Source: Bacteroidales bacterium
GTDB lineage: Bacteria; Bacteroidota; Bacteroidia; Bacteroidales; UBA932
DNA length: 50,591 bases
Direction of reading: 5' to 3'
Assembly: GCA_017445015.1 (NCBI GenBank)
Contig: JAFSVL010000091.1
Span: 1 to 50,591 of the forward strand
Shown here piece after piece: positions 1 to 50,591 of the stretch. The notes beneath the pieces were generated by a model. It did not search any database, was not told where the DNA came from, and saw only the letters and a list, made by a program, of their open reading frames with translations. The first letter of the stretch is position 1. Each line of letters starts with the position of its first letter. The position numbers and the translations under genes are program-made.

Positions 1-18
1 GATCAAACTCTTCTTTGT
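1..18 (-). rRNA. 5' end of 16S rRNA gene (partial)
   Basis: Read on the minus strand, the window ends with AGAGTTTGATC, the universal start of bacterial 16S rRNA (site of the 27F primer). The mature 5' end should lie about 7 bases upstream of that motif, near position 18. The rest of the gene is outside the window. A perfect rrn-type promoter and a leader lie directly upstream, which supports the call. The motif is short, so the call rests on motif plus context. Confidence 0.85.
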
Positions 19-118
19 ATAATTTTATACTTTAGCTTGAAACTGACGTTCTCGTTGATTTTGCTTGCTTGTACTTGTCTTTCAATATTGTCAATGAACT
101 ACCCTCGTTCCAGAGGGG
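19..118 (-). other. rRNA operon leader with 5' hairpin and boxA-like stretch
   Basis: This is the untranslated leader between the promoter and the 16S gene. A short hairpin sits at 102-117 (ccctc pairing with gaggg), right where transcription should begin. On the minus strand, positions 75-100 read GTTCATTGACAATATTG, which resembles the conserved antitermination-like stretch in Bacteroidota rRNA leaders. The rest is AT-rich with no coding potential. The leader and hairpin are seen directly; the antitermination role is inferred. Confidence 0.6.
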
Positions 119-121
119 ATG

Positions 122-152
122 CAAAGGTAAACACTTTTTTTTAATCCGCAAA
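122..152 (-). promoter_or_regulatory. Bacteroidota rRNA promoter (TTTG-N19-TAnnTTTG)
   Basis: On the minus strand, TTTG at 152-149 is followed after exactly 19 bases by TACCTTTG at 129-122. Both match the Bacteroidota primary-sigma consensus (-33 TTTG, -7 TAnnTTTG) perfectly. Transcription should start near 118 and run left into the 16S gene. The spacer is A-rich. The element lies 18 bases beyond the stop codon of the last PUL gene, and I see no hairpin terminator in between. Confidence 0.85.
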
Positions 153-169
153 TATTTTTAACATTTTTT

Positions 170-1189
170 TCACCATCCCCGCTTGAAATGGACCTTGCAT
201 ACGGAAAGGTTATAGGTTGCATCGGAGGCTGCCTTCCCCTGGAAGAAAAGGTAAACCTGTCCGTCATCATCCTGAAAGACCCCCGGATGGCCGCTTTCAG
301 CCGCATTCCAAGAACCCGCCTCCCCCGATGGGAAACAAAGTCCGTCAGGGGCAATCCGGACAAACGACCTTCCGTCGCCGGAAACTGCCAGGCCTATCTG
401 CTGATGCTCATGATTGTAGGCCCCCGCATAAAACATATACCATATTCCCTTGTGCCGCACGACGGAAGGGGCCTCGGTGCAGCTCATTTCCCAGGGATAT
501 TCGGGTTTCAGGAACGGGGCATCGGTGGAAACGAGTTTCCATTTATCCGGCCCGTAGTCACTTCCGTAGGGCGCTTCCGCCATCCCCATAATCTGATATG
601 TACCACTCTTGTCCCGCGTTGCAAAGGCCAGGATCAGCCTGTCTCCCACCCTATAAACCTCGGCGTCTATGGAACGCCTTATCGACCAGGAGGTCTCAGG
701 AATAAACACGGGCCTGTCCGCTGTGTTGACAAAAGTGAATCCGTCCTCGCTCACTGCATGCCAGATATTGCTCATCCCGTCAGCCCCGTCCCAGCCCATC
801 TGATAAAAAAGATGAATCTTTCCGTCAAGGATTCTGACACAAGGCGCCACGGCACCTGAAATCCTATTGTTCCGGCTGTCCCTGAGATCGAGGTCGCAGA
901 CCCTGTCCCAGTTTACAAGGTCGGTACTGCGTGCGATTGCCGTGTGCCAGCCGGTGAGCACCGGAGGGGTTTTTACCCGAACCGTGTCGGGGACAAAGGC
1001 CGTCACTGAATAATACATGAGGTAAGCGTCCCCGAGGCGGATTACCGTAGGATCTTTGGCAAACGGAATTTCGGACCGTGAAGTGTCTCCGTACCGCATC
1101 GGGAGCGGCTCAAGCACTACCGCCATGGGGGTTGGAGAACAGGAGGCGAGACAAACAGCCGCCATAAGCGGCACAAGCATGTTTTTCAT
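170..1189 (-). CDS. GH43-like five-bladed propeller lipoprotein
   Basis: A 339-residue protein with a lipoprotein signal (LASC, Cys17), so it is probably surface- or periplasm-anchored. The body has the GH43/GH32/GH117 clan pattern: AKDPTVI with Asp46 as likely base, IDAEVY with Asp175 as likely pKa modulator, and CTEAPSVV with Glu239 as likely acid, followed by the typical WYMFYAG strand. Such enzymes often release arabinose, xylose, galactose or anhydro-galactose. The exact family cannot be set by eye, and GH117-like or unassigned propeller families are possible. It is the last gene of the PUL, 13 bases after the HTCS gene, and ends next to the rRNA promoter. In context it probably trims side chains alongside the GH127 enzyme. 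Confidence 0.7.
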   Translation of the reverse strand: MKNMLVPLMAAVCLASCSPTPMAVVLEPLPMRYGDTSRSEIPFAKDPTVIRLGDAYLMYYSVTAFVPDTVRVKTPPVLTGWHTAIARSTDLVNWDRVCDLDLRDSRNNRISGAVAPCVRILDGKIHLFYQMGWDGADGMSNIWHAVSEDGFTFVNTADRPVFIPETSWSIRRSIDAEVYRVGDRLILAFATRDKSGTYQIMGMAEAPYGSDYGPDKWKLVSTDAPFLKPEYPWEMSCTEAPSVVRHKGIWYMFYAGAYNHEHQQIGLAVSGDGRSFVRIAPDGLCFPSGEAGSWNAAESGHPGVFQDDDGQVYLFFQGKAASDATYNLSVCKVHFKRGW

Positions 1190-1202
1190 AATTTATACTG
1201 GG

Positions 1203-4200
1203 TTATTGCTTGGGATTCAGCGATTCCATGTATTCAGAAGGGGTTTTCCCATACTGCTCACGGAAACACTTGGCAAAATAGGAAAGATTGGTAAAACCAA
1301 CGGCATAGCAGATATCCGTGACATTGTTGCCATGGGATTCGCGCATGATGGATTCCGCCACAGCCAGCCGTTTGTTGCGGACATAATTATTGGGAGAAGC
1401 CCCCAGCAACCGCCGGACCTTGCGCACTAGCGTGGACTGGCTCACAGCCAGCTGCTCCGCGAGAAAGTCATTGGTAATTTCGCTGTCGGAAAGATTGTCC
1501 ATGATTACCTTGTCCAACTTGAGGAAAAATTCCTCGTCCCTGCGGGGAAGCCCGAACATGGCGATGTCGCCGCTGATCGTACCCCGGCTCAGTGCACCGC
1601 GCAGCAGATTCCTGCGGCTCAGGATATTGCGTATGCTCGCCTGAAGATACTCCATGTCGAAGGGCTTTTCGATGAAGAGATCCGCCCCCAGCCGCATCGC
1701 CTCCACTTTGGACTGTATTGACGTCCTGGCGGAAAGGACGATGATGGGAATATGGGAAATCTCGATATCCGCCCGGATGGCGCGGCAAAGGTCCAGCCCG
1801 CTCTTCCCCGGCATCGAGATATCGGTCAGCACCAGATCCACCACCTGCCCCCGCAGGGTAGCCAGTGCAGCATCCACACTGTTGGCAGTAAGTATCCCAT
1901 AATTTTCTTCCAGTGTCCTGGACAGGTAAGCCGTCAGGTCGTTGTTATCATCCACAAGCAGCAACACCGGCTTCTGATCATCCTGTGGCAAGACGTCTTC
2001 TCCGCCTTCTTCCTCCAACGTTTTCGGGTCCTCATCGGCACACGGGAGCGTCAACAAGAAGCGGGTCATCCCCGCCGAATCGGCGAGCGAGAGGTGTCCG
2101 CCATGCATCTGTGCCAGCATACGGGACAGCGGAAGGCCTATACCGACGCCTTCGGAAATCTCGCCGGACTCGCTGTGATATTGGACAAACGGACGGAAAA
2201 TCTCCTCCCGGTATGCCTCCGGTATCTGCGGGCCGTCATTGGAAACGGAGACAAAAATCTGGTCGTCCTTCCGGCTGATTTCGATGGCAATTCGGCTTTC
2301 CGCATGCTTCACGGCATTCATCAGGAGATTGTTCAGGATCTTGTCCAGTGCCACCACATCAGCATACACTATCGCCGGGAAATCCGGGGCATCAAAAGCA
2401 ATTTCCACCTGCCTGGCGGCCGCCGTATCGGAATAATTGTACACCAGCAATCTCAGTTTGTCGGCAAGGTTTACCCTGACAGGATGCAGTTCATAGCCCT
2501 TTCGCTCGATGCGCACAAATTCCAGCAATTCGTTCACCAGAGAGGTCAGATATTCCGCGCTGTTGCTCATCACAGACAAATCATGCTGCGATGCGGCATC
2601 GTGTCCGCCCCGGGAAATCATCTGCGAAAGCGGTGTACGGATCAAGGTAAGCGGCGTCTTGATTTCATGAATCACATGCGAAAAGAAATCGAGTTTATCC
2701 CGGAACAGTTCTTCTTCCTTGGCCTTCCGGAAGCGCTGCTCAGCTTCCCGCTGCCTGTGTCTGATCCGCCACAGGACCAATAACAGGACCAGGGCCATTC
2801 CCAGCACGCACAGGCACAGGATAAGGGCAATCCCCGCCGGAGAAGCCCAAAATGCCGGCTTGATGACAATTTCCCAGTTATCGACGCTCTCTTCCCAGGT
2901 ATCACCTATCTCGGCGGCCCGCAGACGAAGCCGGTATTTGCCGGGGCTGAGATTGAACCAACCCATCGCCTTTTTCATTGACACATCCCACCAGCCTTTA
3001 TCGCAATTCTCCAGCATACACTGCAGCCGCGCAGTGGCCGGGAATGAACTTCCAAGAACGGCAAATTCAACGGCGATATTGTTCTCTTCCGCCTTGAGAA
3101 CCAGTTTTTTGGTTACGCTGCAATGCCGGACGGGCTTACCGCCGACACGCAATTTTGTAACGACGGCATGGGGACGGATATCCCGGTGGCGACTGCCGCC
3201 GGGGCAAAAACGGATGAAGCCGTTATCGGACCCGAACAGCATTTCTCCATTGTCAAGCCGGAGCGCCGCATTGGTAAATTTCCGTTCCAACAAGCCGTCC
3301 AGTTCGGTATATACGCCGACCTCCCCTGTCCCGGGGACATAGCGCACCAGGCCAGCATCCGACGAAAGGTACAAATCGCCGCCAGCCGCATCCAACGCCT
3401 GAAAATACACATTTGTGGGAAGCACAGGCAGATTTTCCCGACAGATGCGTTCAAAGCGGTCCTCCGCCGGATTGAAACGGTAGAATCCCGACGTGAACCC
3501 CACGGCCCAGACCGTTCCGGAATCATCGACATTGATGGAACATACCTTGTCCGCTGCCAGCCCGCCCCCTTCGGCGGTACAATACTGTCTCAGTATCTTA
3601 CGTTCAGCCGCATCCCAGAGAAAGACTCCGTCGTCGAAGGACGAGAGCCAGAGCCGGCCGTTTTTGTCTTCGGCGATGGAAGTGATGAACAGGCCGTAGA
3701 ATTCGTCGAGAGACTCGAACCTATCCGAATCGACATCGTAGCGGAAGACACCGCGCGTCGTGGCTGCATAAAGATCGTCCTCCCCGGACCGGGCCACCAC
3801 ATAGACCTTCCCGTCATCCACTCCCTTATTGCGCAGATTGCCGTAAAAGCGCATGGATTGCCGTTCTACATCATAGCGGTACAGGCCGTCCTGGGACCCC
3901 ATCCAGAGCGAGCCTTCCAGGTAGCACGGGGAACACAGCATTCCTTTCAGGCCGGTGGCAACGGGGTGGATTTCCCCCGTGGAGGGCCGGTAACACAGCA
4001 GGCCTTTGCGCTCGGTGGTCACCCAGATGTGGTCCCGGCCATCCGTGGCGAATCCACTGACGATGGCCCCATTGAGGGCCTTGTCATAAATTTTGACAAA
4101 ACGACGCTGATCCTCCCCGGAATAATGTACACCGCCGTCTTTGGTTCCTATCCACAGTCCCCCGCCCCGATCCACGCATATAGACCGCACTTGATTATCC

Positions 4201-5123
4201 GAAAGGGAAAAAGGATCGGATTCATCCATTTCGTATAATTGGGAATCACCGGAGTCAAGATCGTAGGACCAGGCGCCCGCCGAGGTAGACAGCCAGAACC
4301 GGTGTCCGCCCTCCATGAAAACATCGTAGAGCGCTACGCCTTTGGGCAGAGAAAACAGGCTCCGCACCGTTCTTTCCGCAGGGCAGACCTCGGAAATCCC
4401 GTGGAGCGTACTTACGGCATAGAAGCGGGAGGAGTCGCCGCGGGCGTAGAAAAGGCCCTCAACGTCATCGCCGGCGAACCAGGAGGAATTGCTGCCCAAA
4501 TCGATGGCGTAGCGGTTGGAAAAAACCGGATTGGCATGATAAAGATTGCGCCGGTACTTCGAAAGCCAGTAACCGCCGTCGGTGTCGCGCAACAACTTGC
4601 GGAACGAGCAGGCCGCTTCTTTACCCGCACCGCGCAGATAGTTGGTCAGGGTCTTTGCCGCCGGATCGTATACAAAGCAACCGTCGAATCCGGCAAGGAT
4701 ATGGATGAGCCCGTCGTCGTCGCAGGAAAGGTAAGTCACTTTCCCGGTAAGATGTGCACCGTTGTCCGCAGCCATCAGCAGCGGCTCGAAGCGGTCTTCC
4801 TTCCTGAGATAGCAACTCACACCCGCATCGGTCCCCACCCACAGATTTCCGTCTCCGTCCTCGGCAATCTCGTGAATAAAATCCGAAGTCAGCCCGAGTT
4901 CCTCCCTGTACCAGATACGGAAGCGCGTCCCGTCATAGCGGTTCAGCCCCTTGAACGTACCTATCCAGATAAACCCCCGGGAATCCTGATAGATTTTGTT
5001 GACCCCGTCATAGGAAATATCGCTGTTGCGGGTATGGAAACGGATGAATTCCCTGCCGGCAAGTGACGGAGAACAGAAAAGGACCAATGCGGCAAAAGCG
5101 CATGCTTTAACGAAACGGCGCAT
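1203..5123 (-). CDS. Hybrid two-component system (HTCS) sensor-regulator
   Basis: A 1306-residue one-protein phosphorelay typical of Bacteroidota PULs. A signal peptide is followed by a large periplasmic beta-propeller sensor built of short repeats (about 25-650), a Y_Y_Y domain (about 655-755), one membrane helix (about 760-785), a histidine kinase with the motif HEIKTP (His819) and an ATPase domain (about 885-1020). A receiver domain with phospho-acceptor Asp1101 in LTDISMP and a C-terminal AraC-type helix-turn-helix (about 1215-1300) complete it. Known HTCS proteins bind an oligosaccharide released from the target glycan and activate their own PUL. The gene lies near the 3' end of the locus, between GH127 and the GH43-like gene. 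If it is cotranscribed, induction would also raise the sensor level. Confidence 0.95.
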   Translation of the reverse strand: MRRFVKACAFAALVLFCSPSLAGREFIRFHTRNSDISYDGVNKIYQDSRGFIWIGTFKGLNRYDGTRFRIWYREELGLTSDFIHEIAEDGDGNLWVGTDAGVSCYLRKEDRFEPLLMAADNGAHLTGKVTYLSCDDDGLIHILAGFDGCFVYDPAAKTLTNYLRGAGKEAACSFRKLLRDTDGGYWLSKYRRNLYHANPVFSNRYAIDLGSNSSWFAGDDVEGLFYARGDSSRFYAVSTLHGISEVCPAERTVRSLFSLPKGVALYDVFMEGGHRFWLSTSAGAWSYDLDSGDSQLYEMDESDPFSLSDNQVRSICVDRGGGLWIGTKDGGVHYSGEDQRRFVKIYDKALNGAIVSGFATDGRDHIWVTTERKGLLCYRPSTGEIHPVATGLKGMLCSPCYLEGSLWMGSQDGLYRYDVERQSMRFYGNLRNKGVDDGKVYVVARSGEDDLYAATTRGVFRYDVDSDRFESLDEFYGLFITSIAEDKNGRLWLSSFDDGVFLWDAAERKILRQYCTAEGGGLAADKVCSINVDDSGTVWAVGFTSGFYRFNPAEDRFERICRENLPVLPTNVYFQALDAAGGDLYLSSDAGLVRYVPGTGEVGVYTELDGLLERKFTNAALRLDNGEMLFGSDNGFIRFCPGGSRHRDIRPHAVVTKLRVGGKPVRHCSVTKKLVLKAEENNIAVEFAVLGSSFPATARLQCMLENCDKGWWDVSMKKAMGWFNLSPGKYRLRLRAAEIGDTWEESVDNWEIVIKPAFWASPAGIALILCLCVLGMALVLLLVLWRIRHRQREAEQRFRKAKEEELFRDKLDFFSHVIHEIKTPLTLIRTPLSQMISRGGHDAASQHDLSVMSNSAEYLTSLVNELLEFVRIERKGYELHPVRVNLADKLRLLVYNYSDTAAARQVEIAFDAPDFPAIVYADVVALDKILNNLLMNAVKHAESRIAIEISRKDDQIFVSVSNDGPQIPEAYREEIFRPFVQYHSESGEISEGVGIGLPLSRMLAQMHGGHLSLADSAGMTRFLLTLPCADEDPKTLEEEGGEDVLPQDDQKPVLLLVDDNNDLTAYLSRTLEENYGILTANSVDAALATLRGQVVDLVLTDISMPGKSGLDLCRAIRADIEISHIPIIVLSARTSIQSKVEAMRLGADLFIEKPFDMEYLQASIRNILSRRNLLRGALSRGTISGDIAMFGLPRRDEEFFLKLDKVIMDNLSDSEITNDFLAEQLAVSQSTLVRKVRRLLGASPNNYVRNKRLAVAESIMRESHGNNVTDICYAVGFTNLSYFAKCFREQYGKTPSEYMESLNPKQ

Positions 5124-5135
5124 ATTGAATGAATT

Positions 5136-7148
5136 CTATGGTCTTACAGGGAATTCGCAGATTCTGAGGGTCGTGCAGCCATAAGGGATTAATTCCACCA
5201 CCTCTTCTTGTCCCGTCTCGCGGACGCCATAATCCCCCCAGTGCCAGTAACCCACAGGAGCAGTACTTCCGTTATATTCCTTCCATCCGATGAGCCGGTT
5301 GGCCCTTGCGAGGATGCGTACCGGCGCGTTCTCCGGATTCCAGGGAAAGGTGCCTTTTACAGGACGCTCCTCGAAGCGGAAACAATCCTTCTCCTCAAGG
5401 GTATTCAACGAGAAACAATAGTTCCACGGCGTGTCGGAAGTCACCTCCCAATATTCATCACCGAAGCTCATCCGCTCTTCTTCCGGAAACTCCTTCCGCG
5501 TCCACTTCTCTTCCATCTTCAGCGCATATACGAGAGGACCCCGTTCCACGACCAGAGACTGGTCGAACCACCGGGAGGTGGAAATCTCCATAGGAAGATG
5601 CAGGACAATCTTTTCACCTTTCTTCCAATCACGGTCCAGGCACAGGATACTGCCGGCTTCCGCCTTGAGGGGCGCCTGTCCGCCTATGCGCACTTCCGCT
5701 CCCCTGCACCATGCGGGAATCCTCAGGCTCAAGGGGAACCGGGCGGATTTGATTTTTTTCGCGCCGAAATCCACCGTAAAGGTAATCTCCTCCCGGAAGG
5801 GATACGCCGTTTCCTCGCGGATCCGGACGGCGATACCGCCCCGGACTGTCGCATTGACGCTGCATGGCGCATACACCAGGGCGGCAAGCCCTCCGTCACG
5901 GCTTGCATACCAGAGATTCGCGGTGAATTTTGGCCAGCCCTGATGCTGGTTGCAAGTACAGCAGGCATAACCGCTGAGGGGGCCGAAAACCGTCATGGTG
6001 CCGTCATAGTCATTGACAAAGGGCTTGGCGACACGCGTACAGGCAATCTGGTTCAACTGCTGGAAATATTGCCGGGCATTAAAGTCATCCGTAATCTGCG
6101 TGGGCAGGGCGTTGTAGCTTACCCGCTCCAGATAGTCCGCCCAGCAGGCATCTCCCGTAACCCTGAGCATTTCCTCTGCGGAGTACATGGCTTCCACCGC
6201 GGTACATAGTTCCGACCCGCAGGTGGGATCGCCAAAATGGATTTTTTCATCGCCGGCCCAAAGCCCTGTAGGGTATCCGATGGTATTCCTCATGTACTCA
6301 AGGGCCTTTTTCGGAGCCTCCTTCTCCCTGGGGTCCCGGGAGTACTGCCAATGGATGACTGGGGTCTTCAGCCCTTGTGCAAGGTTGACACAGTGATAAA
6401 AATGGTACGGAAGAAGACCGTGGGGATCATGGAACATCTCCGTAAAAGGCATCGCCTGTGAGTAAAGGAGTTCCCCCAACTCCAGGAGGAAGGCTTCTCC
6501 GGTGATATTGTATAGCCAATAAACTACGCTGATGTTGTCTGCGGCCCGCCATCTGCTCCAGTTGGACCACTTGCCCAGGGGATTCACCGGAAGGTCCGAA
6601 AGCTGAAAACGGAAATATGCTCTAAGTACATCGATGACCTTTTCATCTCCGGTCGCTTCATAGTACTGCTTCAAAATTTTCAGAACAACCATCCGCGGCC
6701 ACTGATCCAGAGCCCTGTCCCGCTGAATACCTTCCTCTGCAGGCCGGTCAAGCACATTGCCGATATTCCCGTCCGGGCGGGAAGAAGCCAGGATGGCATC
6801 CGTCCATTTCTTTGATTTGGCAATCAGGTAAGGATCTTTGAGGATATAGGCCAGCGGAAGAAGACCGTCTATCCAGTACGGCCCCCTTTCCCAGGTATCG
6901 CCATCCCCGCCGAGCCAGGCGTTGCGGTCGCCTACACAGTGGGCATACACTTCATCCAGATGGCCGGTCAGTCCGTCCCGCATCCGCTGCAATTGGTCAA
7001 GAAGCCAGCCTTCCGGCTCGATTGCCCCCAGGGGAAGCATGGCAAACTCAGTATCGGCCAGCGGCGCGCGGTTAAACAGGGGAGAAGGCTGCGCCAGGCT
7101 TTGAAACCCGGCAATGGTAAGGAAGCAACAAACAATTATTTTCTTCAT
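5136..7148 (-). CDS. GH127/GH146-type beta-L-arabinofuranosidase (DUF1680 family)
   Basis: A 670-residue secreted enzyme with the (alpha/alpha)6-barrel N-terminus (motif EGWLLDQL) and C-terminal beta-sandwiches of the DUF1680 family. The zinc-thiolate active site is intact: Glu313 and Cys315 in SELC, and Cys396-Cys397 in YACCTC. These match Glu338, Cys340, Cys417 and Cys418 of Bifidobacterium HypBA1, where Cys417 is the nucleophile. It should release terminal L-arabinofuranose. I chose the ATG at 7148 because it begins the signal peptide MKKIIVCCFLT; an in-frame TTG at 7157 gives three extra residues. It starts 11 bases after the DUF6259 gene and 12 bases before the HTCS gene. GH127 versus GH146 versus relatives cannot be separated by eye. 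Confidence 0.8.
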   Translation of the reverse strand: MKKIIVCCFLTIAGFQSLAQPSPLFNRAPLADTEFAMLPLGAIEPEGWLLDQLQRMRDGLTGHLDEVYAHCVGDRNAWLGGDGDTWERGPYWIDGLLPLAYILKDPYLIAKSKKWTDAILASSRPDGNIGNVLDRPAEEGIQRDRALDQWPRMVVLKILKQYYEATGDEKVIDVLRAYFRFQLSDLPVNPLGKWSNWSRWRAADNISVVYWLYNITGEAFLLELGELLYSQAMPFTEMFHDPHGLLPYHFYHCVNLAQGLKTPVIHWQYSRDPREKEAPKKALEYMRNTIGYPTGLWAGDEKIHFGDPTCGSELCTAVEAMYSAEEMLRVTGDACWADYLERVSYNALPTQITDDFNARQYFQQLNQIACTRVAKPFVNDYDGTMTVFGPLSGYACCTCNQHQGWPKFTANLWYASRDGGLAALVYAPCSVNATVRGGIAVRIREETAYPFREEITFTVDFGAKKIKSARFPLSLRIPAWCRGAEVRIGGQAPLKAEAGSILCLDRDWKKGEKIVLHLPMEISTSRWFDQSLVVERGPLVYALKMEEKWTRKEFPEEERMSFGDEYWEVTSDTPWNYCFSLNTLEEKDCFRFEERPVKGTFPWNPENAPVRILARANRLIGWKEYNGSTAPVGYWHWGDYGVRETGQEEVVELIPYGCTTLRICEFPVRP

Positions 7149-7159
7149 GACGCACAAAT

Positions 7160-9181
7160 TTATCTTACAACGATGGCTCCGTCCGCAGGAACGACAATGG
7201 TTTTGCGAGGGGCATTCCGGGGAAGGGAAACTTTATGGGGTACAGTGTCTGTATTGACCAGCAACCATGCCGGTTTCCCCTCACGGGTCTTCCACTCGGC
7301 ACCCAGCACGACGGTATCTTCCCAGAATCTGACGAAATAGCGTCTCGGGTTCTTTCCGCCGGGAGTAAACTCGCGGACAAACTCTCCGCCCAGTACGATA
7401 TCATGGATTCCGCTCCGGAAGTCCATCAAGTTTTTCAGAAATACCGCCTCCGCGGCATACTTGGGGTCGGAAATGATAAAGGCGCGCACCCATCCGGGCT
7501 GGGCCCCGTAGAGCAGGGCTTTGGCAAAGGCAAAACGATACGTACAGGGCACACCCTCATCAAGCACCTCCGGGAGGGCGGTAAATGCGCTGGTGATTAC
7601 GCGGTCCGAATACACCATGGGGAACACGGGCACAATCTTCAGCGGGCCCTGGTGGTCATTATTGAGACTGTTCACCATCAGCATCATGTCAAAGAGGTCG
7701 GTATAACACTCGCCGTTCTCTTCGGTGGAAAGCATCTTGCCGGGACGCAGGTGGTCCTTGCGGATGTCCCTGAGGATGTGCTGATAACCCTCCAGCCAGA
7801 AACTGCCACCGCCCCTGGGATGTCCGTGGGCTGCCGACCAACATGGCTCCGGGGTAGTGCAACCCACCTGATCAATATACACACCGTCCACGCCATATTG
7901 CGTCTGAATGCTGTCCACCAAGGCGCAAAGTTTGTCGTGCCAGGTTTCGGAGCAGGGACAGGTAACGGAATTCACGACACCGGAAGTGCGGTATACTTCC
8001 GTGTATAGCGCACCGTCAGGCTTCCGGGCAGATGCGGCCGCTCCTCCGTCACGGGCATAACTTTCGGAATGGGGGTCCCACAGACGGCCGTTGATATAGG
8101 GGGTCACGTGAACGCCCTTGCGCTGTATCCGGGCCACTTTTTCGGCAAAGCCGGGACGTGACGGAAGGTATTCCGGATAATGGGTATCGTATTCAATCTG
8201 GTGCCAGTGGTACCAGTGGGCGCTGAGCTGCGGGCCCAGCAGGTCCGCCGCCTTTTCCAGTGCGTCAAACTCATCATCTACGGTTTTCAGCCGCACCCAG
8301 CCTTCCGTCTGCTGCAGCCACGGGGACAGGGTGGAAAGACGGTTCTTGATTTTTCTCTCCTCCCCGCCCCAGGGCAGCGTGTAGGAATAGGGTTTATACC
8401 AATGGTTCAGTGCGTGTTCCCATCCTGCGGGATCGTAACCCAGATTGGCGGCAAAGGGCAGCGTAAAAGTGCCGCCGGAGGTCCAGGCCTCGCTGGCCGG
8501 TACATCCAGGGACAGATGCAGGGCGCCGTTGCCGTCCACGCTGTATACCTTCCGGCTGCCGGACGGGTCTTCCGTTCCGAAGTACACGGCCCCCTCGTGG
8601 TTGTGCGCCATCACGAACTGCATGGCGCTGGTAGGATAGATGACCCTGTGACCGGCCAGTGAGAGCGGCGCCTCAAGTCCCCAGCCCTCGGGAAGAATGA
8701 CCTTCGCGTCCGCGGGTTCCAGCAGCGTCAGTTCCGGATAGGTGGTGTTCGTCACTATCCAGCCCTCGGGCAGTTCCACTTCCAGGTTGAAATACAAGCG
8801 GTCGCCTCCGTCCGGAAGGCTTACGGTCGCACGCAGGGGGTAGTTTCCCCGGGCATAGTCCAAACGGAGAAACCAGGTAAAACAGAGTTTCTGCAGAGCA
8901 CCCTCGCGCGTCTGCACGGCGCCCTGATACCTTGCCACCTTGGGACGATAAACGGGATTCTCGCCCATGGGGCCCAAAAGGGTGACGTGCCAGAACACGC
9001 CGGAACCGTTCCCGGCAATCTTGTGCCCGTCCACCACAATTTCCTCGATGGCAAAGGTTTTGTCTCCGCTGAACACGGCGCGGACCTTCCCGTTGTCCAG
9101 GACATATCTTTCCTCCGCCTGCAGGCTGCCAAGCGCAAGCAGCAGGGAGGCCATACACACAACAAACTTTCTCATTATCAT
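7160..9181 (-). CDS. DUF6259-type putative glycoside hydrolase
   Basis: A 673-residue exported protein. An N-terminal beta-sandwich (to about residue 240) is followed by a TIM-barrel-like region containing DGVYIDQ (Asp437) and STEENGE (Glu487), then a small C-terminal beta-domain. This layout resembles DUF6259 proteins and, more distantly, GH36- and GH101-type barrels, where such Asp/Glu residues are catalytic. The substrate is unknown. Two starts are possible. The ATG at 9181 overlaps the upstream stop in ATGA, suggesting translational coupling, and the ATG at 9175 begins MRKFVVCMASLLLA. The open frame extends upstream to 9826, but that part overlaps the preceding gene and has no signal peptide. 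Its place between the double hydrolase and GH127 suggests side-chain removal. Confidence 0.65.
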   Translation of the reverse strand: MIMRKFVVCMASLLLALGSLQAEERYVLDNGKVRAVFSGDKTFAIEEIVVDGHKIAGNGSGVFWHVTLLGPMGENPVYRPKVARYQGAVQTREGALQKLCFTWFLRLDYARGNYPLRATVSLPDGGDRLYFNLEVELPEGWIVTNTTYPELTLLEPADAKVILPEGWGLEAPLSLAGHRVIYPTSAMQFVMAHNHEGAVYFGTEDPSGSRKVYSVDGNGALHLSLDVPASEAWTSGGTFTLPFAANLGYDPAGWEHALNHWYKPYSYTLPWGGEERKIKNRLSTLSPWLQQTEGWVRLKTVDDEFDALEKAADLLGPQLSAHWYHWHQIEYDTHYPEYLPSRPGFAEKVARIQRKGVHVTPYINGRLWDPHSESYARDGGAAASARKPDGALYTEVYRTSGVVNSVTCPCSETWHDKLCALVDSIQTQYGVDGVYIDQVGCTTPEPCWSAAHGHPRGGGSFWLEGYQHILRDIRKDHLRPGKMLSTEENGECYTDLFDMMLMVNSLNNDHQGPLKIVPVFPMVYSDRVITSAFTALPEVLDEGVPCTYRFAFAKALLYGAQPGWVRAFIISDPKYAAEAVFLKNLMDFRSGIHDIVLGGEFVREFTPGGKNPRRYFVRFWEDTVVLGAEWKTREGKPAWLLVNTDTVPHKVSLPRNAPRKTIVVPADGAIVVR

Positions 9182-11163
9182 AATTTCGGCCAAATGGTTT
9201 TCCAAATCATATCCATGAAATTCCGCTTCCCCTTGTTGAGTTGGGCAGTCACTGCAATCACGGCATTTTTCTCCGGGATGACGATACCGAACTGTCCGAA
9301 GGCACCGTCCATCCTGAACGCATTGTGGGTACACACCCACATCTGGTATCCATAGCCCGCATTCCAGTCGTGCCGCGGTCCGTCGGACTGATAAATCTGC
9401 GGAGAAGACATCGCTTCCACCCACTGCGGACTGAGCAGTTGCCTTCCGTTCCATTTCCCCTTGTCCAGCAGGAACTGGGAGGCTTTGGCGATGGTTTCCG
9501 TCGTGGTATACAGTCCCCAGCCGCCGACCGTCACACCGTCGGCACTCTCTTCCCATTCCCAATTGCTGATACCCAGCGGGCGGAACAGGCGGATATTCAG
9601 GTACTCGGAAAGTTTCATGCCGGTACAGCGCTGGACAATATCCGCCAGAAGATAGGTATTCATCGAATTGTAGTGGTAGCGCGAGCCCGGGGCAAACGCC
9701 ATCGGGACGGCAAAGGTTTCCCGGGCGGGATGCTCCCACTCCAGCGAACGGACCTTTCCGATTCCGTCCATTCCCAGTCCGGAAGACATCGTCAATAAAT
9801 CCCGGACGGTCATATCCTGCAGCCACGGTTCCCGCACGACGGGAAGTTCATCGTCCCGGAAGAAGGAAATGACCTTGTCCTCAATCGTCAGCAGCGACTC
9901 TTGCACGGCAAAGCCTACGGCGATGGCGGTAAAGGTCTTGGAGGCGGACCACAGTACGTGCCTTTCGTCGGGTCGGTGACCCGTATCGTAGCGCTCGTAG
10001 ATTTTCTTCCCGTCCCTAAGGATGATCATCGAATGAATCACATCCGATGCCATAAACGCCGACACAGCCCGCCAGACAGAATCCGCCGCCGCGTCGATAC
10101 ATCCGAAATCCCCGGCTGCGGCAAGATGGGTATCGGGACCGTCCGGCCAGCGGGGAACGACCGCCCGGCTTTCCGAAGCGTCCGTCACCCGGAATTGCTT
10201 ATCCAGGACGAATACCTGATAGCGCCGTCCGCCATCTGTGACCCGGAGCACGATATGCCCCACACCCGCCACCGCAGATTTCCACAATGCACTGCCGCTG
10301 CCCTGTTTCCCCTTCGCCGTCGTCACGTACACCTTGTGGGCGCAGGGAAGCTGGGGGTCGGCAATCCGCCGGAGCGTCAGGGAGCAGGGCTGTTTGTGGT
10401 CGAAGCCGGCGGCGAGCATCACTTCCGGGCGCATTTTCCACAGGAAATCGGAGGTGGTCGCATCCGGAACACCGTGATGGTTCAACTTCAATGCGGTGAC
10501 GGGACCGACGAGGTCGGCCACCTGGCTTTCAAAACTCCGGTATTCCACTTTGTCATTAGCCTTGGTTTCCGGGGCAACCGCTTTACCGTCCCTGAATTTC
10601 TTTACATAGAAATTGCTTCCAGGCAGATCTCCTCCCGTATAATACGAGAAAGGGCCATAACGCAGAAGAATGGCGCAACTGAGCATATTCTCGTCGAAGC
10701 ACGCAGGATCCTCGGATGACATCGGCCGGCAAAGCTGTCCGCTCCCCGTAGCAATCCATCCGTTTCCGGCGATATTGAAGACGTCAAAGTCCGGCACCGT
10801 CGCACGAAGGGGTGAGAACTGACCGCGGCTGCCCGGCTTAAAGTTGTTCCGGTCCACTTTCCGGCCAATCCTGAAAGTCTCCTCCACCGCCGCTGCGCCG
10901 CCGGTATGGTCTTTATGAAAATGGGTCAGAAAAAAATAATCCAGTTCTGCAGGCCGGGGAGAAAAGTGACGGATATATTCCGACACGACTTCTGCCCTGG
11001 GGTCCCCTGCATCAATAAGCATCGTCGTCCCGTCGGGCATCACTACGAATGTATTCTCTCCATACGACGAGGCAATCATATGAATGTCCAGCGTCCCCTC
11101 TTTCCAGGACGGCAGGACCGACAAGGCGGCCGCAAGAAGACCGGTTACGAGGAAATGTACCAT
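9178..11163 (-). CDS. Metallo-beta-lactamase-fold / serine hydrolase fusion protein
   Basis: A 661-residue protein with a short N-terminal signal and two unrelated hydrolase domains. The first (about 20-300) has the metallo-beta-lactamase signature H81-x-H83-x-D85-H86 in THFHKDHTGG, a later GGD, and LNHHG, and resembles ComEC-like or general metallo-hydrolases. The second (about 350-661) is a class C beta-lactamase/esterase-type domain with S406-A-S-K409 (nucleophile and base) and a downstream YNSMN motif. Neither substrate can be inferred from sequence; esters, amides and lactones are all possible. It lies 7 bases after the RraA-like gene and its stop overlaps the DUF6259 start. The fusion is unusual and both active sites look intact. 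It is probably not a drug resistance gene. Confidence 0.8.
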   Translation of the reverse strand: MVHFLVTGLLAAALSVLPSWKEGTLDIHMIASSYGENTFVVMPDGTTMLIDAGDPRAEVVSEYIRHFSPRPAELDYFFLTHFHKDHTGGAAAVEETFRIGRKVDRNNFKPGSRGQFSPLRATVPDFDVFNIAGNGWIATGSGQLCRPMSSEDPACFDENMLSCAILLRYGPFSYYTGGDLPGSNFYVKKFRDGKAVAPETKANDKVEYRSFESQVADLVGPVTALKLNHHGVPDATTSDFLWKMRPEVMLAAGFDHKQPCSLTLRRIADPQLPCAHKVYVTTAKGKQGSGSALWKSAVAGVGHIVLRVTDGGRRYQVFVLDKQFRVTDASESRAVVPRWPDGPDTHLAAAGDFGCIDAAADSVWRAVSAFMASDVIHSMIILRDGKKIYERYDTGHRPDERHVLWSASKTFTAIAVGFAVQESLLTIEDKVISFFRDDELPVVREPWLQDMTVRDLLTMSSGLGMDGIGKVRSLEWEHPARETFAVPMAFAPGSRYHYNSMNTYLLADIVQRCTGMKLSEYLNIRLFRPLGISNWEWEESADGVTVGGWGLYTTTETIAKASQFLLDKGKWNGRQLLSPQWVEAMSSPQIYQSDGPRHDWNAGYGYQMWVCTHNAFRMDGAFGQFGIVIPEKNAVIAVTAQLNKGKRNFMDMIWKTIWPKL

Positions 11164-11170
11164 ACGCGCA

Positions 11171-12118
11171 TTAAAAGTTACGTTCTTTCAGGCAGGCTTC
11201 CAACTGCTCCCGGCTCATCGGAAGTTCTCCCTTGTAATTGCGGACCCATTTCACGAAGCGCCGGTTCATCTCATCGCTCCAGGCGCTGTCAATCTCGCCG
11301 GCGGTATAGACATGGGTCTTAATCATCTCCTCGCCGAACTCGTCGGAAAGTTTGGTGAACTCCGAGGTCAGCACAATATGCTCCACCAGATGCGGCGGGA
11401 TGAACAGAACGGCACCGGGTTTGGCCAGGACGGCATCTCCGGGAAGGACGATGGCATGTCCGATACGGATGGGGACATTGTAGTTGGTAAGGATGGTCTG
11501 GCGCATGTAGGACGGATCATAGCCTTTCATCCAAATATTCAGGCCCGGAATGCGGCGCAGGCGCTCTATATCCCGGATATGGCCGTAGGTTATCAGGCCG
11601 TTCCCGGTCTTGTCAAAGACCCCGCTTCCCAGGTTGGAGCCCACGGCCGTTCCCAGGAACTCCTTATTATAAGTATCCGCCACATATACATCCCCCTTAA
11701 CCAGGGAATTGATGACCCAGGACACCGTGCGCTTCTGTTGCCACATGCGGCCTTCCTTCTTGCCCTGCTCGATAATCTGGTCCTCAAGGTCCGGGCGCAG
11801 GGGCATAAACTGCGCGGTCACGGCACGGCCTACCATCACTGCGTCCTCCCGGTCGTGCAATAGCATCCAGTCCCCCTCATATTGATTCTGGTAGCCAAGT
11901 TTCATCAATTCGGCCCAGCATTCCTCGATAGTCACATGTTTTAACCTTTCCAGCAACGAATCCGGCACTTTGGGACGTCCGTCCGGGAAGCGCTCCCCCG
12001 TCCACTGGGCCGTCAGGGCCATGATGTACTCCGGAGAACCGGCAATGGCCTGGGCCAGCGCCCGGCCGGGCAACAGCGCAAATGCGGCTGCGCACACAAT
12101 CAATGCAATTCTTTTCAT
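11171..12118 (-). CDS. Exported RraA-family (HMG/CHA aldolase-like) protein
   Basis: A 315-residue protein with a clear signal peptide (MKRIALIVCAAAFALLPG, then AQA). The centre carries the RraA/4-hydroxy-4-methyl-2-oxoglutarate aldolase fold pattern: a glycine-rich stretch GTAVGSNLGSG, then GLITYGHIRD with the Arg-Asp pair used by the aldolases for pyruvate and metal binding. Later segments (GHAIVLPGDAVLAKPG) also fit the fold. RraA-type aldolases are normally cytoplasmic and shorter, so export is unusual. The start at 12118 makes an ATGA overlap with the upstream stop; an in-frame ATG at 12130 exists but lengthens the overlap. It could split a 2-keto acid derived from a decorated glycan, or have a non-enzymatic role. 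Family assignment is firm; function is not. Confidence 0.75.
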   Translation of the reverse strand: MKRIALIVCAAAFALLPGRALAQAIAGSPEYIMALTAQWTGERFPDGRPKVPDSLLERLKHVTIEECWAELMKLGYQNQYEGDWMLLHDREDAVMVGRAVTAQFMPLRPDLEDQIIEQGKKEGRMWQQKRTVSWVINSLVKGDVYVADTYNKEFLGTAVGSNLGSGVFDKTGNGLITYGHIRDIERLRRIPGLNIWMKGYDPSYMRQTILTNYNVPIRIGHAIVLPGDAVLAKPGAVLFIPPHLVEHIVLTSEFTKLSDEFGEEMIKTHVYTAGEIDSAWSDEMNRRFVKWVRNYKGELPMSREQLEACLKERNF

Positions 12119-15100
12119 ATATTTGTCCATACAATTTCCATCGTCGTTTTCCCGATTTTCACCGCCTGGCGGGCGGATGAATTGTCCAGCACTTGAATAT
12201 TTCCGGCCTTGCCGTAAATCAGGGCGAAAGCGCAGGAAGCATCCCGGGGGTTGCGTCCGTGATCCACATACAAATCCAGCAGTTCCCCTTCCCTTTCGCT
12301 GAAGACCGTTCCCTTGAACGGAAGGTATTTGACGCGCCCCGCATCCGCCCTGTACCGCTGGTCAACGCAGGTTACGACCTGCACGTCCCTCTCGCAACAG
12401 ATCCCCGCCGTCAGGCAGACGACCCCGCCGCTGAAGAAGAACCAGGCTTTGCGCGCACGCAGTCCGTCCCGCCGGTACGACATACCAATGGCCATATCGC
12501 CGCCATACATCCGGCAGACCGGATGCGGGGCGTCGTTATAAACAGGGTTTTCGCTATCCGCAGAAGGCGGCGTCGAGGGCACCGGACCGCCGTCGTCCCA
12601 AGAAGTGACGCCTGGGATGTGCTTCCAGTTCCACAGCCCGGCGATATTCTCGTATTCATCACCACGGGAACGGGTCAGCAGGCAGCCGTCGGCGGAAAAA
12701 TAGCCCTGCGCGTTCTCACCGTTCGTGCATTCGTAGCCTTTGACGAAGCGGGACTGCATCCGCAGGGACGCATACCAGCCCTTCCCGCGATAAACGGCAA
12801 AATCGGAGCAGGGATAGTAAATCCCTCCTGAGCGCCGGGGAATCTCCACGCCGAGCCGCTCCGCCGCCTGAAGGGCGCAAATCGCCTTGCCGCGCTGGGC
12901 ATTGACGAACAGCTGCCGTCCGCAGGCGTTCATATCAAAGAACCCTTGATAAACCATCTGCCCCAGACCCTTCGCGATATACTCTTTCAAAAAGGTCTTC
13001 TGCCGGTCCGTGAACGCCAGGGGCGTCCCGTCCAGGACGGCGGCCCACCAGGACAGGGAAACGGCATAGGAGAGGCCGTAGTTGCCGAACTGCAGCTGGC
13101 GCCCGTGCTGCTGGAAGGACCAGTCCGTCTGCACGCCGGCACCCGGCTTTCCAAAGCCGGCTTCGCCGGCAAGGACCGCCTGCGCTTCCCGGACCATCCC
13201 ATCATCCCCGCAGAGCAGGCCGCACATCAGTACAATTCCGGCAAGCCACACACGGTTCTGTCCGCTGCGGCCGATCCGGGCAGCGGAAAGCACTTTCAGG
13301 CAGCCCTCCAGTTCCCCGGAACCCAGTTCCTCTTTCAGGAGCAGGAAAGCCGGTGCAAGCAGACGCGGGCAACCGATTTCATTGTGCCACCAGTTGGAAC
13401 AGACTGGCGTATTCCCGCACCAAAAACGAAGGGCCTGCAGGGCCGCATCGCGGGCGGCGGCATCGCCGGTCCGGCGGTAACGGACAGCGAGCCGCTGAAG
13501 GCGGAAGCAATGGAGGGCGGGGGCCCATACGCCCCGGGAATCGTCCTGATAATCGATATCGGAAAAACTGCCGTCCGGCGTCTGGAGGGAGAGCAGCTGC
13601 GCCGCTTCCGCATCCTCCAGGGGGACCTGCAGGAAGAGTTCCCGCATATCGCAGCTGTTCTCACGACCCTCTTTCGAGAGATGCGCATATTCCGCCGCCT
13701 TCCCGGGATCGGTCTCTACGGCGAGGGTCGCCGCATTGATGGCGGCAATCAGCCGGCGCGCCAGCGGAGAGCCCTTGAATTTACGATCTTCCAACTGGCA
13801 TTCATAAAGCGAGAGCGGATTCCGGAAGGAAGTTTTCGTCAGGCGGGGCCACCAATTGAAGCGCGCGGCCGCTTCCGCACAGGGAAGGGAAACGTGCCCG
13901 GTACCGGCCTGACCATAATCCACATAAGGATACCATTGGGCGTCCGGACGGCGGGTAAAGCCGTGCGCCTCGTACCAGTCCTCCACGGGATTGCCGTAAA
14001 AATCCTTGTTTACCCGCTTCTGCTTCCGGTCGCCGCATATGACGCCGATGGCATAATTGCGCCCCGAGGGATGGGGGCTGGCAAACTTCAGGCCGGGAGT
14101 GTTCTCCGCTGCCCAGGGGCTCTCACACTCTACGCTCCCCTCCGTCTCCACATTCCAGAAGATGGTATTGACCCCGGTCCAGCCGTGGCCGGTTCCGGCG
14201 TTCCCGTGGTCCGTCACGCGGAAACCCGCGGAATTATAACAACAGTCAAAGAGCGTTCCCGTACTCCAGCGCTGGTGCGGACCGGCACCGGTCCGCATAT
14301 TGGGCCCCTGGCACTGGGTATAGACATTCGGACCGCCAGCCTTGGTGTTGGTTCCGAAACCAATGGCGGACTTTTCGCAATAGCATTTCTTGATGAGGCA
14401 GAGTTCCGCCCCTTCCAGGCCAAAACCATAGCGCCGCGCCATCGTGGGCAGGGAAACCGGATTGACAAAAGAACAGTCCTCCACGGTGACGCTGCGGGTC
14501 CCGGAGGAAAGCATCGCCGCCGCGTAACCGAAGTGCGTCACGGTGACCTCCCGGGCAAAACAATCTTCGCAGGCAATGAAAAACATCCCCCACCATGCGT
14601 GTTCCTCGTCGATTTCCACCCCATCCTGATTCTTGACCGAAGGGTCATAGTCCGAATCCAGCGTGAGGTTTTCTATCCCGCAACCTCGTACCCGCGTAAT
14701 CCTGTACTTGCTGACCGTGCCCCCGCCGTAATTTTTATCCAGGGACTGCACCAGCGGCGCGTCAAAATAAAGCCGGTTTCCGCGGATCTCCGTCACCCGA
14801 CGCGACCAGCGCATCTTCATATTCCCGTCAATCCATTGCTTGACAGGGCCCTTCTCCCTGCCGTTGGAGGCAATCCTGTCCATTCCCACGTCGGAAAGCC
14901 AGGCCGCGTTGTGCGGACGCTCCACCATCACTTCATCTCCTATGACAAAGAGACCGGTGTTTTCCACCTCCACCCAGAAGCGGCCCACCGGGCAATAATC
15001 CTCCGTTATGGCCACCTTTTCCTTGATAGCCGGCGAAGGAGCTTGGGGGGACAGGAGATAGAGGAAATGCTTCCCGAAGGAAGAACGCCCCTCTGCGCCA

Positions 15101-15609
15101 ACGACGGCCATCTTTCTCCTTTTGAACCTTTTCCCCGCGATATTGATGTATTTCTCCGGATCGTCATCCGGTTTATAGGAAGAGCAATGACCGATGACGA
15201 CCGCCGGACGCTGTATCCTCCCGCCGCACTTGAGGACGACCCCCTCGCGGCTCTCGCCCCGCAGGACCACCTTGTCCTTGTCCAGGAAAATGATGCCGCT
15301 CACGTTGTAAACGCCGTTTTTGAGCAGGACTGTACCGCCGCCCGCAGCTTTAGCCGCGCGGTCGAGGGCCTCCTGGAGAATGGCCGTTGTATCGGGATAG
15401 ACTTTACGCCGCAGCAAGTCAGCCACTTTCTCCGGGGACAGGGTCTCCGTCACGGGATAATCCGGATAGGGCAGGTCTCCGTGGCCGTAGCCTACGGTAC
15501 TGAAGTCCGGAATGATATCGACACTGAGCGTATCCGTCTGTGCCGGCGCGGAAAGCGCCGCCGCGAACAGGAGTGCAAGGCTCACCATGACGAAGTTTCT
15601 CATTTTCAT
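12115..15609 (-). CDS. Beta-helix + PL8 polysaccharide lyase fusion
   Basis: A 1164-residue secreted protein. After a signal peptide, residues about 30-620 form a pectate-lyase-like right-handed beta-helix (FSTVGYGHGD, VVLRGESRE, GAGPHQRWSTGTL) closely related to the three beta-helix lipoproteins upstream. Residues about 640-915 are the alpha-toroid of polysaccharide lyase family 8 and the rest is its beta-sandwich (NGENAQGYF, IPGVTSWDDGG). The PL8 active site is complete: Asn785 (GQNRVW), His835 (WSFQQHG), Tyr844 (FGNYG) and Arg898 (CGRQLF). Their spacing equals that of Flavobacterium chondroitinase AC (Asn175, His225, Tyr234, Arg288). PL8 enzymes eliminate at uronic acids in hyaluronan, chondroitin or xanthan. 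The start forms TAATG with the M20 stop. Confidence 0.9.
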   Translation of the reverse strand: MKMRNFVMVSLALLFAAALSAPAQTDTLSVDIIPDFSTVGYGHGDLPYPDYPVTETLSPEKVADLLRRKVYPDTTAILQEALDRAAKAAGGGTVLLKNGVYNVSGIIFLDKDKVVLRGESREGVVLKCGGRIQRPAVVIGHCSSYKPDDDPEKYINIAGKRFKRRKMAVVGAEGRSSFGKHFLYLLSPQAPSPAIKEKVAITEDYCPVGRFWVEVENTGLFVIGDEVMVERPHNAAWLSDVGMDRIASNGREKGPVKQWIDGNMKMRWSRRVTEIRGNRLYFDAPLVQSLDKNYGGGTVSKYRITRVRGCGIENLTLDSDYDPSVKNQDGVEIDEEHAWWGMFFIACEDCFAREVTVTHFGYAAAMLSSGTRSVTVEDCSFVNPVSLPTMARRYGFGLEGAELCLIKKCYCEKSAIGFGTNTKAGGPNVYTQCQGPNMRTGAGPHQRWSTGTLFDCCYNSAGFRVTDHGNAGTGHGWTGVNTIFWNVETEGSVECESPWAAENTPGLKFASPHPSGRNYAIGVICGDRKQKRVNKDFYGNPVEDWYEAHGFTRRPDAQWYPYVDYGQAGTGHVSLPCAEAAARFNWWPRLTKTSFRNPLSLYECQLEDRKFKGSPLARRLIAAINAATLAVETDPGKAAEYAHLSKEGRENSCDMRELFLQVPLEDAEAAQLLSLQTPDGSFSDIDYQDDSRGVWAPALHCFRLQRLAVRYRRTGDAAARDAALQALRFWCGNTPVCSNWWHNEIGCPRLLAPAFLLLKEELGSGELEGCLKVLSAARIGRSGQNRVWLAGIVLMCGLLCGDDGMVREAQAVLAGEAGFGKPGAGVQTDWSFQQHGRQLQFGNYGLSYAVSLSWWAAVLDGTPLAFTDRQKTFLKEYIAKGLGQMVYQGFFDMNACGRQLFVNAQRGKAICALQAAERLGVEIPRRSGGIYYPCSDFAVYRGKGWYASLRMQSRFVKGYECTNGENAQGYFSADGCLLTRSRGDEYENIAGLWNWKHIPGVTSWDDGGPVPSTPPSADSENPVYNDAPHPVCRMYGGDMAIGMSYRRDGLRARKAWFFFSGGVVCLTAGICCERDVQVVTCVDQRYRADAGRVKYLPFKGTVFSEREGELLDLYVDHGRNPRDASCAFALIYGKAGNIQVLDNSSARQAVKIGKTTMEIVWTNI

Positions 15610-17054
15610 TACTTCCTATAGTCCAGCGGCGGCTTCCGGTCGCCCACCAGTGATTCATACCTAAAGTCCGTACCGCGCGCTTTCAGGAATTCTTCCCGGG
15701 CCGCCTTGAGCAGTTCCGGTTTGCGGTACAGCTCCAGCGCAGTAAGGTAGTAAATCTTTCCCACGTTTACTACAGCTTTCGTCCCGATGGTCGTTCCGCC
15801 TACCGCCACCTGCTGCCAGCAATGACCGCTCGCCCCCAGGGTACAGGAGGCCACATAGAGCTTGGCCGTCGGCACAACGAAGGACACGCTGCCGGCATCC
15901 GAGCCGGAGCCCAGCGGCCGGTTGGGACCGACCTCCTCAGCCACCTCGGAAAAATTCCCGAAATCCTCCGGATCCCGGCCGGAATTCTTCAGGATTTCCC
16001 GGCAGAAATCCTTTTCTTCCTCACTGAGGATGACACCCCCCACCTCGTTCTGCTTTTTGCAGACGATGTCGCAAAGGACGGAATTCGCCAAAACGGGATA
16101 ATTGCCGTTGAGCAGTTCATAGCTCATCGTCGTTCCGGTGCCGAGTGCGGCCCCCTCGGCGGCCTTGATGACCCGCTCAGTTACCTCTTTCATATACTCC
16201 AGTTCCGGATGGCGGATGTAGTAGCGCACCACCGCCAGGTCCGGGACGACATTGGGCGCGGGATTGGTCCGGGTCAACGCATAATGGATGCGCGTTTCCG
16301 GCCGCACGTGTTCCCGCATCAGGTTCGTCATATAGTCCAGGGCCTCCACGGCGTCGAAGGCGGAGCGGCCGTCCCAGGGGCTGGCACCCGCGTGCGCGCT
16401 TTTCCCATGAAAGGTAAAATCGATGGTCACCGTGGCGCTGCCCGAATTGAGATTGGTCCGGTTGCGTGCGCCGGGATGCCAGATAAAGGCGGCGTCCAGA
16501 CCGTCGAACACCCCGTCCCGCACCATATAGTTCTTGGCGCCGCCGCCTTCCTCGGCGGGACATCCGAAGAGTTTCACCGTCCCTGGATTGCCCAGCGCAA
16601 GCCACTTGGAGATGGCAAGGGCCGCCGCAAGACTGCCCGTGCCCAGCAGATTGTGCCCGCAGCCGTGTCCGTAACCGTCTTCCACCACCGGCTGGCGGTA
16701 AGGCACCGCCGCCTGCGAAAGCCCCGGAAGCACATCGTATTCCGCGAGGACGCCGATGACCGGCTGCCCCGCACCGAAGGTCGCGACAAAGGCCGTAGGG
16801 ATGCCGGCGACCCCTTTTTCGACGGTAAACCCGTTTTCTTCGAGCACGGAAATGAGCAGGGCGCTGCTCTTATATTCCTGATAGCCGGGCTCCGCGAAGG
16901 CGTGAATCGCCTTGGAAACGCTGTCCAGCAGTTGGAAATGGGTCTCCAGCCACCAGATGCCCACATTCTCGCGCGCCTTGGGGCGGGCAGGCAGCATCGC
17001 CGTGGCGAGCAGGAGCGTCAGGGCACAAAGAAACAGTTTCGGTCTTTTCGTCAT
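15609..17054 (-). CDS. Exported M20-family amidohydrolase
   Basis: A 481-residue metallo-hydrolase of the M20 peptidase / aminoacylase-like family, closest in pattern to AbgB-type amidohydrolases. Visible features are GHGCGHN (around residues 128-135), PAEEGGGAK, HPG, a dimerisation-domain segment with GKSAHAG, and a late GSDAG. These fit a two-metal amidase site. The first residues form a signal peptide (LFLCALTLLLATAMLPA), so it probably acts in the periplasm, unlike AbgB. It sits 7 bases after a beta-helix lipoprotein gene and its stop overlaps the start of the beta-helix-PL8 gene. In this setting it may remove an amide-linked group (acetyl, amino acid or similar) from glycan fragments, but the substrate is unknown. 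Confidence 0.85.
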   Translation of the reverse strand: MTKRPKLFLCALTLLLATAMLPARPKARENVGIWWLETHFQLLDSVSKAIHAFAEPGYQEYKSSALLISVLEENGFTVEKGVAGIPTAFVATFGAGQPVIGVLAEYDVLPGLSQAAVPYRQPVVEDGYGHGCGHNLLGTGSLAAALAISKWLALGNPGTVKLFGCPAEEGGGAKNYMVRDGVFDGLDAAFIWHPGARNRTNLNSGSATVTIDFTFHGKSAHAGASPWDGRSAFDAVEALDYMTNLMREHVRPETRIHYALTRTNPAPNVVPDLAVVRYYIRHPELEYMKEVTERVIKAAEGAALGTGTTMSYELLNGNYPVLANSVLCDIVCKKQNEVGGVILSEEEKDFCREILKNSGRDPEDFGNFSEVAEEVGPNRPLGSGSDAGSVSFVVPTAKLYVASCTLGASGHCWQQVAVGGTTIGTKAVVNVGKIYYLTALELYRKPELLKAAREEFLKARGTDFRYESLVGDRKPPLDYRK

Positions 17055-17061
17055 AGTCTCA

Positions 17062-19587
17062 TCAATTTCCGGAAGCCCTGCGGTCCTGCAGCTGGCTCAG
17101 GTACAGCGATTCCGGATGGTCGAAACTGGAAATCGAGAAGCGGGGCCACCAACTGTACGCCGCGGCGGCATCCGCGCAGGGAAGCTGGACGTGCGCCGTG
17201 CCCCCCGCACCGTATTCCACCCGGGCCGGATACCACTTGGGATCGGGGCGGGAAGGATAACCCGCCTTTACATAGGCGTCTTCATTCTTCCCGGCAAAGT
17301 AATTCACCCGGCTGCCGCCCAGCAGGCCGATGCAGTAGTTGCGTCCGGAAGGATAGGGACTGACGAAGGACAGGGCGGGGGTATTCTCCTTCGCCCAGGG
17401 ACTTTCGCACTCGATTTTCCCTTCCGTCTCCACATTCCAAAAAATGGTGTTGGCGCCCATCCAGCCGTGCCCGGACCCGGAATTGCCGTGGTCCGTACAG
17501 CGGAAGCCGGCGGAATTGTAACAACAGTCGTAAAGCGTTCCGGTACTCCAGAACATATGCGGGCCGGCGCCCGTGCGCATCGTCTCCGCCCGGCATTGGG
17601 TGAAGACATTGGGGCCGGCGCCTTTCCCTGCCGTGGAGAAGCCCATCGCAGCCCGCTCGGCATAGCAATCCCGGAACAGGCACAAATCCGCACTTTCCAC
17701 GACAAAGCCGTAACGGCGGGCACCGCCGGGGTAAGAGACCGGCGATACATAAGAACAGTTTTCCACGCTGATACAGCGGGCGCCGCTTTTCGCCACCACC
17801 GCGGCATAGCCCAGGTGCCGGGCCGTCACATTGCGCGCCCAGCAGTCTTCCGCATCCGTAAAGATGATGCCGTACCAGGCGTGGTCCTCGTCGCTGGGCT
17901 CCGTGAGCCCCGTCCGGGGATCGACGTCCGTGATATCGGGATTGTATTCGGAATCGATGGTGAGGGATTCCACGCCGCATCCGCGCTGCCGCGCCAGATT
18001 GTAAAGCGCCAGCGTTCCCCCGCCGTAATGGGCGTCCAGCGCCTGGACCAGGGGGGCGTCCAGCCGGATCCGGGTCCCCTCGACGGACACCACTTTCCGT
18101 GTCCAGCTCAGCGACATGTTCCGCTGGCTCCATTGCACGGCATCCCCGGAAATGGAGTTCATTCCGATATCGTTAATCCAGTCATTGTTGTGGGGACGGA
18201 TCACCATCACCTCGCTGCCCACGGCAAACGGTGCAGGATTGTCCACCACAATCGTATATCTGCCCACGGGGCAATACGCCTCGGACACGGGAATCTGGGA
18301 AAAAATCAGGGGCGTTCCCGCCACGGGCTGTACCAGATTCAGGATTTTGCGGCCTTCGCGCGCCTCCACCTCCAATTGGGAAACCGCCAGTTGCCGGTCC
18401 ATCGACGCACCCACGACGATGCCGGGACGAAGCTCCGTACCGGTCAGTTTAAGTACCGTATTTTCACGGCTTTCTCCCCGCAGGACCACCTTGCTCCGGT
18501 CCAGGAAAAGGGTGCTGCCCACTTCATAAGTCCCGTCACCGAGCAGCACGGCGCCGCCTTCCGGGTGAGCCTCCGCCACCCGGTCGATCGCCGCCTGGAT
18601 GGCTTCTGTCCTGTCCGAACCGATTTGCGGGGTCAGCGTTTCGTACACGGGATAGTCGGGAAGGGATTCATCCCCGTGCCGGTAGCCCACGGTGCTGAAA
18701 TCCGGGAGAATGTCTTCCGTGGACAAGACCTCCGGCTCTATGGAGACCAAATCCACGAACGCGCCTTCGAGGGTGATGTCCACCCCGTCGGGCTCGAAAT
18801 CCTCGCAGCCCGCATCGGCACAGATATAGGCCTTCAGGTGCGCCAGATCCAGGTTTACCACGAAGAAATCGTGACTCTCCAGGTCCAGCGGGGTATCGTT
18901 GGAGGTAATGCTGTACAGGAAACTGTCCGTCTTGACGACAAATTCAATCTGCCGGTATTGCCCCTTCTCCAGGCAGGCATAGACCTGCCCCGCGTAGGTG
19001 CGTTTGTCCGCCGGTTTGTCCGCGCCGATTTCAAACGGCGTCTCCAGACGCACCGCCACCGCATCCTCCATTCCGGAGGGCTGCACGGAAACGGATTGCA
19101 GCTTTTCTCCCTGCTCCCGCGGGTTGTACACATTCAGCGCGAAGGCGGAACCCACGGAAGCAAAGTGCAGGACGGCGATATCGCCCTCAATCGCGGCTTC
19201 CGCGGCGATGGGATAGTATGCCCCGCTCAGCACGCCGGCTTCCGCCTGCGTCTGCTGCCGGGCGAAGACAAAGCCCGGCTCCGCATAGGAACCGGAAGTT
19301 TCGGGGTAAGTCACCTTTACCCGCGTCGCCTGCACGGGGACCTCTACGACGATGTTTTCCCCCGCCCGATAGCTCGCGCCCGCGATGCTGCCGTCCGCGT
19401 CGTTATAGACGGAAACGGCATCCCCCTCGCACCACTGCAGGGCGGTCCGCCCGGCATTCAGGGCGGTCTTCACCTCCGCCTCCGAAAACGAGAGATACAA
19501 GGGCCGCAGCTGCGCGGGTTCTTCCCGCACGCAAGCGGAAAAGGCCAGCGCCGCAACCCAAAAGGCCCATACCCTTCTCTCCATCAT
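17062..19587 (-). CDS. Fimbrillin-like / beta-helix lipoprotein 1
   Basis: An 841-residue lipoprotein (signal ending ALAFSACV). Residues about 20-240 resemble a Bacteroidota fimbrillin-like domain (LSFSEAEVKT, LQWCEGDAVSVYND, GSAFALNVYNP). Residues about 255-841 are a pectate-lyase-like beta-helix starting with FSTVGYRHGD, with VVLRGESREN, GAGPHMFWSTGTL and GSGHGWMGANTIFW. The helix is closest to the one in the PL8 fusion: both share the CCYNSAGF and NVETEG segments. It may be a surface-displayed lyase or a glycan-binding protein; catalytic residues cannot be assigned. I start at the ATG-ATG at 19587-19582, because the longer frame needs a TTG at 19596. It follows a 54-residue gene by 12 bases. 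Confidence 0.75.
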   Translation of the reverse strand: MMERRVWAFWVAALAFSACVREEPAQLRPLYLSFSEAEVKTALNAGRTALQWCEGDAVSVYNDADGSIAGASYRAGENIVVEVPVQATRVKVTYPETSGSYAEPGFVFARQQTQAEAGVLSGAYYPIAAEAAIEGDIAVLHFASVGSAFALNVYNPREQGEKLQSVSVQPSGMEDAVAVRLETPFEIGADKPADKRTYAGQVYACLEKGQYRQIEFVVKTDSFLYSITSNDTPLDLESHDFFVVNLDLAHLKAYICADAGCEDFEPDGVDITLEGAFVDLVSIEPEVLSTEDILPDFSTVGYRHGDESLPDYPVYETLTPQIGSDRTEAIQAAIDRVAEAHPEGGAVLLGDGTYEVGSTLFLDRSKVVLRGESRENTVLKLTGTELRPGIVVGASMDRQLAVSQLEVEAREGRKILNLVQPVAGTPLIFSQIPVSEAYCPVGRYTIVVDNPAPFAVGSEVMVIRPHNNDWINDIGMNSISGDAVQWSQRNMSLSWTRKVVSVEGTRIRLDAPLVQALDAHYGGGTLALYNLARQRGCGVESLTIDSEYNPDITDVDPRTGLTEPSDEDHAWYGIIFTDAEDCWARNVTARHLGYAAVVAKSGARCISVENCSYVSPVSYPGGARRYGFVVESADLCLFRDCYAERAAMGFSTAGKGAGPNVFTQCRAETMRTGAGPHMFWSTGTLYDCCYNSAGFRCTDHGNSGSGHGWMGANTIFWNVETEGKIECESPWAKENTPALSFVSPYPSGRNYCIGLLGGSRVNYFAGKNEDAYVKAGYPSRPDPKWYPARVEYGAGGTAHVQLPCADAAAAYSWWPRFSISSFDHPESLYLSQLQDRRASGN

Positions 19588-19599
19588 TTTTCCCAACCC

Positions 19600-19764
19600 C
19601 TACAAGCCATACACAGTGTCATCTGTATCCACACCACCCCAGTTGGAGCCGGTATCTACAAGGCTTTCTTCCCAACTTGACCCGGTGACGCTGGCTGCAA
19701 TCACGGGGCCGTCCGGGCAGAAACAACAATTTTCGCAGAAGGGAGGTATATAATCAACTTTCAT
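19600..19764 (-). CDS. Tiny Cys-rich protein 1 (54 aa), upstream of beta-helix lipoprotein 1
   Basis: An ATG-to-TAG frame of 54 residues filling the gap between two lipoprotein genes (14 bases after one, 12 before the next). It begins MKVDYIPPFC, has four cysteines at 10, 13, 14 and 16, and ends DTGSNWGGVDTDDTVYGL. A second tiny gene at 22343-22501 encodes a clear paralogue with the same ending pattern. That conservation, with matching position and spacing, supports a real gene. There is no signal peptide or membrane segment. I do not recognise a family with a known function; short proteins starting MK..Y..P often sit beside fimbrillin genes in Bacteroidota. A leader peptide that couples translation is an alternative. 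Confidence 0.75.
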   Translation of the reverse strand: MKVDYIPPFCENCCFCPDGPVIAASVTGSSWEESLVDTGSNWGGVDTDDTVYGL

Positions 19765-19778
19765 ATCCGACGGTCATT

Positions 19779-22328
19779 TTACAGATGAACATAATTGGAA
19801 ACCTTGTCGCCGGCGGCAAGCCGCTTGTTCAGCTGGGATTCATAGAGGGATTCCTCCTCTTCCGGCTGCAGGGGCCGGCATTCCCCGTCGATACGGGTTC
19901 CGTTGACCACACTGTCATACACAAGCGACCCGTCCGGACCATAGCCGGGATTGGGATATTCCCTGCCGGGCGAAAGCGTTGCCGCCCCGCCGCCGGGGTA
20001 TTTGCAGCCAATCGCATAGTTCTTTCCCGTCACCCAGGGCGTCTGGACCGAGAACTTGGCGGCGGTACAGCACCAGAACACCTGGTTGGTGCCTTGCCAG
20101 CCGTGGCCGGTACCGGAGTTGCCCGCATCGTAGGCTTTCATCGAATTATTGGTAGAAACATTGTCATAGAGCGTACCCGTCGCCCAGCGCTGGTGAGGCC
20201 CCACATCCGAAAGGGAGTTGGTCCCCGTGCAGCGCGAGAAGACATTGGGCCCGGGAATCTGTGCGCCGGTGGCAAACTGGTGCCGGTCGCCGTCGCTGGT
20301 ACAGTTGCGCACCAGGCACTGCTGTCCGCCACTGATGTGGAAGGCATAGCGAAGGCCGCCCGTCAGGTAGCCCGTCGGCTCTTTCTGGTCGCAATCCACG
20401 ACGGAAATATTTCTGGCTTCCTCCGAGATGGACACGGCGGACATGCAGAAGCGGCGTGTCTCCACATTCTTGACCCAACAGTGTTCCGCACCGTGGAAGA
20501 CAATGGCGCTGGTGGCGTGGTAGATGTCTCCCCTGACGCCATATGCATCCGAATCCCGGTCGGGATTGTAATCGGAAACCAGGAGGAGGTTCTCGATGCC
20601 GCACTCCTTGATACGCGTCCGCTTGTAATGCCGGAGTTCGCCGCCGCCAAAGGGCTGTGTAATGCTCATCACCAGCGGGGTATCGAGATAAACCCGGTTC
20701 GCAACCACGGCTTTGACCGTCCGCTCCCAGCACATTGTAAAATTGGCAGGATCCCACTGGTTGATCGTGCCCTGGTCATCAAGCGCCTTGATGATCATAT
20801 CCATCTTGAGGGCGTGAATCCAGGGCTGGGTACCGGGACGCCACACGACCACATTGTCCCCCACATTGAAGCTCGAGGCATCGTCAACCGTTACGAAACG
20901 GCTGCCGCAGAAGGCGGAATCCACAATGGCGGGACCGGCGCCCATCGTCTCCACGGAAGAGGAATTCAAGGCTCTGCCCCGGACATTCCAGGCATCCAAA
21001 TGATACTCTATCTGGCGTCCCGCCTTGTTGTTGACGCCGATGGTGGAAATCCGGAGCGCCAACACATTCGTCTTGATCCGGGTACTCTTGCTCTTGGTAA
21101 TCCCGATATTGATCAGCGGACGGACTACCGGGTAATACGCATTGTTAGCCGTAGGGTCTACCTCGTCGAGGGTCAGCGTGCCCCGCGCGAAAATCTCCGT
21201 CTGCCGGTTGCCGGACCCGCGAAGGATGATGCCGTTCTTGTCCAGGACCAGCAGGTCGTCCACGATATAACGGCCCTGCCGGAACAGGATGACCGTCCCT
21301 TCGGAGGCGTTGTCAATCGCGTTCTGGATCATCGGCGTATCATCGCCGCCGCTGGGCGCATCCAGTTGCACGACATTGTTGTAATCCGGGAACTCATCTT
21401 CGCCCCAGTGGTAACCCACCGTACTGAAATCCGGAATCTCGTCCGTCGTGAGCTGCTCGTCCGGCACTTCGTGAATCAGTTCGATGAAGCCGGACACCGT
21501 GAGCGTAACATCCTCCTCTTCGAGGCTGAAGCCCTCGCAGCCCGTATCAAACGTCGCATAGACCTTCATATTCGCCAGGTCCAGGTTGAGCACAAAGAAA
21601 TCGTGGCTCTCCAGGTCCAGCACGGTCTCATTGGAGGTAATGCTGTACTGATACTTGTTCGTCCGGACGACGAAGGCAATCTGGCTGTACTGGCCCTTCT
21701 CCAGACAGGCATACACCTGCTTGGCGTAGCCTCGCTTGTCCGCCGGTTTGTCCGCGTCGATGGCAAAGGGCGTCTCCAGGCTCACCTGTACGGCCTGTTC
21801 CATGCCGGAGGGCTGTACGGAAATGCTCCGGAACTCCTCGCCCTGCTCCTTCGGATTGTACACGTTCAGCGCGAACGCCGAACCGACGGATTCGAAATGC
21901 AGGGCCGCGGCATCATTGATAATCTGCGCTTCCGCGACGATGGGATAATATTCTCCGTTGAGCGCGCCGGCCGTCGCCTGCGTCTGTTTCCGGGGGAAGA
22001 CAAAGCCGGGGTCGGCGTAGGTACCTGCCGTTTCCGGGCAGGTCGCCTTCACCCACTTGGCATCTACGGGAACGGAGACACTGATGTTCCCGCCCGCCTG
22101 GTAGGTCGCCCCCGCAATGCTGCCGTTATAATCATTGTAAACGCTGATAGCGTCCCCCTCGCTCCACTGCAGGGCGGAATGGTCCGGTTTCAGCGTCGTC
22201 TTTACCGCCACCTCCGAAAAGGAAAGGCTTACCTGACGGCATTCCGCAAGTTCTTCCTGCGTACAGGCGGAAAAGAGCAACCCGGCCGCCAGCACCGTCA
22301 AGACAATGAAGGAATTACTATATTTCAT
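19779..22328 (-). CDS. Fimbrillin-like / beta-helix lipoprotein 2
   Basis: An 849-residue lipoprotein (signal ending GLLFSACT). The N-terminal third is fimbrillin-like (LSFSEVAVKT, LQWSEGDAISVYND, GSAFALNVYNP) and nearly parallels lipoproteins 1 and 3. From about residue 295 it is a beta-helix beginning FSTVGYHWGEDEFPDY, with GIILRGSGNRQTEIFARG, GPHQRWATGTLYDN and GTGHGWQGTNQVFW, ending SLYESQLNKRLAAG. Its helix is much closer to that of lipoprotein 3 than to lipoprotein 1. The ATG at 22328 is chosen; the frame can extend two codons to a TTG. A 52-residue gene lies 14 bases upstream. It is probably surface-exposed and either cleaves or binds an acidic glycan; the activity is inferred from fold only. 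Confidence 0.75.
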   Translation of the reverse strand: MKYSNSFIVLTVLAAGLLFSACTQEELAECRQVSLSFSEVAVKTTLKPDHSALQWSEGDAISVYNDYNGSIAGATYQAGGNISVSVPVDAKWVKATCPETAGTYADPGFVFPRKQTQATAGALNGEYYPIVAEAQIINDAAALHFESVGSAFALNVYNPKEQGEEFRSISVQPSGMEQAVQVSLETPFAIDADKPADKRGYAKQVYACLEKGQYSQIAFVVRTNKYQYSITSNETVLDLESHDFFVLNLDLANMKVYATFDTGCEGFSLEEEDVTLTVSGFIELIHEVPDEQLTTDEIPDFSTVGYHWGEDEFPDYNNVVQLDAPSGGDDTPMIQNAIDNASEGTVILFRQGRYIVDDLLVLDKNGIILRGSGNRQTEIFARGTLTLDEVDPTANNAYYPVVRPLINIGITKSKSTRIKTNVLALRISTIGVNNKAGRQIEYHLDAWNVRGRALNSSSVETMGAGPAIVDSAFCGSRFVTVDDASSFNVGDNVVVWRPGTQPWIHALKMDMIIKALDDQGTINQWDPANFTMCWERTVKAVVANRVYLDTPLVMSITQPFGGGELRHYKRTRIKECGIENLLLVSDYNPDRDSDAYGVRGDIYHATSAIVFHGAEHCWVKNVETRRFCMSAVSISEEARNISVVDCDQKEPTGYLTGGLRYAFHISGGQQCLVRNCTSDGDRHQFATGAQIPGPNVFSRCTGTNSLSDVGPHQRWATGTLYDNVSTNNSMKAYDAGNSGTGHGWQGTNQVFWCCTAAKFSVQTPWVTGKNYAIGCKYPGGGAATLSPGREYPNPGYGPDGSLVYDSVVNGTRIDGECRPLQPEEEESLYESQLNKRLAAGDKVSNYVHL

Positions 22329-22342
22329 ATGCAAACCGCTTC

Positions 22343-22501
22343 TTATAAACCAAATATGGAATCATCCTCGTCAATACCGCCCCAGTCCGAACCGGTATCC
22401 TGCAGACTGCCGTCCCAGCTGAACCCGCTGAGAGCGAGCACGGAAACATTCTGTGCATAGCAGCGTTCCCCGCAGGAAGGAGCCGTATAACCCACTTTCA
22501 T
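22343..22501 (-). CDS. Tiny Cys-containing protein 2 (52 aa), upstream of beta-helix lipoprotein 2
   Basis: A 52-residue frame from ATG at 22501 to TAA, three bases after the preceding stop and 14 bases before the next start. It begins MKVGYTAPSC, has cysteines at 10 and 14, and ends DTGSDWGGIDEDDSIFGL. It aligns along its length with the tiny protein at 19600-19764: same start, same SW..SL.DTGS.WGG core and same acidic tail. Conservation of the pair, each directly before a paralogous fimbrillin/beta-helix gene, suggests the cassette was duplicated as a unit. No signal peptide is seen. The function is unknown. Confidence 0.75.
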   Translation of the reverse strand: MKVGYTAPSCGERCYAQNVSVLALSGFSWDGSLQDTGSDWGGIDEDDSIFGL

Positions 22502-22504
22502 ACC

Positions 22505-23806
22505 CTACTCAAAATACAGTTCGATACGCGCGATCTGTGTATTCTTCGCAGCAGAATACAGGTAGAGCGGAGAATTTTCCACGGCGAAGGAAGGAGCATA
22601 GGTCATTACTCCGGTCTTGACACTCATATTCGGGACGACGTCTCCCGCGGGAGAAGCGGTGGAAGACACGGCCATATTCTTGTCATAGTCCCCGCGCACC
22701 ATCGCGCCAAAACTCCTGAGCCGCATTCCTTCGATGGTAGGCAGCTGGAGGTAACTGACCGATCCGTTGTTGTCAAAACGGAGACAGTTGTAACCGCCCA
22801 CAGAGACCTTCCGGTGCGTGCTGGAAGTGACGATGCTGTATTCGTTGCCTTCATAGGTGAAGGTATAGGTCTTTCCTTCGACCGTAGTATTGGATTTCGG
22901 GAGGTCCGGTGTAAAGACCGTCGTATGGAAATCGATGATGATGGAAACGGACTGGGAAATGCCGCACTGGATGCCGGACAAGGTGCCCGCCTCCAGGTTG
23001 CGCACCGCGGTATTGCGGAAGCGGAGAACCTCGGCCTCGGAAAGGGCGACCTCGACGATATAGCCTTCGGAAAGGGCGACCGGTGCCACGCAGAAATAGA
23101 ACTTCTCCGTCTCGCCGGGGTTGATGCTGATGGGCGAACCGTCCGCGGTCTCCAGCACGATGGACTCGCTGCCGTCTTCCGCCACCGTTACGACGGGCTG
23201 GTCCGGATTCTGCAGATCCACGGACACGGCGCCGGCAATCTTCTCTCCTTTCGCCGAGGAGAGCGTCACGGACTGGACGGAGACCGGGAGATTCCCGTTG
23301 GGCTTCACCTCCAGGCAGAGCACGGCGCAGGCATAACGGAACTTCAGTTTATCGTCCGACGTTACCGCCGTCAGCAGCACGGACTTCGGGGCGTAAGAGC
23401 CCTTCCGATACTGCTGTTCTGCCGGAATGACACTGTTCAGCGTACGGCCGGACAGGCTGTTCCCCACACGGTAAGGCACCGCCGCCACCGTCTCCACCGT
23501 TTCTCCGGGGCCGATGGGTGCAAGGTCCTGGAAGGTAATGGATCCGACGGTCGCCCCGGCATTGCCGGTAAAGCGCGCGGCGATGTTCAAGGGAGAATCT
23601 CCCCGGAAAATGCTGACGGAATCACTTTTGTTCCAAATGGTTTTTCCCGTACTGGAACTCAACACAACCCTCGATTCGGATTCGGCGCAGGTCGCCGTCA
23701 TGGTGACCAGCCGGCCCGTCTGCGGAGCCTCGGATTCCGCCTGCTTGTTGCAGGACAGCAGCAGCGCAGCCAGGGCGCAAACACTGAAAACGATTCTTTT
23801 CCTCAT
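22505..23806 (-). CDS. Fimbrillin-like lipoprotein with recurring C-terminal domain
   Basis: A 433-residue lipoprotein (ALLLSCNK). Residues about 25-280 have the fimbrillin-family pattern (TIWNKSDSVSIFRG, then long beta-rich segments). The last ~140 residues (about 22505-22930) form a separate beta-rich domain with LQLPTIEGMRLRS and a C-terminal ARIELYFE strand. That domain is shared with four other lipoproteins in this window. No enzyme motif is visible. It lies between two fimbrillin/beta-helix genes, 24 bases after the upstream one and 3 bases before tiny protein 2. A surface glycan-binding or assembly role is the simplest inference. Confidence 0.7.
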   Translation of the reverse strand: MRKRIVFSVCALAALLLSCNKQAESEAPQTGRLVTMTATCAESESRVVLSSSTGKTIWNKSDSVSIFRGDSPLNIAARFTGNAGATVGSITFQDLAPIGPGETVETVAAVPYRVGNSLSGRTLNSVIPAEQQYRKGSYAPKSVLLTAVTSDDKLKFRYACAVLCLEVKPNGNLPVSVQSVTLSSAKGEKIAGAVSVDLQNPDQPVVTVAEDGSESIVLETADGSPISINPGETEKFYFCVAPVALSEGYIVEVALSEAEVLRFRNTAVRNLEAGTLSGIQCGISQSVSIIIDFHTTVFTPDLPKSNTTVEGKTYTFTYEGNEYSIVTSSTHRKVSVGGYNCLRFDNNGSVSYLQLPTIEGMRLRSFGAMVRGDYDKNMAVSSTASPAGDVVPNMSVKTGVMTYAPSFAVENSPLYLYSAAKNTQIARIELYFE

Positions 23807-23830
23807 AGCACTGTATTTTTATTTTTCCTT

Positions 23831-26377
23831 TTATAACGATACATAATTCGAAACCCTGTCTCCGGCAGCAAGCCGAATTCTCAACTGGGCTTCATAGAGC
23901 GATTGCTCCTCTCCCGGTTCCAGCGGACGGCAGACACCGGAGATACGGGTTCCGTTGACCTCGCTGTCGTACACGACGGTCACCCCGTCAGGCGCATAGC
24001 CCGGATTGGGATAATTCCTGGCATTCGACAGGGTGGCAGGCGCGCCGCCGGGGAAGGTACAGCCAATTACATAATTCTTTCCGGTCACCCACGGCGTCTG
24101 CGCCGCGAACTTGGAGGCCGTACAGCACCAGAACACCTGGTTGGTGCCCTGCCAGCCGTGGCCCGTGCCTGAGTTGCCGGCATCGATGGCTTTCATCGAC
24201 GCATTCGTGGAGACATTGTCATAGAGCGTACCCGTGGCCCAGCGCTGGTGAGGCCCCACGTCCGAATGGCCGTTGGTACTGGTGCAGCGCGAGAAGACAT
24301 TGGGTCCCGGAATCCGGGCGCCGGTGGCAAACTGGTGCCGGTCGTCGTCCGTCGTACAGTTCCGTACAAGGCACTGCTGGCCGCTGCTGATATGGAAGGC
24401 ATAGCGCAGCCCGCCCGTCAGATACCCCGTCGCCTCTTTCTGTACACAATCCAGCACCGTAATGTTCTTGGCCCCCGCGGACATCTCCACGGCGGACTCG
24501 CAGAAACGGCGCATCTCCACATTCCGGACCCAGCAGTGTTCGGCCCCGTAGAAGACAATCGCGCTGGTGGCGTGATAGGGATCCCCGTGGTAGGTCACGC
24601 CCCCGCTGAGGTAATCGCGGTCGGGATTGTAGTCGGAGGTCAGGAGCAGGTTTTCAATTCCGCATTCGTGGATTCGCTTCTGGTTGCAGTGAAGGACTGA
24701 ACCGCCGCCAAACTCCTGGGTAACACTCATGACCAGCGGCGTGTCCAGGTATAGCCGGTCTGCGACTATGGCCTTAACCGTACGCTCCCAACGCATCGTA
24801 TAGTCGTTCGGACTCCACTGGTAAATCTTGCCGATATCGTCCAGGGCCTTGATAATCATATCCATCTTGATGGCGCGGATCCAGGCCTGGGTCCCCGGGC
24901 GCCAGATGACCACTTTGTCCCCGACGTTGAAACTCGACGCATCGTGCACCGTCACGAAACGGCTGCCGCAGAAAGCGTCCTCCTCAATGGGAGAGCCCGT
25001 CCCCAACGATTCCGTGAAAGCGGAATACATCCGGGTCCCCCGGATAGTCCACGCATCCTCGTGTTCTTCAATCCGGCGGCCGCTGAGGTTGTTCACCGTA
25101 ATCGCGGCAATAGAATAGGAAACCTGCGCCGTGCGGGCGCCCTGCGCGTTTGTCTTGCTGACCCCCACATTGATGAGGGGCCTGACGGGCGCATAACGGT
25201 AAGCGGAGGACTTCGGGTCCACCTTGTCCAGCGGAACGGTCCCCCGGGCGAAGATTTCCGTCTCCCGGTTGCCGTGGCCACGCAGGATGATGCCGTTCTT
25301 GTCCACAATCAGCAAGCTGTCCACGATATAGCGTCCCTTGGCAAACTGAATCACCGTCCCTTCGGACGCCGCGTCGATCGCCGCCTGAATCATCGGCGTA
25401 TCGTCTCCGCCGCTGGGCGCAGCCAGCTGCACGGTGGTCCCGAAATCAGGGAAATCGTCTTCACCCCAGTGATAGCCCACCGTACTGAAATCCGGAATCT
25501 CATCCTCCGTAATCTGTGCATCGGGAAGCAGCTCCACCAGGTCCACGAAGCCCGCTTCGGGGAAGGTCACATCCACCGCTTCATCCAGGGTGAAACCCTC
25601 GCAGCCCGCCTCAAAATATACATAGGCCTTCAGGTGCGCCAGATCCAGATTCACCGCCAGAAATTCATACTGCTCCAGGTCCATCACCGTCTCGTTGGAC
25701 GTGATGCTGTACTGCCGCTTGTCGGTACGGACCGTAAAGGCAATCTTGTTGTATTGTCCTTTCTCCAGACAGACATACACCTGACCCTCGTAGGTCCGCT
25801 TGTCCGCCGGCTTGTCCGCGCCGATCTCAAACGGCGTCTCCAGATTCACCTGGATGGCCTTGCTGCGCTGCGCCGGCTTCACGCTGACCCGCTGCAGTTG
25901 CTCTCCCGCTTCCATCGGATTGTATATATTCAGCGCAAAGGCGGAACCTACGGAACGGAACTGGAGAGCGGCCGCATCGTTCACGATTTCCGCTTCGGCG
26001 ACAAGGGGGTAATTCACCCCGTTGAGCACGCCGGCCGCCGTCTGCGACTGCACTGCCGGGAAGACAAAGCCCGGATTGGCATAACTGCCCGCCGTTTCGG
26101 GATATGTCGCCTTGAGGCGGGTAGCCGCCACGGGGACGGACACACCGATATTGCCGCCGGCCTGGTAGGCCGCTGTCGCGATGCTGCCGTCCACATCATT
26201 GTAAACGGAAACGGCATCCCCCTCACACCAGCGCAGGAGCGTCCGCTCCGGGTTCAGGCTTGTCCGGACCGCCATGTCCGAAAAGGACAGCCGCACCTGC
26301 CGGCACTCGCTGAGTTCAGCGGGTGTACAGCCGGCCGCCAGCGCGGCCGCCAACAGCACAATCCAACTTTTATTCAA
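23831..26377 (-). CDS. Fimbrillin-like / beta-helix lipoprotein 3
   Basis: An 848-residue lipoprotein (signal ending ALAAGC, Cys17). It has the same layout as lipoproteins 1 and 2: a fimbrillin-like domain (LSFSDMAVRT, LRWCEGDAVSVYND) and then a beta-helix from about residue 290 (FSTVGYHWGEDDFPDF, GIILRGHGNRETEIFARG, GPHQRWATGTLYDN, SLYEAQLRIRLAAG). It is the nearest relative of lipoprotein 2. The only plausible start is a TTG at 26377, overlapping the upstream stop by 8 bases; no ATG lies between the in-frame stop and the lipobox. Unlike its two paralogues it has no tiny gene in front and directly follows a BACON-like lipoprotein gene. Function as for its paralogues: a candidate lyase or binding protein. 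Confidence 0.75.
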   Translation of the reverse strand: MNKSWIVLLAAALAAGCTPAELSECRQVRLSFSDMAVRTSLNPERTLLRWCEGDAVSVYNDVDGSIATAAYQAGGNIGVSVPVAATRLKATYPETAGSYANPGFVFPAVQSQTAAGVLNGVNYPLVAEAEIVNDAAALQFRSVGSAFALNIYNPMEAGEQLQRVSVKPAQRSKAIQVNLETPFEIGADKPADKRTYEGQVYVCLEKGQYNKIAFTVRTDKRQYSITSNETVMDLEQYEFLAVNLDLAHLKAYVYFEAGCEGFTLDEAVDVTFPEAGFVDLVELLPDAQITEDEIPDFSTVGYHWGEDDFPDFGTTVQLAAPSGGDDTPMIQAAIDAASEGTVIQFAKGRYIVDSLLIVDKNGIILRGHGNRETEIFARGTVPLDKVDPKSSAYRYAPVRPLINVGVSKTNAQGARTAQVSYSIAAITVNNLSGRRIEEHEDAWTIRGTRMYSAFTESLGTGSPIEEDAFCGSRFVTVHDASSFNVGDKVVIWRPGTQAWIRAIKMDMIIKALDDIGKIYQWSPNDYTMRWERTVKAIVADRLYLDTPLVMSVTQEFGGGSVLHCNQKRIHECGIENLLLTSDYNPDRDYLSGGVTYHGDPYHATSAIVFYGAEHCWVRNVEMRRFCESAVEMSAGAKNITVLDCVQKEATGYLTGGLRYAFHISSGQQCLVRNCTTDDDRHQFATGARIPGPNVFSRCTSTNGHSDVGPHQRWATGTLYDNVSTNASMKAIDAGNSGTGHGWQGTNQVFWCCTASKFAAQTPWVTGKNYVIGCTFPGGAPATLSNARNYPNPGYAPDGVTVVYDSEVNGTRISGVCRPLEPGEEQSLYEAQLRIRLAAGDRVSNYVSL

Positions 26378-27524
26378 CGCCGATATAGGTTAAAATGAAT
26401 TTGATGTTTCCTTCACCGGAGACCTTAAGATACCGGTCGGGAGAAGTGCCCGACTGAGGATAGGCACTCACATCCAGCGTCTTCGGAAGCTGGGTCTTGT
26501 CCATCGAGAAACTGGCCAATGAAGTCGCACCGTCCGTTATCTCGTATTTAGGCGTCCTTGAAGAATACTGGGCAGTAATCGTCATCTCGGAAAGCGTATA
26601 TCCTGCGATATTCGGCAGTTTGATCGATTTGTTGGAGGCGAGACACAGATAAGGTTGGGCTGAACTCCAGCGATAGGCGTCGCCGTTGAACAGGTAGGCC
26701 GGATAGTCTTCAAGCCAGAAATCAAAGTCGATTCCCGCAGTAGATCCGCGTAAAGGAAGCATTTGCGCCTCTCCTCCTACCATCCTCACGAATTTGGTTG
26801 CGTCGGTACAATCCAGACGAAGCACTTTGAGCGCACTCTGACGGATGATCATCGTAAGAGGGGCCACCGTCGGGGCGAACGCCGCTTCCGGACGGAATTC
26901 CGCCTTGTATTCCACGGGGTTCTCGGTTGGATTCGCCGGGAAAGAGAAGACCAGATGATGGAGGGACGGAGCCAGCGGATCATCCTCGATGGTATAGCTC
27001 AACCCTTCCGTCAGGCATTCAATCTGATAGCCGATATTGACAGTGAAATCCACCTTGGCCGACACGGAGGTGGAAGGCACGCTCTGCTCCAGCGGGTCCA
27101 CGAAGAATTTCGGCAGCGCTCCGTCCTGCAGCAGGCTGAAGTCCAACTTGCGGCCGAAGACCGTCCACTGATCCGGATCGTCCACGTCCAATTCCGCATC
27201 GGTGGAAACGGAATAGGAGAAACTGCGCCCTTCAAAGGAAGTATTTTCCGCCACGGCAAGCAGCACGGAGGCGGGACCGGAACCTTCGGTCACCTCGGGG
27301 GTAAGCCCTTCGTCCGCCGTGATGGTCCACGGGACGTTGGCCTCGATAGCGAGGACGACGACGCCCGCATCGGCGCTTATTTCATCGGCGGAAGCGACAG
27401 CGTCAAAATACTGATAGCACTTGGCCTTGACGGTGCCGGCCTTCGGATTGTCCTTCTTGCAGGAGACCACGGGCAGAAGCGCCGCACAAAGCGCCAGAAC
27501 GGCGATTTTATCAAAAATTTTCAT
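26370..27524 (-). CDS. BACON-like surface lipoprotein, possible SGBP
   Basis: A 384-residue lipoprotein (VVSCKKD) directly after SusD, the usual position of a surface glycan-binding protein. The N-terminal two thirds carry Ig-like beta-strands with a BACON-type pattern (NVPWTITADEG, then a second similar unit). The C-terminal ~150 residues (26370 to about 26825) are the recurring domain: LDCTDATKF, FDFWLEDYPAY, IKLPNIAGYTL, KFILTY. This copy is closest to the two tandem copies in the protein at 40328-42190. It starts 3 bases after the SusD stop. A role in binding the target polysaccharide at the cell surface is inferred from position and domain type. Confidence 0.75.
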   Translation of the reverse strand: MKIFDKIAVLALCAALLPVVSCKKDNPKAGTVKAKCYQYFDAVASADEISADAGVVVLAIEANVPWTITADEGLTPEVTEGSGPASVLLAVAENTSFEGRSFSYSVSTDAELDVDDPDQWTVFGRKLDFSLLQDGALPKFFVDPLEQSVPSTSVSAKVDFTVNIGYQIECLTEGLSYTIEDDPLAPSLHHLVFSFPANPTENPVEYKAEFRPEAAFAPTVAPLTMIIRQSALKVLRLDCTDATKFVRMVGGEAQMLPLRGSTAGIDFDFWLEDYPAYLFNGDAYRWSSAQPYLCLASNKSIKLPNIAGYTLSEMTITAQYSSRTPKYEITDGATSLASFSMDKTQLPKTLDVSAYPQSGTSPDRYLKVSGEGNIKFILTYIGVE

Positions 27525-27527
27525 AGG

Positions 27528-29291
27528 CTATTCTCTGGAAAAGTCATTCTTGTCAGCCGTGCTCATCGCGGAATTGGCGGTGAGTTCCTCCTTGGGGAAT
27601 TCGCAGAGCAGCGCGCCACGAATCTTGATATCGTCCTCGGCAAAGTCGTAGCGGAAATCGCTGCGGCCGAAATACGTGGCCATGTAATTCTCGCCGGCAT
27701 CCCCCATTACTTCGAAGAAGAAGTTGCGGGCCTGGAGGATGTTCTCCTTGAACCATTTTCCGCCGAGCCGGCGCACCTCGTAGTACGCATGGCTCTCGCC
27801 GCAAAGTTCAAAGAGCTTGTCCCAGACGATGTTGTCCACGCTCACCTGCTCCATATCCCAGAGCGGGGTCCCGCCGCGCTTATGCACCTCGTTCACCAGG
27901 TCCAGGGCCACGGCCGCGCCGGCCTCCGTATGCATCGCCGCCTCAGCGGCAATGTAATACAGCTCGGCGAAGCGCATATAGTAGAAGTCCGCCACATCGG
28001 GTTTGCCCTGGTAGGTCGGCGTGTTGTACTTGCGGAAGAACGGCATAAAATTCGTCAGGTTCGAACCGCTGACGCTGGGATAGATGCGCGTAGCCGTGGT
28101 GGCATTGCAGGGGATGAACTCGTTGTAAATCAGCGCCACGTCTATCCGCGGGTCAGCACAGACCTTGTAGAGGGAATCCTTCTTGCAGCCCTTGTCCCAG
28201 GCGTAGCGGCGGCACCACTCGTTGAAGAAGAAGCGGCTGGGCCGGACATTGCCGGAACGGGAAACCGTGGTCCAGTTGACCTCCACCTCCACGTCGGGCG
28301 GGAAGGTGGGCAGGGAACGCGTCGCCGTGTAGTTGCCCGTACTGAAGACCTCGGACTGGATGGTGATGATCCGCTCGTCCAGGTTCCAGCAGTCGCGGCC
28401 GCGGGCGTCCAGATAGCCGACCTTCCAGCGGTAGAGATCCTTGAAGGCGAGGGCCAGCGCGTACGGTCCGTTTTCAATGACATCGGTGGCCGTATCGTAG
28501 CACAGTTTCCAGGCCTTGGCCTTGTCCGTCCCGATTTCGTCGGCCGCAAACACCGGCTTGCGCTCCGGGCGGGTTTCGTCGTAGAAATTGAAGTTCGAAG
28601 GATCCTGGTCCACTTCCAACAGGGAGGCAATCTGCAGGTAAACCGCGGAGAGCAGCGCCTTCGCCGCCCACTTGTTGGAACGGCCCTGGGTGGGGGTAAC
28701 CTGCGCTACGCGCGCGGGGTCCCGCATCCCGTCCCAGGCGTCCTTGAGGTCGGCCACGATCTGGTCATATACCTTATAATAAGGCGTGCGCGGGATGGCG
28801 TGGAAGGCCGTCTCGTTGGACTCCAGCGCCAGGGGCACGTCTCCGTACAGACGCACAGCCGCCAGATAAATCAGCGCCCGGTACATCTTGCACTCGGCTT
28901 CGATTTCCCGCTTGTAGGCCTCGTCCACCGGGCTTTCCGGCAAATGATGCAGCAGCACGTTACAGTTGTTGATCGCCGTGTAGATGTTGCCATACAGGTC
29001 GATGTTCAGGCTCATCGACGTGTAAGTCATATTGGTGATGATACACTTCCAGCGGTTGTCTTCGACGCGCCCGTTGGGACTGCCGAAGTGCACCAGGCCG
29101 GAACAGGACTCCAGGTTTTCCGGATAGTCCTTGGTAAAGAAGTTCAGGCTGGCCTGGATACCGCGGATGTTCGCTTCCAACGCCGCCTCCGTATCGTAGG
29201 TGTTGGTCAGGGACGTGGTCGTATGCTCGTCCAGGAAAGTACAGGATGCGAGCGCAAGGGCCGTGAATGCGATAAGGATATATTTTTTCAT
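27528..29291 (-). CDS. SusD-like starch-binding outer-membrane lipoprotein
   Basis: A 587-residue SusD/RagB-family lipoprotein (LALASCTFLDEH). It has the usual N-terminal SusD segment (ALEANIRGIQASLN) and helical TPR-like pairs with RFAELYYIAAEAA. The C-terminal part is typical too (LVNEVHKRGG, ESHAYYEVRRLGG). SusD proteins form a hinged lid over the SusC pore and capture oligosaccharides. The true start is the ATG at 29291, which opens the signal peptide; the frame continues 33 codons upstream without one. It lies 13 bases after SusC. It is the only SusD in the window, although there are two TonB-dependent receptors. Confidence 0.95.
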   Translation of the reverse strand: MKKYILIAFTALALASCTFLDEHTTTSLTNTYDTEAALEANIRGIQASLNFFTKDYPENLESCSGLVHFGSPNGRVEDNRWKCIITNMTYTSMSLNIDLYGNIYTAINNCNVLLHHLPESPVDEAYKREIEAECKMYRALIYLAAVRLYGDVPLALESNETAFHAIPRTPYYKVYDQIVADLKDAWDGMRDPARVAQVTPTQGRSNKWAAKALLSAVYLQIASLLEVDQDPSNFNFYDETRPERKPVFAADEIGTDKAKAWKLCYDTATDVIENGPYALALAFKDLYRWKVGYLDARGRDCWNLDERIITIQSEVFSTGNYTATRSLPTFPPDVEVEVNWTTVSRSGNVRPSRFFFNEWCRRYAWDKGCKKDSLYKVCADPRIDVALIYNEFIPCNATTATRIYPSVSGSNLTNFMPFFRKYNTPTYQGKPDVADFYYMRFAELYYIAAEAAMHTEAGAAVALDLVNEVHKRGGTPLWDMEQVSVDNIVWDKLFELCGESHAYYEVRRLGGKWFKENILQARNFFFEVMGDAGENYMATYFGRSDFRYDFAEDDIKIRGALLCEFPKEELTANSAMSTADKNDFSRE

Positions 29292-29304
29292 TGCCGTACG
29301 AACT

Positions 29305-32300
29305 TTAGAAGGTGAACTTGATGTCTCCGGTAAAGGAACGGGTGTTGGGGTAGGAACCGACATCGACGCCCATTCTCCGGATGTCCGCACCGAAGCTGTT
29401 GACCTCCGGATCCCAGCCGGTATAGGCCGTCGCCACGAAGAGGTTGCCGCCGGAGACGCCGATGGAAAGGCCCTTCAGGACAGCGTTCTTCTTCTTTTTC
29501 AGCGGAATGCGATAGGAAAGGGACAGGTTTGCCAGGCGCAGGTAGGACCCGTCCTCGACATAGCGGTCCGTAATGTAGTTCTGGTCTTCCGAGTAGCCCA
29601 GGCGGGGGGCCGTACCGTTCCGGTTGAACGAAGACCAGGCGTTGCGATAGGCGTCCGCGCGGATATTGTGGATACGGGTGGCCGAGGTAGCGACATTGGT
29701 CGCCAGGTCCTGGCTGAGGTTGTTGTTGTAGATGTCGTTGCCGTAGGCGCCGTTGAAATCGGCGGTCAGGGTCAGCCCCTTCCAGGTGAAGGAAGTGTTG
29801 AAGCCGAAGGTGAAATCCGGGTTCGGGTCGCCGATGAGCGTACGGTCGTCGTCATCGATACAGCCGTTGCCGTTGAGGTCCAGGTATTTCACGTCGCCGG
29901 GCTTCGCCTTGGCCCCGTCGCCGAATCCCGGCCAGTCCTCGCCTTCCTGCACGATGCCCGCCGACTTCAGGCCGTAGAACTGCCCGAGCGGCTGCCCTTC
30001 GATAAAGATGTTGAGGATGGCGATGCTGGAGGTCGATGCCCGCAGGGTACCGCCCCAGAAGTAGTTGACTTCCTGCTTGTTGCCCGGGGAGAGATAAATC
30101 TCGCCGCGCTGGATGTCCTCGCCGATGGCCACAATCCGGTTGCGGTTCACGGACAGGTTGCCGCCGAGCGTCCACTCGAAATCACGGGTCTTCACCGGCA
30201 CCGTGTTGAGGGAGAACTCGACACCGCGGTTGCGGATGGTACCCTGGTTGACCCACATCGTGGCGAAACCACTGGAACGGGCAATCTGCTTCTGCTGCAG
30301 GAGGTCCCGGGTCAGCTTGTTGTAGAAGTCCACACTGAAGGCCAGCCGGCCCTTGAAGAAGCCCATATCGATACCGGCGTTCACCTGGTCCGTCGTCTCC
30401 CAGCGCAGTTTCGGGTTGGCAATGCCGTCCAGATACACGCCGATCTGCGAATGCGAGTCATTGGTCGGAGTATGGTCCGGCACACGCGCGCTGACAAAGG
30501 TAGGAATCGTGGCATAGGAAGACATGTTCTGGTTGCCGACGAGACCCCAGCCCACACGCAGTTTCATCTGGGAAATCACGGGTACGTTGAACCAGTGCTC
30601 TTCATTGAGACGCCAGGCAAAGGCGAAGGAAGGGAAAACGCCCCACTTGTTGGCCCCCTGGAAGTGGCTCGAACCGTCGGCACGCAGGGTCGCCGTCAGG
30701 ACGTAGCGGTCTTTCCAGCTGTAAATGGCCCGCAAGTAGAAGGAAAGAATCTGGTAGGCCGTTTCACCGTAGGTAAAGGTGCTGTAGAGGGGCAGCGCAT
30801 TGCTGATGGCCTCCGTCCTGGCACCGTCCTGGTCCAACCACCAGCCCTCGTTGTACACGGTGTGCCGGTAGTTGCCGGACATCGTCATACCCAGGGTACC
30901 GGAAAGATGGTGACCGCCGGAGAAAGCCTTGTTCACCAGCAGCATATTGTCCCAGTTCCAGTTCAGGAAATCGATGCCGGTACTATTTGCGAGCGAGCCC
31001 ACCAGACGGCTGATCTGCTCCCCTTTGAAGCGGTCGAAACGGGTGCTGCGCCAGTCGCCGCCGGCAATCGTCTTGAAACTGAGCCAGGGCGTGATGTCCC
31101 ACTGGAAATACATACTGGGCGTTACGCGCAGTTCTTTCTTGGTACTGGTGAAATACTTGAGCCAGCGGTCCGGACCGGCGGAGATGTTCTCGTCGTCCTC
31201 GTCCTCATCGAAGATATCGTGCTCGGAATAGGGCTGGTAGGTCAGGATACTCCGCATCCAGCTGCCCTGGGCCGTCACCTTGGAGGAGTTGGCGCCCTGG
31301 GAGAGCTGCGAGATGGAATAACCCAGGTTGAGTTTCGTTCCTATGGTAATCTTGCGGAAGAGCTGCTTGTCCAGGCTCAGGCGCATCGTGTACTGCTCGA
31401 AACCGGTGTTCTTGACGGCGCCCTGGGTATTGTTATAGCCCACGGAGAACATATAGCGCACGGCTTCGGGACGCCCGGCGATGGCAAAATAGTAGCGCTG
31501 GCCGATGGCCGTACGGAAAGAATAATCCTGCCAGTCCACCGGCGTCACCTTCAGGTTCCCCGTTTCCTTGTCGTAAATCCGGTTCAGGGCCGACTGGGCG
31601 CCGCTGGCCTCCAGGTATCCCACAAAGTCGTCAAACTGGAGCATATCAATCCGCTTGTTGACATTGGAGACGGTCACGCCCGCGTTGAACTTGACGGTCA
31701 TCTTCTCCTGCCTGGCGGCCTTGGTGGTGATCAGCACCACGCCGTTGGCGCCCTGGGAACCGTAAATGGCCGTCGCCGAAGCATCCTTGAGGATTTCCAT
31801 CGAGGCGATATCCTGCGGGTTGATACCGTTGAGACCGTTGGTCTCCTCGGCCGTTCCTGCATCGCCGCCACCCTGGGTGAATCCGCCGGCTGCTGTGGAA
31901 GCGCCGTTGATAATCACACCGTCCACCACATACAGGGGTTCGGTACTGCCGTTGAAGGAACTCAGACCACGCACGCGGATGCTCACGCCGCCGTCCGGAG
32001 AGGCGCCGTTGCTCAGGACCTGCACGCCGGAAACGCGTCCGGAGAGCAACTGGTCCAGGGAGGTGCTGCGGGCCGCATCTTCTTCATCCACCTTGACGGA
32101 GGCCACCGATCCCGTGAGGTCCGAACGCCGCATGGCGCCGTAACCCACGACCACGATTTCATCCAGCATCTGGGCGTCCTCTTCCAGGACCACGTCGATG
32201 CGGCTGCGGCCGTTCACCGGAACGGACTGCAGTTTGAAGTTCATACAGTTGAAATCCAGCACCGCCTTTTCCCGCGGCACTTTAAGGGTATATTTTCCGT

Positions 32301-32490
32301 CGAGGTCGGTCGTGGTATAAACGGTCGAACTGCCCTGCAGGATGACCGCCGCCCCCATCAGGGGTTCTTTCTTGTTGTCCAGGACGACACCGGAAACCGT
32401 AATCAGGTCATCGACGGCCGCAAATGCGGAAGAAGCCGCACAAAGCAAGGTGCACGCCGCAATCAGTAGGTTATGGAAAAAATGTTTCAT
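29305..32490 (-). CDS. SusC-like TonB-dependent outer-membrane transporter
   Basis: A 1061-residue transporter with all canonical parts: signal peptide, carboxypeptidase-like regulatory domain (VSGVVLDNKKEPLMGAAV), TonB box (DEIVVVGYG), plug domain (SGRVSGVQV, VRGLSS, VVDGVII, DASATAIYGSQGANGVV) and a long beta-barrel ending in aromatic KFTF. It imports oligosaccharides into the periplasm together with the downstream SusD. It starts 12 bases after the short TonB-dependent receptor gene. Substrate specificity cannot be read from sequence, but the neighbouring lyases imply acidic oligosaccharides. Confidence 0.95.
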   Translation of the reverse strand: MKHFFHNLLIAACTLLCAASSAFAAVDDLITVSGVVLDNKKEPLMGAAVILQGSSTVYTTTDLDGKYTLKVPREKAVLDFNCMNFKLQSVPVNGRSRIDVVLEEDAQMLDEIVVVGYGAMRRSDLTGSVASVKVDEEDAARSTSLDQLLSGRVSGVQVLSNGASPDGGVSIRVRGLSSFNGSTEPLYVVDGVIINGASTAAGGFTQGGGDAGTAEETNGLNGINPQDIASMEILKDASATAIYGSQGANGVVLITTKAARQEKMTVKFNAGVTVSNVNKRIDMLQFDDFVGYLEASGAQSALNRIYDKETGNLKVTPVDWQDYSFRTAIGQRYYFAIAGRPEAVRYMFSVGYNNTQGAVKNTGFEQYTMRLSLDKQLFRKITIGTKLNLGYSISQLSQGANSSKVTAQGSWMRSILTYQPYSEHDIFDEDEDDENISAGPDRWLKYFTSTKKELRVTPSMYFQWDITPWLSFKTIAGGDWRSTRFDRFKGEQISRLVGSLANSTGIDFLNWNWDNMLLVNKAFSGGHHLSGTLGMTMSGNYRHTVYNEGWWLDQDGARTEAISNALPLYSTFTYGETAYQILSFYLRAIYSWKDRYVLTATLRADGSSHFQGANKWGVFPSFAFAWRLNEEHWFNVPVISQMKLRVGWGLVGNQNMSSYATIPTFVSARVPDHTPTNDSHSQIGVYLDGIANPKLRWETTDQVNAGIDMGFFKGRLAFSVDFYNKLTRDLLQQKQIARSSGFATMWVNQGTIRNRGVEFSLNTVPVKTRDFEWTLGGNLSVNRNRIVAIGEDIQRGEIYLSPGNKQEVNYFWGGTLRASTSSIAILNIFIEGQPLGQFYGLKSAGIVQEGEDWPGFGDGAKAKPGDVKYLDLNGNGCIDDDDRTLIGDPNPDFTFGFNTSFTWKGLTLTADFNGAYGNDIYNNNLSQDLATNVATSATRIHNIRADAYRNAWSSFNRNGTAPRLGYSEDQNYITDRYVEDGSYLRLANLSLSYRIPLKKKKNAVLKGLSIGVSGGNLFVATAYTGWDPEVNSFGADIRRMGVDVGSYPNTRSFTGDIKFTF

Positions 32491-32502
32491 CGTGCTGTCC
32501 TC

Positions 32503-34845
32503 CTAGAATTTTAAGCCTACGCCAAAGATAACGGACGGACTAAGGGAGAGACCCTCATAGTCATTGCCCCGGGAGAGCGGATGGAGTCCGAAGGGGGACG
32601 CCTCCGGATAGCCCCCGGCAAAGCGGCTGAGCGTAAAGAGATTGTGTCCGGAAAGCGTAAGCGACAAGCCCTTCACCGCGCAGGCGGGAAGCGGGACGTC
32701 GTACGAAAGCGCCGCCCGGGAGAGGCGCAGGAAATCGCCCCGGGAAACATAACGGGCCGTGAGCACCGTGCGGTTTTCCGCACGCATCGAAGCTCCGTCA
32801 ATCACGTGGAAACCCGCCGCAAAATCCGCGTCCAGGTCCAGCGTAAAGCCATAGAGACGCAGCGTCGTGCCCACTCCGCCGTAGGATTCGGGAAGCAGGT
32901 TCCCGAGCGCGACGCAGTCGGATTCATTGATGACGCCGTCCTGGACGACATCTACATAATAACCGTCGGGGCCCACCTGGTAACCCATCATCGTACCCAC
33001 CGGCCTTCCGACGAGGTTGGCGGCGTAATGCCCGCCCCCGATATGGCCGGAATCATACCAGGCACAGTCTCCGTCCACGCGGACCACCTGGGTGCGCGCT
33101 TCGGTGAAATTCCCCTTCAGGATCCACTCCACATTGCGCGTGCGGATGAGCGCGGCGCTCAGGCCGACCTCGAAGCCGCGGGCCGTGAAAGCGGAACTGC
33201 GCGTCGAATACAGGACGGACGCACTCTTGCGCCAAATCCCGTCCACATCCTTCACGCCGGAATCGAAGATATCGAAACTGTCGTTGATCAAGCGGTTGAA
33301 GTACTTGCCTTCCAGAACGATGCGGTCCGCGAGGAAACCCATCTTCAAGCCCACGGTCCACTCGCGCATACGCTGGAGGGAACGGGCGTCGAAGTAGGTC
33401 TGCCGCGCTTTCTCCACCGCAGGAACGGACTGCGCGTCAATCACCGTATCAAAGAACGGATAGAGCAGGCTGCGTTCGTTGCCGCTCATTCCGTAACCGC
33501 CTTCCAGGCGCAGCTGGGAAACTGCCGTCGAAGATTTGAAGAACAGTTTCTGGAAATCCAGCCAGGCATCCGCCGCAGGATAGTATTCAAAGCGGCCGTC
33601 GAAGGCGCCCAGCGTCTTGTCGGCGCGGAACTTGAGGTTGATACCGGCCCCTTCGGCGAAACTATAGCCGAGGGTGGCAAACAGTCCGAGGTGGCCGAGC
33701 GTCTCGCTATAGAGATGCGTAGGACGCACACTGTTGGAAATGGAGATGCCGCGGGCCCGGAGTTCTTCGGCCAGGTAATCGTGCGCGGCGAGCGAATTGT
33801 ACACATTGTACGCGCCGTTGTAATCCACGCCCAGGTGGGCTTCCAGTCCGTGCTTGACGGCAAACCAGCGCTTGAAATTGAAGGCGCTGTTCACATTGTA
33901 GGAGAACGCGGAATTGTTCGTAATGCCGGCCAGGCCGTTCCAGGCCGCTCCGACGGAATTCTGCGTCCCGTACCAGACAAAACGGTTCTGGCTCCGGTAA
34001 TCGGCGCCGGCCGTGGTGGTCCAGTCCAGCCCCCGGCACAGGTTGAAGCGCAGCCAGGCGGAAGCCGTGGCGCCGTAACGCTTGCCGTCGTCCTGGTAAT
34101 CCGCAAGAATCTTTCCGCTGTTGTCAAAGTTCCCCAGGCCGCCCATAAAACTGACGCCGAACCAGAGGAACTTCGCCGCCCGGGTCTCGAACGTAGTGCG
34201 GAAATTCAGGTCCCGGGACCCGATGCCGCGCGAGGAGAAGCGGTAATCCCGGTAGGAGAGCGACGCCTGGAAGGAGGTGTTCCGCTTGGCCGCCCCGAAA
34301 CTCACGTAATGGTTGTGGAACAGGCCGCCGTTCACCTCGTATCCCACATTGGAATTCAACTGGACGGCTTTTCCGTTCTCCGCGGCAAGCTTCGTCTTGA
34401 CGATGATGACACCCGCCGCACCGCGCGAACCGTACAGGGCCGTCGCGCTGGCGTCCTTGAGCACCTCGATGCTCTCGATATCATAGGGAGAAAGCTGGAA
34501 GAAGGTATTGACGCCGGAAAGCTGTCCCACCTCGGGATAGTTCCAGAACGGGTTCACGTTGGTCCCGGAGACGTTCTCGATCATCACGCCGTCCACAATC
34601 CAGAGCGGCTGGTTGTCGCCGCGCAGGGTGCTGGTTCCCCGGATATCCACGCTCACGGGAGAAAGCGGACTGGTTCCGGTGCGGCTGACGCGCACGCCGG
34701 CCACTTCCCCGTCGAGAAGTTCCGCCAGGGTATGTGCCGCCGCCTGCGACGCCCCCAGGGTATCGGGGACGACTTTCGTCGATTGGGCAAGGGCAGGCGC
34801 CGATGCTGCCAGAACGGTCAGCAGAAAGAATATCGTTCGTTTCAT
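32503..34845 (-). CDS. Short SusC-like TonB-dependent receptor lacking N-terminal domain
   Basis: A 780-residue TonB-dependent receptor. It has a signal peptide, then almost at once a plug domain (LDGEVAGVRV, VDIRGTSTL, IVDGVMIENV, DASATALYGSRGAAGVI) and a beta-barrel ending FGVGLKF. Compared with the next gene it lacks the carboxypeptidase-like domain and any clear TonB box; only QSTKVVPDTLG precedes the plug. It is about 280 residues shorter. No SusD follows it directly. It may be a specialised porin-like receptor for a smaller ligand, use a divergent TonB box, or partner with the same SusD. It starts 4 bases after the upstream lipoprotein gene. The signal sequence is clear, so 5' truncation is unlikely. 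Confidence 0.85.
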   Translation of the reverse strand: MKRTIFFLLTVLAASAPALAQSTKVVPDTLGASQAAAHTLAELLDGEVAGVRVSRTGTSPLSPVSVDIRGTSTLRGDNQPLWIVDGVMIENVSGTNVNPFWNYPEVGQLSGVNTFFQLSPYDIESIEVLKDASATALYGSRGAAGVIIVKTKLAAENGKAVQLNSNVGYEVNGGLFHNHYVSFGAAKRNTSFQASLSYRDYRFSSRGIGSRDLNFRTTFETRAAKFLWFGVSFMGGLGNFDNSGKILADYQDDGKRYGATASAWLRFNLCRGLDWTTTAGADYRSQNRFVWYGTQNSVGAAWNGLAGITNNSAFSYNVNSAFNFKRWFAVKHGLEAHLGVDYNGAYNVYNSLAAHDYLAEELRARGISISNSVRPTHLYSETLGHLGLFATLGYSFAEGAGINLKFRADKTLGAFDGRFEYYPAADAWLDFQKLFFKSSTAVSQLRLEGGYGMSGNERSLLYPFFDTVIDAQSVPAVEKARQTYFDARSLQRMREWTVGLKMGFLADRIVLEGKYFNRLINDSFDIFDSGVKDVDGIWRKSASVLYSTRSSAFTARGFEVGLSAALIRTRNVEWILKGNFTEARTQVVRVDGDCAWYDSGHIGGGHYAANLVGRPVGTMMGYQVGPDGYYVDVVQDGVINESDCVALGNLLPESYGGVGTTLRLYGFTLDLDADFAAGFHVIDGASMRAENRTVLTARYVSRGDFLRLSRAALSYDVPLPACAVKGLSLTLSGHNLFTLSRFAGGYPEASPFGLHPLSRGNDYEGLSLSPSVIFGVGLKF

Positions 34846-34849
34846 AGGC

Positions 34850-36319
34850 TTACTTCACATAAAGGAGAATCAGGTTGCGCTGCCGGGAAGAACCCGAACC
34901 CACAATCTCATAATAGGAAGTGTTGTATTCGGTGTTCTCAAACTCCCAGGCGGCGACATCGCCGGTATTGGTGGTTTTCTTCGCGCCGATGAGGTCAGTC
35001 CCCTCCGGGTTGCGGGCGATGGAGAAGGTCTTGTTCGTGGCCGCCGTGGTGAATTCCACATAACCCAGACGGTATCCCTCGACGGCGGGGAGCCTGATGC
35101 TGCCGGCATTCATCCGCAGGAAGCCCATGCCACTGGCAAAATAACGGCTGATCAGTCCGTTCTTCAGGCCGAAGAGATATTCCTTTCCGTCCGGCGCGGT
35201 GAATTTATAGAAGAAGGTCTCTCCCTGGGTATTCAGTCCGCCGCTGTTGCTCGATACCCAGGGAATCGCCGGCACCGACTCGTCCGCCGGCTGCAGGGGG
35301 AAAGGAATCGATTCCTCGATGGCCGGGGTGAAATCAACGGCTACGGTGAAGCCCGTCCAGTGGGTAATGGTAAGCGTGACACTCTTCGCGGGATCCGAAG
35401 CGAGGGAAAATTTCACCTTCGCCTGCAGGCTTTCGCCGCTCTCATTGGGCGCCATCGTATAGGGAAGTTCCGTCTTCATCCCGCCTTCACCCTCGGAGGC
35501 CGACAGGGCGAAATCCAGGAGAGTGCTGGAAAGCACTTCCGCTTTCCAGGGGGCGTTGCAGTTGAAGCGCAGGGTGCCGGAAGTTGCATTCGGCAATCTG
35601 AACTGCTTGATATCCACTGCATTGGCGGCAATAAAAGGCTGGTCTGCCGTACGCTTAACCGCCACCTTGGCAGCCGCTTCGCCGCCGTTCACCCGGAAAG
35701 TTACCGTCGTGACGGTGCCTTCGGTACAACTGTAATTGGGCTGGGGCTTGATGACGGCCACCGCATCGCCGCTCCCGGCCATCGGCGTCACCGTAGCGGC
35801 CCCTTCGGGAGTTACTTCTACGCTCCAATCCGTATTACTCAGGATTTTTACCTGGATTTCCGCTTCCGATTCGGCCGGTAGCGAATAGGCGGACTCGCCG
35901 TCCAACGCAATCCGGTCGGTTTTGGCCAGCTGGGTGACGTTTATCTCCCGCAGCTGTCCGCTCCGGCTCAGCAACCGGAGGGTCGCCTGACGCGCCGCGT
36001 AGGCCTCATTCACCGCACATTCCAGACGCAGGGTTCCCGTCACGTCCGCACCGGCAGGATTGTTCCCGTCCTGTGCGGCAATCTTCAGCCAGGGTGCTTC
36101 GTCAGGATTCACCACAAAGGCGGACCAGTTTTCAGTACAACGGACCGGAACGCCGGTCTTGACGCTCAGGCTTCCCTTGCCGAAGGGAGCCACTTCGTCC
36201 GCAGGCACCGTCACGTCCTCCACCTCGAAGACGAACTGCGGTGCGCGCATATCCTCTGTCAGGCAGGACTGGACAGAGAGCGCCACAGCAAGCACCAGAG
36301 GAACAAATCGGAATTTCAT
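34850..36319 (-). CDS. BACON-like lipoprotein with recurring C-terminal domain
   Basis: A 489-residue lipoprotein (ALSVQSCLTED). Residues about 30-315 form two or three Ig-like BACON-type units (NTDWSVEVTPEG, NAPWKAEVLSS). The last ~165 residues contain the recurring domain (IRLPAVEGYRLGYVEF, ending NLILLYVK). It is probably an outer-membrane surface glycan-binding protein. Two starts are possible: the ATG at 36319 begins the signal peptide, and the ATG at 36337 overlaps the preceding stop in TAATG and adds six residues. It sits just before the two TonB-dependent receptors. Confidence 0.7.
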   Translation of the reverse strand: MKFRFVPLVLAVALSVQSCLTEDMRAPQFVFEVEDVTVPADEVAPFGKGSLSVKTGVPVRCTENWSAFVVNPDEAPWLKIAAQDGNNPAGADVTGTLRLECAVNEAYAARQATLRLLSRSGQLREINVTQLAKTDRIALDGESAYSLPAESEAEIQVKILSNTDWSVEVTPEGAATVTPMAGSGDAVAVIKPQPNYSCTEGTVTTVTFRVNGGEAAAKVAVKRTADQPFIAANAVDIKQFRLPNATSGTLRFNCNAPWKAEVLSSTLLDFALSASEGEGGMKTELPYTMAPNESGESLQAKVKFSLASDPAKSVTLTITHWTGFTVAVDFTPAIEESIPFPLQPADESVPAIPWVSSNSGGLNTQGETFFYKFTAPDGKEYLFGLKNGLISRYFASGMGFLRMNAGSIRLPAVEGYRLGYVEFTTAATNKTFSIARNPEGTDLIGAKKTTNTGDVAAWEFENTEYNTSYYEIVGSGSSRQRNLILLYVK

Positions 36320-36336
36320 AGATGTATCGGTTATCA

Positions 36337-38403
36337 TTATAATGCGGTATCCACTTTCACGCCGTTCACCTTGACCACGTCCCCCTCGAAGAGAATCTTG
36401 GGAACGGCGCTGCCCGGTGCCCGGGGACAAAGGACGGAAATCACCGTCAATTCCTGCGCGTCACAACTCCATTGGAGCCCCTTCGCACTGCCCGGCTTGC
36501 CCTGTTTGGGACCGTCAGGGTCGTAATCACGCCCGTCCAGTCCGTGGATATAGGCATCACGGTATTCAAAACTGCACGGAGTGGAGGCATTCACGGCGAT
36601 ATAGAGTTCCGCCTTCGGGCGGAAAATATTGATTAAATCTCCGTTCTTCTCGATTTTTGTCTTGAAATCATGGTTGAAAATGAAGAAACGGTGGTCAAAA
36701 TGATGCATGGCGCCGTCCTCAGGCACCAGCACATCCTTGATGATATAAAACCGTCCCTTGGGGACATAGCGGACGGTGCGCGTCGCCTGCTTCATCGGCG
36801 TGACATAGGCGTCCTTCGCCTCGTTGCTCAGGAGATAGCAGCCGTCCTTGAGTCTCTCGTTGCGGATGAGTTTCGCGTCCGGATAGCCAAAGCAACCGGA
36901 TTCCTTGAGGAAGGCGGAGGGATAGAACTGGTCCTTGCCGTCCACCTGGACTACGTTTGCCCGCCAGGTCCGCAGGTCGTGCTCGAAACGGATGGGACTG
37001 CGGTATGATGCCGACGCAGCGTTGCAGATCAAGTATTCGCCAAAAGCCCCCAGCTGGACGGAATTGATTTCCGGACGGCTGTGGATATAGACCTGTTGTT
37101 CGCGGTTGCCGTTCATCGCCTTGAAGGCCAGTACGGCATCCTCGTCCCCCCAGCCGCTGCGCAGATAACAGTCTCCGCACTGGAAGGCGGTCATCAGGGG
37201 AATCTTCGCCTCATCGGGCGGCAGAGCCTTCACCGGGCGGCCCGGGAACTTCTGCTGCAGGAGAAAGATGTATTGGGTGGTCGCCTGATTCCAGGTCTCG
37301 TGCACCCAGGCGGAGAGGGGATCCCGGCAGACGATCCTGGCAAGCTGGACCGGTTCGTCCGTCACACCCCACATCTTCGGAGCACTGGGGTTATCTCCGA
37401 AGGTCAGCCGGAAATTCCCGGGACGACCCTTGGCATCCTTGCCCAGGAGAAGTCCCGACACGCGCCAGCGCTGCGATTTTGCCAGGCCGGACCCAGCCAA
37501 AAGCTCGGTAATCTGCTCCGCGCTCATCACGGAACATCCCTTGAGAATAACGGCGACCGGGTAATTGAAATATCCATATCCCTCGTAATTGGAACCGTCG
37601 GGCAGGATGGCGTTTTCGACATAATACTTAAGGCCCGCAAAGGACTTTTCCCAGCCGGCGGAATCCTTGAAATACTGTGATGCATACAGGCCGCCTACCG
37701 CAATTACGGCCTGGAAGTTTCCGAAGAACGCCTGATTGGCTTCCAGCCAGTTGAGGGCCGGAATGTAGCCCTTCTCGTACCAGGCCGTCTCGATGGTGGA
37801 AATCTCCTCCGGGCTCATATTGCGCCGCACGGCGGTGATGGCCGTGCCCAGAGCCTGATTCAGGTACGAGGTCTCGATATAGCCCAGCGGCTTTTCCGGG
37901 ATGAGTTTGCGCAGTTCCGAGTGTACCCAGAAATCAATGGGCATGCCGGCCACCTTGGCGAGATGCCCCCGGATGAAATCGGAAATCAACTCGTTGCCGG
38001 TAAAGATATAGACCTTGGCCAGCGGCTTGAGCTGCTCCAGGGTATAGACATAGCGCCGGTTCGACAGTTTGCGCATATTCCAGGCCGATATGGCCCGGAT
38101 AGCCTTACCCTGCATCCCACGCCACTCCTTCTGCCCGTTGGGATCGTCCTTGAAAAACTTGTAGAGTTTATGCAGCGTCGCCTGGTCCGCCTCCGGGATG
38201 CCGTCGGGATAGAGGTCGATGTATTTATCTGTCAGGCGTACGTCCTCCTCCGTAATCTCCGTAGGCCTGTCCGGTCGCGGGATGGAAACATCGTTGTAGA
38301 TGGGATATCCGTTCGCCGCCTTCTCAGGGACCTTCTGGGCCCCGGCAGGCGTCAGCGTGGCAAAAAGCAGGGCCAGCAAGGCCGGAATTTTCAGGGATTT
38401 CAT
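36337..38403 (-). CDS. Heparinase II/III-like polysaccharide lyase
   Basis: A 688-residue secreted protein with the alpha-toroid plus beta-sandwich layout of heparinase II/III-type lyases. Key segments are GNFQAVIAVGG in the toroid, DGSNYEGYGYFNYP with candidate catalytic tyrosines around 276-281, and YLRSGWGDEDAV followed by YIHSRPEINS with His441. The last belongs to the heparinase II/III domain (compare PL12, PL15, PL17, PL21 and PL33). These enzymes cut uronic acid-containing chains by beta-elimination. The family number and substrate cannot be fixed from sequence. It follows the GH105-DUF4861 gene by 2 bases, so the lyase and the enzyme for its unsaturated product are probably made together. 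Confidence 0.75.
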   Translation of the reverse strand: MKSLKIPALLALLFATLTPAGAQKVPEKAANGYPIYNDVSIPRPDRPTEITEEDVRLTDKYIDLYPDGIPEADQATLHKLYKFFKDDPNGQKEWRGMQGKAIRAISAWNMRKLSNRRYVYTLEQLKPLAKVYIFTGNELISDFIRGHLAKVAGMPIDFWVHSELRKLIPEKPLGYIETSYLNQALGTAITAVRRNMSPEEISTIETAWYEKGYIPALNWLEANQAFFGNFQAVIAVGGLYASQYFKDSAGWEKSFAGLKYYVENAILPDGSNYEGYGYFNYPVAVILKGCSVMSAEQITELLAGSGLAKSQRWRVSGLLLGKDAKGRPGNFRLTFGDNPSAPKMWGVTDEPVQLARIVCRDPLSAWVHETWNQATTQYIFLLQQKFPGRPVKALPPDEAKIPLMTAFQCGDCYLRSGWGDEDAVLAFKAMNGNREQQVYIHSRPEINSVQLGAFGEYLICNAASASYRSPIRFEHDLRTWRANVVQVDGKDQFYPSAFLKESGCFGYPDAKLIRNERLKDGCYLLSNEAKDAYVTPMKQATRTVRYVPKGRFYIIKDVLVPEDGAMHHFDHRFFIFNHDFKTKIEKNGDLINIFRPKAELYIAVNASTPCSFEYRDAYIHGLDGRDYDPDGPKQGKPGSAKGLQWSCDAQELTVISVLCPRAPGSAVPKILFEGDVVKVNGVKVDTAL

Positions 38404-38405
38404 GG

Positions 38406-40328
38406 TTATCGGGCTAACTTGTCAAATGTGGCTTCATTGGTAATCCGGACCCAGCGTCGGTAGAAGGGGTCGAAGCGCGAGTCGCGGCTCCACGCGGCGC
38501 CGGCAAAGAACTGGGCCGAGCCGCCCGCAGGCAGATCCAGGAGGACCAGCTCATCGCTGCCGAAAGTGGCAAATCCCCTGAAGCAGGCCATTTCCGCCAC
38601 CAGCGAAGAGCCCACCTTCTCGCCGATGGATTCGACGGTCTCGATGAGGTTCAGGGAAGCGTGCGCTTCACTGCGGCGGATTTCAGGCGCGCCGAAGGCC
38701 GTAAGACCCGCAGCCAGCGTAACGCCCCTGCCGGACGCGGTCCGGGCGGTCACGCAGGCCCTGTAGTAGTAGGACCCCTGCTTCATACTGATGGTTTCCG
38801 TGAGGACAACGCTGTCCTGCGGCATTTCGATGGCGGGATACACCACGGTGAAGCGAAGGGAATCCGGCGTACAATAGTCGATGGCAAAGCGCTCGTAGGG
38901 TTCCGGCACCACCAGGCTGTCCGCCACCCAGAGGCCGATGCCGCCGATGCCGCGGTGTTTCCCCACGGCATAAAAATCGCAGCCCTCGCCCTCATCTTCG
39001 TGATAACTGCCGCCTGCGGCGTCCTTGGCATACCAGCGCCGCAGGATAGGATAATCCACCCGCTTGGCCCAGTAGTCCACGCCGCTGCTCACCTTATGCT
39101 TCACCTGCCGGGAATAGATGCGGTACGCCGCCCGGTCGTTCTCCCAGGCGATGTCCGCCTTGCGGTCCTCCGCGCAGAAAACGACGCACGCCGGGGTGAT
39201 TTCCTTCATCGCCGCGCCGAGTTCCGAGCGGACGCTCCGGATGCCCAGCCGCAGGGCCTGTCCGAGCGCCAGCAGCGCCGGTCCGAAGGCGTGCTGCTCG
39301 TTGCAGAAATACGCGTGGCTGGCGTACGCCGCCTTGCTCCCGTCCTTGTAGGCCAGGCAGCCGGAACAGGTATTCGCCACATTGCCCCGCGCGTCGATGT
39401 AACGCAGCAGCCCCGCGATGCCTTTCTCGAAAGGCTTCCGCCAGGCGGCGGGCAGCACGCCGGATTCTATGCCGGAACCCAGGCCATAGAGCAGCAGGGC
39501 CGATCCGGAAATTTCCGTGAAACTCTCAGGCCAAGTCATTTCCTGATGCCAGAGACCTTCTTCATCCTGATATTTCAGCACCGCCGCGAAATAGCGGCGC
39601 GCCAGGTCGCAGACCTTACCGTAGTAGCGGTTATCCCGGGGAAGGTCCCGCATCAGGGCTCCCAGGGCCATTGCGCCCCAGCCGTTGCCGCGGCTCCAGC
39701 AGTCGTCCGTAAGTTGTCCCGGAAGCATCCGGTTGATGCCGCGGGCCTGATGGGCCAGGCCGGAAGTGGTATCGGCAAGGTCGCTGAAAGTCTGGAGCGT
39801 CATCCAGGCGGCATAGTCGATCCAGTCCTGATTTTCCGCCACTATACCGGCGTACAGCAAATAGGGCGTTACGGCAAAAACAGGGTCCATAAAGACCCCG
39901 TTTTTCTCGATGGCCGCAGGCCAGGGCGGAAGCATGATTCCGTCCGCATTGCGCGGCTGGTGGGTAAACATACTGTCCGCCGCGGCCAGGGCCATGGTCC
40001 GGTACGCCTCAAATCCGTACCGGACCATCTCGGGGGCCGCAGTGCCTCCGACCTTATAACTTATGAACGATCCATATCCCTGCCATTCCCCGGATTGGAA
40101 GCGGTCCAGGACTGCACCGGTCCGTACAAGCCAGGGCTCGCCGCCCGTCGTTTTGTAGAGTTCCGCCAGGGCCTGGGTGTACACGGTGCCGGCGTAGTGC
40201 CGCGGGTCCGTGTAACTCAGCGCCCGGTCCGCCACGGCGGAAGCCGTCTGCTCCAGGTCAACCTTCGGCGCCCGGCCGCAGGCCACCAGCAGGCAGAGGA
40301 ATGACAGGGATAGTATCGTCCGTTTCAT
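38406..40328 (-). CDS. GH105 unsaturated uronyl hydrolase fused to DUF4861
   Basis: A 640-residue lipoprotein (CLLVACGRA). Residues about 30-350 are a GH88/GH105-type alpha-toroid with MDPVFAVTPYLLYAG (candidate catalytic Asp) and the hallmark WSRGNGWGAMALGAL. This clan hydrates the 4,5-double bond left by lyases and releases the unsaturated uronic acid. The C-terminal half (about 360-640) matches DUF4861: IAWENDRAAYRIYS, DYWAKRVDYPIL, SYHEDEGEG. GH105 and DUF4861 are often neighbours in PULs for pectin-type glycans; here they form one protein. Start and upstream stop overlap as TAATG. The final part could be a second enzyme or a binding domain; DUF4861 has no function that I can state with confidence. 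Confidence 0.85.
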   Translation of the reverse strand: MKRTILSLSFLCLLVACGRAPKVDLEQTASAVADRALSYTDPRHYAGTVYTQALAELYKTTGGEPWLVRTGAVLDRFQSGEWQGYGSFISYKVGGTAAPEMVRYGFEAYRTMALAAADSMFTHQPRNADGIMLPPWPAAIEKNGVFMDPVFAVTPYLLYAGIVAENQDWIDYAAWMTLQTFSDLADTTSGLAHQARGINRMLPGQLTDDCWSRGNGWGAMALGALMRDLPRDNRYYGKVCDLARRYFAAVLKYQDEEGLWHQEMTWPESFTEISGSALLLYGLGSGIESGVLPAAWRKPFEKGIAGLLRYIDARGNVANTCSGCLAYKDGSKAAYASHAYFCNEQHAFGPALLALGQALRLGIRSVRSELGAAMKEITPACVVFCAEDRKADIAWENDRAAYRIYSRQVKHKVSSGVDYWAKRVDYPILRRWYAKDAAGGSYHEDEGEGCDFYAVGKHRGIGGIGLWVADSLVVPEPYERFAIDYCTPDSLRFTVVYPAIEMPQDSVVLTETISMKQGSYYYRACVTARTASGRGVTLAAGLTAFGAPEIRRSEAHASLNLIETVESIGEKVGSSLVAEMACFRGFATFGSDELVLLDLPAGGSAQFFAGAAWSRDSRFDPFYRRWVRITNEATFDKLAR

Positions 40329-42190
40329 TATTCAAGAACTTTGGTATAGGTAAGGATGAACTGTCCGCACATTTCACCGGGACTGGTGAGATAGCGCTCG
40401 TCAGATGAAGCGGATACGCCGGTCAGGTCAATCTTCGTTTCGCCCGTCGTATCCTTTTTCCGCTTGACTTTTCCCAGTTGGGTATAAGGCGGATCCAATT
40501 CCGTGTCAGCCGTACCGTCCGTTACGATATAGGTGCGTTCTGAGCTGGAATAAGAATAAGTAATGTTCACTTCCTTGAGGACATAACCCGAAATCTTCGG
40601 CAGCTTGACCAGTGTCCTGGATTTTGCGCTCAGGGTCTTGCTCCACTGCGAAACCTGTCCGTTGAACACATACTCCGGTTTTCCATTAAGCCAGAAATCA
40701 AAGGCTGAGGTAACCGTGTCGTAAATCGAAGCGCTGCGCGCGGCGAGCGGATTCCCGTCACCATCCACAAATTGACTGGCATCGTTGCAGTTGATAACAA
40801 TCTCGGTGGGTTCCTCCGGTTCCGAACCTTCGGGCATATAGGTGAGGATAAACTTCGCACCCAGTTCGTGCGAGTACGCCAAATAACGATCGTCGGACGC
40901 AGGAGTAAAGGCAGGGTTGGTTAAATTCAACGTGACAGCGGCATCGCCGCGCTTCATCGTGCAAGAGGCAAAGGTGTTCGTTCCATCCGTCACGGTATAC
41001 GTACGGTTGGAAGTGGAATGAGAGTACGTAATTTGTACGCTGGCCAGCACATAACCGTCAATCGTCGGCAACTTAATCTTCGGATCACCATTCGAAGCAG
41101 AAACACCGCTTAAATTGCCCGACCAATTGGTGACCTGACCATAGAATTTGTAATCTTCATACCCTTCAAGCCAGAAATCAAATGGCTCTTGAACCGTATC
41201 CGCATAAATGGTGCTGGTACGGGCTGTGAGTCCGGTTGCAGGATCGCCATGACGGAACAGGGAAGCATCCGTGCAGTCAAGCACGATATTCCCCTTCACA
41301 AAGTCGAGGTCGTGGTCGATCGGGGCCTGGAACTCCCTGATTTTGGCACGGTTCAGCGTAATCGGCGCATCGATGGTGCGCGTTGCTGTCAGACCGCCCA
41401 GTTTCTCGATTTCCAGCGTCAGGCCGGCCGCGAGCGTCTGGGGCAGTACCGCGATGTAATAGGCCCCTTCAACGGGCGCATCGTTGTCATTGATGTCATC
41501 CAGGCTGAAGAAGGTCTTCGTTGCATTATGGCATGCGCTTGATCCGCTTACCGTGATGAGGATCTCCTTCTCGCCGTTGTCGCCGTCCACTTCCCAGGTG
41601 GGGTTGCCGTCGTTGTAACTGACCTTCACCCAGCCTGCAAGGGTTTCGTTGTTGTTGCCCCGCAGCTTGACGGAGGTAATGTCATTGTTTTCAAGCTGGA
41701 ACTTGATCAGCGAGAAGCAGTTCTTCATCTCGTCAATCACATAATCCCCGCCCTCTTTGCTCACCACGCCGATGGAAAGGGAACCGTCCCGCGCATAGGA
41801 CTTATTGTTATAAATCACCTGGTTGGAGGTAATGTTCGCCGTCACCTTCGTGCCATCAAACGCGGTCTGGTCCAACGTGGGCCGGTAGGAATGGATGGCT
41901 ACCAGCGGAACGCCGCCAGTCCACCCGCCCTCTTCCGTACAGGTGAAAGTAGCCTTGGCAACGTCGGACTGCGTGGTTTCGAACTTGAATCCCGCATTCT
42001 CGTTGTCAAAGACGCGGATCTTGTCCTGGCTGGACCAGCGCACCTCGGTACCGTTACGCAAAATCGTCTTGCTTTCCGTCCCAACGCGGATGGAAATCTT
42101 GTTCTCGGAAGGTACTGTTTCAACCTTGTTGCAGGAAGCAAAGGCGGCTGCTGCAGCGGCCAATGCAAAAATCTTATAGAACTTATTCAT
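40328..42190 (-). CDS. Fimbrillin-like lipoprotein with two tandem copies of the recurring domain
   Basis: A 620-residue lipoprotein (AFASCNKVE). Residues about 20-300 are fimbrillin-like (VRWSSQDKIRVFDNENAG, SLIKFQLENND). Two tandem copies of the recurring domain follow: IVLDCTDASLF to KFILTYMPEG (about 300-455), then IVINCNDASQF to QFILTYTKVLE (about 460-620). Both carry FDFWL, a W-S segment, KLP.I.GYVL and RTY.VTDGT. Conserved Trp and Tyr residues would fit a carbohydrate-binding beta-sandwich. A 53-residue gene lies 12 bases upstream. No enzymatic motif is seen. It is most likely a surface-exposed binding protein; a role in fimbria-like assembly cannot be excluded. Confidence 0.7.
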   Translation of the reverse strand: MNKFYKIFALAAAAAAFASCNKVETVPSENKISIRVGTESKTILRNGTEVRWSSQDKIRVFDNENAGFKFETTQSDVAKATFTCTEEGGWTGGVPLVAIHSYRPTLDQTAFDGTKVTANITSNQVIYNNKSYARDGSLSIGVVSKEGGDYVIDEMKNCFSLIKFQLENNDITSVKLRGNNNETLAGWVKVSYNDGNPTWEVDGDNGEKEILITVSGSSACHNATKTFFSLDDINDNDAPVEGAYYIAVLPQTLAAGLTLEIEKLGGLTATRTIDAPITLNRAKIREFQAPIDHDLDFVKGNIVLDCTDASLFRHGDPATGLTARTSTIYADTVQEPFDFWLEGYEDYKFYGQVTNWSGNLSGVSASNGDPKIKLPTIDGYVLASVQITYSHSTSNRTYTVTDGTNTFASCTMKRGDAAVTLNLTNPAFTPASDDRYLAYSHELGAKFILTYMPEGSEPEEPTEIVINCNDASQFVDGDGNPLAARSASIYDTVTSAFDFWLNGKPEYVFNGQVSQWSKTLSAKSRTLVKLPKISGYVLKEVNITYSYSSSERTYIVTDGTADTELDPPYTQLGKVKRKKDTTGETKIDLTGVSASSDERYLTSPGEMCGQFILTYTKVLE

Positions 42191-42202
42191 GATTCGCGTG
42201 TG

Positions 42203-42364
42203 TTAAAAGTTAATCCAATAATCATCTCCTTCCTCCAGCGAGAAATCTTCGTTGCCTGCACTGCTGGAATCGAAGGTGACGGATCCCGTGATCACCTTTT
42301 CAGCCACGAACCACCGCACTACGGCGTCCGGCTGTTCATAAAATGGTTTTTTAATCATACTCAT
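42203..42364 (-). CDS. Tiny acidic protein 3 (53 aa), upstream of fimbrillin-like lipoprotein
   Basis: A 53-residue frame between two fimbrillin-like lipoprotein genes, 15 bases after one and 12 before the next. It starts MSMIKKPFYEQP (or two codons later at 42358) and ends NEDFSLEEGDDYWINF. The NEDFS segment and acidic aromatic tail recur in the tiny protein at 43815-43967. Position, length and tail also resemble tiny proteins 1 and 2, but it has no cysteine. No signal peptide or known family is seen. Confidence 0.7.
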   Translation of the reverse strand: MSMIKKPFYEQPDAVVRWFVAEKVITGSVTFDSSSAGNEDFSLEEGDDYWINF

Positions 42365-42379
42365 GTATTTTGGTTAATT

Positions 42380-43804
42380 TTAGAATTTGCCATAAGTCAG
42401 TGTCAGGCGGGTCATCTGGAAATTTGTCGCGCCCACAAAGTAGAGATAATAGGCCGTATCATAACTCAGACTCCCCGAAGTAAAGGATGCGCTGGACGAG
42501 GCTGGAATGGAGATGTTACCGGAGACGGTCGTTCCGAGAGGAGAATCGACACGAAACGATTTACCTGCAGTATTGTCGATGGCCATCGTAACCGAGTGCA
42601 GCATACGGCCCTCCATGAGCGGAAGCTTAATCCATGTCCCGGCTCCAGCGCCGTTAAAGCGCAAATGGGGGGATGAATAACTATAGCAATTGTCATCGCC
42701 GGAAGGGTTCGCGATTTCAAACTCACAGGTTTGGGGCTCCCCTCCATCCACATAGGGGAAGGTATAAACCTCGCCCGATGTTCCGCTCTTGCATTGAAGG
42801 TCTTTCCCAACCACCGGCGTCGAAAACGGCCATCCGGCCGTAAAGTCCAGATCGAGCGTCAGGTCGTCAATCACCACGCCGTCATCCAGCGGATGATTCA
42901 GCAGATGCCGCCTGTTGCGGTTAAGATACAGCGCCGCGCCTCCTTCCATCCGGGTAATGGTCCTCTTGACTTTGACCGGGGGTTCGTCATTATTCTCCAA
43001 GGTCAGGATGATCCCGTTCGTAAAGGTCTGCGGAAAAACGGAAATGTAATACCAGGAAGCGGGGGAAAAGCAATTGTCCGAACCTGCTGCGGAGCCGGAT
43101 ACGGTGACACTGATGGCACTACACGCTGGCTTCAGCGGATCCGTACTCGCAGAACAGGTGGAATAGTATCCATCCGTGCCATCACGGTAATTGATATCCA
43201 TCCATCCGGCGATCTTCTCTCCATTCACACCTTCCAGGATAACGGTCTTGATATTGGGCGATTTGACCGTGAAGCCGAGCAGGGAGAACATATTCTGCAT
43301 GGTTTCTATCTGGTATCGCCCTTCCTCTTCCACAACCCTGCCTATCGAAACGGAAGCTTTCTTGGCATACGACAACTTGTTGAAAATAGGCTGGATTTCA
43401 GACAGGTATGCGGAATACTTTCCGCCACTGAAAGCACAATCATCGATATTGTTCGCGAACGAATGTACCGCCATCACGGGCTCCAATCCCTCCCACAAGC
43501 CCTGACAGCTGAAATTTGCCCGCTGGACATCGGACTGACGGGTGCCGAAGACCTTCCCGTAACCAGCGGCATCGAACACTTTGAGACTGTCAGTATTTAC
43601 CCAATGGACCCGATTGGGCGCGCGCAGGATGGTACGTGAGGCTTCATCGTTTTCATGATCTTCCACCCCGGCCGATATGACCAGCTCCCTCTCCGCGGGA
43701 AAATCAGGATCTTCCCCGGGTATCCGGGGCTCCTCTTTTACACAGGAAACGGCCAGCATCGCACCGCATAAAAGCACCGCTATAAAATGATTCTTTACGC
43801 TCAT
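42380..43804 (-). CDS. Fimbrillin-like lipoprotein with recurring C-terminal domain
   Basis: A 474-residue lipoprotein (AMLAVSCVKEE). Residues about 25-310 are fimbrillin-like (RVHWVNTDSLKVFDAAG, MFSLLGFTVKS) and similar in layout to the protein at 40328-42190. The last ~155 residues carry one copy of the recurring domain (IKLPLMEGRMLHSV, ending RLTLTYGKF). The frame runs upstream to 43927, but the ATG at 43804 begins the signal peptide and avoids overlapping the tiny gene 10 bases upstream. It is probably a surface binding protein. No enzyme motif is seen. Confidence 0.7.
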   Translation of the reverse strand: MSVKNHFIAVLLCGAMLAVSCVKEEPRIPGEDPDFPAERELVISAGVEDHENDEASRTILRAPNRVHWVNTDSLKVFDAAGYGKVFGTRQSDVQRANFSCQGLWEGLEPVMAVHSFANNIDDCAFSGGKYSAYLSEIQPIFNKLSYAKKASVSIGRVVEEEGRYQIETMQNMFSLLGFTVKSPNIKTVILEGVNGEKIAGWMDINYRDGTDGYYSTCSASTDPLKPACSAISVTVSGSAAGSDNCFSPASWYYISVFPQTFTNGIILTLENNDEPPVKVKRTITRMEGGAALYLNRNRRHLLNHPLDDGVVIDDLTLDLDFTAGWPFSTPVVGKDLQCKSGTSGEVYTFPYVDGGEPQTCEFEIANPSGDDNCYSYSSPHLRFNGAGAGTWIKLPLMEGRMLHSVTMAIDNTAGKSFRVDSPLGTTVSGNISIPASSSASFTSGSLSYDTAYYLYFVGATNFQMTRLTLTYGKF

Positions 43805-43814
43805 AGTTCCGGAA

Positions 43815-43967
43815 TTAAAGGTACACGATGTCGTCACCGAGATCAATGTATGCCCCCTGCGAGAAATCTTCATTCTGGGCACCGTAGGACTCAACCAGCA
43901 GCGCACCGGAAGCATACAGGGAAACATAGTCCAACTTCGGGGAAATATACACGGATGTATTTTTCAT
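43815..43967 (-). CDS. Tiny acidic protein 4 (50 aa), upstream of fimbrillin-like lipoprotein
   Basis: A 50-residue protein starting MKNTSVYISPKLDYVSL and ending NEDFSQGAYIDLGDDIVYL. The ATG at 43967 lies 4 bases after the stop of the GH28-like gene; the open frame continues upstream only by overlapping that gene. It shares the MK..Y..P-type start with tiny proteins 1 and 2 and NEDFS with tiny protein 3. Like them, it sits directly before a fimbrillin-like lipoprotein gene, here by 10 bases. The middle stretch (SGALLVESYG) resembles short Bacteroidota proteins of unknown role found next to fimbrillin genes. Confidence 0.7.
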   Translation of the reverse strand: MKNTSVYISPKLDYVSLYASGALLVESYGAQNEDFSQGAYIDLGDDIVYL

Positions 43968-43971
43968 AATC

Positions 43972-45339
43972 TTATCGGGTTTCAGGATAGCGTTCATAAC
44001 CAGCTTCACCACCGGGGACAAAGCGGATGCCCCGGGTGAATTCCATTTTAAAATCGGCATCCTGCGGCCCCGTCAGCAGTTTCCCGGCCACCCGGCAGTT
44101 GACGAAGGTCACATCTTCCACGCTGCCGCCCCTGGGATGGCCGATGATCAGGAACGGACAGTCGGGGTTCTCCCAGCTGATATCCCTGAGCAGCACGCCC
44201 TTGATGGAGCCCATCTGGCCGTCGCCGTAACGCCGGGCTTCCGTGAGGATGATTTCCAGGTTTTTGTATTCGATGTCGGATTCGACACGGATATTCTCGA
44301 AGCAGATGTTCCGCACAGCGGAAGCACCGTCACAGACAATGCTGAAGGCGGAATGTCCGCCGGTACGGCCATTCCCGCGGGCACGTAGGATGTCGCAGTC
44401 CTGCACCAGAATGTTTTCCACCGCCCCGCCGTTCAGCTCGAATCCGAGCGTGACCCCGTCGGCGTGGTCCCAGCCGACCAGGAGGCAGCCACGGACAGTA
44501 ATATCACGGCTCGAAGGATCGTCAAAGCCGTCAAGGACCTTGGATTTGATGGAAATGCAGTCGTCGCGGGTACGGATAAAGCAGTCTTCGATGAGGAAAT
44601 CGCGGCAGGATACGGGATCGATGCCGTCAACCCCCCAGACAGCCGTATGGGAAAAGACCTTGACGTTACGGAAAACCGTATGTTCGGAACCGATGACGCG
44701 ATTGACCCAGTGACGGGTGTCCCGGATGAAAATGTCCTCGACGCGGAGGTTTTCGCAGCGTTCCACGCGAATGCGGCCGTCCACGCTTCCCGCGCCGAAG
44801 ATATGCACGTTCCGGGCGGAACCGACGAAATCAGCGACAAGGTGCGCGCCCGGAGCCAGGAAGACGGTCTGGTTATCATGCAAAGGCAGCTCTCCGAGAC
44901 GGTGTACGCCCGGGCCATAGTAATCCACAGACTTGTCCTTCGGGGAGGGGGCATTCCGGGAGGGAGCATCAGCAAACAGGGCCAGGAACGGCAGGTCGCC
45001 AATCTGCACATAGAATTTCCCCGGGCCGTCAAAGGAAAACCGGAGGACATTCCCTTCGGCACGGGCACGGATTCCGGCGCTTTTGGGCTGCACGCTCCAG
45101 GAAGTCACGGGGCCTTCCACGGAAATACTGACCTCCTGCAGACCTTCCGCCGCCCAGCGGGCAGCATGAATATCTTCCATCCCCCCGCTCCCAACGGCTT
45201 CTACCCATACCGGCTTCCCCGACACCGTGACAGCGTAGATTCCGCTGGTGCGCAGACCGGGAACGGCAGGATAAGGGAAGGTTTCTGCCTGAAGGAGGAG
45301 ACTGCCCAGAAGGGCCACGATACTGAGCGGAATTTTCAT
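43972..45339 (-). CDS. GH28-like secreted beta-helix glycosidase
   Basis: A 455-residue exported protein (MKIPLSIVALLGSLLLQA). A ~120-residue N-terminal beta-domain is followed by a right-handed beta-helix with the pattern of GH28-like enzymes: GVDGIDPVSCRDFLIEDC, then RTRDDCISIKSK. The paired Asp residues match the GH28 catalytic Asp cluster. The usual GHG and RIK motifs are not obvious; GWDHADGVTLG and GGHSAF occur instead, so specificity may differ from polygalacturonase (GH49- or GH110-like helices are alternatives). It is separated by 64 bases, the largest gap in the block, from the GH2 gene. Confidence 0.7.
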   Translation of the reverse strand: MKIPLSIVALLGSLLLQAETFPYPAVPGLRTSGIYAVTVSGKPVWVEAVGSGGMEDIHAARWAAEGLQEVSISVEGPVTSWSVQPKSAGIRARAEGNVLRFSFDGPGKFYVQIGDLPFLALFADAPSRNAPSPKDKSVDYYGPGVHRLGELPLHDNQTVFLAPGAHLVADFVGSARNVHIFGAGSVDGRIRVERCENLRVEDIFIRDTRHWVNRVIGSEHTVFRNVKVFSHTAVWGVDGIDPVSCRDFLIEDCFIRTRDDCISIKSKVLDGFDDPSSRDITVRGCLLVGWDHADGVTLGFELNGGAVENILVQDCDILRARGNGRTGGHSAFSIVCDGASAVRNICFENIRVESDIEYKNLEIILTEARRYGDGQMGSIKGVLLRDISWENPDCPFLIIGHPRGGSVEDVTFVNCRVAGKLLTGPQDADFKMEFTRGIRFVPGGEAGYERYPETR

Positions 45340-45403
45340 AGAAACAAAGGTATGCCTCCCCGCAAAGAATCATCAACCCAATCCGAGCAAATATTACCAC
45401 AAC

Positions 45404-48400
45404 TCAATCATCGGAAGCCTGTGGGGCAAGGGGCACAAGCCTGAAGTTGAAAGCATGTCTTCCTGATGGGATACGATACTCCTCCAGCGGTTTCTCCCCC
45501 CAGGTATTGATCCCTCCGACACCCATCTGGCGCGCATCCAGATGCACCCAGGTATTCCCTTTGGAACGATTCTCAAGACAGGCCAGAGGCACCAGTTCAT
45601 ACGAATGGTAATGTTTCTGCCAGGTCAGCGGCTCGGGGGTATGGATATCCCAGGGTTCGTGGATGCTCAGGTCCAGCATCTCGCGTGAAAGCGGCAGGGC
45701 CGATCCGGAAAAGAGAGAATCGGCACAGGCACAAAGGCCGTAACCCTGCGCATCGGTCAGTCGCATCCAGCGCAATTCCTCATGATTCCCGGATTCCTGG
45801 GGGCGGACATAGCCCCAATGATACTGGTCCGCCACTTTCTGCGCATAATAGCCCAGGCGGGCGGCCGCCTTGCGGTCCACGTAGTTTTCAAAGGGTCCGA
45901 GGCCGTAAAAATCCAGATTGTCGTAGCGGCCGTTCATCGCAAAGGCCAGGCCGAGACGGAAAAGACCGGGTGCCGTTTCCGGAGCATCCAGCCGGGTATC
46001 GACATCCAGGGCTCCCGTGTCAGAAATCCGGTATTCCATCGTCACCCTGACATCGTTCCCCAGATCATATTCCGCCTGCAGATGTGCCGGAGCCCCGCCA
46101 CAGACCAGGAAGTCCCCGCACTCGCGCAGATTTCCATCATACTCAAGAGCGACGAGCCTGAACTGCGGATAGAGCCATCCGGCCATGGTCAGATAAAACT
46201 TCGCCCCAAAATCGTTTTCCGTCAGCGCGCGACCGAAACAGGGCACGAGCGGCTCAGAAAGCAGTTCCCTGCCGGCGATACTCCACCTTCCGAGGAACCC
46301 GTCCGCCTTGCGGAAGCGAAGTTCCCAGGGCTGCTGCGCATCCAGCGGCAGACCATCCCCTTCCGGACGGGCCTCCCGCAGCAGTACCTGCCCCCAGGAC
46401 AGTTCCGTTCCCCTGTCCAGCAACCCTTCGGGACGCTTCAGGGCCAAAGAAAGATTCAGGCAGATTTCTCCCGGCATTTGTTCCCAGTCCGCGGTGTGGA
46501 ACCCGCGCAGACGGACGGCTTTGGTCTCTCCGGGGCCGATACGAAGCCGGTTCACACGGCCACGGAGCGATGTAGGGACACCGTTACGAAGAATTTCCCA
46601 GTTCAAGCAGAAATTTTCCAATCCCTTGAAAAAATATTCATTATGAAGCCGGATGATTCCCTGCCCCGCCTCCTGCGGCGTCGCCTCAACCAGGATGTCA
46701 CGATGTACGAAAGCCGCTTCCCAGGCATGGGGATGCCACTGGCGGTCAGCGCTCAGCAGGCCGTTGCAGTGCATGGAGCCCGACCAGGCATCGTAATCGT
46801 TATAGTCTCCGCCGATGGCCCAGCCGTCGCCACGGCGCAGCGCCTGGTCCGCAAAATCCCAGATGAATCCGCCCTGAAAGCCGTCATATTTGCGGACCAG
46901 ATCCCAATACTCCCTGAAATTACCCAGCGAATTGCCCATGGCGTGGGCATACTCCTGCAGCATGAAAGGTTTGATCTGGCGGCCATCGGTGAGGTACTTC
47001 TCGCAAAATTCCGGCGAACGGTAGTGATAGAACTCGATATCGGTCCAGTCCAGTTCGTCGCGCCGCCCCTGGAGCTTTTGGTAAATCACCGGACGGGTGG
47101 GGTCCTCACGCTTGCCCCAGCGATAGTTGGCTGCATGATTTTCCCCGTTCCCGGCTTCATTTCCCAGGCTCCAGAGAATGACGCAGGGATGGTTGCGGTC
47201 CCGGCGGACCATACGTTCAAAACGCTCCCTGTGGGCCAGTTTCCATCCGGGCTTGTCCGCCAAAGTCCTGGCCGGGTCGTATCCCATGCCGTGGGATTCA
47301 ATATCCGCCTCGTCCATAACATAAATGCCATAACGGTCACAAAGCGTATACCAGTACGGATCATCAGGATAGTGGGAGGTTCGGACCGCATTGATATTGA
47401 GTTGCTTGAGGAGACGCACGTCCTCTTCCATCTGCGACCTTGTCATACAATAGCCTGCGTCAGGGCTCATTTCATGCCGGTTCACCCCCTTGAGGAGTAC
47501 GGGTTTCCCGTTCACGAGCAACTGCTTCCCGCGCACTTCCACATCCCGGAAACCGAGTTCCGTACGGACGGTTTCACAGCGGCGCCCCCCAGCGTCCAGG
47601 ACATCGATTTCCAGGGCATACAGATGGGGTGTTTCAGCACTCCACAACCTGGGATGACGCAGTTGCCGCACCAAGCGGAGCGTATCTCCCGAGGCGCGTA
47701 CTTTCCACCTTCGCACCCGGCCGGACGGAGATTTCAGACGCAAGCGAAGGGCCTTTACCCCCGGCGTAACCTGCATCGCAAGACATAGCCTTCCGGAAGC
47801 CTGCGCATCGATTCGCAGGTCCTCGAGCCGCTGGAACGGCCGGCGGACCAACTCCACGCTCCGGGAAAGGCCGCTCATCCGCCAGCAATCCTGGTCTTCA
47901 AGGTAAGTGCCGTCGCACCAGCGGAAAACCTCCAAAGCCAGCAGATTCTCCCCCTGACGCAGCAAAGCGGTCACGTCAAAGTCCGCAGCCAGACGACTGT
48001 CCTCGCTGTATCCTACATAACTTCCGTTCAGCCATACCCGCACATTGGAAGTGACCGCACCGATACGAAGCGTCACCCTCTCGTCCGCTTCCGTCCCATT
48101 CCAGTAAAAGGTATGCCGGTATTGCCCCACATGGTTGTTTTTCTCCGGGACAAAGGGAGGATTGTTCTTATAACGCCATTTCCACGGGTATTTGCTCGTG
48201 ACATAAATCGGGTCGCCGAAGCCGTTGAGTTCCCACATCCCGGGAACCGGCATCGTCCGCCAGTGCGAGTCATCAGCAGTTTCACGATAGAAGAGGGTAT
48301 CCCGGCCTGAGGGCTCCTCCCAACCCCTGAATTTCCACGCACCGTCAAGGACTACGGCAGGGCGGTCCGTCTGAAAGGATGCGTGCATTTCCAGACGGTT

Positions 48401-48466
48401 CTCCTGATTTCTCTCCGGATCCTGCCACAGGGGCAGAAGGGACAAGATTAGACAAATCATTTTCAT
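45404..48466 (-). CDS. GH2 beta-galactosidase-like enzyme
   Basis: A 1020-residue LacZ-type GH2 enzyme with a signal peptide (MKMICLILSLLPLWQ), so it is probably periplasmic. Domains in order are the sugar-binding sandwich, Ig-like domain, TIM barrel, second Ig-like domain and the large C-terminal beta-galactosidase small-chain domain. Catalytic residues are visible: Glu437 in LWSLGNEAG as acid/base and Glu505 in MLQEYAHAMGN as nucleophile. RHEMSPDAG and GGFIWDFADQALR are further barrel signatures. It should remove terminal beta-galactose, though other GH2 activities are possible. It is the first gene of the block. No convincing promoter is seen in the 57 bases in front of it. Confidence 0.9.
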   Translation of the reverse strand: MKMICLILSLLPLWQDPERNQENRLEMHASFQTDRPAVVLDGAWKFRGWEEPSGRDTLFYRETADDSHWRTMPVPGMWELNGFGDPIYVTSKYPWKWRYKNNPPFVPEKNNHVGQYRHTFYWNGTEADERVTLRIGAVTSNVRVWLNGSYVGYSEDSRLAADFDVTALLRQGENLLALEVFRWCDGTYLEDQDCWRMSGLSRSVELVRRPFQRLEDLRIDAQASGRLCLAMQVTPGVKALRLRLKSPSGRVRRWKVRASGDTLRLVRQLRHPRLWSAETPHLYALEIDVLDAGGRRCETVRTELGFRDVEVRGKQLLVNGKPVLLKGVNRHEMSPDAGYCMTRSQMEEDVRLLKQLNINAVRTSHYPDDPYWYTLCDRYGIYVMDEADIESHGMGYDPARTLADKPGWKLAHRERFERMVRRDRNHPCVILWSLGNEAGNGENHAANYRWGKREDPTRPVIYQKLQGRRDELDWTDIEFYHYRSPEFCEKYLTDGRQIKPFMLQEYAHAMGNSLGNFREYWDLVRKYDGFQGGFIWDFADQALRRGDGWAIGGDYNDYDAWSGSMHCNGLLSADRQWHPHAWEAAFVHRDILVEATPQEAGQGIIRLHNEYFFKGLENFCLNWEILRNGVPTSLRGRVNRLRIGPGETKAVRLRGFHTADWEQMPGEICLNLSLALKRPEGLLDRGTELSWGQVLLREARPEGDGLPLDAQQPWELRFRKADGFLGRWSIAGRELLSEPLVPCFGRALTENDFGAKFYLTMAGWLYPQFRLVALEYDGNLRECGDFLVCGGAPAHLQAEYDLGNDVRVTMEYRISDTGALDVDTRLDAPETAPGLFRLGLAFAMNGRYDNLDFYGLGPFENYVDRKAAARLGYYAQKVADQYHWGYVRPQESGNHEELRWMRLTDAQGYGLCACADSLFSGSALPLSREMLDLSIHEPWDIHTPEPLTWQKHYHSYELVPLACLENRSKGNTWVHLDARQMGVGGINTWGEKPLEEYRIPSGRHAFNFRLVPLAPQASDD

Positions 48467-48495
48467 GGCCGCAATTTAACCAAGTCCTGAAGAAA

Positions 48496-48669
48496 TCATT
48501 GACTCAATCCAATCAAAAACAACAACGTTTGCACCTGTTCTGGTGTCAATCCGGTAGCCTGGACAATCTGTTTCTCGGGCAGACCCGGGGCCTTGAGGTT
48601 CCGGGCTACCTCAGTTCTCCCTTCCGCCGTCCGAGGGTCTTCAGGTAGTACAGTGGCTAAGAAGGATTC
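48496..48669 (-). pseudogene. Broken 3' end of an Rpn-type nuclease/transposase gene
   Basis: An open stretch without a start, bounded by a TAA at 48670-48672. It ends in ARNLKAPGLPEKQIVQATGL and TPEQVQTL, nearly identical to the C-terminus of the Rpn-type protein at 50312-50591, then runs on a few codons (LFLIGLSQ) because the original stop is changed. Only about 83 bases are clearly homologous. It is a remnant or a recombined end, not a full gene. Confidence 0.7.
48524..48606 (-). repeat. 83-base direct repeat, copy A (Rpn 3' end)
   Basis: This segment matches 50316-50398 with about five mismatches by eye and no gaps, in the same orientation. Both copies encode the same C-terminal helix-turn unit of Rpn-type proteins. 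Confidence 0.85.
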
Positions 48670-48692
48670 TTAACTAAAGCCACGCTGCATAC

Positions 48693-48728
48693 AAAAAGGA
48701 CGGCGGCCCGTTAGAGGTCGCCGTCCTT
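48693..48728 (-). terminator. Rho-independent terminator
   Basis: A perfect 10-base stem (aaggacggcg at 48696-48705 with cgccgtcctt at 48719-48728) is followed on the minus strand by a short T run (TTTTTG). It lies about 30 bases after the stop of the DUF4886-type gene and would end transcription before the PUL block. Confidence 0.8.
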
Positions 48729-48758
48729 GCAATCCTGCGAGATGCAGGTCACCTGCGG

Positions 48759-50249
48759 TTAAGGCTCCGCATAGGTCATATTCGTGATCTTGGCGGCATA
48801 GCTGCCGTTCACGTAGCCGATGTAGTCCATGAAGTTGTCCGCCGTAATGGGGAACATCTCGTGGTTTCCGCCCGTATTGGCCACCCGGTCGCAGCCTTCC
48901 ATATAGCAGGTCTTGTCTCCCATCAGCGCAACCAGACCGGCCGTCGTGGTCTTGTTGCCGGTCGTGATAAGGTTCCCGTTGTTCTGGCAGTCAACCAGGC
49001 CGGACTGTACACTCAGGTTGCAGACGATTTGACCGATGCGGCCGTTGGCAATACTATTGAACTGGGATGCGTTGTTGGTGCAGCTCGTCATCACGGTACC
49101 ATAATTGGCCGTAGCGACGATGCCGGAACAACGGCCCAGGTTCACACTCATCTCACCGTTATTCACGCAGTTGGTAATGCGGATCCGGGAATCATCCTTG
49201 ACATTGGTACAGAACCCGGCGATACCGCCGTACATCGCACAGGTAGCGCCGTTGCCCGTATTCGAGCCGCCCTCCGCATTGACCGTCATATTGACCGTAC
49301 AATCTTTGATGACACAATCCAGGATCTCGCTGCCGACGGTACTGAAGGCAAAGCCGGTGATACCGCCCAGGGCAAAGCGGGCATTGCTTACCGACGTTCC
49401 CGTAGAGACGATCGTGCCGCTGAGATGGACATTCTCGACGGTACAGCTGTTGGCGGTTCCTACCACAACCCCCGCATTCGCGGCACCCGTGGCGGAGAAC
49501 TCCACGGCCGCCTTGAGGGCGATGGGCGCCGAATCGTCAGTTACCGCTGTCGTTCCGGCCGCGGTAGAGGAGTAACGGTAGCTGTTCTCATCCAGGGTCA
49601 CGTTGCCGTTGAACGGCCCGATAACCGTCTCGAAAACGGCGCAGGAAGCGCCATAGCGCGCCAGACCGTAATCCATATGATAACCGTCGCGGGTCAGCCC
49701 CATTTCGTTGTTCAGGCCGGAGGTCCGGAGGTTCTGGAGCATCACACCGGTAGAGATAATGCCGTCAAAGTCGCATTCCGTCATGACCTTCTGTCCCTGG
49801 GCGGCAAGGACCTCCCACATTTCTGTGGTATTGGTGAAGGGCTTGGCCACGCTCTGCGCTTTGCCCAGGCCGTGATAGGCCTGCGAGAGGATGTAGTACA
49901 GCTTCGGGGCACCTGCCACGGAAGCCTGTGCATCCTTCACCTTCTGGATCAGGCCCTGGACAGCCGACTTTTCATCGGCGGTCCAGCCCCAGGCCAGTTG
50001 CCTTCCGGTATGCTCCTGGATGGTCACGATATCGAAGGGAACGCTGACGGCCACCTGCGCCAGGCTCTTGCCCGCCAGGTCCGTCCAGGAAGTCTGGCCG
50101 GGATTGCAGAGATAGCAGTGGTAATCGGTAGCCGTAGCCCAGCCACTGTTGTATTCAGGGATGGTCCTGCCGCCATAGTACATATGCACCATCTGGATTC
50201 CGTTCAGGCCCGCGGCGTTCAGGATGCCCGGCAACCCGCGCGAAGTCAC
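48759..50249 (-). pseudogene. 5'-truncated DUF4886-type SGNH-like protein with GLUG-like repeats
   Basis: The frame encodes about 500 residues. The first ~210 match the DUF4886 (SGNH-hydrolase-like) domain: MVHMYYGGRTIPEYN, FDIVTIQEHTGRQ and the late Asp-x-x-His block in TRDGYHMDYG. The normal opening with the nucleophile block (GNSFS-type) is missing, and a TAG at 50271-50273 closes the frame upstream with no ATG. The rest is a glycine- and asparagine-rich repeat region (GGITGF, GGIAGF, NCVNNGE) like GLUG repeats. The gene therefore seems to have lost its 5' end, with the Rpn gene now lying directly upstream. A dedicated terminator follows it. Confidence 0.7.
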
Positions 50250-50311
50250 CGAAACACAGATCGTGGAACTCTATATGAAGATTCTGTAAAGGGGCCTTCC
50301 TCAAGCTATTG

Positions 50312-50591
50312 CTATAACGTTTGCACCTGCTCTGGTGTCAATCCGGTAGCTTGGACAATCTGTTCTTCGGGCAGACCCAGGGCCTTGAGGTTCCGGGCGA
50401 TTTCTTCACTTTTGATGGAAGCGCCTTCCTCCAGGCCCTCCTGCCGGGCATACCATTTTTCGGTCTTGATGTCAAACTCGTTGCGCATATTCTGTAGATA
50501 TTCGTTCCTCTCTTTCGGGGTCATCCCCGCGTATCTTGCCGCTGTCAGCAACTTGTCCGTGGCATCTTCCCGACCCTTTGGCAGAATTTCC
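50312..50591 (-). CDS. Rpn/PD-(D/E)XK nuclease family transposase, C-terminal part
   Basis: The frame enters from outside the window and ends at a TAG (50314-50312). The visible 92 residues include LPKGREDATDKLLTAARYAG, MTPKERNEYLQNMR and a final IARNLKALGLPEEQIVQATG unit. This is the typical C-terminal region of Rpn-type (PD-(D/E)XK nuclease family) putative transposases that are common in Bacteroidota. The nuclease core lies beyond the edge. In other Rpn genes the C-terminal part can be expressed alone as a small inhibitor; nothing here shows this directly. Confidence 0.75.
   Translation of the reverse strand, partial: EILPKGREDATDKLLTAARYAGMTPKERNEYLQNMRNEFDIKTEKWYARQEGLEEGASIKSEEIARNLKALGLPEEQIVQATGLTPEQVQTL
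50316..50398 (-). repeat. 83-base direct repeat, copy B (Rpn 3' end)
   Basis: Partner of 48524-48606, inside the intact Rpn 3' end. The two copies bracket the truncated DUF4886-type gene and the terminator. Confidence 0.85.

Follow-up and report, generated by a model that had tools for sequence, protein, structure and literature searches.

The window, i.e. the whole analysed stretch of 50,591 nucleotides, includes three lipoprotein genes sharing one layout: a fimbrillin-type domain of ca. 245 amino acids, a linker of low model confidence and a right-handed beta-helix of ca. 550 amino acids (Table 1). The lipoboxes of lipoproteins 1, 2 and 3 are FSAC, FSAC and AAGC, respectively. All three sequences contain the fimbrillin motifs EGDA[VI]SVYND and GSAFALN[VI]YNP and, in their C-terminal ca. 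550 residues, GPH..W.TGTLYD and G.GHGW.G.N..FW. The preliminary description had proposed a single layout for the three genes, and lipobox, both fimbrillin motifs and the helix motifs were found in each of them at the positions of Table 1. The residues following the lipobox cysteine (VREE, TQEE and TPAE) are acidic, without an exact match to the surface export consensus K-(D/E)2 or Q-A-(D/E)2 given in the available part of PMC12632263.

The coding reading of the three genes is supported by dN/dS values of 0.10-0.30 against the orthologues in the metagenome-assembled genome (MAG) RUG11938, which also indicate purifying selection, and the long plus-strand frames were interpreted as lying antisense to these genes. 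The open frame of lipoprotein 2 extends beyond its ATG to a TTG at position 22334. The TTG start of lipoprotein 3 sits within the end of the upstream gene (8-base overlap, positions 26370-26377), and a TTG with the same overlap can also be read on contig C50, part of a second copy of the locus; as read from the sequence, this arrangement points to coupled translation.

Table 1. Positions of the main features within the window.
Feature	Position	Strand	Basis or remark
Hybrid two-component regulator	1203..5123	-	By eye from sequence
Subgroup 1 helix fused to PL8 lyase	12115..15609	-	Lyase_8 E 1.6e-36, Lyase_8_N E 1.5e-20
Lipoprotein 1 (P0003), fimbrillin-like domain and beta-helix, subgroup 1	17062..19587	-	
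Lipoprotein 1, right-handed beta-helix, residues ~297-844	17065..18708	-	
Lipoprotein 1, fimbrillin-like domain, lipidated Cys22 to ~residue 265	18802..19533	-	AlphaFold model, PDB comparison
Lipoprotein 2 (P0004), fimbrillin-like domain and beta-helix, subgroup 2	19779..22328	-	ATG start
Lipoprotein 2, right-handed beta-helix	19782..21443	-	Includes low-confidence model
Lipoprotein 2, fimbrillin-like domain	21531..22265	-	Motifs; Foldseek match 3ufi
Accessory lipoprotein between lipoproteins 3 and 2	22505..23806	-	Mfa_like_1 E 0.032, below cut-off
Lipoprotein 3 (P0005), fimbrillin-like domain and beta-helix, subgroup 2	23831..26377	-	TTG start
Lipoprotein 3, right-handed beta-helix	23834..25504	-	
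Lipoprotein 3, fimbrillin-like domain	25592..26329	-	
Accessory lipoprotein behind SusD	26370..27524	-	Without Pfam match
SusD-like lipoprotein	27528..29390	-	By eye and position behind SusC
SusC-like TonB-dependent transporter	29305..32490	-	
Second SusC-like protein	32503..34845	-	By eye; weak tblastn similarity to second-copy SusC
BACON-domain lipoprotein, probable glycan-binding protein	34850..36430	-	BACON E 6.4e-09
GH88-type unsaturated uronyl hydrolase with DUF4861	38406..40328	-	
Accessory lipoprotein, fimbrillin-like N-terminus and two small C-terminal domain copies	40328..42190	-	
Accessory lipoprotein, fimbrillin-like N-terminus and small C-terminal domain	42380..43927	-	

Gene content of the locus

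The three genes lie in a polysaccharide utilization locus, and with SusC and SusD as neighbours and a lipobox on each lipoprotein the glycan-system setting suggested earlier was supported. In reading order the locus runs from SusC and SusD through the accessory gene 26370-27524, lipoprotein 3, the accessory gene 22505-23806 and lipoproteins 2 and 1 to an M20 peptidase and the helix-PL8 fusion, the last having a signal peptide without a lipobox and no fimbrillin domain. Upstream there are the second SusC, the BACON lipoprotein, a 688 aa protein and the GH88 protein, and further upstream two more fimbrillin-type lipoproteins, GH28 and GH2. RraA-like, beta-lactamase-like, DUF6259, GH127, hybrid regulator and GH43 genes follow downstream. 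The domain scan covered 21 of the 24 listed window genes; the regulator, SusD and the second SusC were named by eye. The scan revealed no sulfatase, and a sulfated glycosaminoglycan is accordingly a less likely substrate.

The 688 aa protein (36337-38403) had no match in Pfam, NCBIfam or PDB sequences; by eye it resembles a heparinase-type lyase, and its counterpart in the second copy of the locus shares 80% identity with it. At the window edge (48759-50249) there is a DUF4886 (SGNH-type) protein in whose frame no fimbrillin part was found; elsewhere in the genome DUF4886 follows the fimbrillin module.

The protein encoded at 22505-23806 combines a fimbrillin-like N-terminus with a small C-terminal domain and is a probable glycan-binding protein. 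Small C-terminal domains of ca. 150 aa, alike in their last part, are present in five accessory lipoproteins (22505-23806, 26370-27524, 34850-36430, 40328-42190 and 42380-43927), the N-termini of which vary, being fimbrillin-like or BACON. The C-terminal domain of 26370-27524 also occurs in 40328-42190; the tandem copies of the latter are 43.7% identical to each other, and these three domains are clearly related (36-44% identity), the remaining ones being related weakly or uncertainly. The counterpart of 40328-42190 on contig C50 has a shorter frame (446 aa) with seemingly one C-terminal copy.

Fold and family of the two domains

The AlphaFold model of the N-terminal domain of lipoprotein 1 shows a fimbrillin fold over the whole domain, including both halves, and each of its best 17 PDB matches is a fimbrial or cell-adhesion protein of pilin type; the N-terminal part had been called fimbrillin-like from the letters alone, and the model bears this out. 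For lipoprotein 2, Foldseek matched 3ufi (E 7.9e-04) inside a poor full-length model. Pfam Mfa_like_1 gave no match at E <= 1 in any of the three lipoproteins. Profile comparison of the domain with Mfa_like_1 gave 0.3% directly and 92.6% once intermediates were added (reversed controls 0.1-0.6%), so at the sequence level the kinship is visible only via intermediates. The Mfa_like_1 alignment consisted of 18 loci hand-picked from 30, with three others forming a separate group, and one of the 18 was dropped from the profile comparison since the script rule found no lipobox in it.

The first strand of the domain model (9-16) leads into a loop of low confidence (19-31) that contains Lys/Arg. The pattern [RK][TVS] was present between the cysteine and W..GD in 32 of 35 modules, a count that leaves out seven of the 42 rows (three without a found lipobox, four without W..GD by a crude rule) and for which the rule picked a later cysteine in at least two rows. 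This widely kept basic residue lies near the position at which prepilins are cut. In the available text of PMC5954841, the Rgp processing site of Mfa1 is Arg49, and the groove for strand exchange in FimA is covered by the N-terminal strands preceding the processing site. The basic residue behind the first strand may also have a structural role alone.

The C-terminal part is a right-handed beta-helix which, judging from structure comparison of predicted models, has a pectate-lyase-like, carbohydrate-active fold. A lyase-type helix had been suggested, and both the fold and a distant relationship to PL29 agree with it. NCBIfam NF058554 (PL29) scored 21 bits for lipoprotein 1 (cut-off 1100 bits) and did not match lipoproteins 2 and 3 at E <= 1, nor did the Pfam scan find DUF4955 in any of the three at E <= 1. 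In the helix tree PL29 is separated by a long branch (1.49), and the window helices form one clade together with their closest kin (support 0.947). Among 40 aligned helices His606, Trp717, Trp746 and Trp754 are each kept in 39 and Asp724 in all 40. The His of the GHGW motif is poorly kept, and the lipoprotein 1 helix lacks a His (residue 685 in lipoprotein 2) that is kept in 36 of the 40.

Distribution and history of the modules

Searches for the helix gave matches in 33 of 295 order genomes and 12 of 249 family genomes, the own genome being included in both sets; 8 of the 33 and 2 of the 12 had weak matches alone (E above 1e-6), and 30 and 20 matches, respectively, were retained as helix loci. 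Among the 34 relatives scanned, 16 had DUF6298, at least eight a T9SS sorting tail (some frames run off the stretch and are truncated), two GH44 and one GH26. The domain DUF6298, beside the helix in those 16 relatives, is uncharacterised, and its setting resembles that of an enzyme. Among the matches listed, no frame combined the helix with the fimbrillin model (E 0.01) outside the own genome and two MAGs, RUG11938 and RUG12515.

Matches to the fimbrillin module, many of them weak, occurred in 4 of the 295 order genomes and 58 of the 249 family genomes. The C-terminal partners inspected, for a few of the many module proteins, include a BNR/sialidase-like domain, DUF4886, and GLUG plus GDSL in the own genome, GLUG with a sub-threshold DUF4957 match in the same genus, fn3-like and FISUMP-like parts (by eye) in the same family, and a metallophosphoesterase in another Bacteroidales MAG; one module protein from another family had no clear Pfam match. 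For T9SS tails the own genome gave one weak match and 18 further genomes of the genus gave 0-2 each (ten of them none), against 30-131 in 11 of 12 other genomes of the order and zero in the twelfth. It is plausible that the helix is displayed via T9SS elsewhere and via a lipoprotein spacer here.

The fimbrillin parts are 68.9% (lipoproteins 1-2), 64.7% (1-3) and 66.0% (2-3) identical, the helices 36.1, 36.3 and 73.0%, and the switch falls at the linker. The helix of lipoprotein 1 is 54.9% identical to that of the PL8 fusion. The identities thus recover the two helix subgroups noticed at the outset, lipoprotein 1 with the PL8 fusion and lipoprotein 2 with 3, with fimbrillin parts that stay alike. 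The mosaic exceeds chance, because in pair 2-3 the helix is conserved no less than the fimbrillin part and the contrast of pair 1-2 with pair 2-3 reaches z = 7.2 (from rounded identities). The dS values, near saturation when above 1, are 0.83 (1-2), 0.86 (1-3) and 1.04 (2-3) for the fimbrillin part and 1.68, 2.02 and 0.82 for the helix. Of the domain swapping that had been hinted at, the different histories of the two parts are upheld by identities, dS and z, while the swap itself is rivalled by homogenising recombination: the fimbrillin part is probably an exchangeable cassette on two old helix lineages, either through swapping or through such recombination.

The near-identical locus in RUG11938 matches the present one over 20 kb at 94% DNA identity. 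Compared with their orthologues there, the three lipoprotein helices are 98-99% identical and that of the PL8 fusion 88%. From the name of this relative, RUG presumably standing for rumen genomes, we infer a rumen origin of the window. Contigs C50 and C20 of the own genome bin carry the locus a second time, in collinear order. Enzymes and transporters of this copy are 71-89% identical to those of the window (GH28 89%, GH88 82%, SusC 81%, SusD 74%), the accessory surface lipoproteins 39-58%. The genes at the ends of C50 and C20, probably tandem as judged from the window arrangement, have identical first 141 bases and unrelated upstream sequence, and both contigs end at the same base of the shared gene start. 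A common assembler word length is 141 bases, and the identity therefore probably runs on past the contig ends. Since RUG12515 contains an 85% identical stretch, C50 and C20 could be contamination of the bin.

The shared fimbrillin start of these two genes is a sequence pattern suggesting gene conversion, and such identical starts speak for recombination in the history of the mosaic. They also agree with a history without any domain swap, in which a single ancestral fusion of fimbrillin domain and helix was followed by gene conversion homogenising the three copies. The chances of this history are only slightly below even: the tree places the window helices in a single clade with their closest kin, but the PL8 fusion, sister of helix 1, lacks a fimbrillin domain, and the window copies are about equidistant (dS 0.83-1.04), so that no recent conversion is seen there. 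It concerns history alone and fits the best functional explanation as well.

Predicted function and comparison with known systems

The three proteins are probably surface glycan-degrading lipoproteins of the polysaccharide utilization locus that use the pilin fold as a spacer, a function that is predicted. Judging from the sequence motif, the signal peptide would be cleaved at the lipobox and the cysteine would anchor the protein in the outer membrane, presumably on the surface. By analogy with what has been proposed for BACON and for the N-terminus of BT3328, the fimbrillin-type domain would keep the enzyme off the membrane, and the low-confidence, probably flexible linker would bear the helix. 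Fold, PL29 kinship and the PL8 fusion suggest that the helix cleaves a uronic-acid polysaccharide, the fragments of which, considering the gene content, would be imported via the adjoining SusC/SusD and finished by PL8 and GH88.

Lipoprotein 1, lacking the conserved His, may be a mere binder of this polysaccharide. That all the helices bind glycan without catalysis, as surface glycan-binding proteins or adhesins of lyase fold, is unlikely in view of the other near-invariant positions and of the glycan-degrading domains joined to the helix in the PL8 fusion of the window and in several relatives.

The earlier suggestion of a polymerising system was not sustained. All three proteins end in the beta-helix, with no C-terminal donor strand at the protein end, no Mfa2-type anchor pilin was matched in the own genome (79.75% complete), and the same N-terminal module is found on several unrelated domains, as expected of a spacer. 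Alternatively, the three proteins might be the tip pilins of type V pili; stalk pilins would then form the filament, the fimbrillin domain its cap and the helix a ligand-binding head. This appears quite improbable, considering the lack of an anchor match, the spread of the module and the presence of three helix-bearing copies in a single locus; the basic residue is general to the modules and hence non-specific to these lipoproteins. The basic-residue loop and a C11 protease encoded in the genome make a protease-switched use conceivable, although Mfa2 gave no match. In its full form, a prepilin switch would be kept, a surface clostripain cutting behind the first strand and the lyase being shed or strand-exchanged onto other fimbrillin-type lipoproteins. 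We consider this very improbable; if true, the surface enzymes of many loci of the family would form an interchangeable array under protease control.

If the spacer reading is true, the fold of type V pilins, familiar from filament subunits, doubles as an exchangeable holder for enzymes at the cell surface, and it does so in a bacterial family in which the genus at hand nearly lacks T9SS-sorted proteins. This suggests that 'fimbrillin-like' names in such genomes need not imply pili. No link between fimbrillins and glycan degradation was found in the open-licence literature searched; fimbrillin-like proteins are mentioned once, as adhesion factors, in the accessible text of PMC12131861.

The N-terminal domain shares with type V pilins (FimA, Mfa2, Mfa3, 3ufi) the two-half fold, the lipoprotein precursor and the basic-residue loop after the first strand, but differs from them in the 550 aa helix at the C-terminus, the absence of an anchor pilin among the matches and the lack of a Pfam Mfa_like_1 match. 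The Bacteroidales helix relatives with T9SS tails or DUF6298 have the helix family and its conserved positions in common with the window proteins, whereas the fimbrillin model matched none of them among the matches listed. BACON, for which an N-terminal spacer role in surface glycan-binding proteins has been proposed in the text available, occurs in one lipoprotein of this locus, but it is a different domain family and was not matched in the three lipoproteins.

The closest parallel in plan is the PL29 protein BT3328 of Bacteroides thetaiotaomicron, in which, according to the available text of Ndeh 2020 (PMC6994673), an N-terminal region of ca. 300 aa, common with a glycan-binding protein and proposed to be a 'spacer', precedes the lyase. 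Its glycosaminoglycan locus includes, in the same text, SusC/D, PL8, GH88, a hybrid regulator and sulfatases; the first four are shared with the present locus, whereas no sulfatase was seen here in the scan. BT3328-like proteins have a DUF4988 N-terminus in four of five and DUF4955 on the helix in all five, neither of which was matched here, and their DUF4988 region shows no similarity to the present fimbrillin domain (0.3-2.2%). A full-length BT3328-like PL29 protein, with DUF4988 and DUF4955, is encoded elsewhere in the own genome (C78:217840-221176; 971 bits, below the cut-off), and its neighbour gene is sulfatase-like by eye. As to whether the layout had already been described with a known function, the plan had, as far as the available text of PMC6994673 goes, while the parts had not, the spacers being unrelated. 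The domain combination is real and well supported, and it builds the known plan of a surface lyase behind an N-terminal spacer from new parts.
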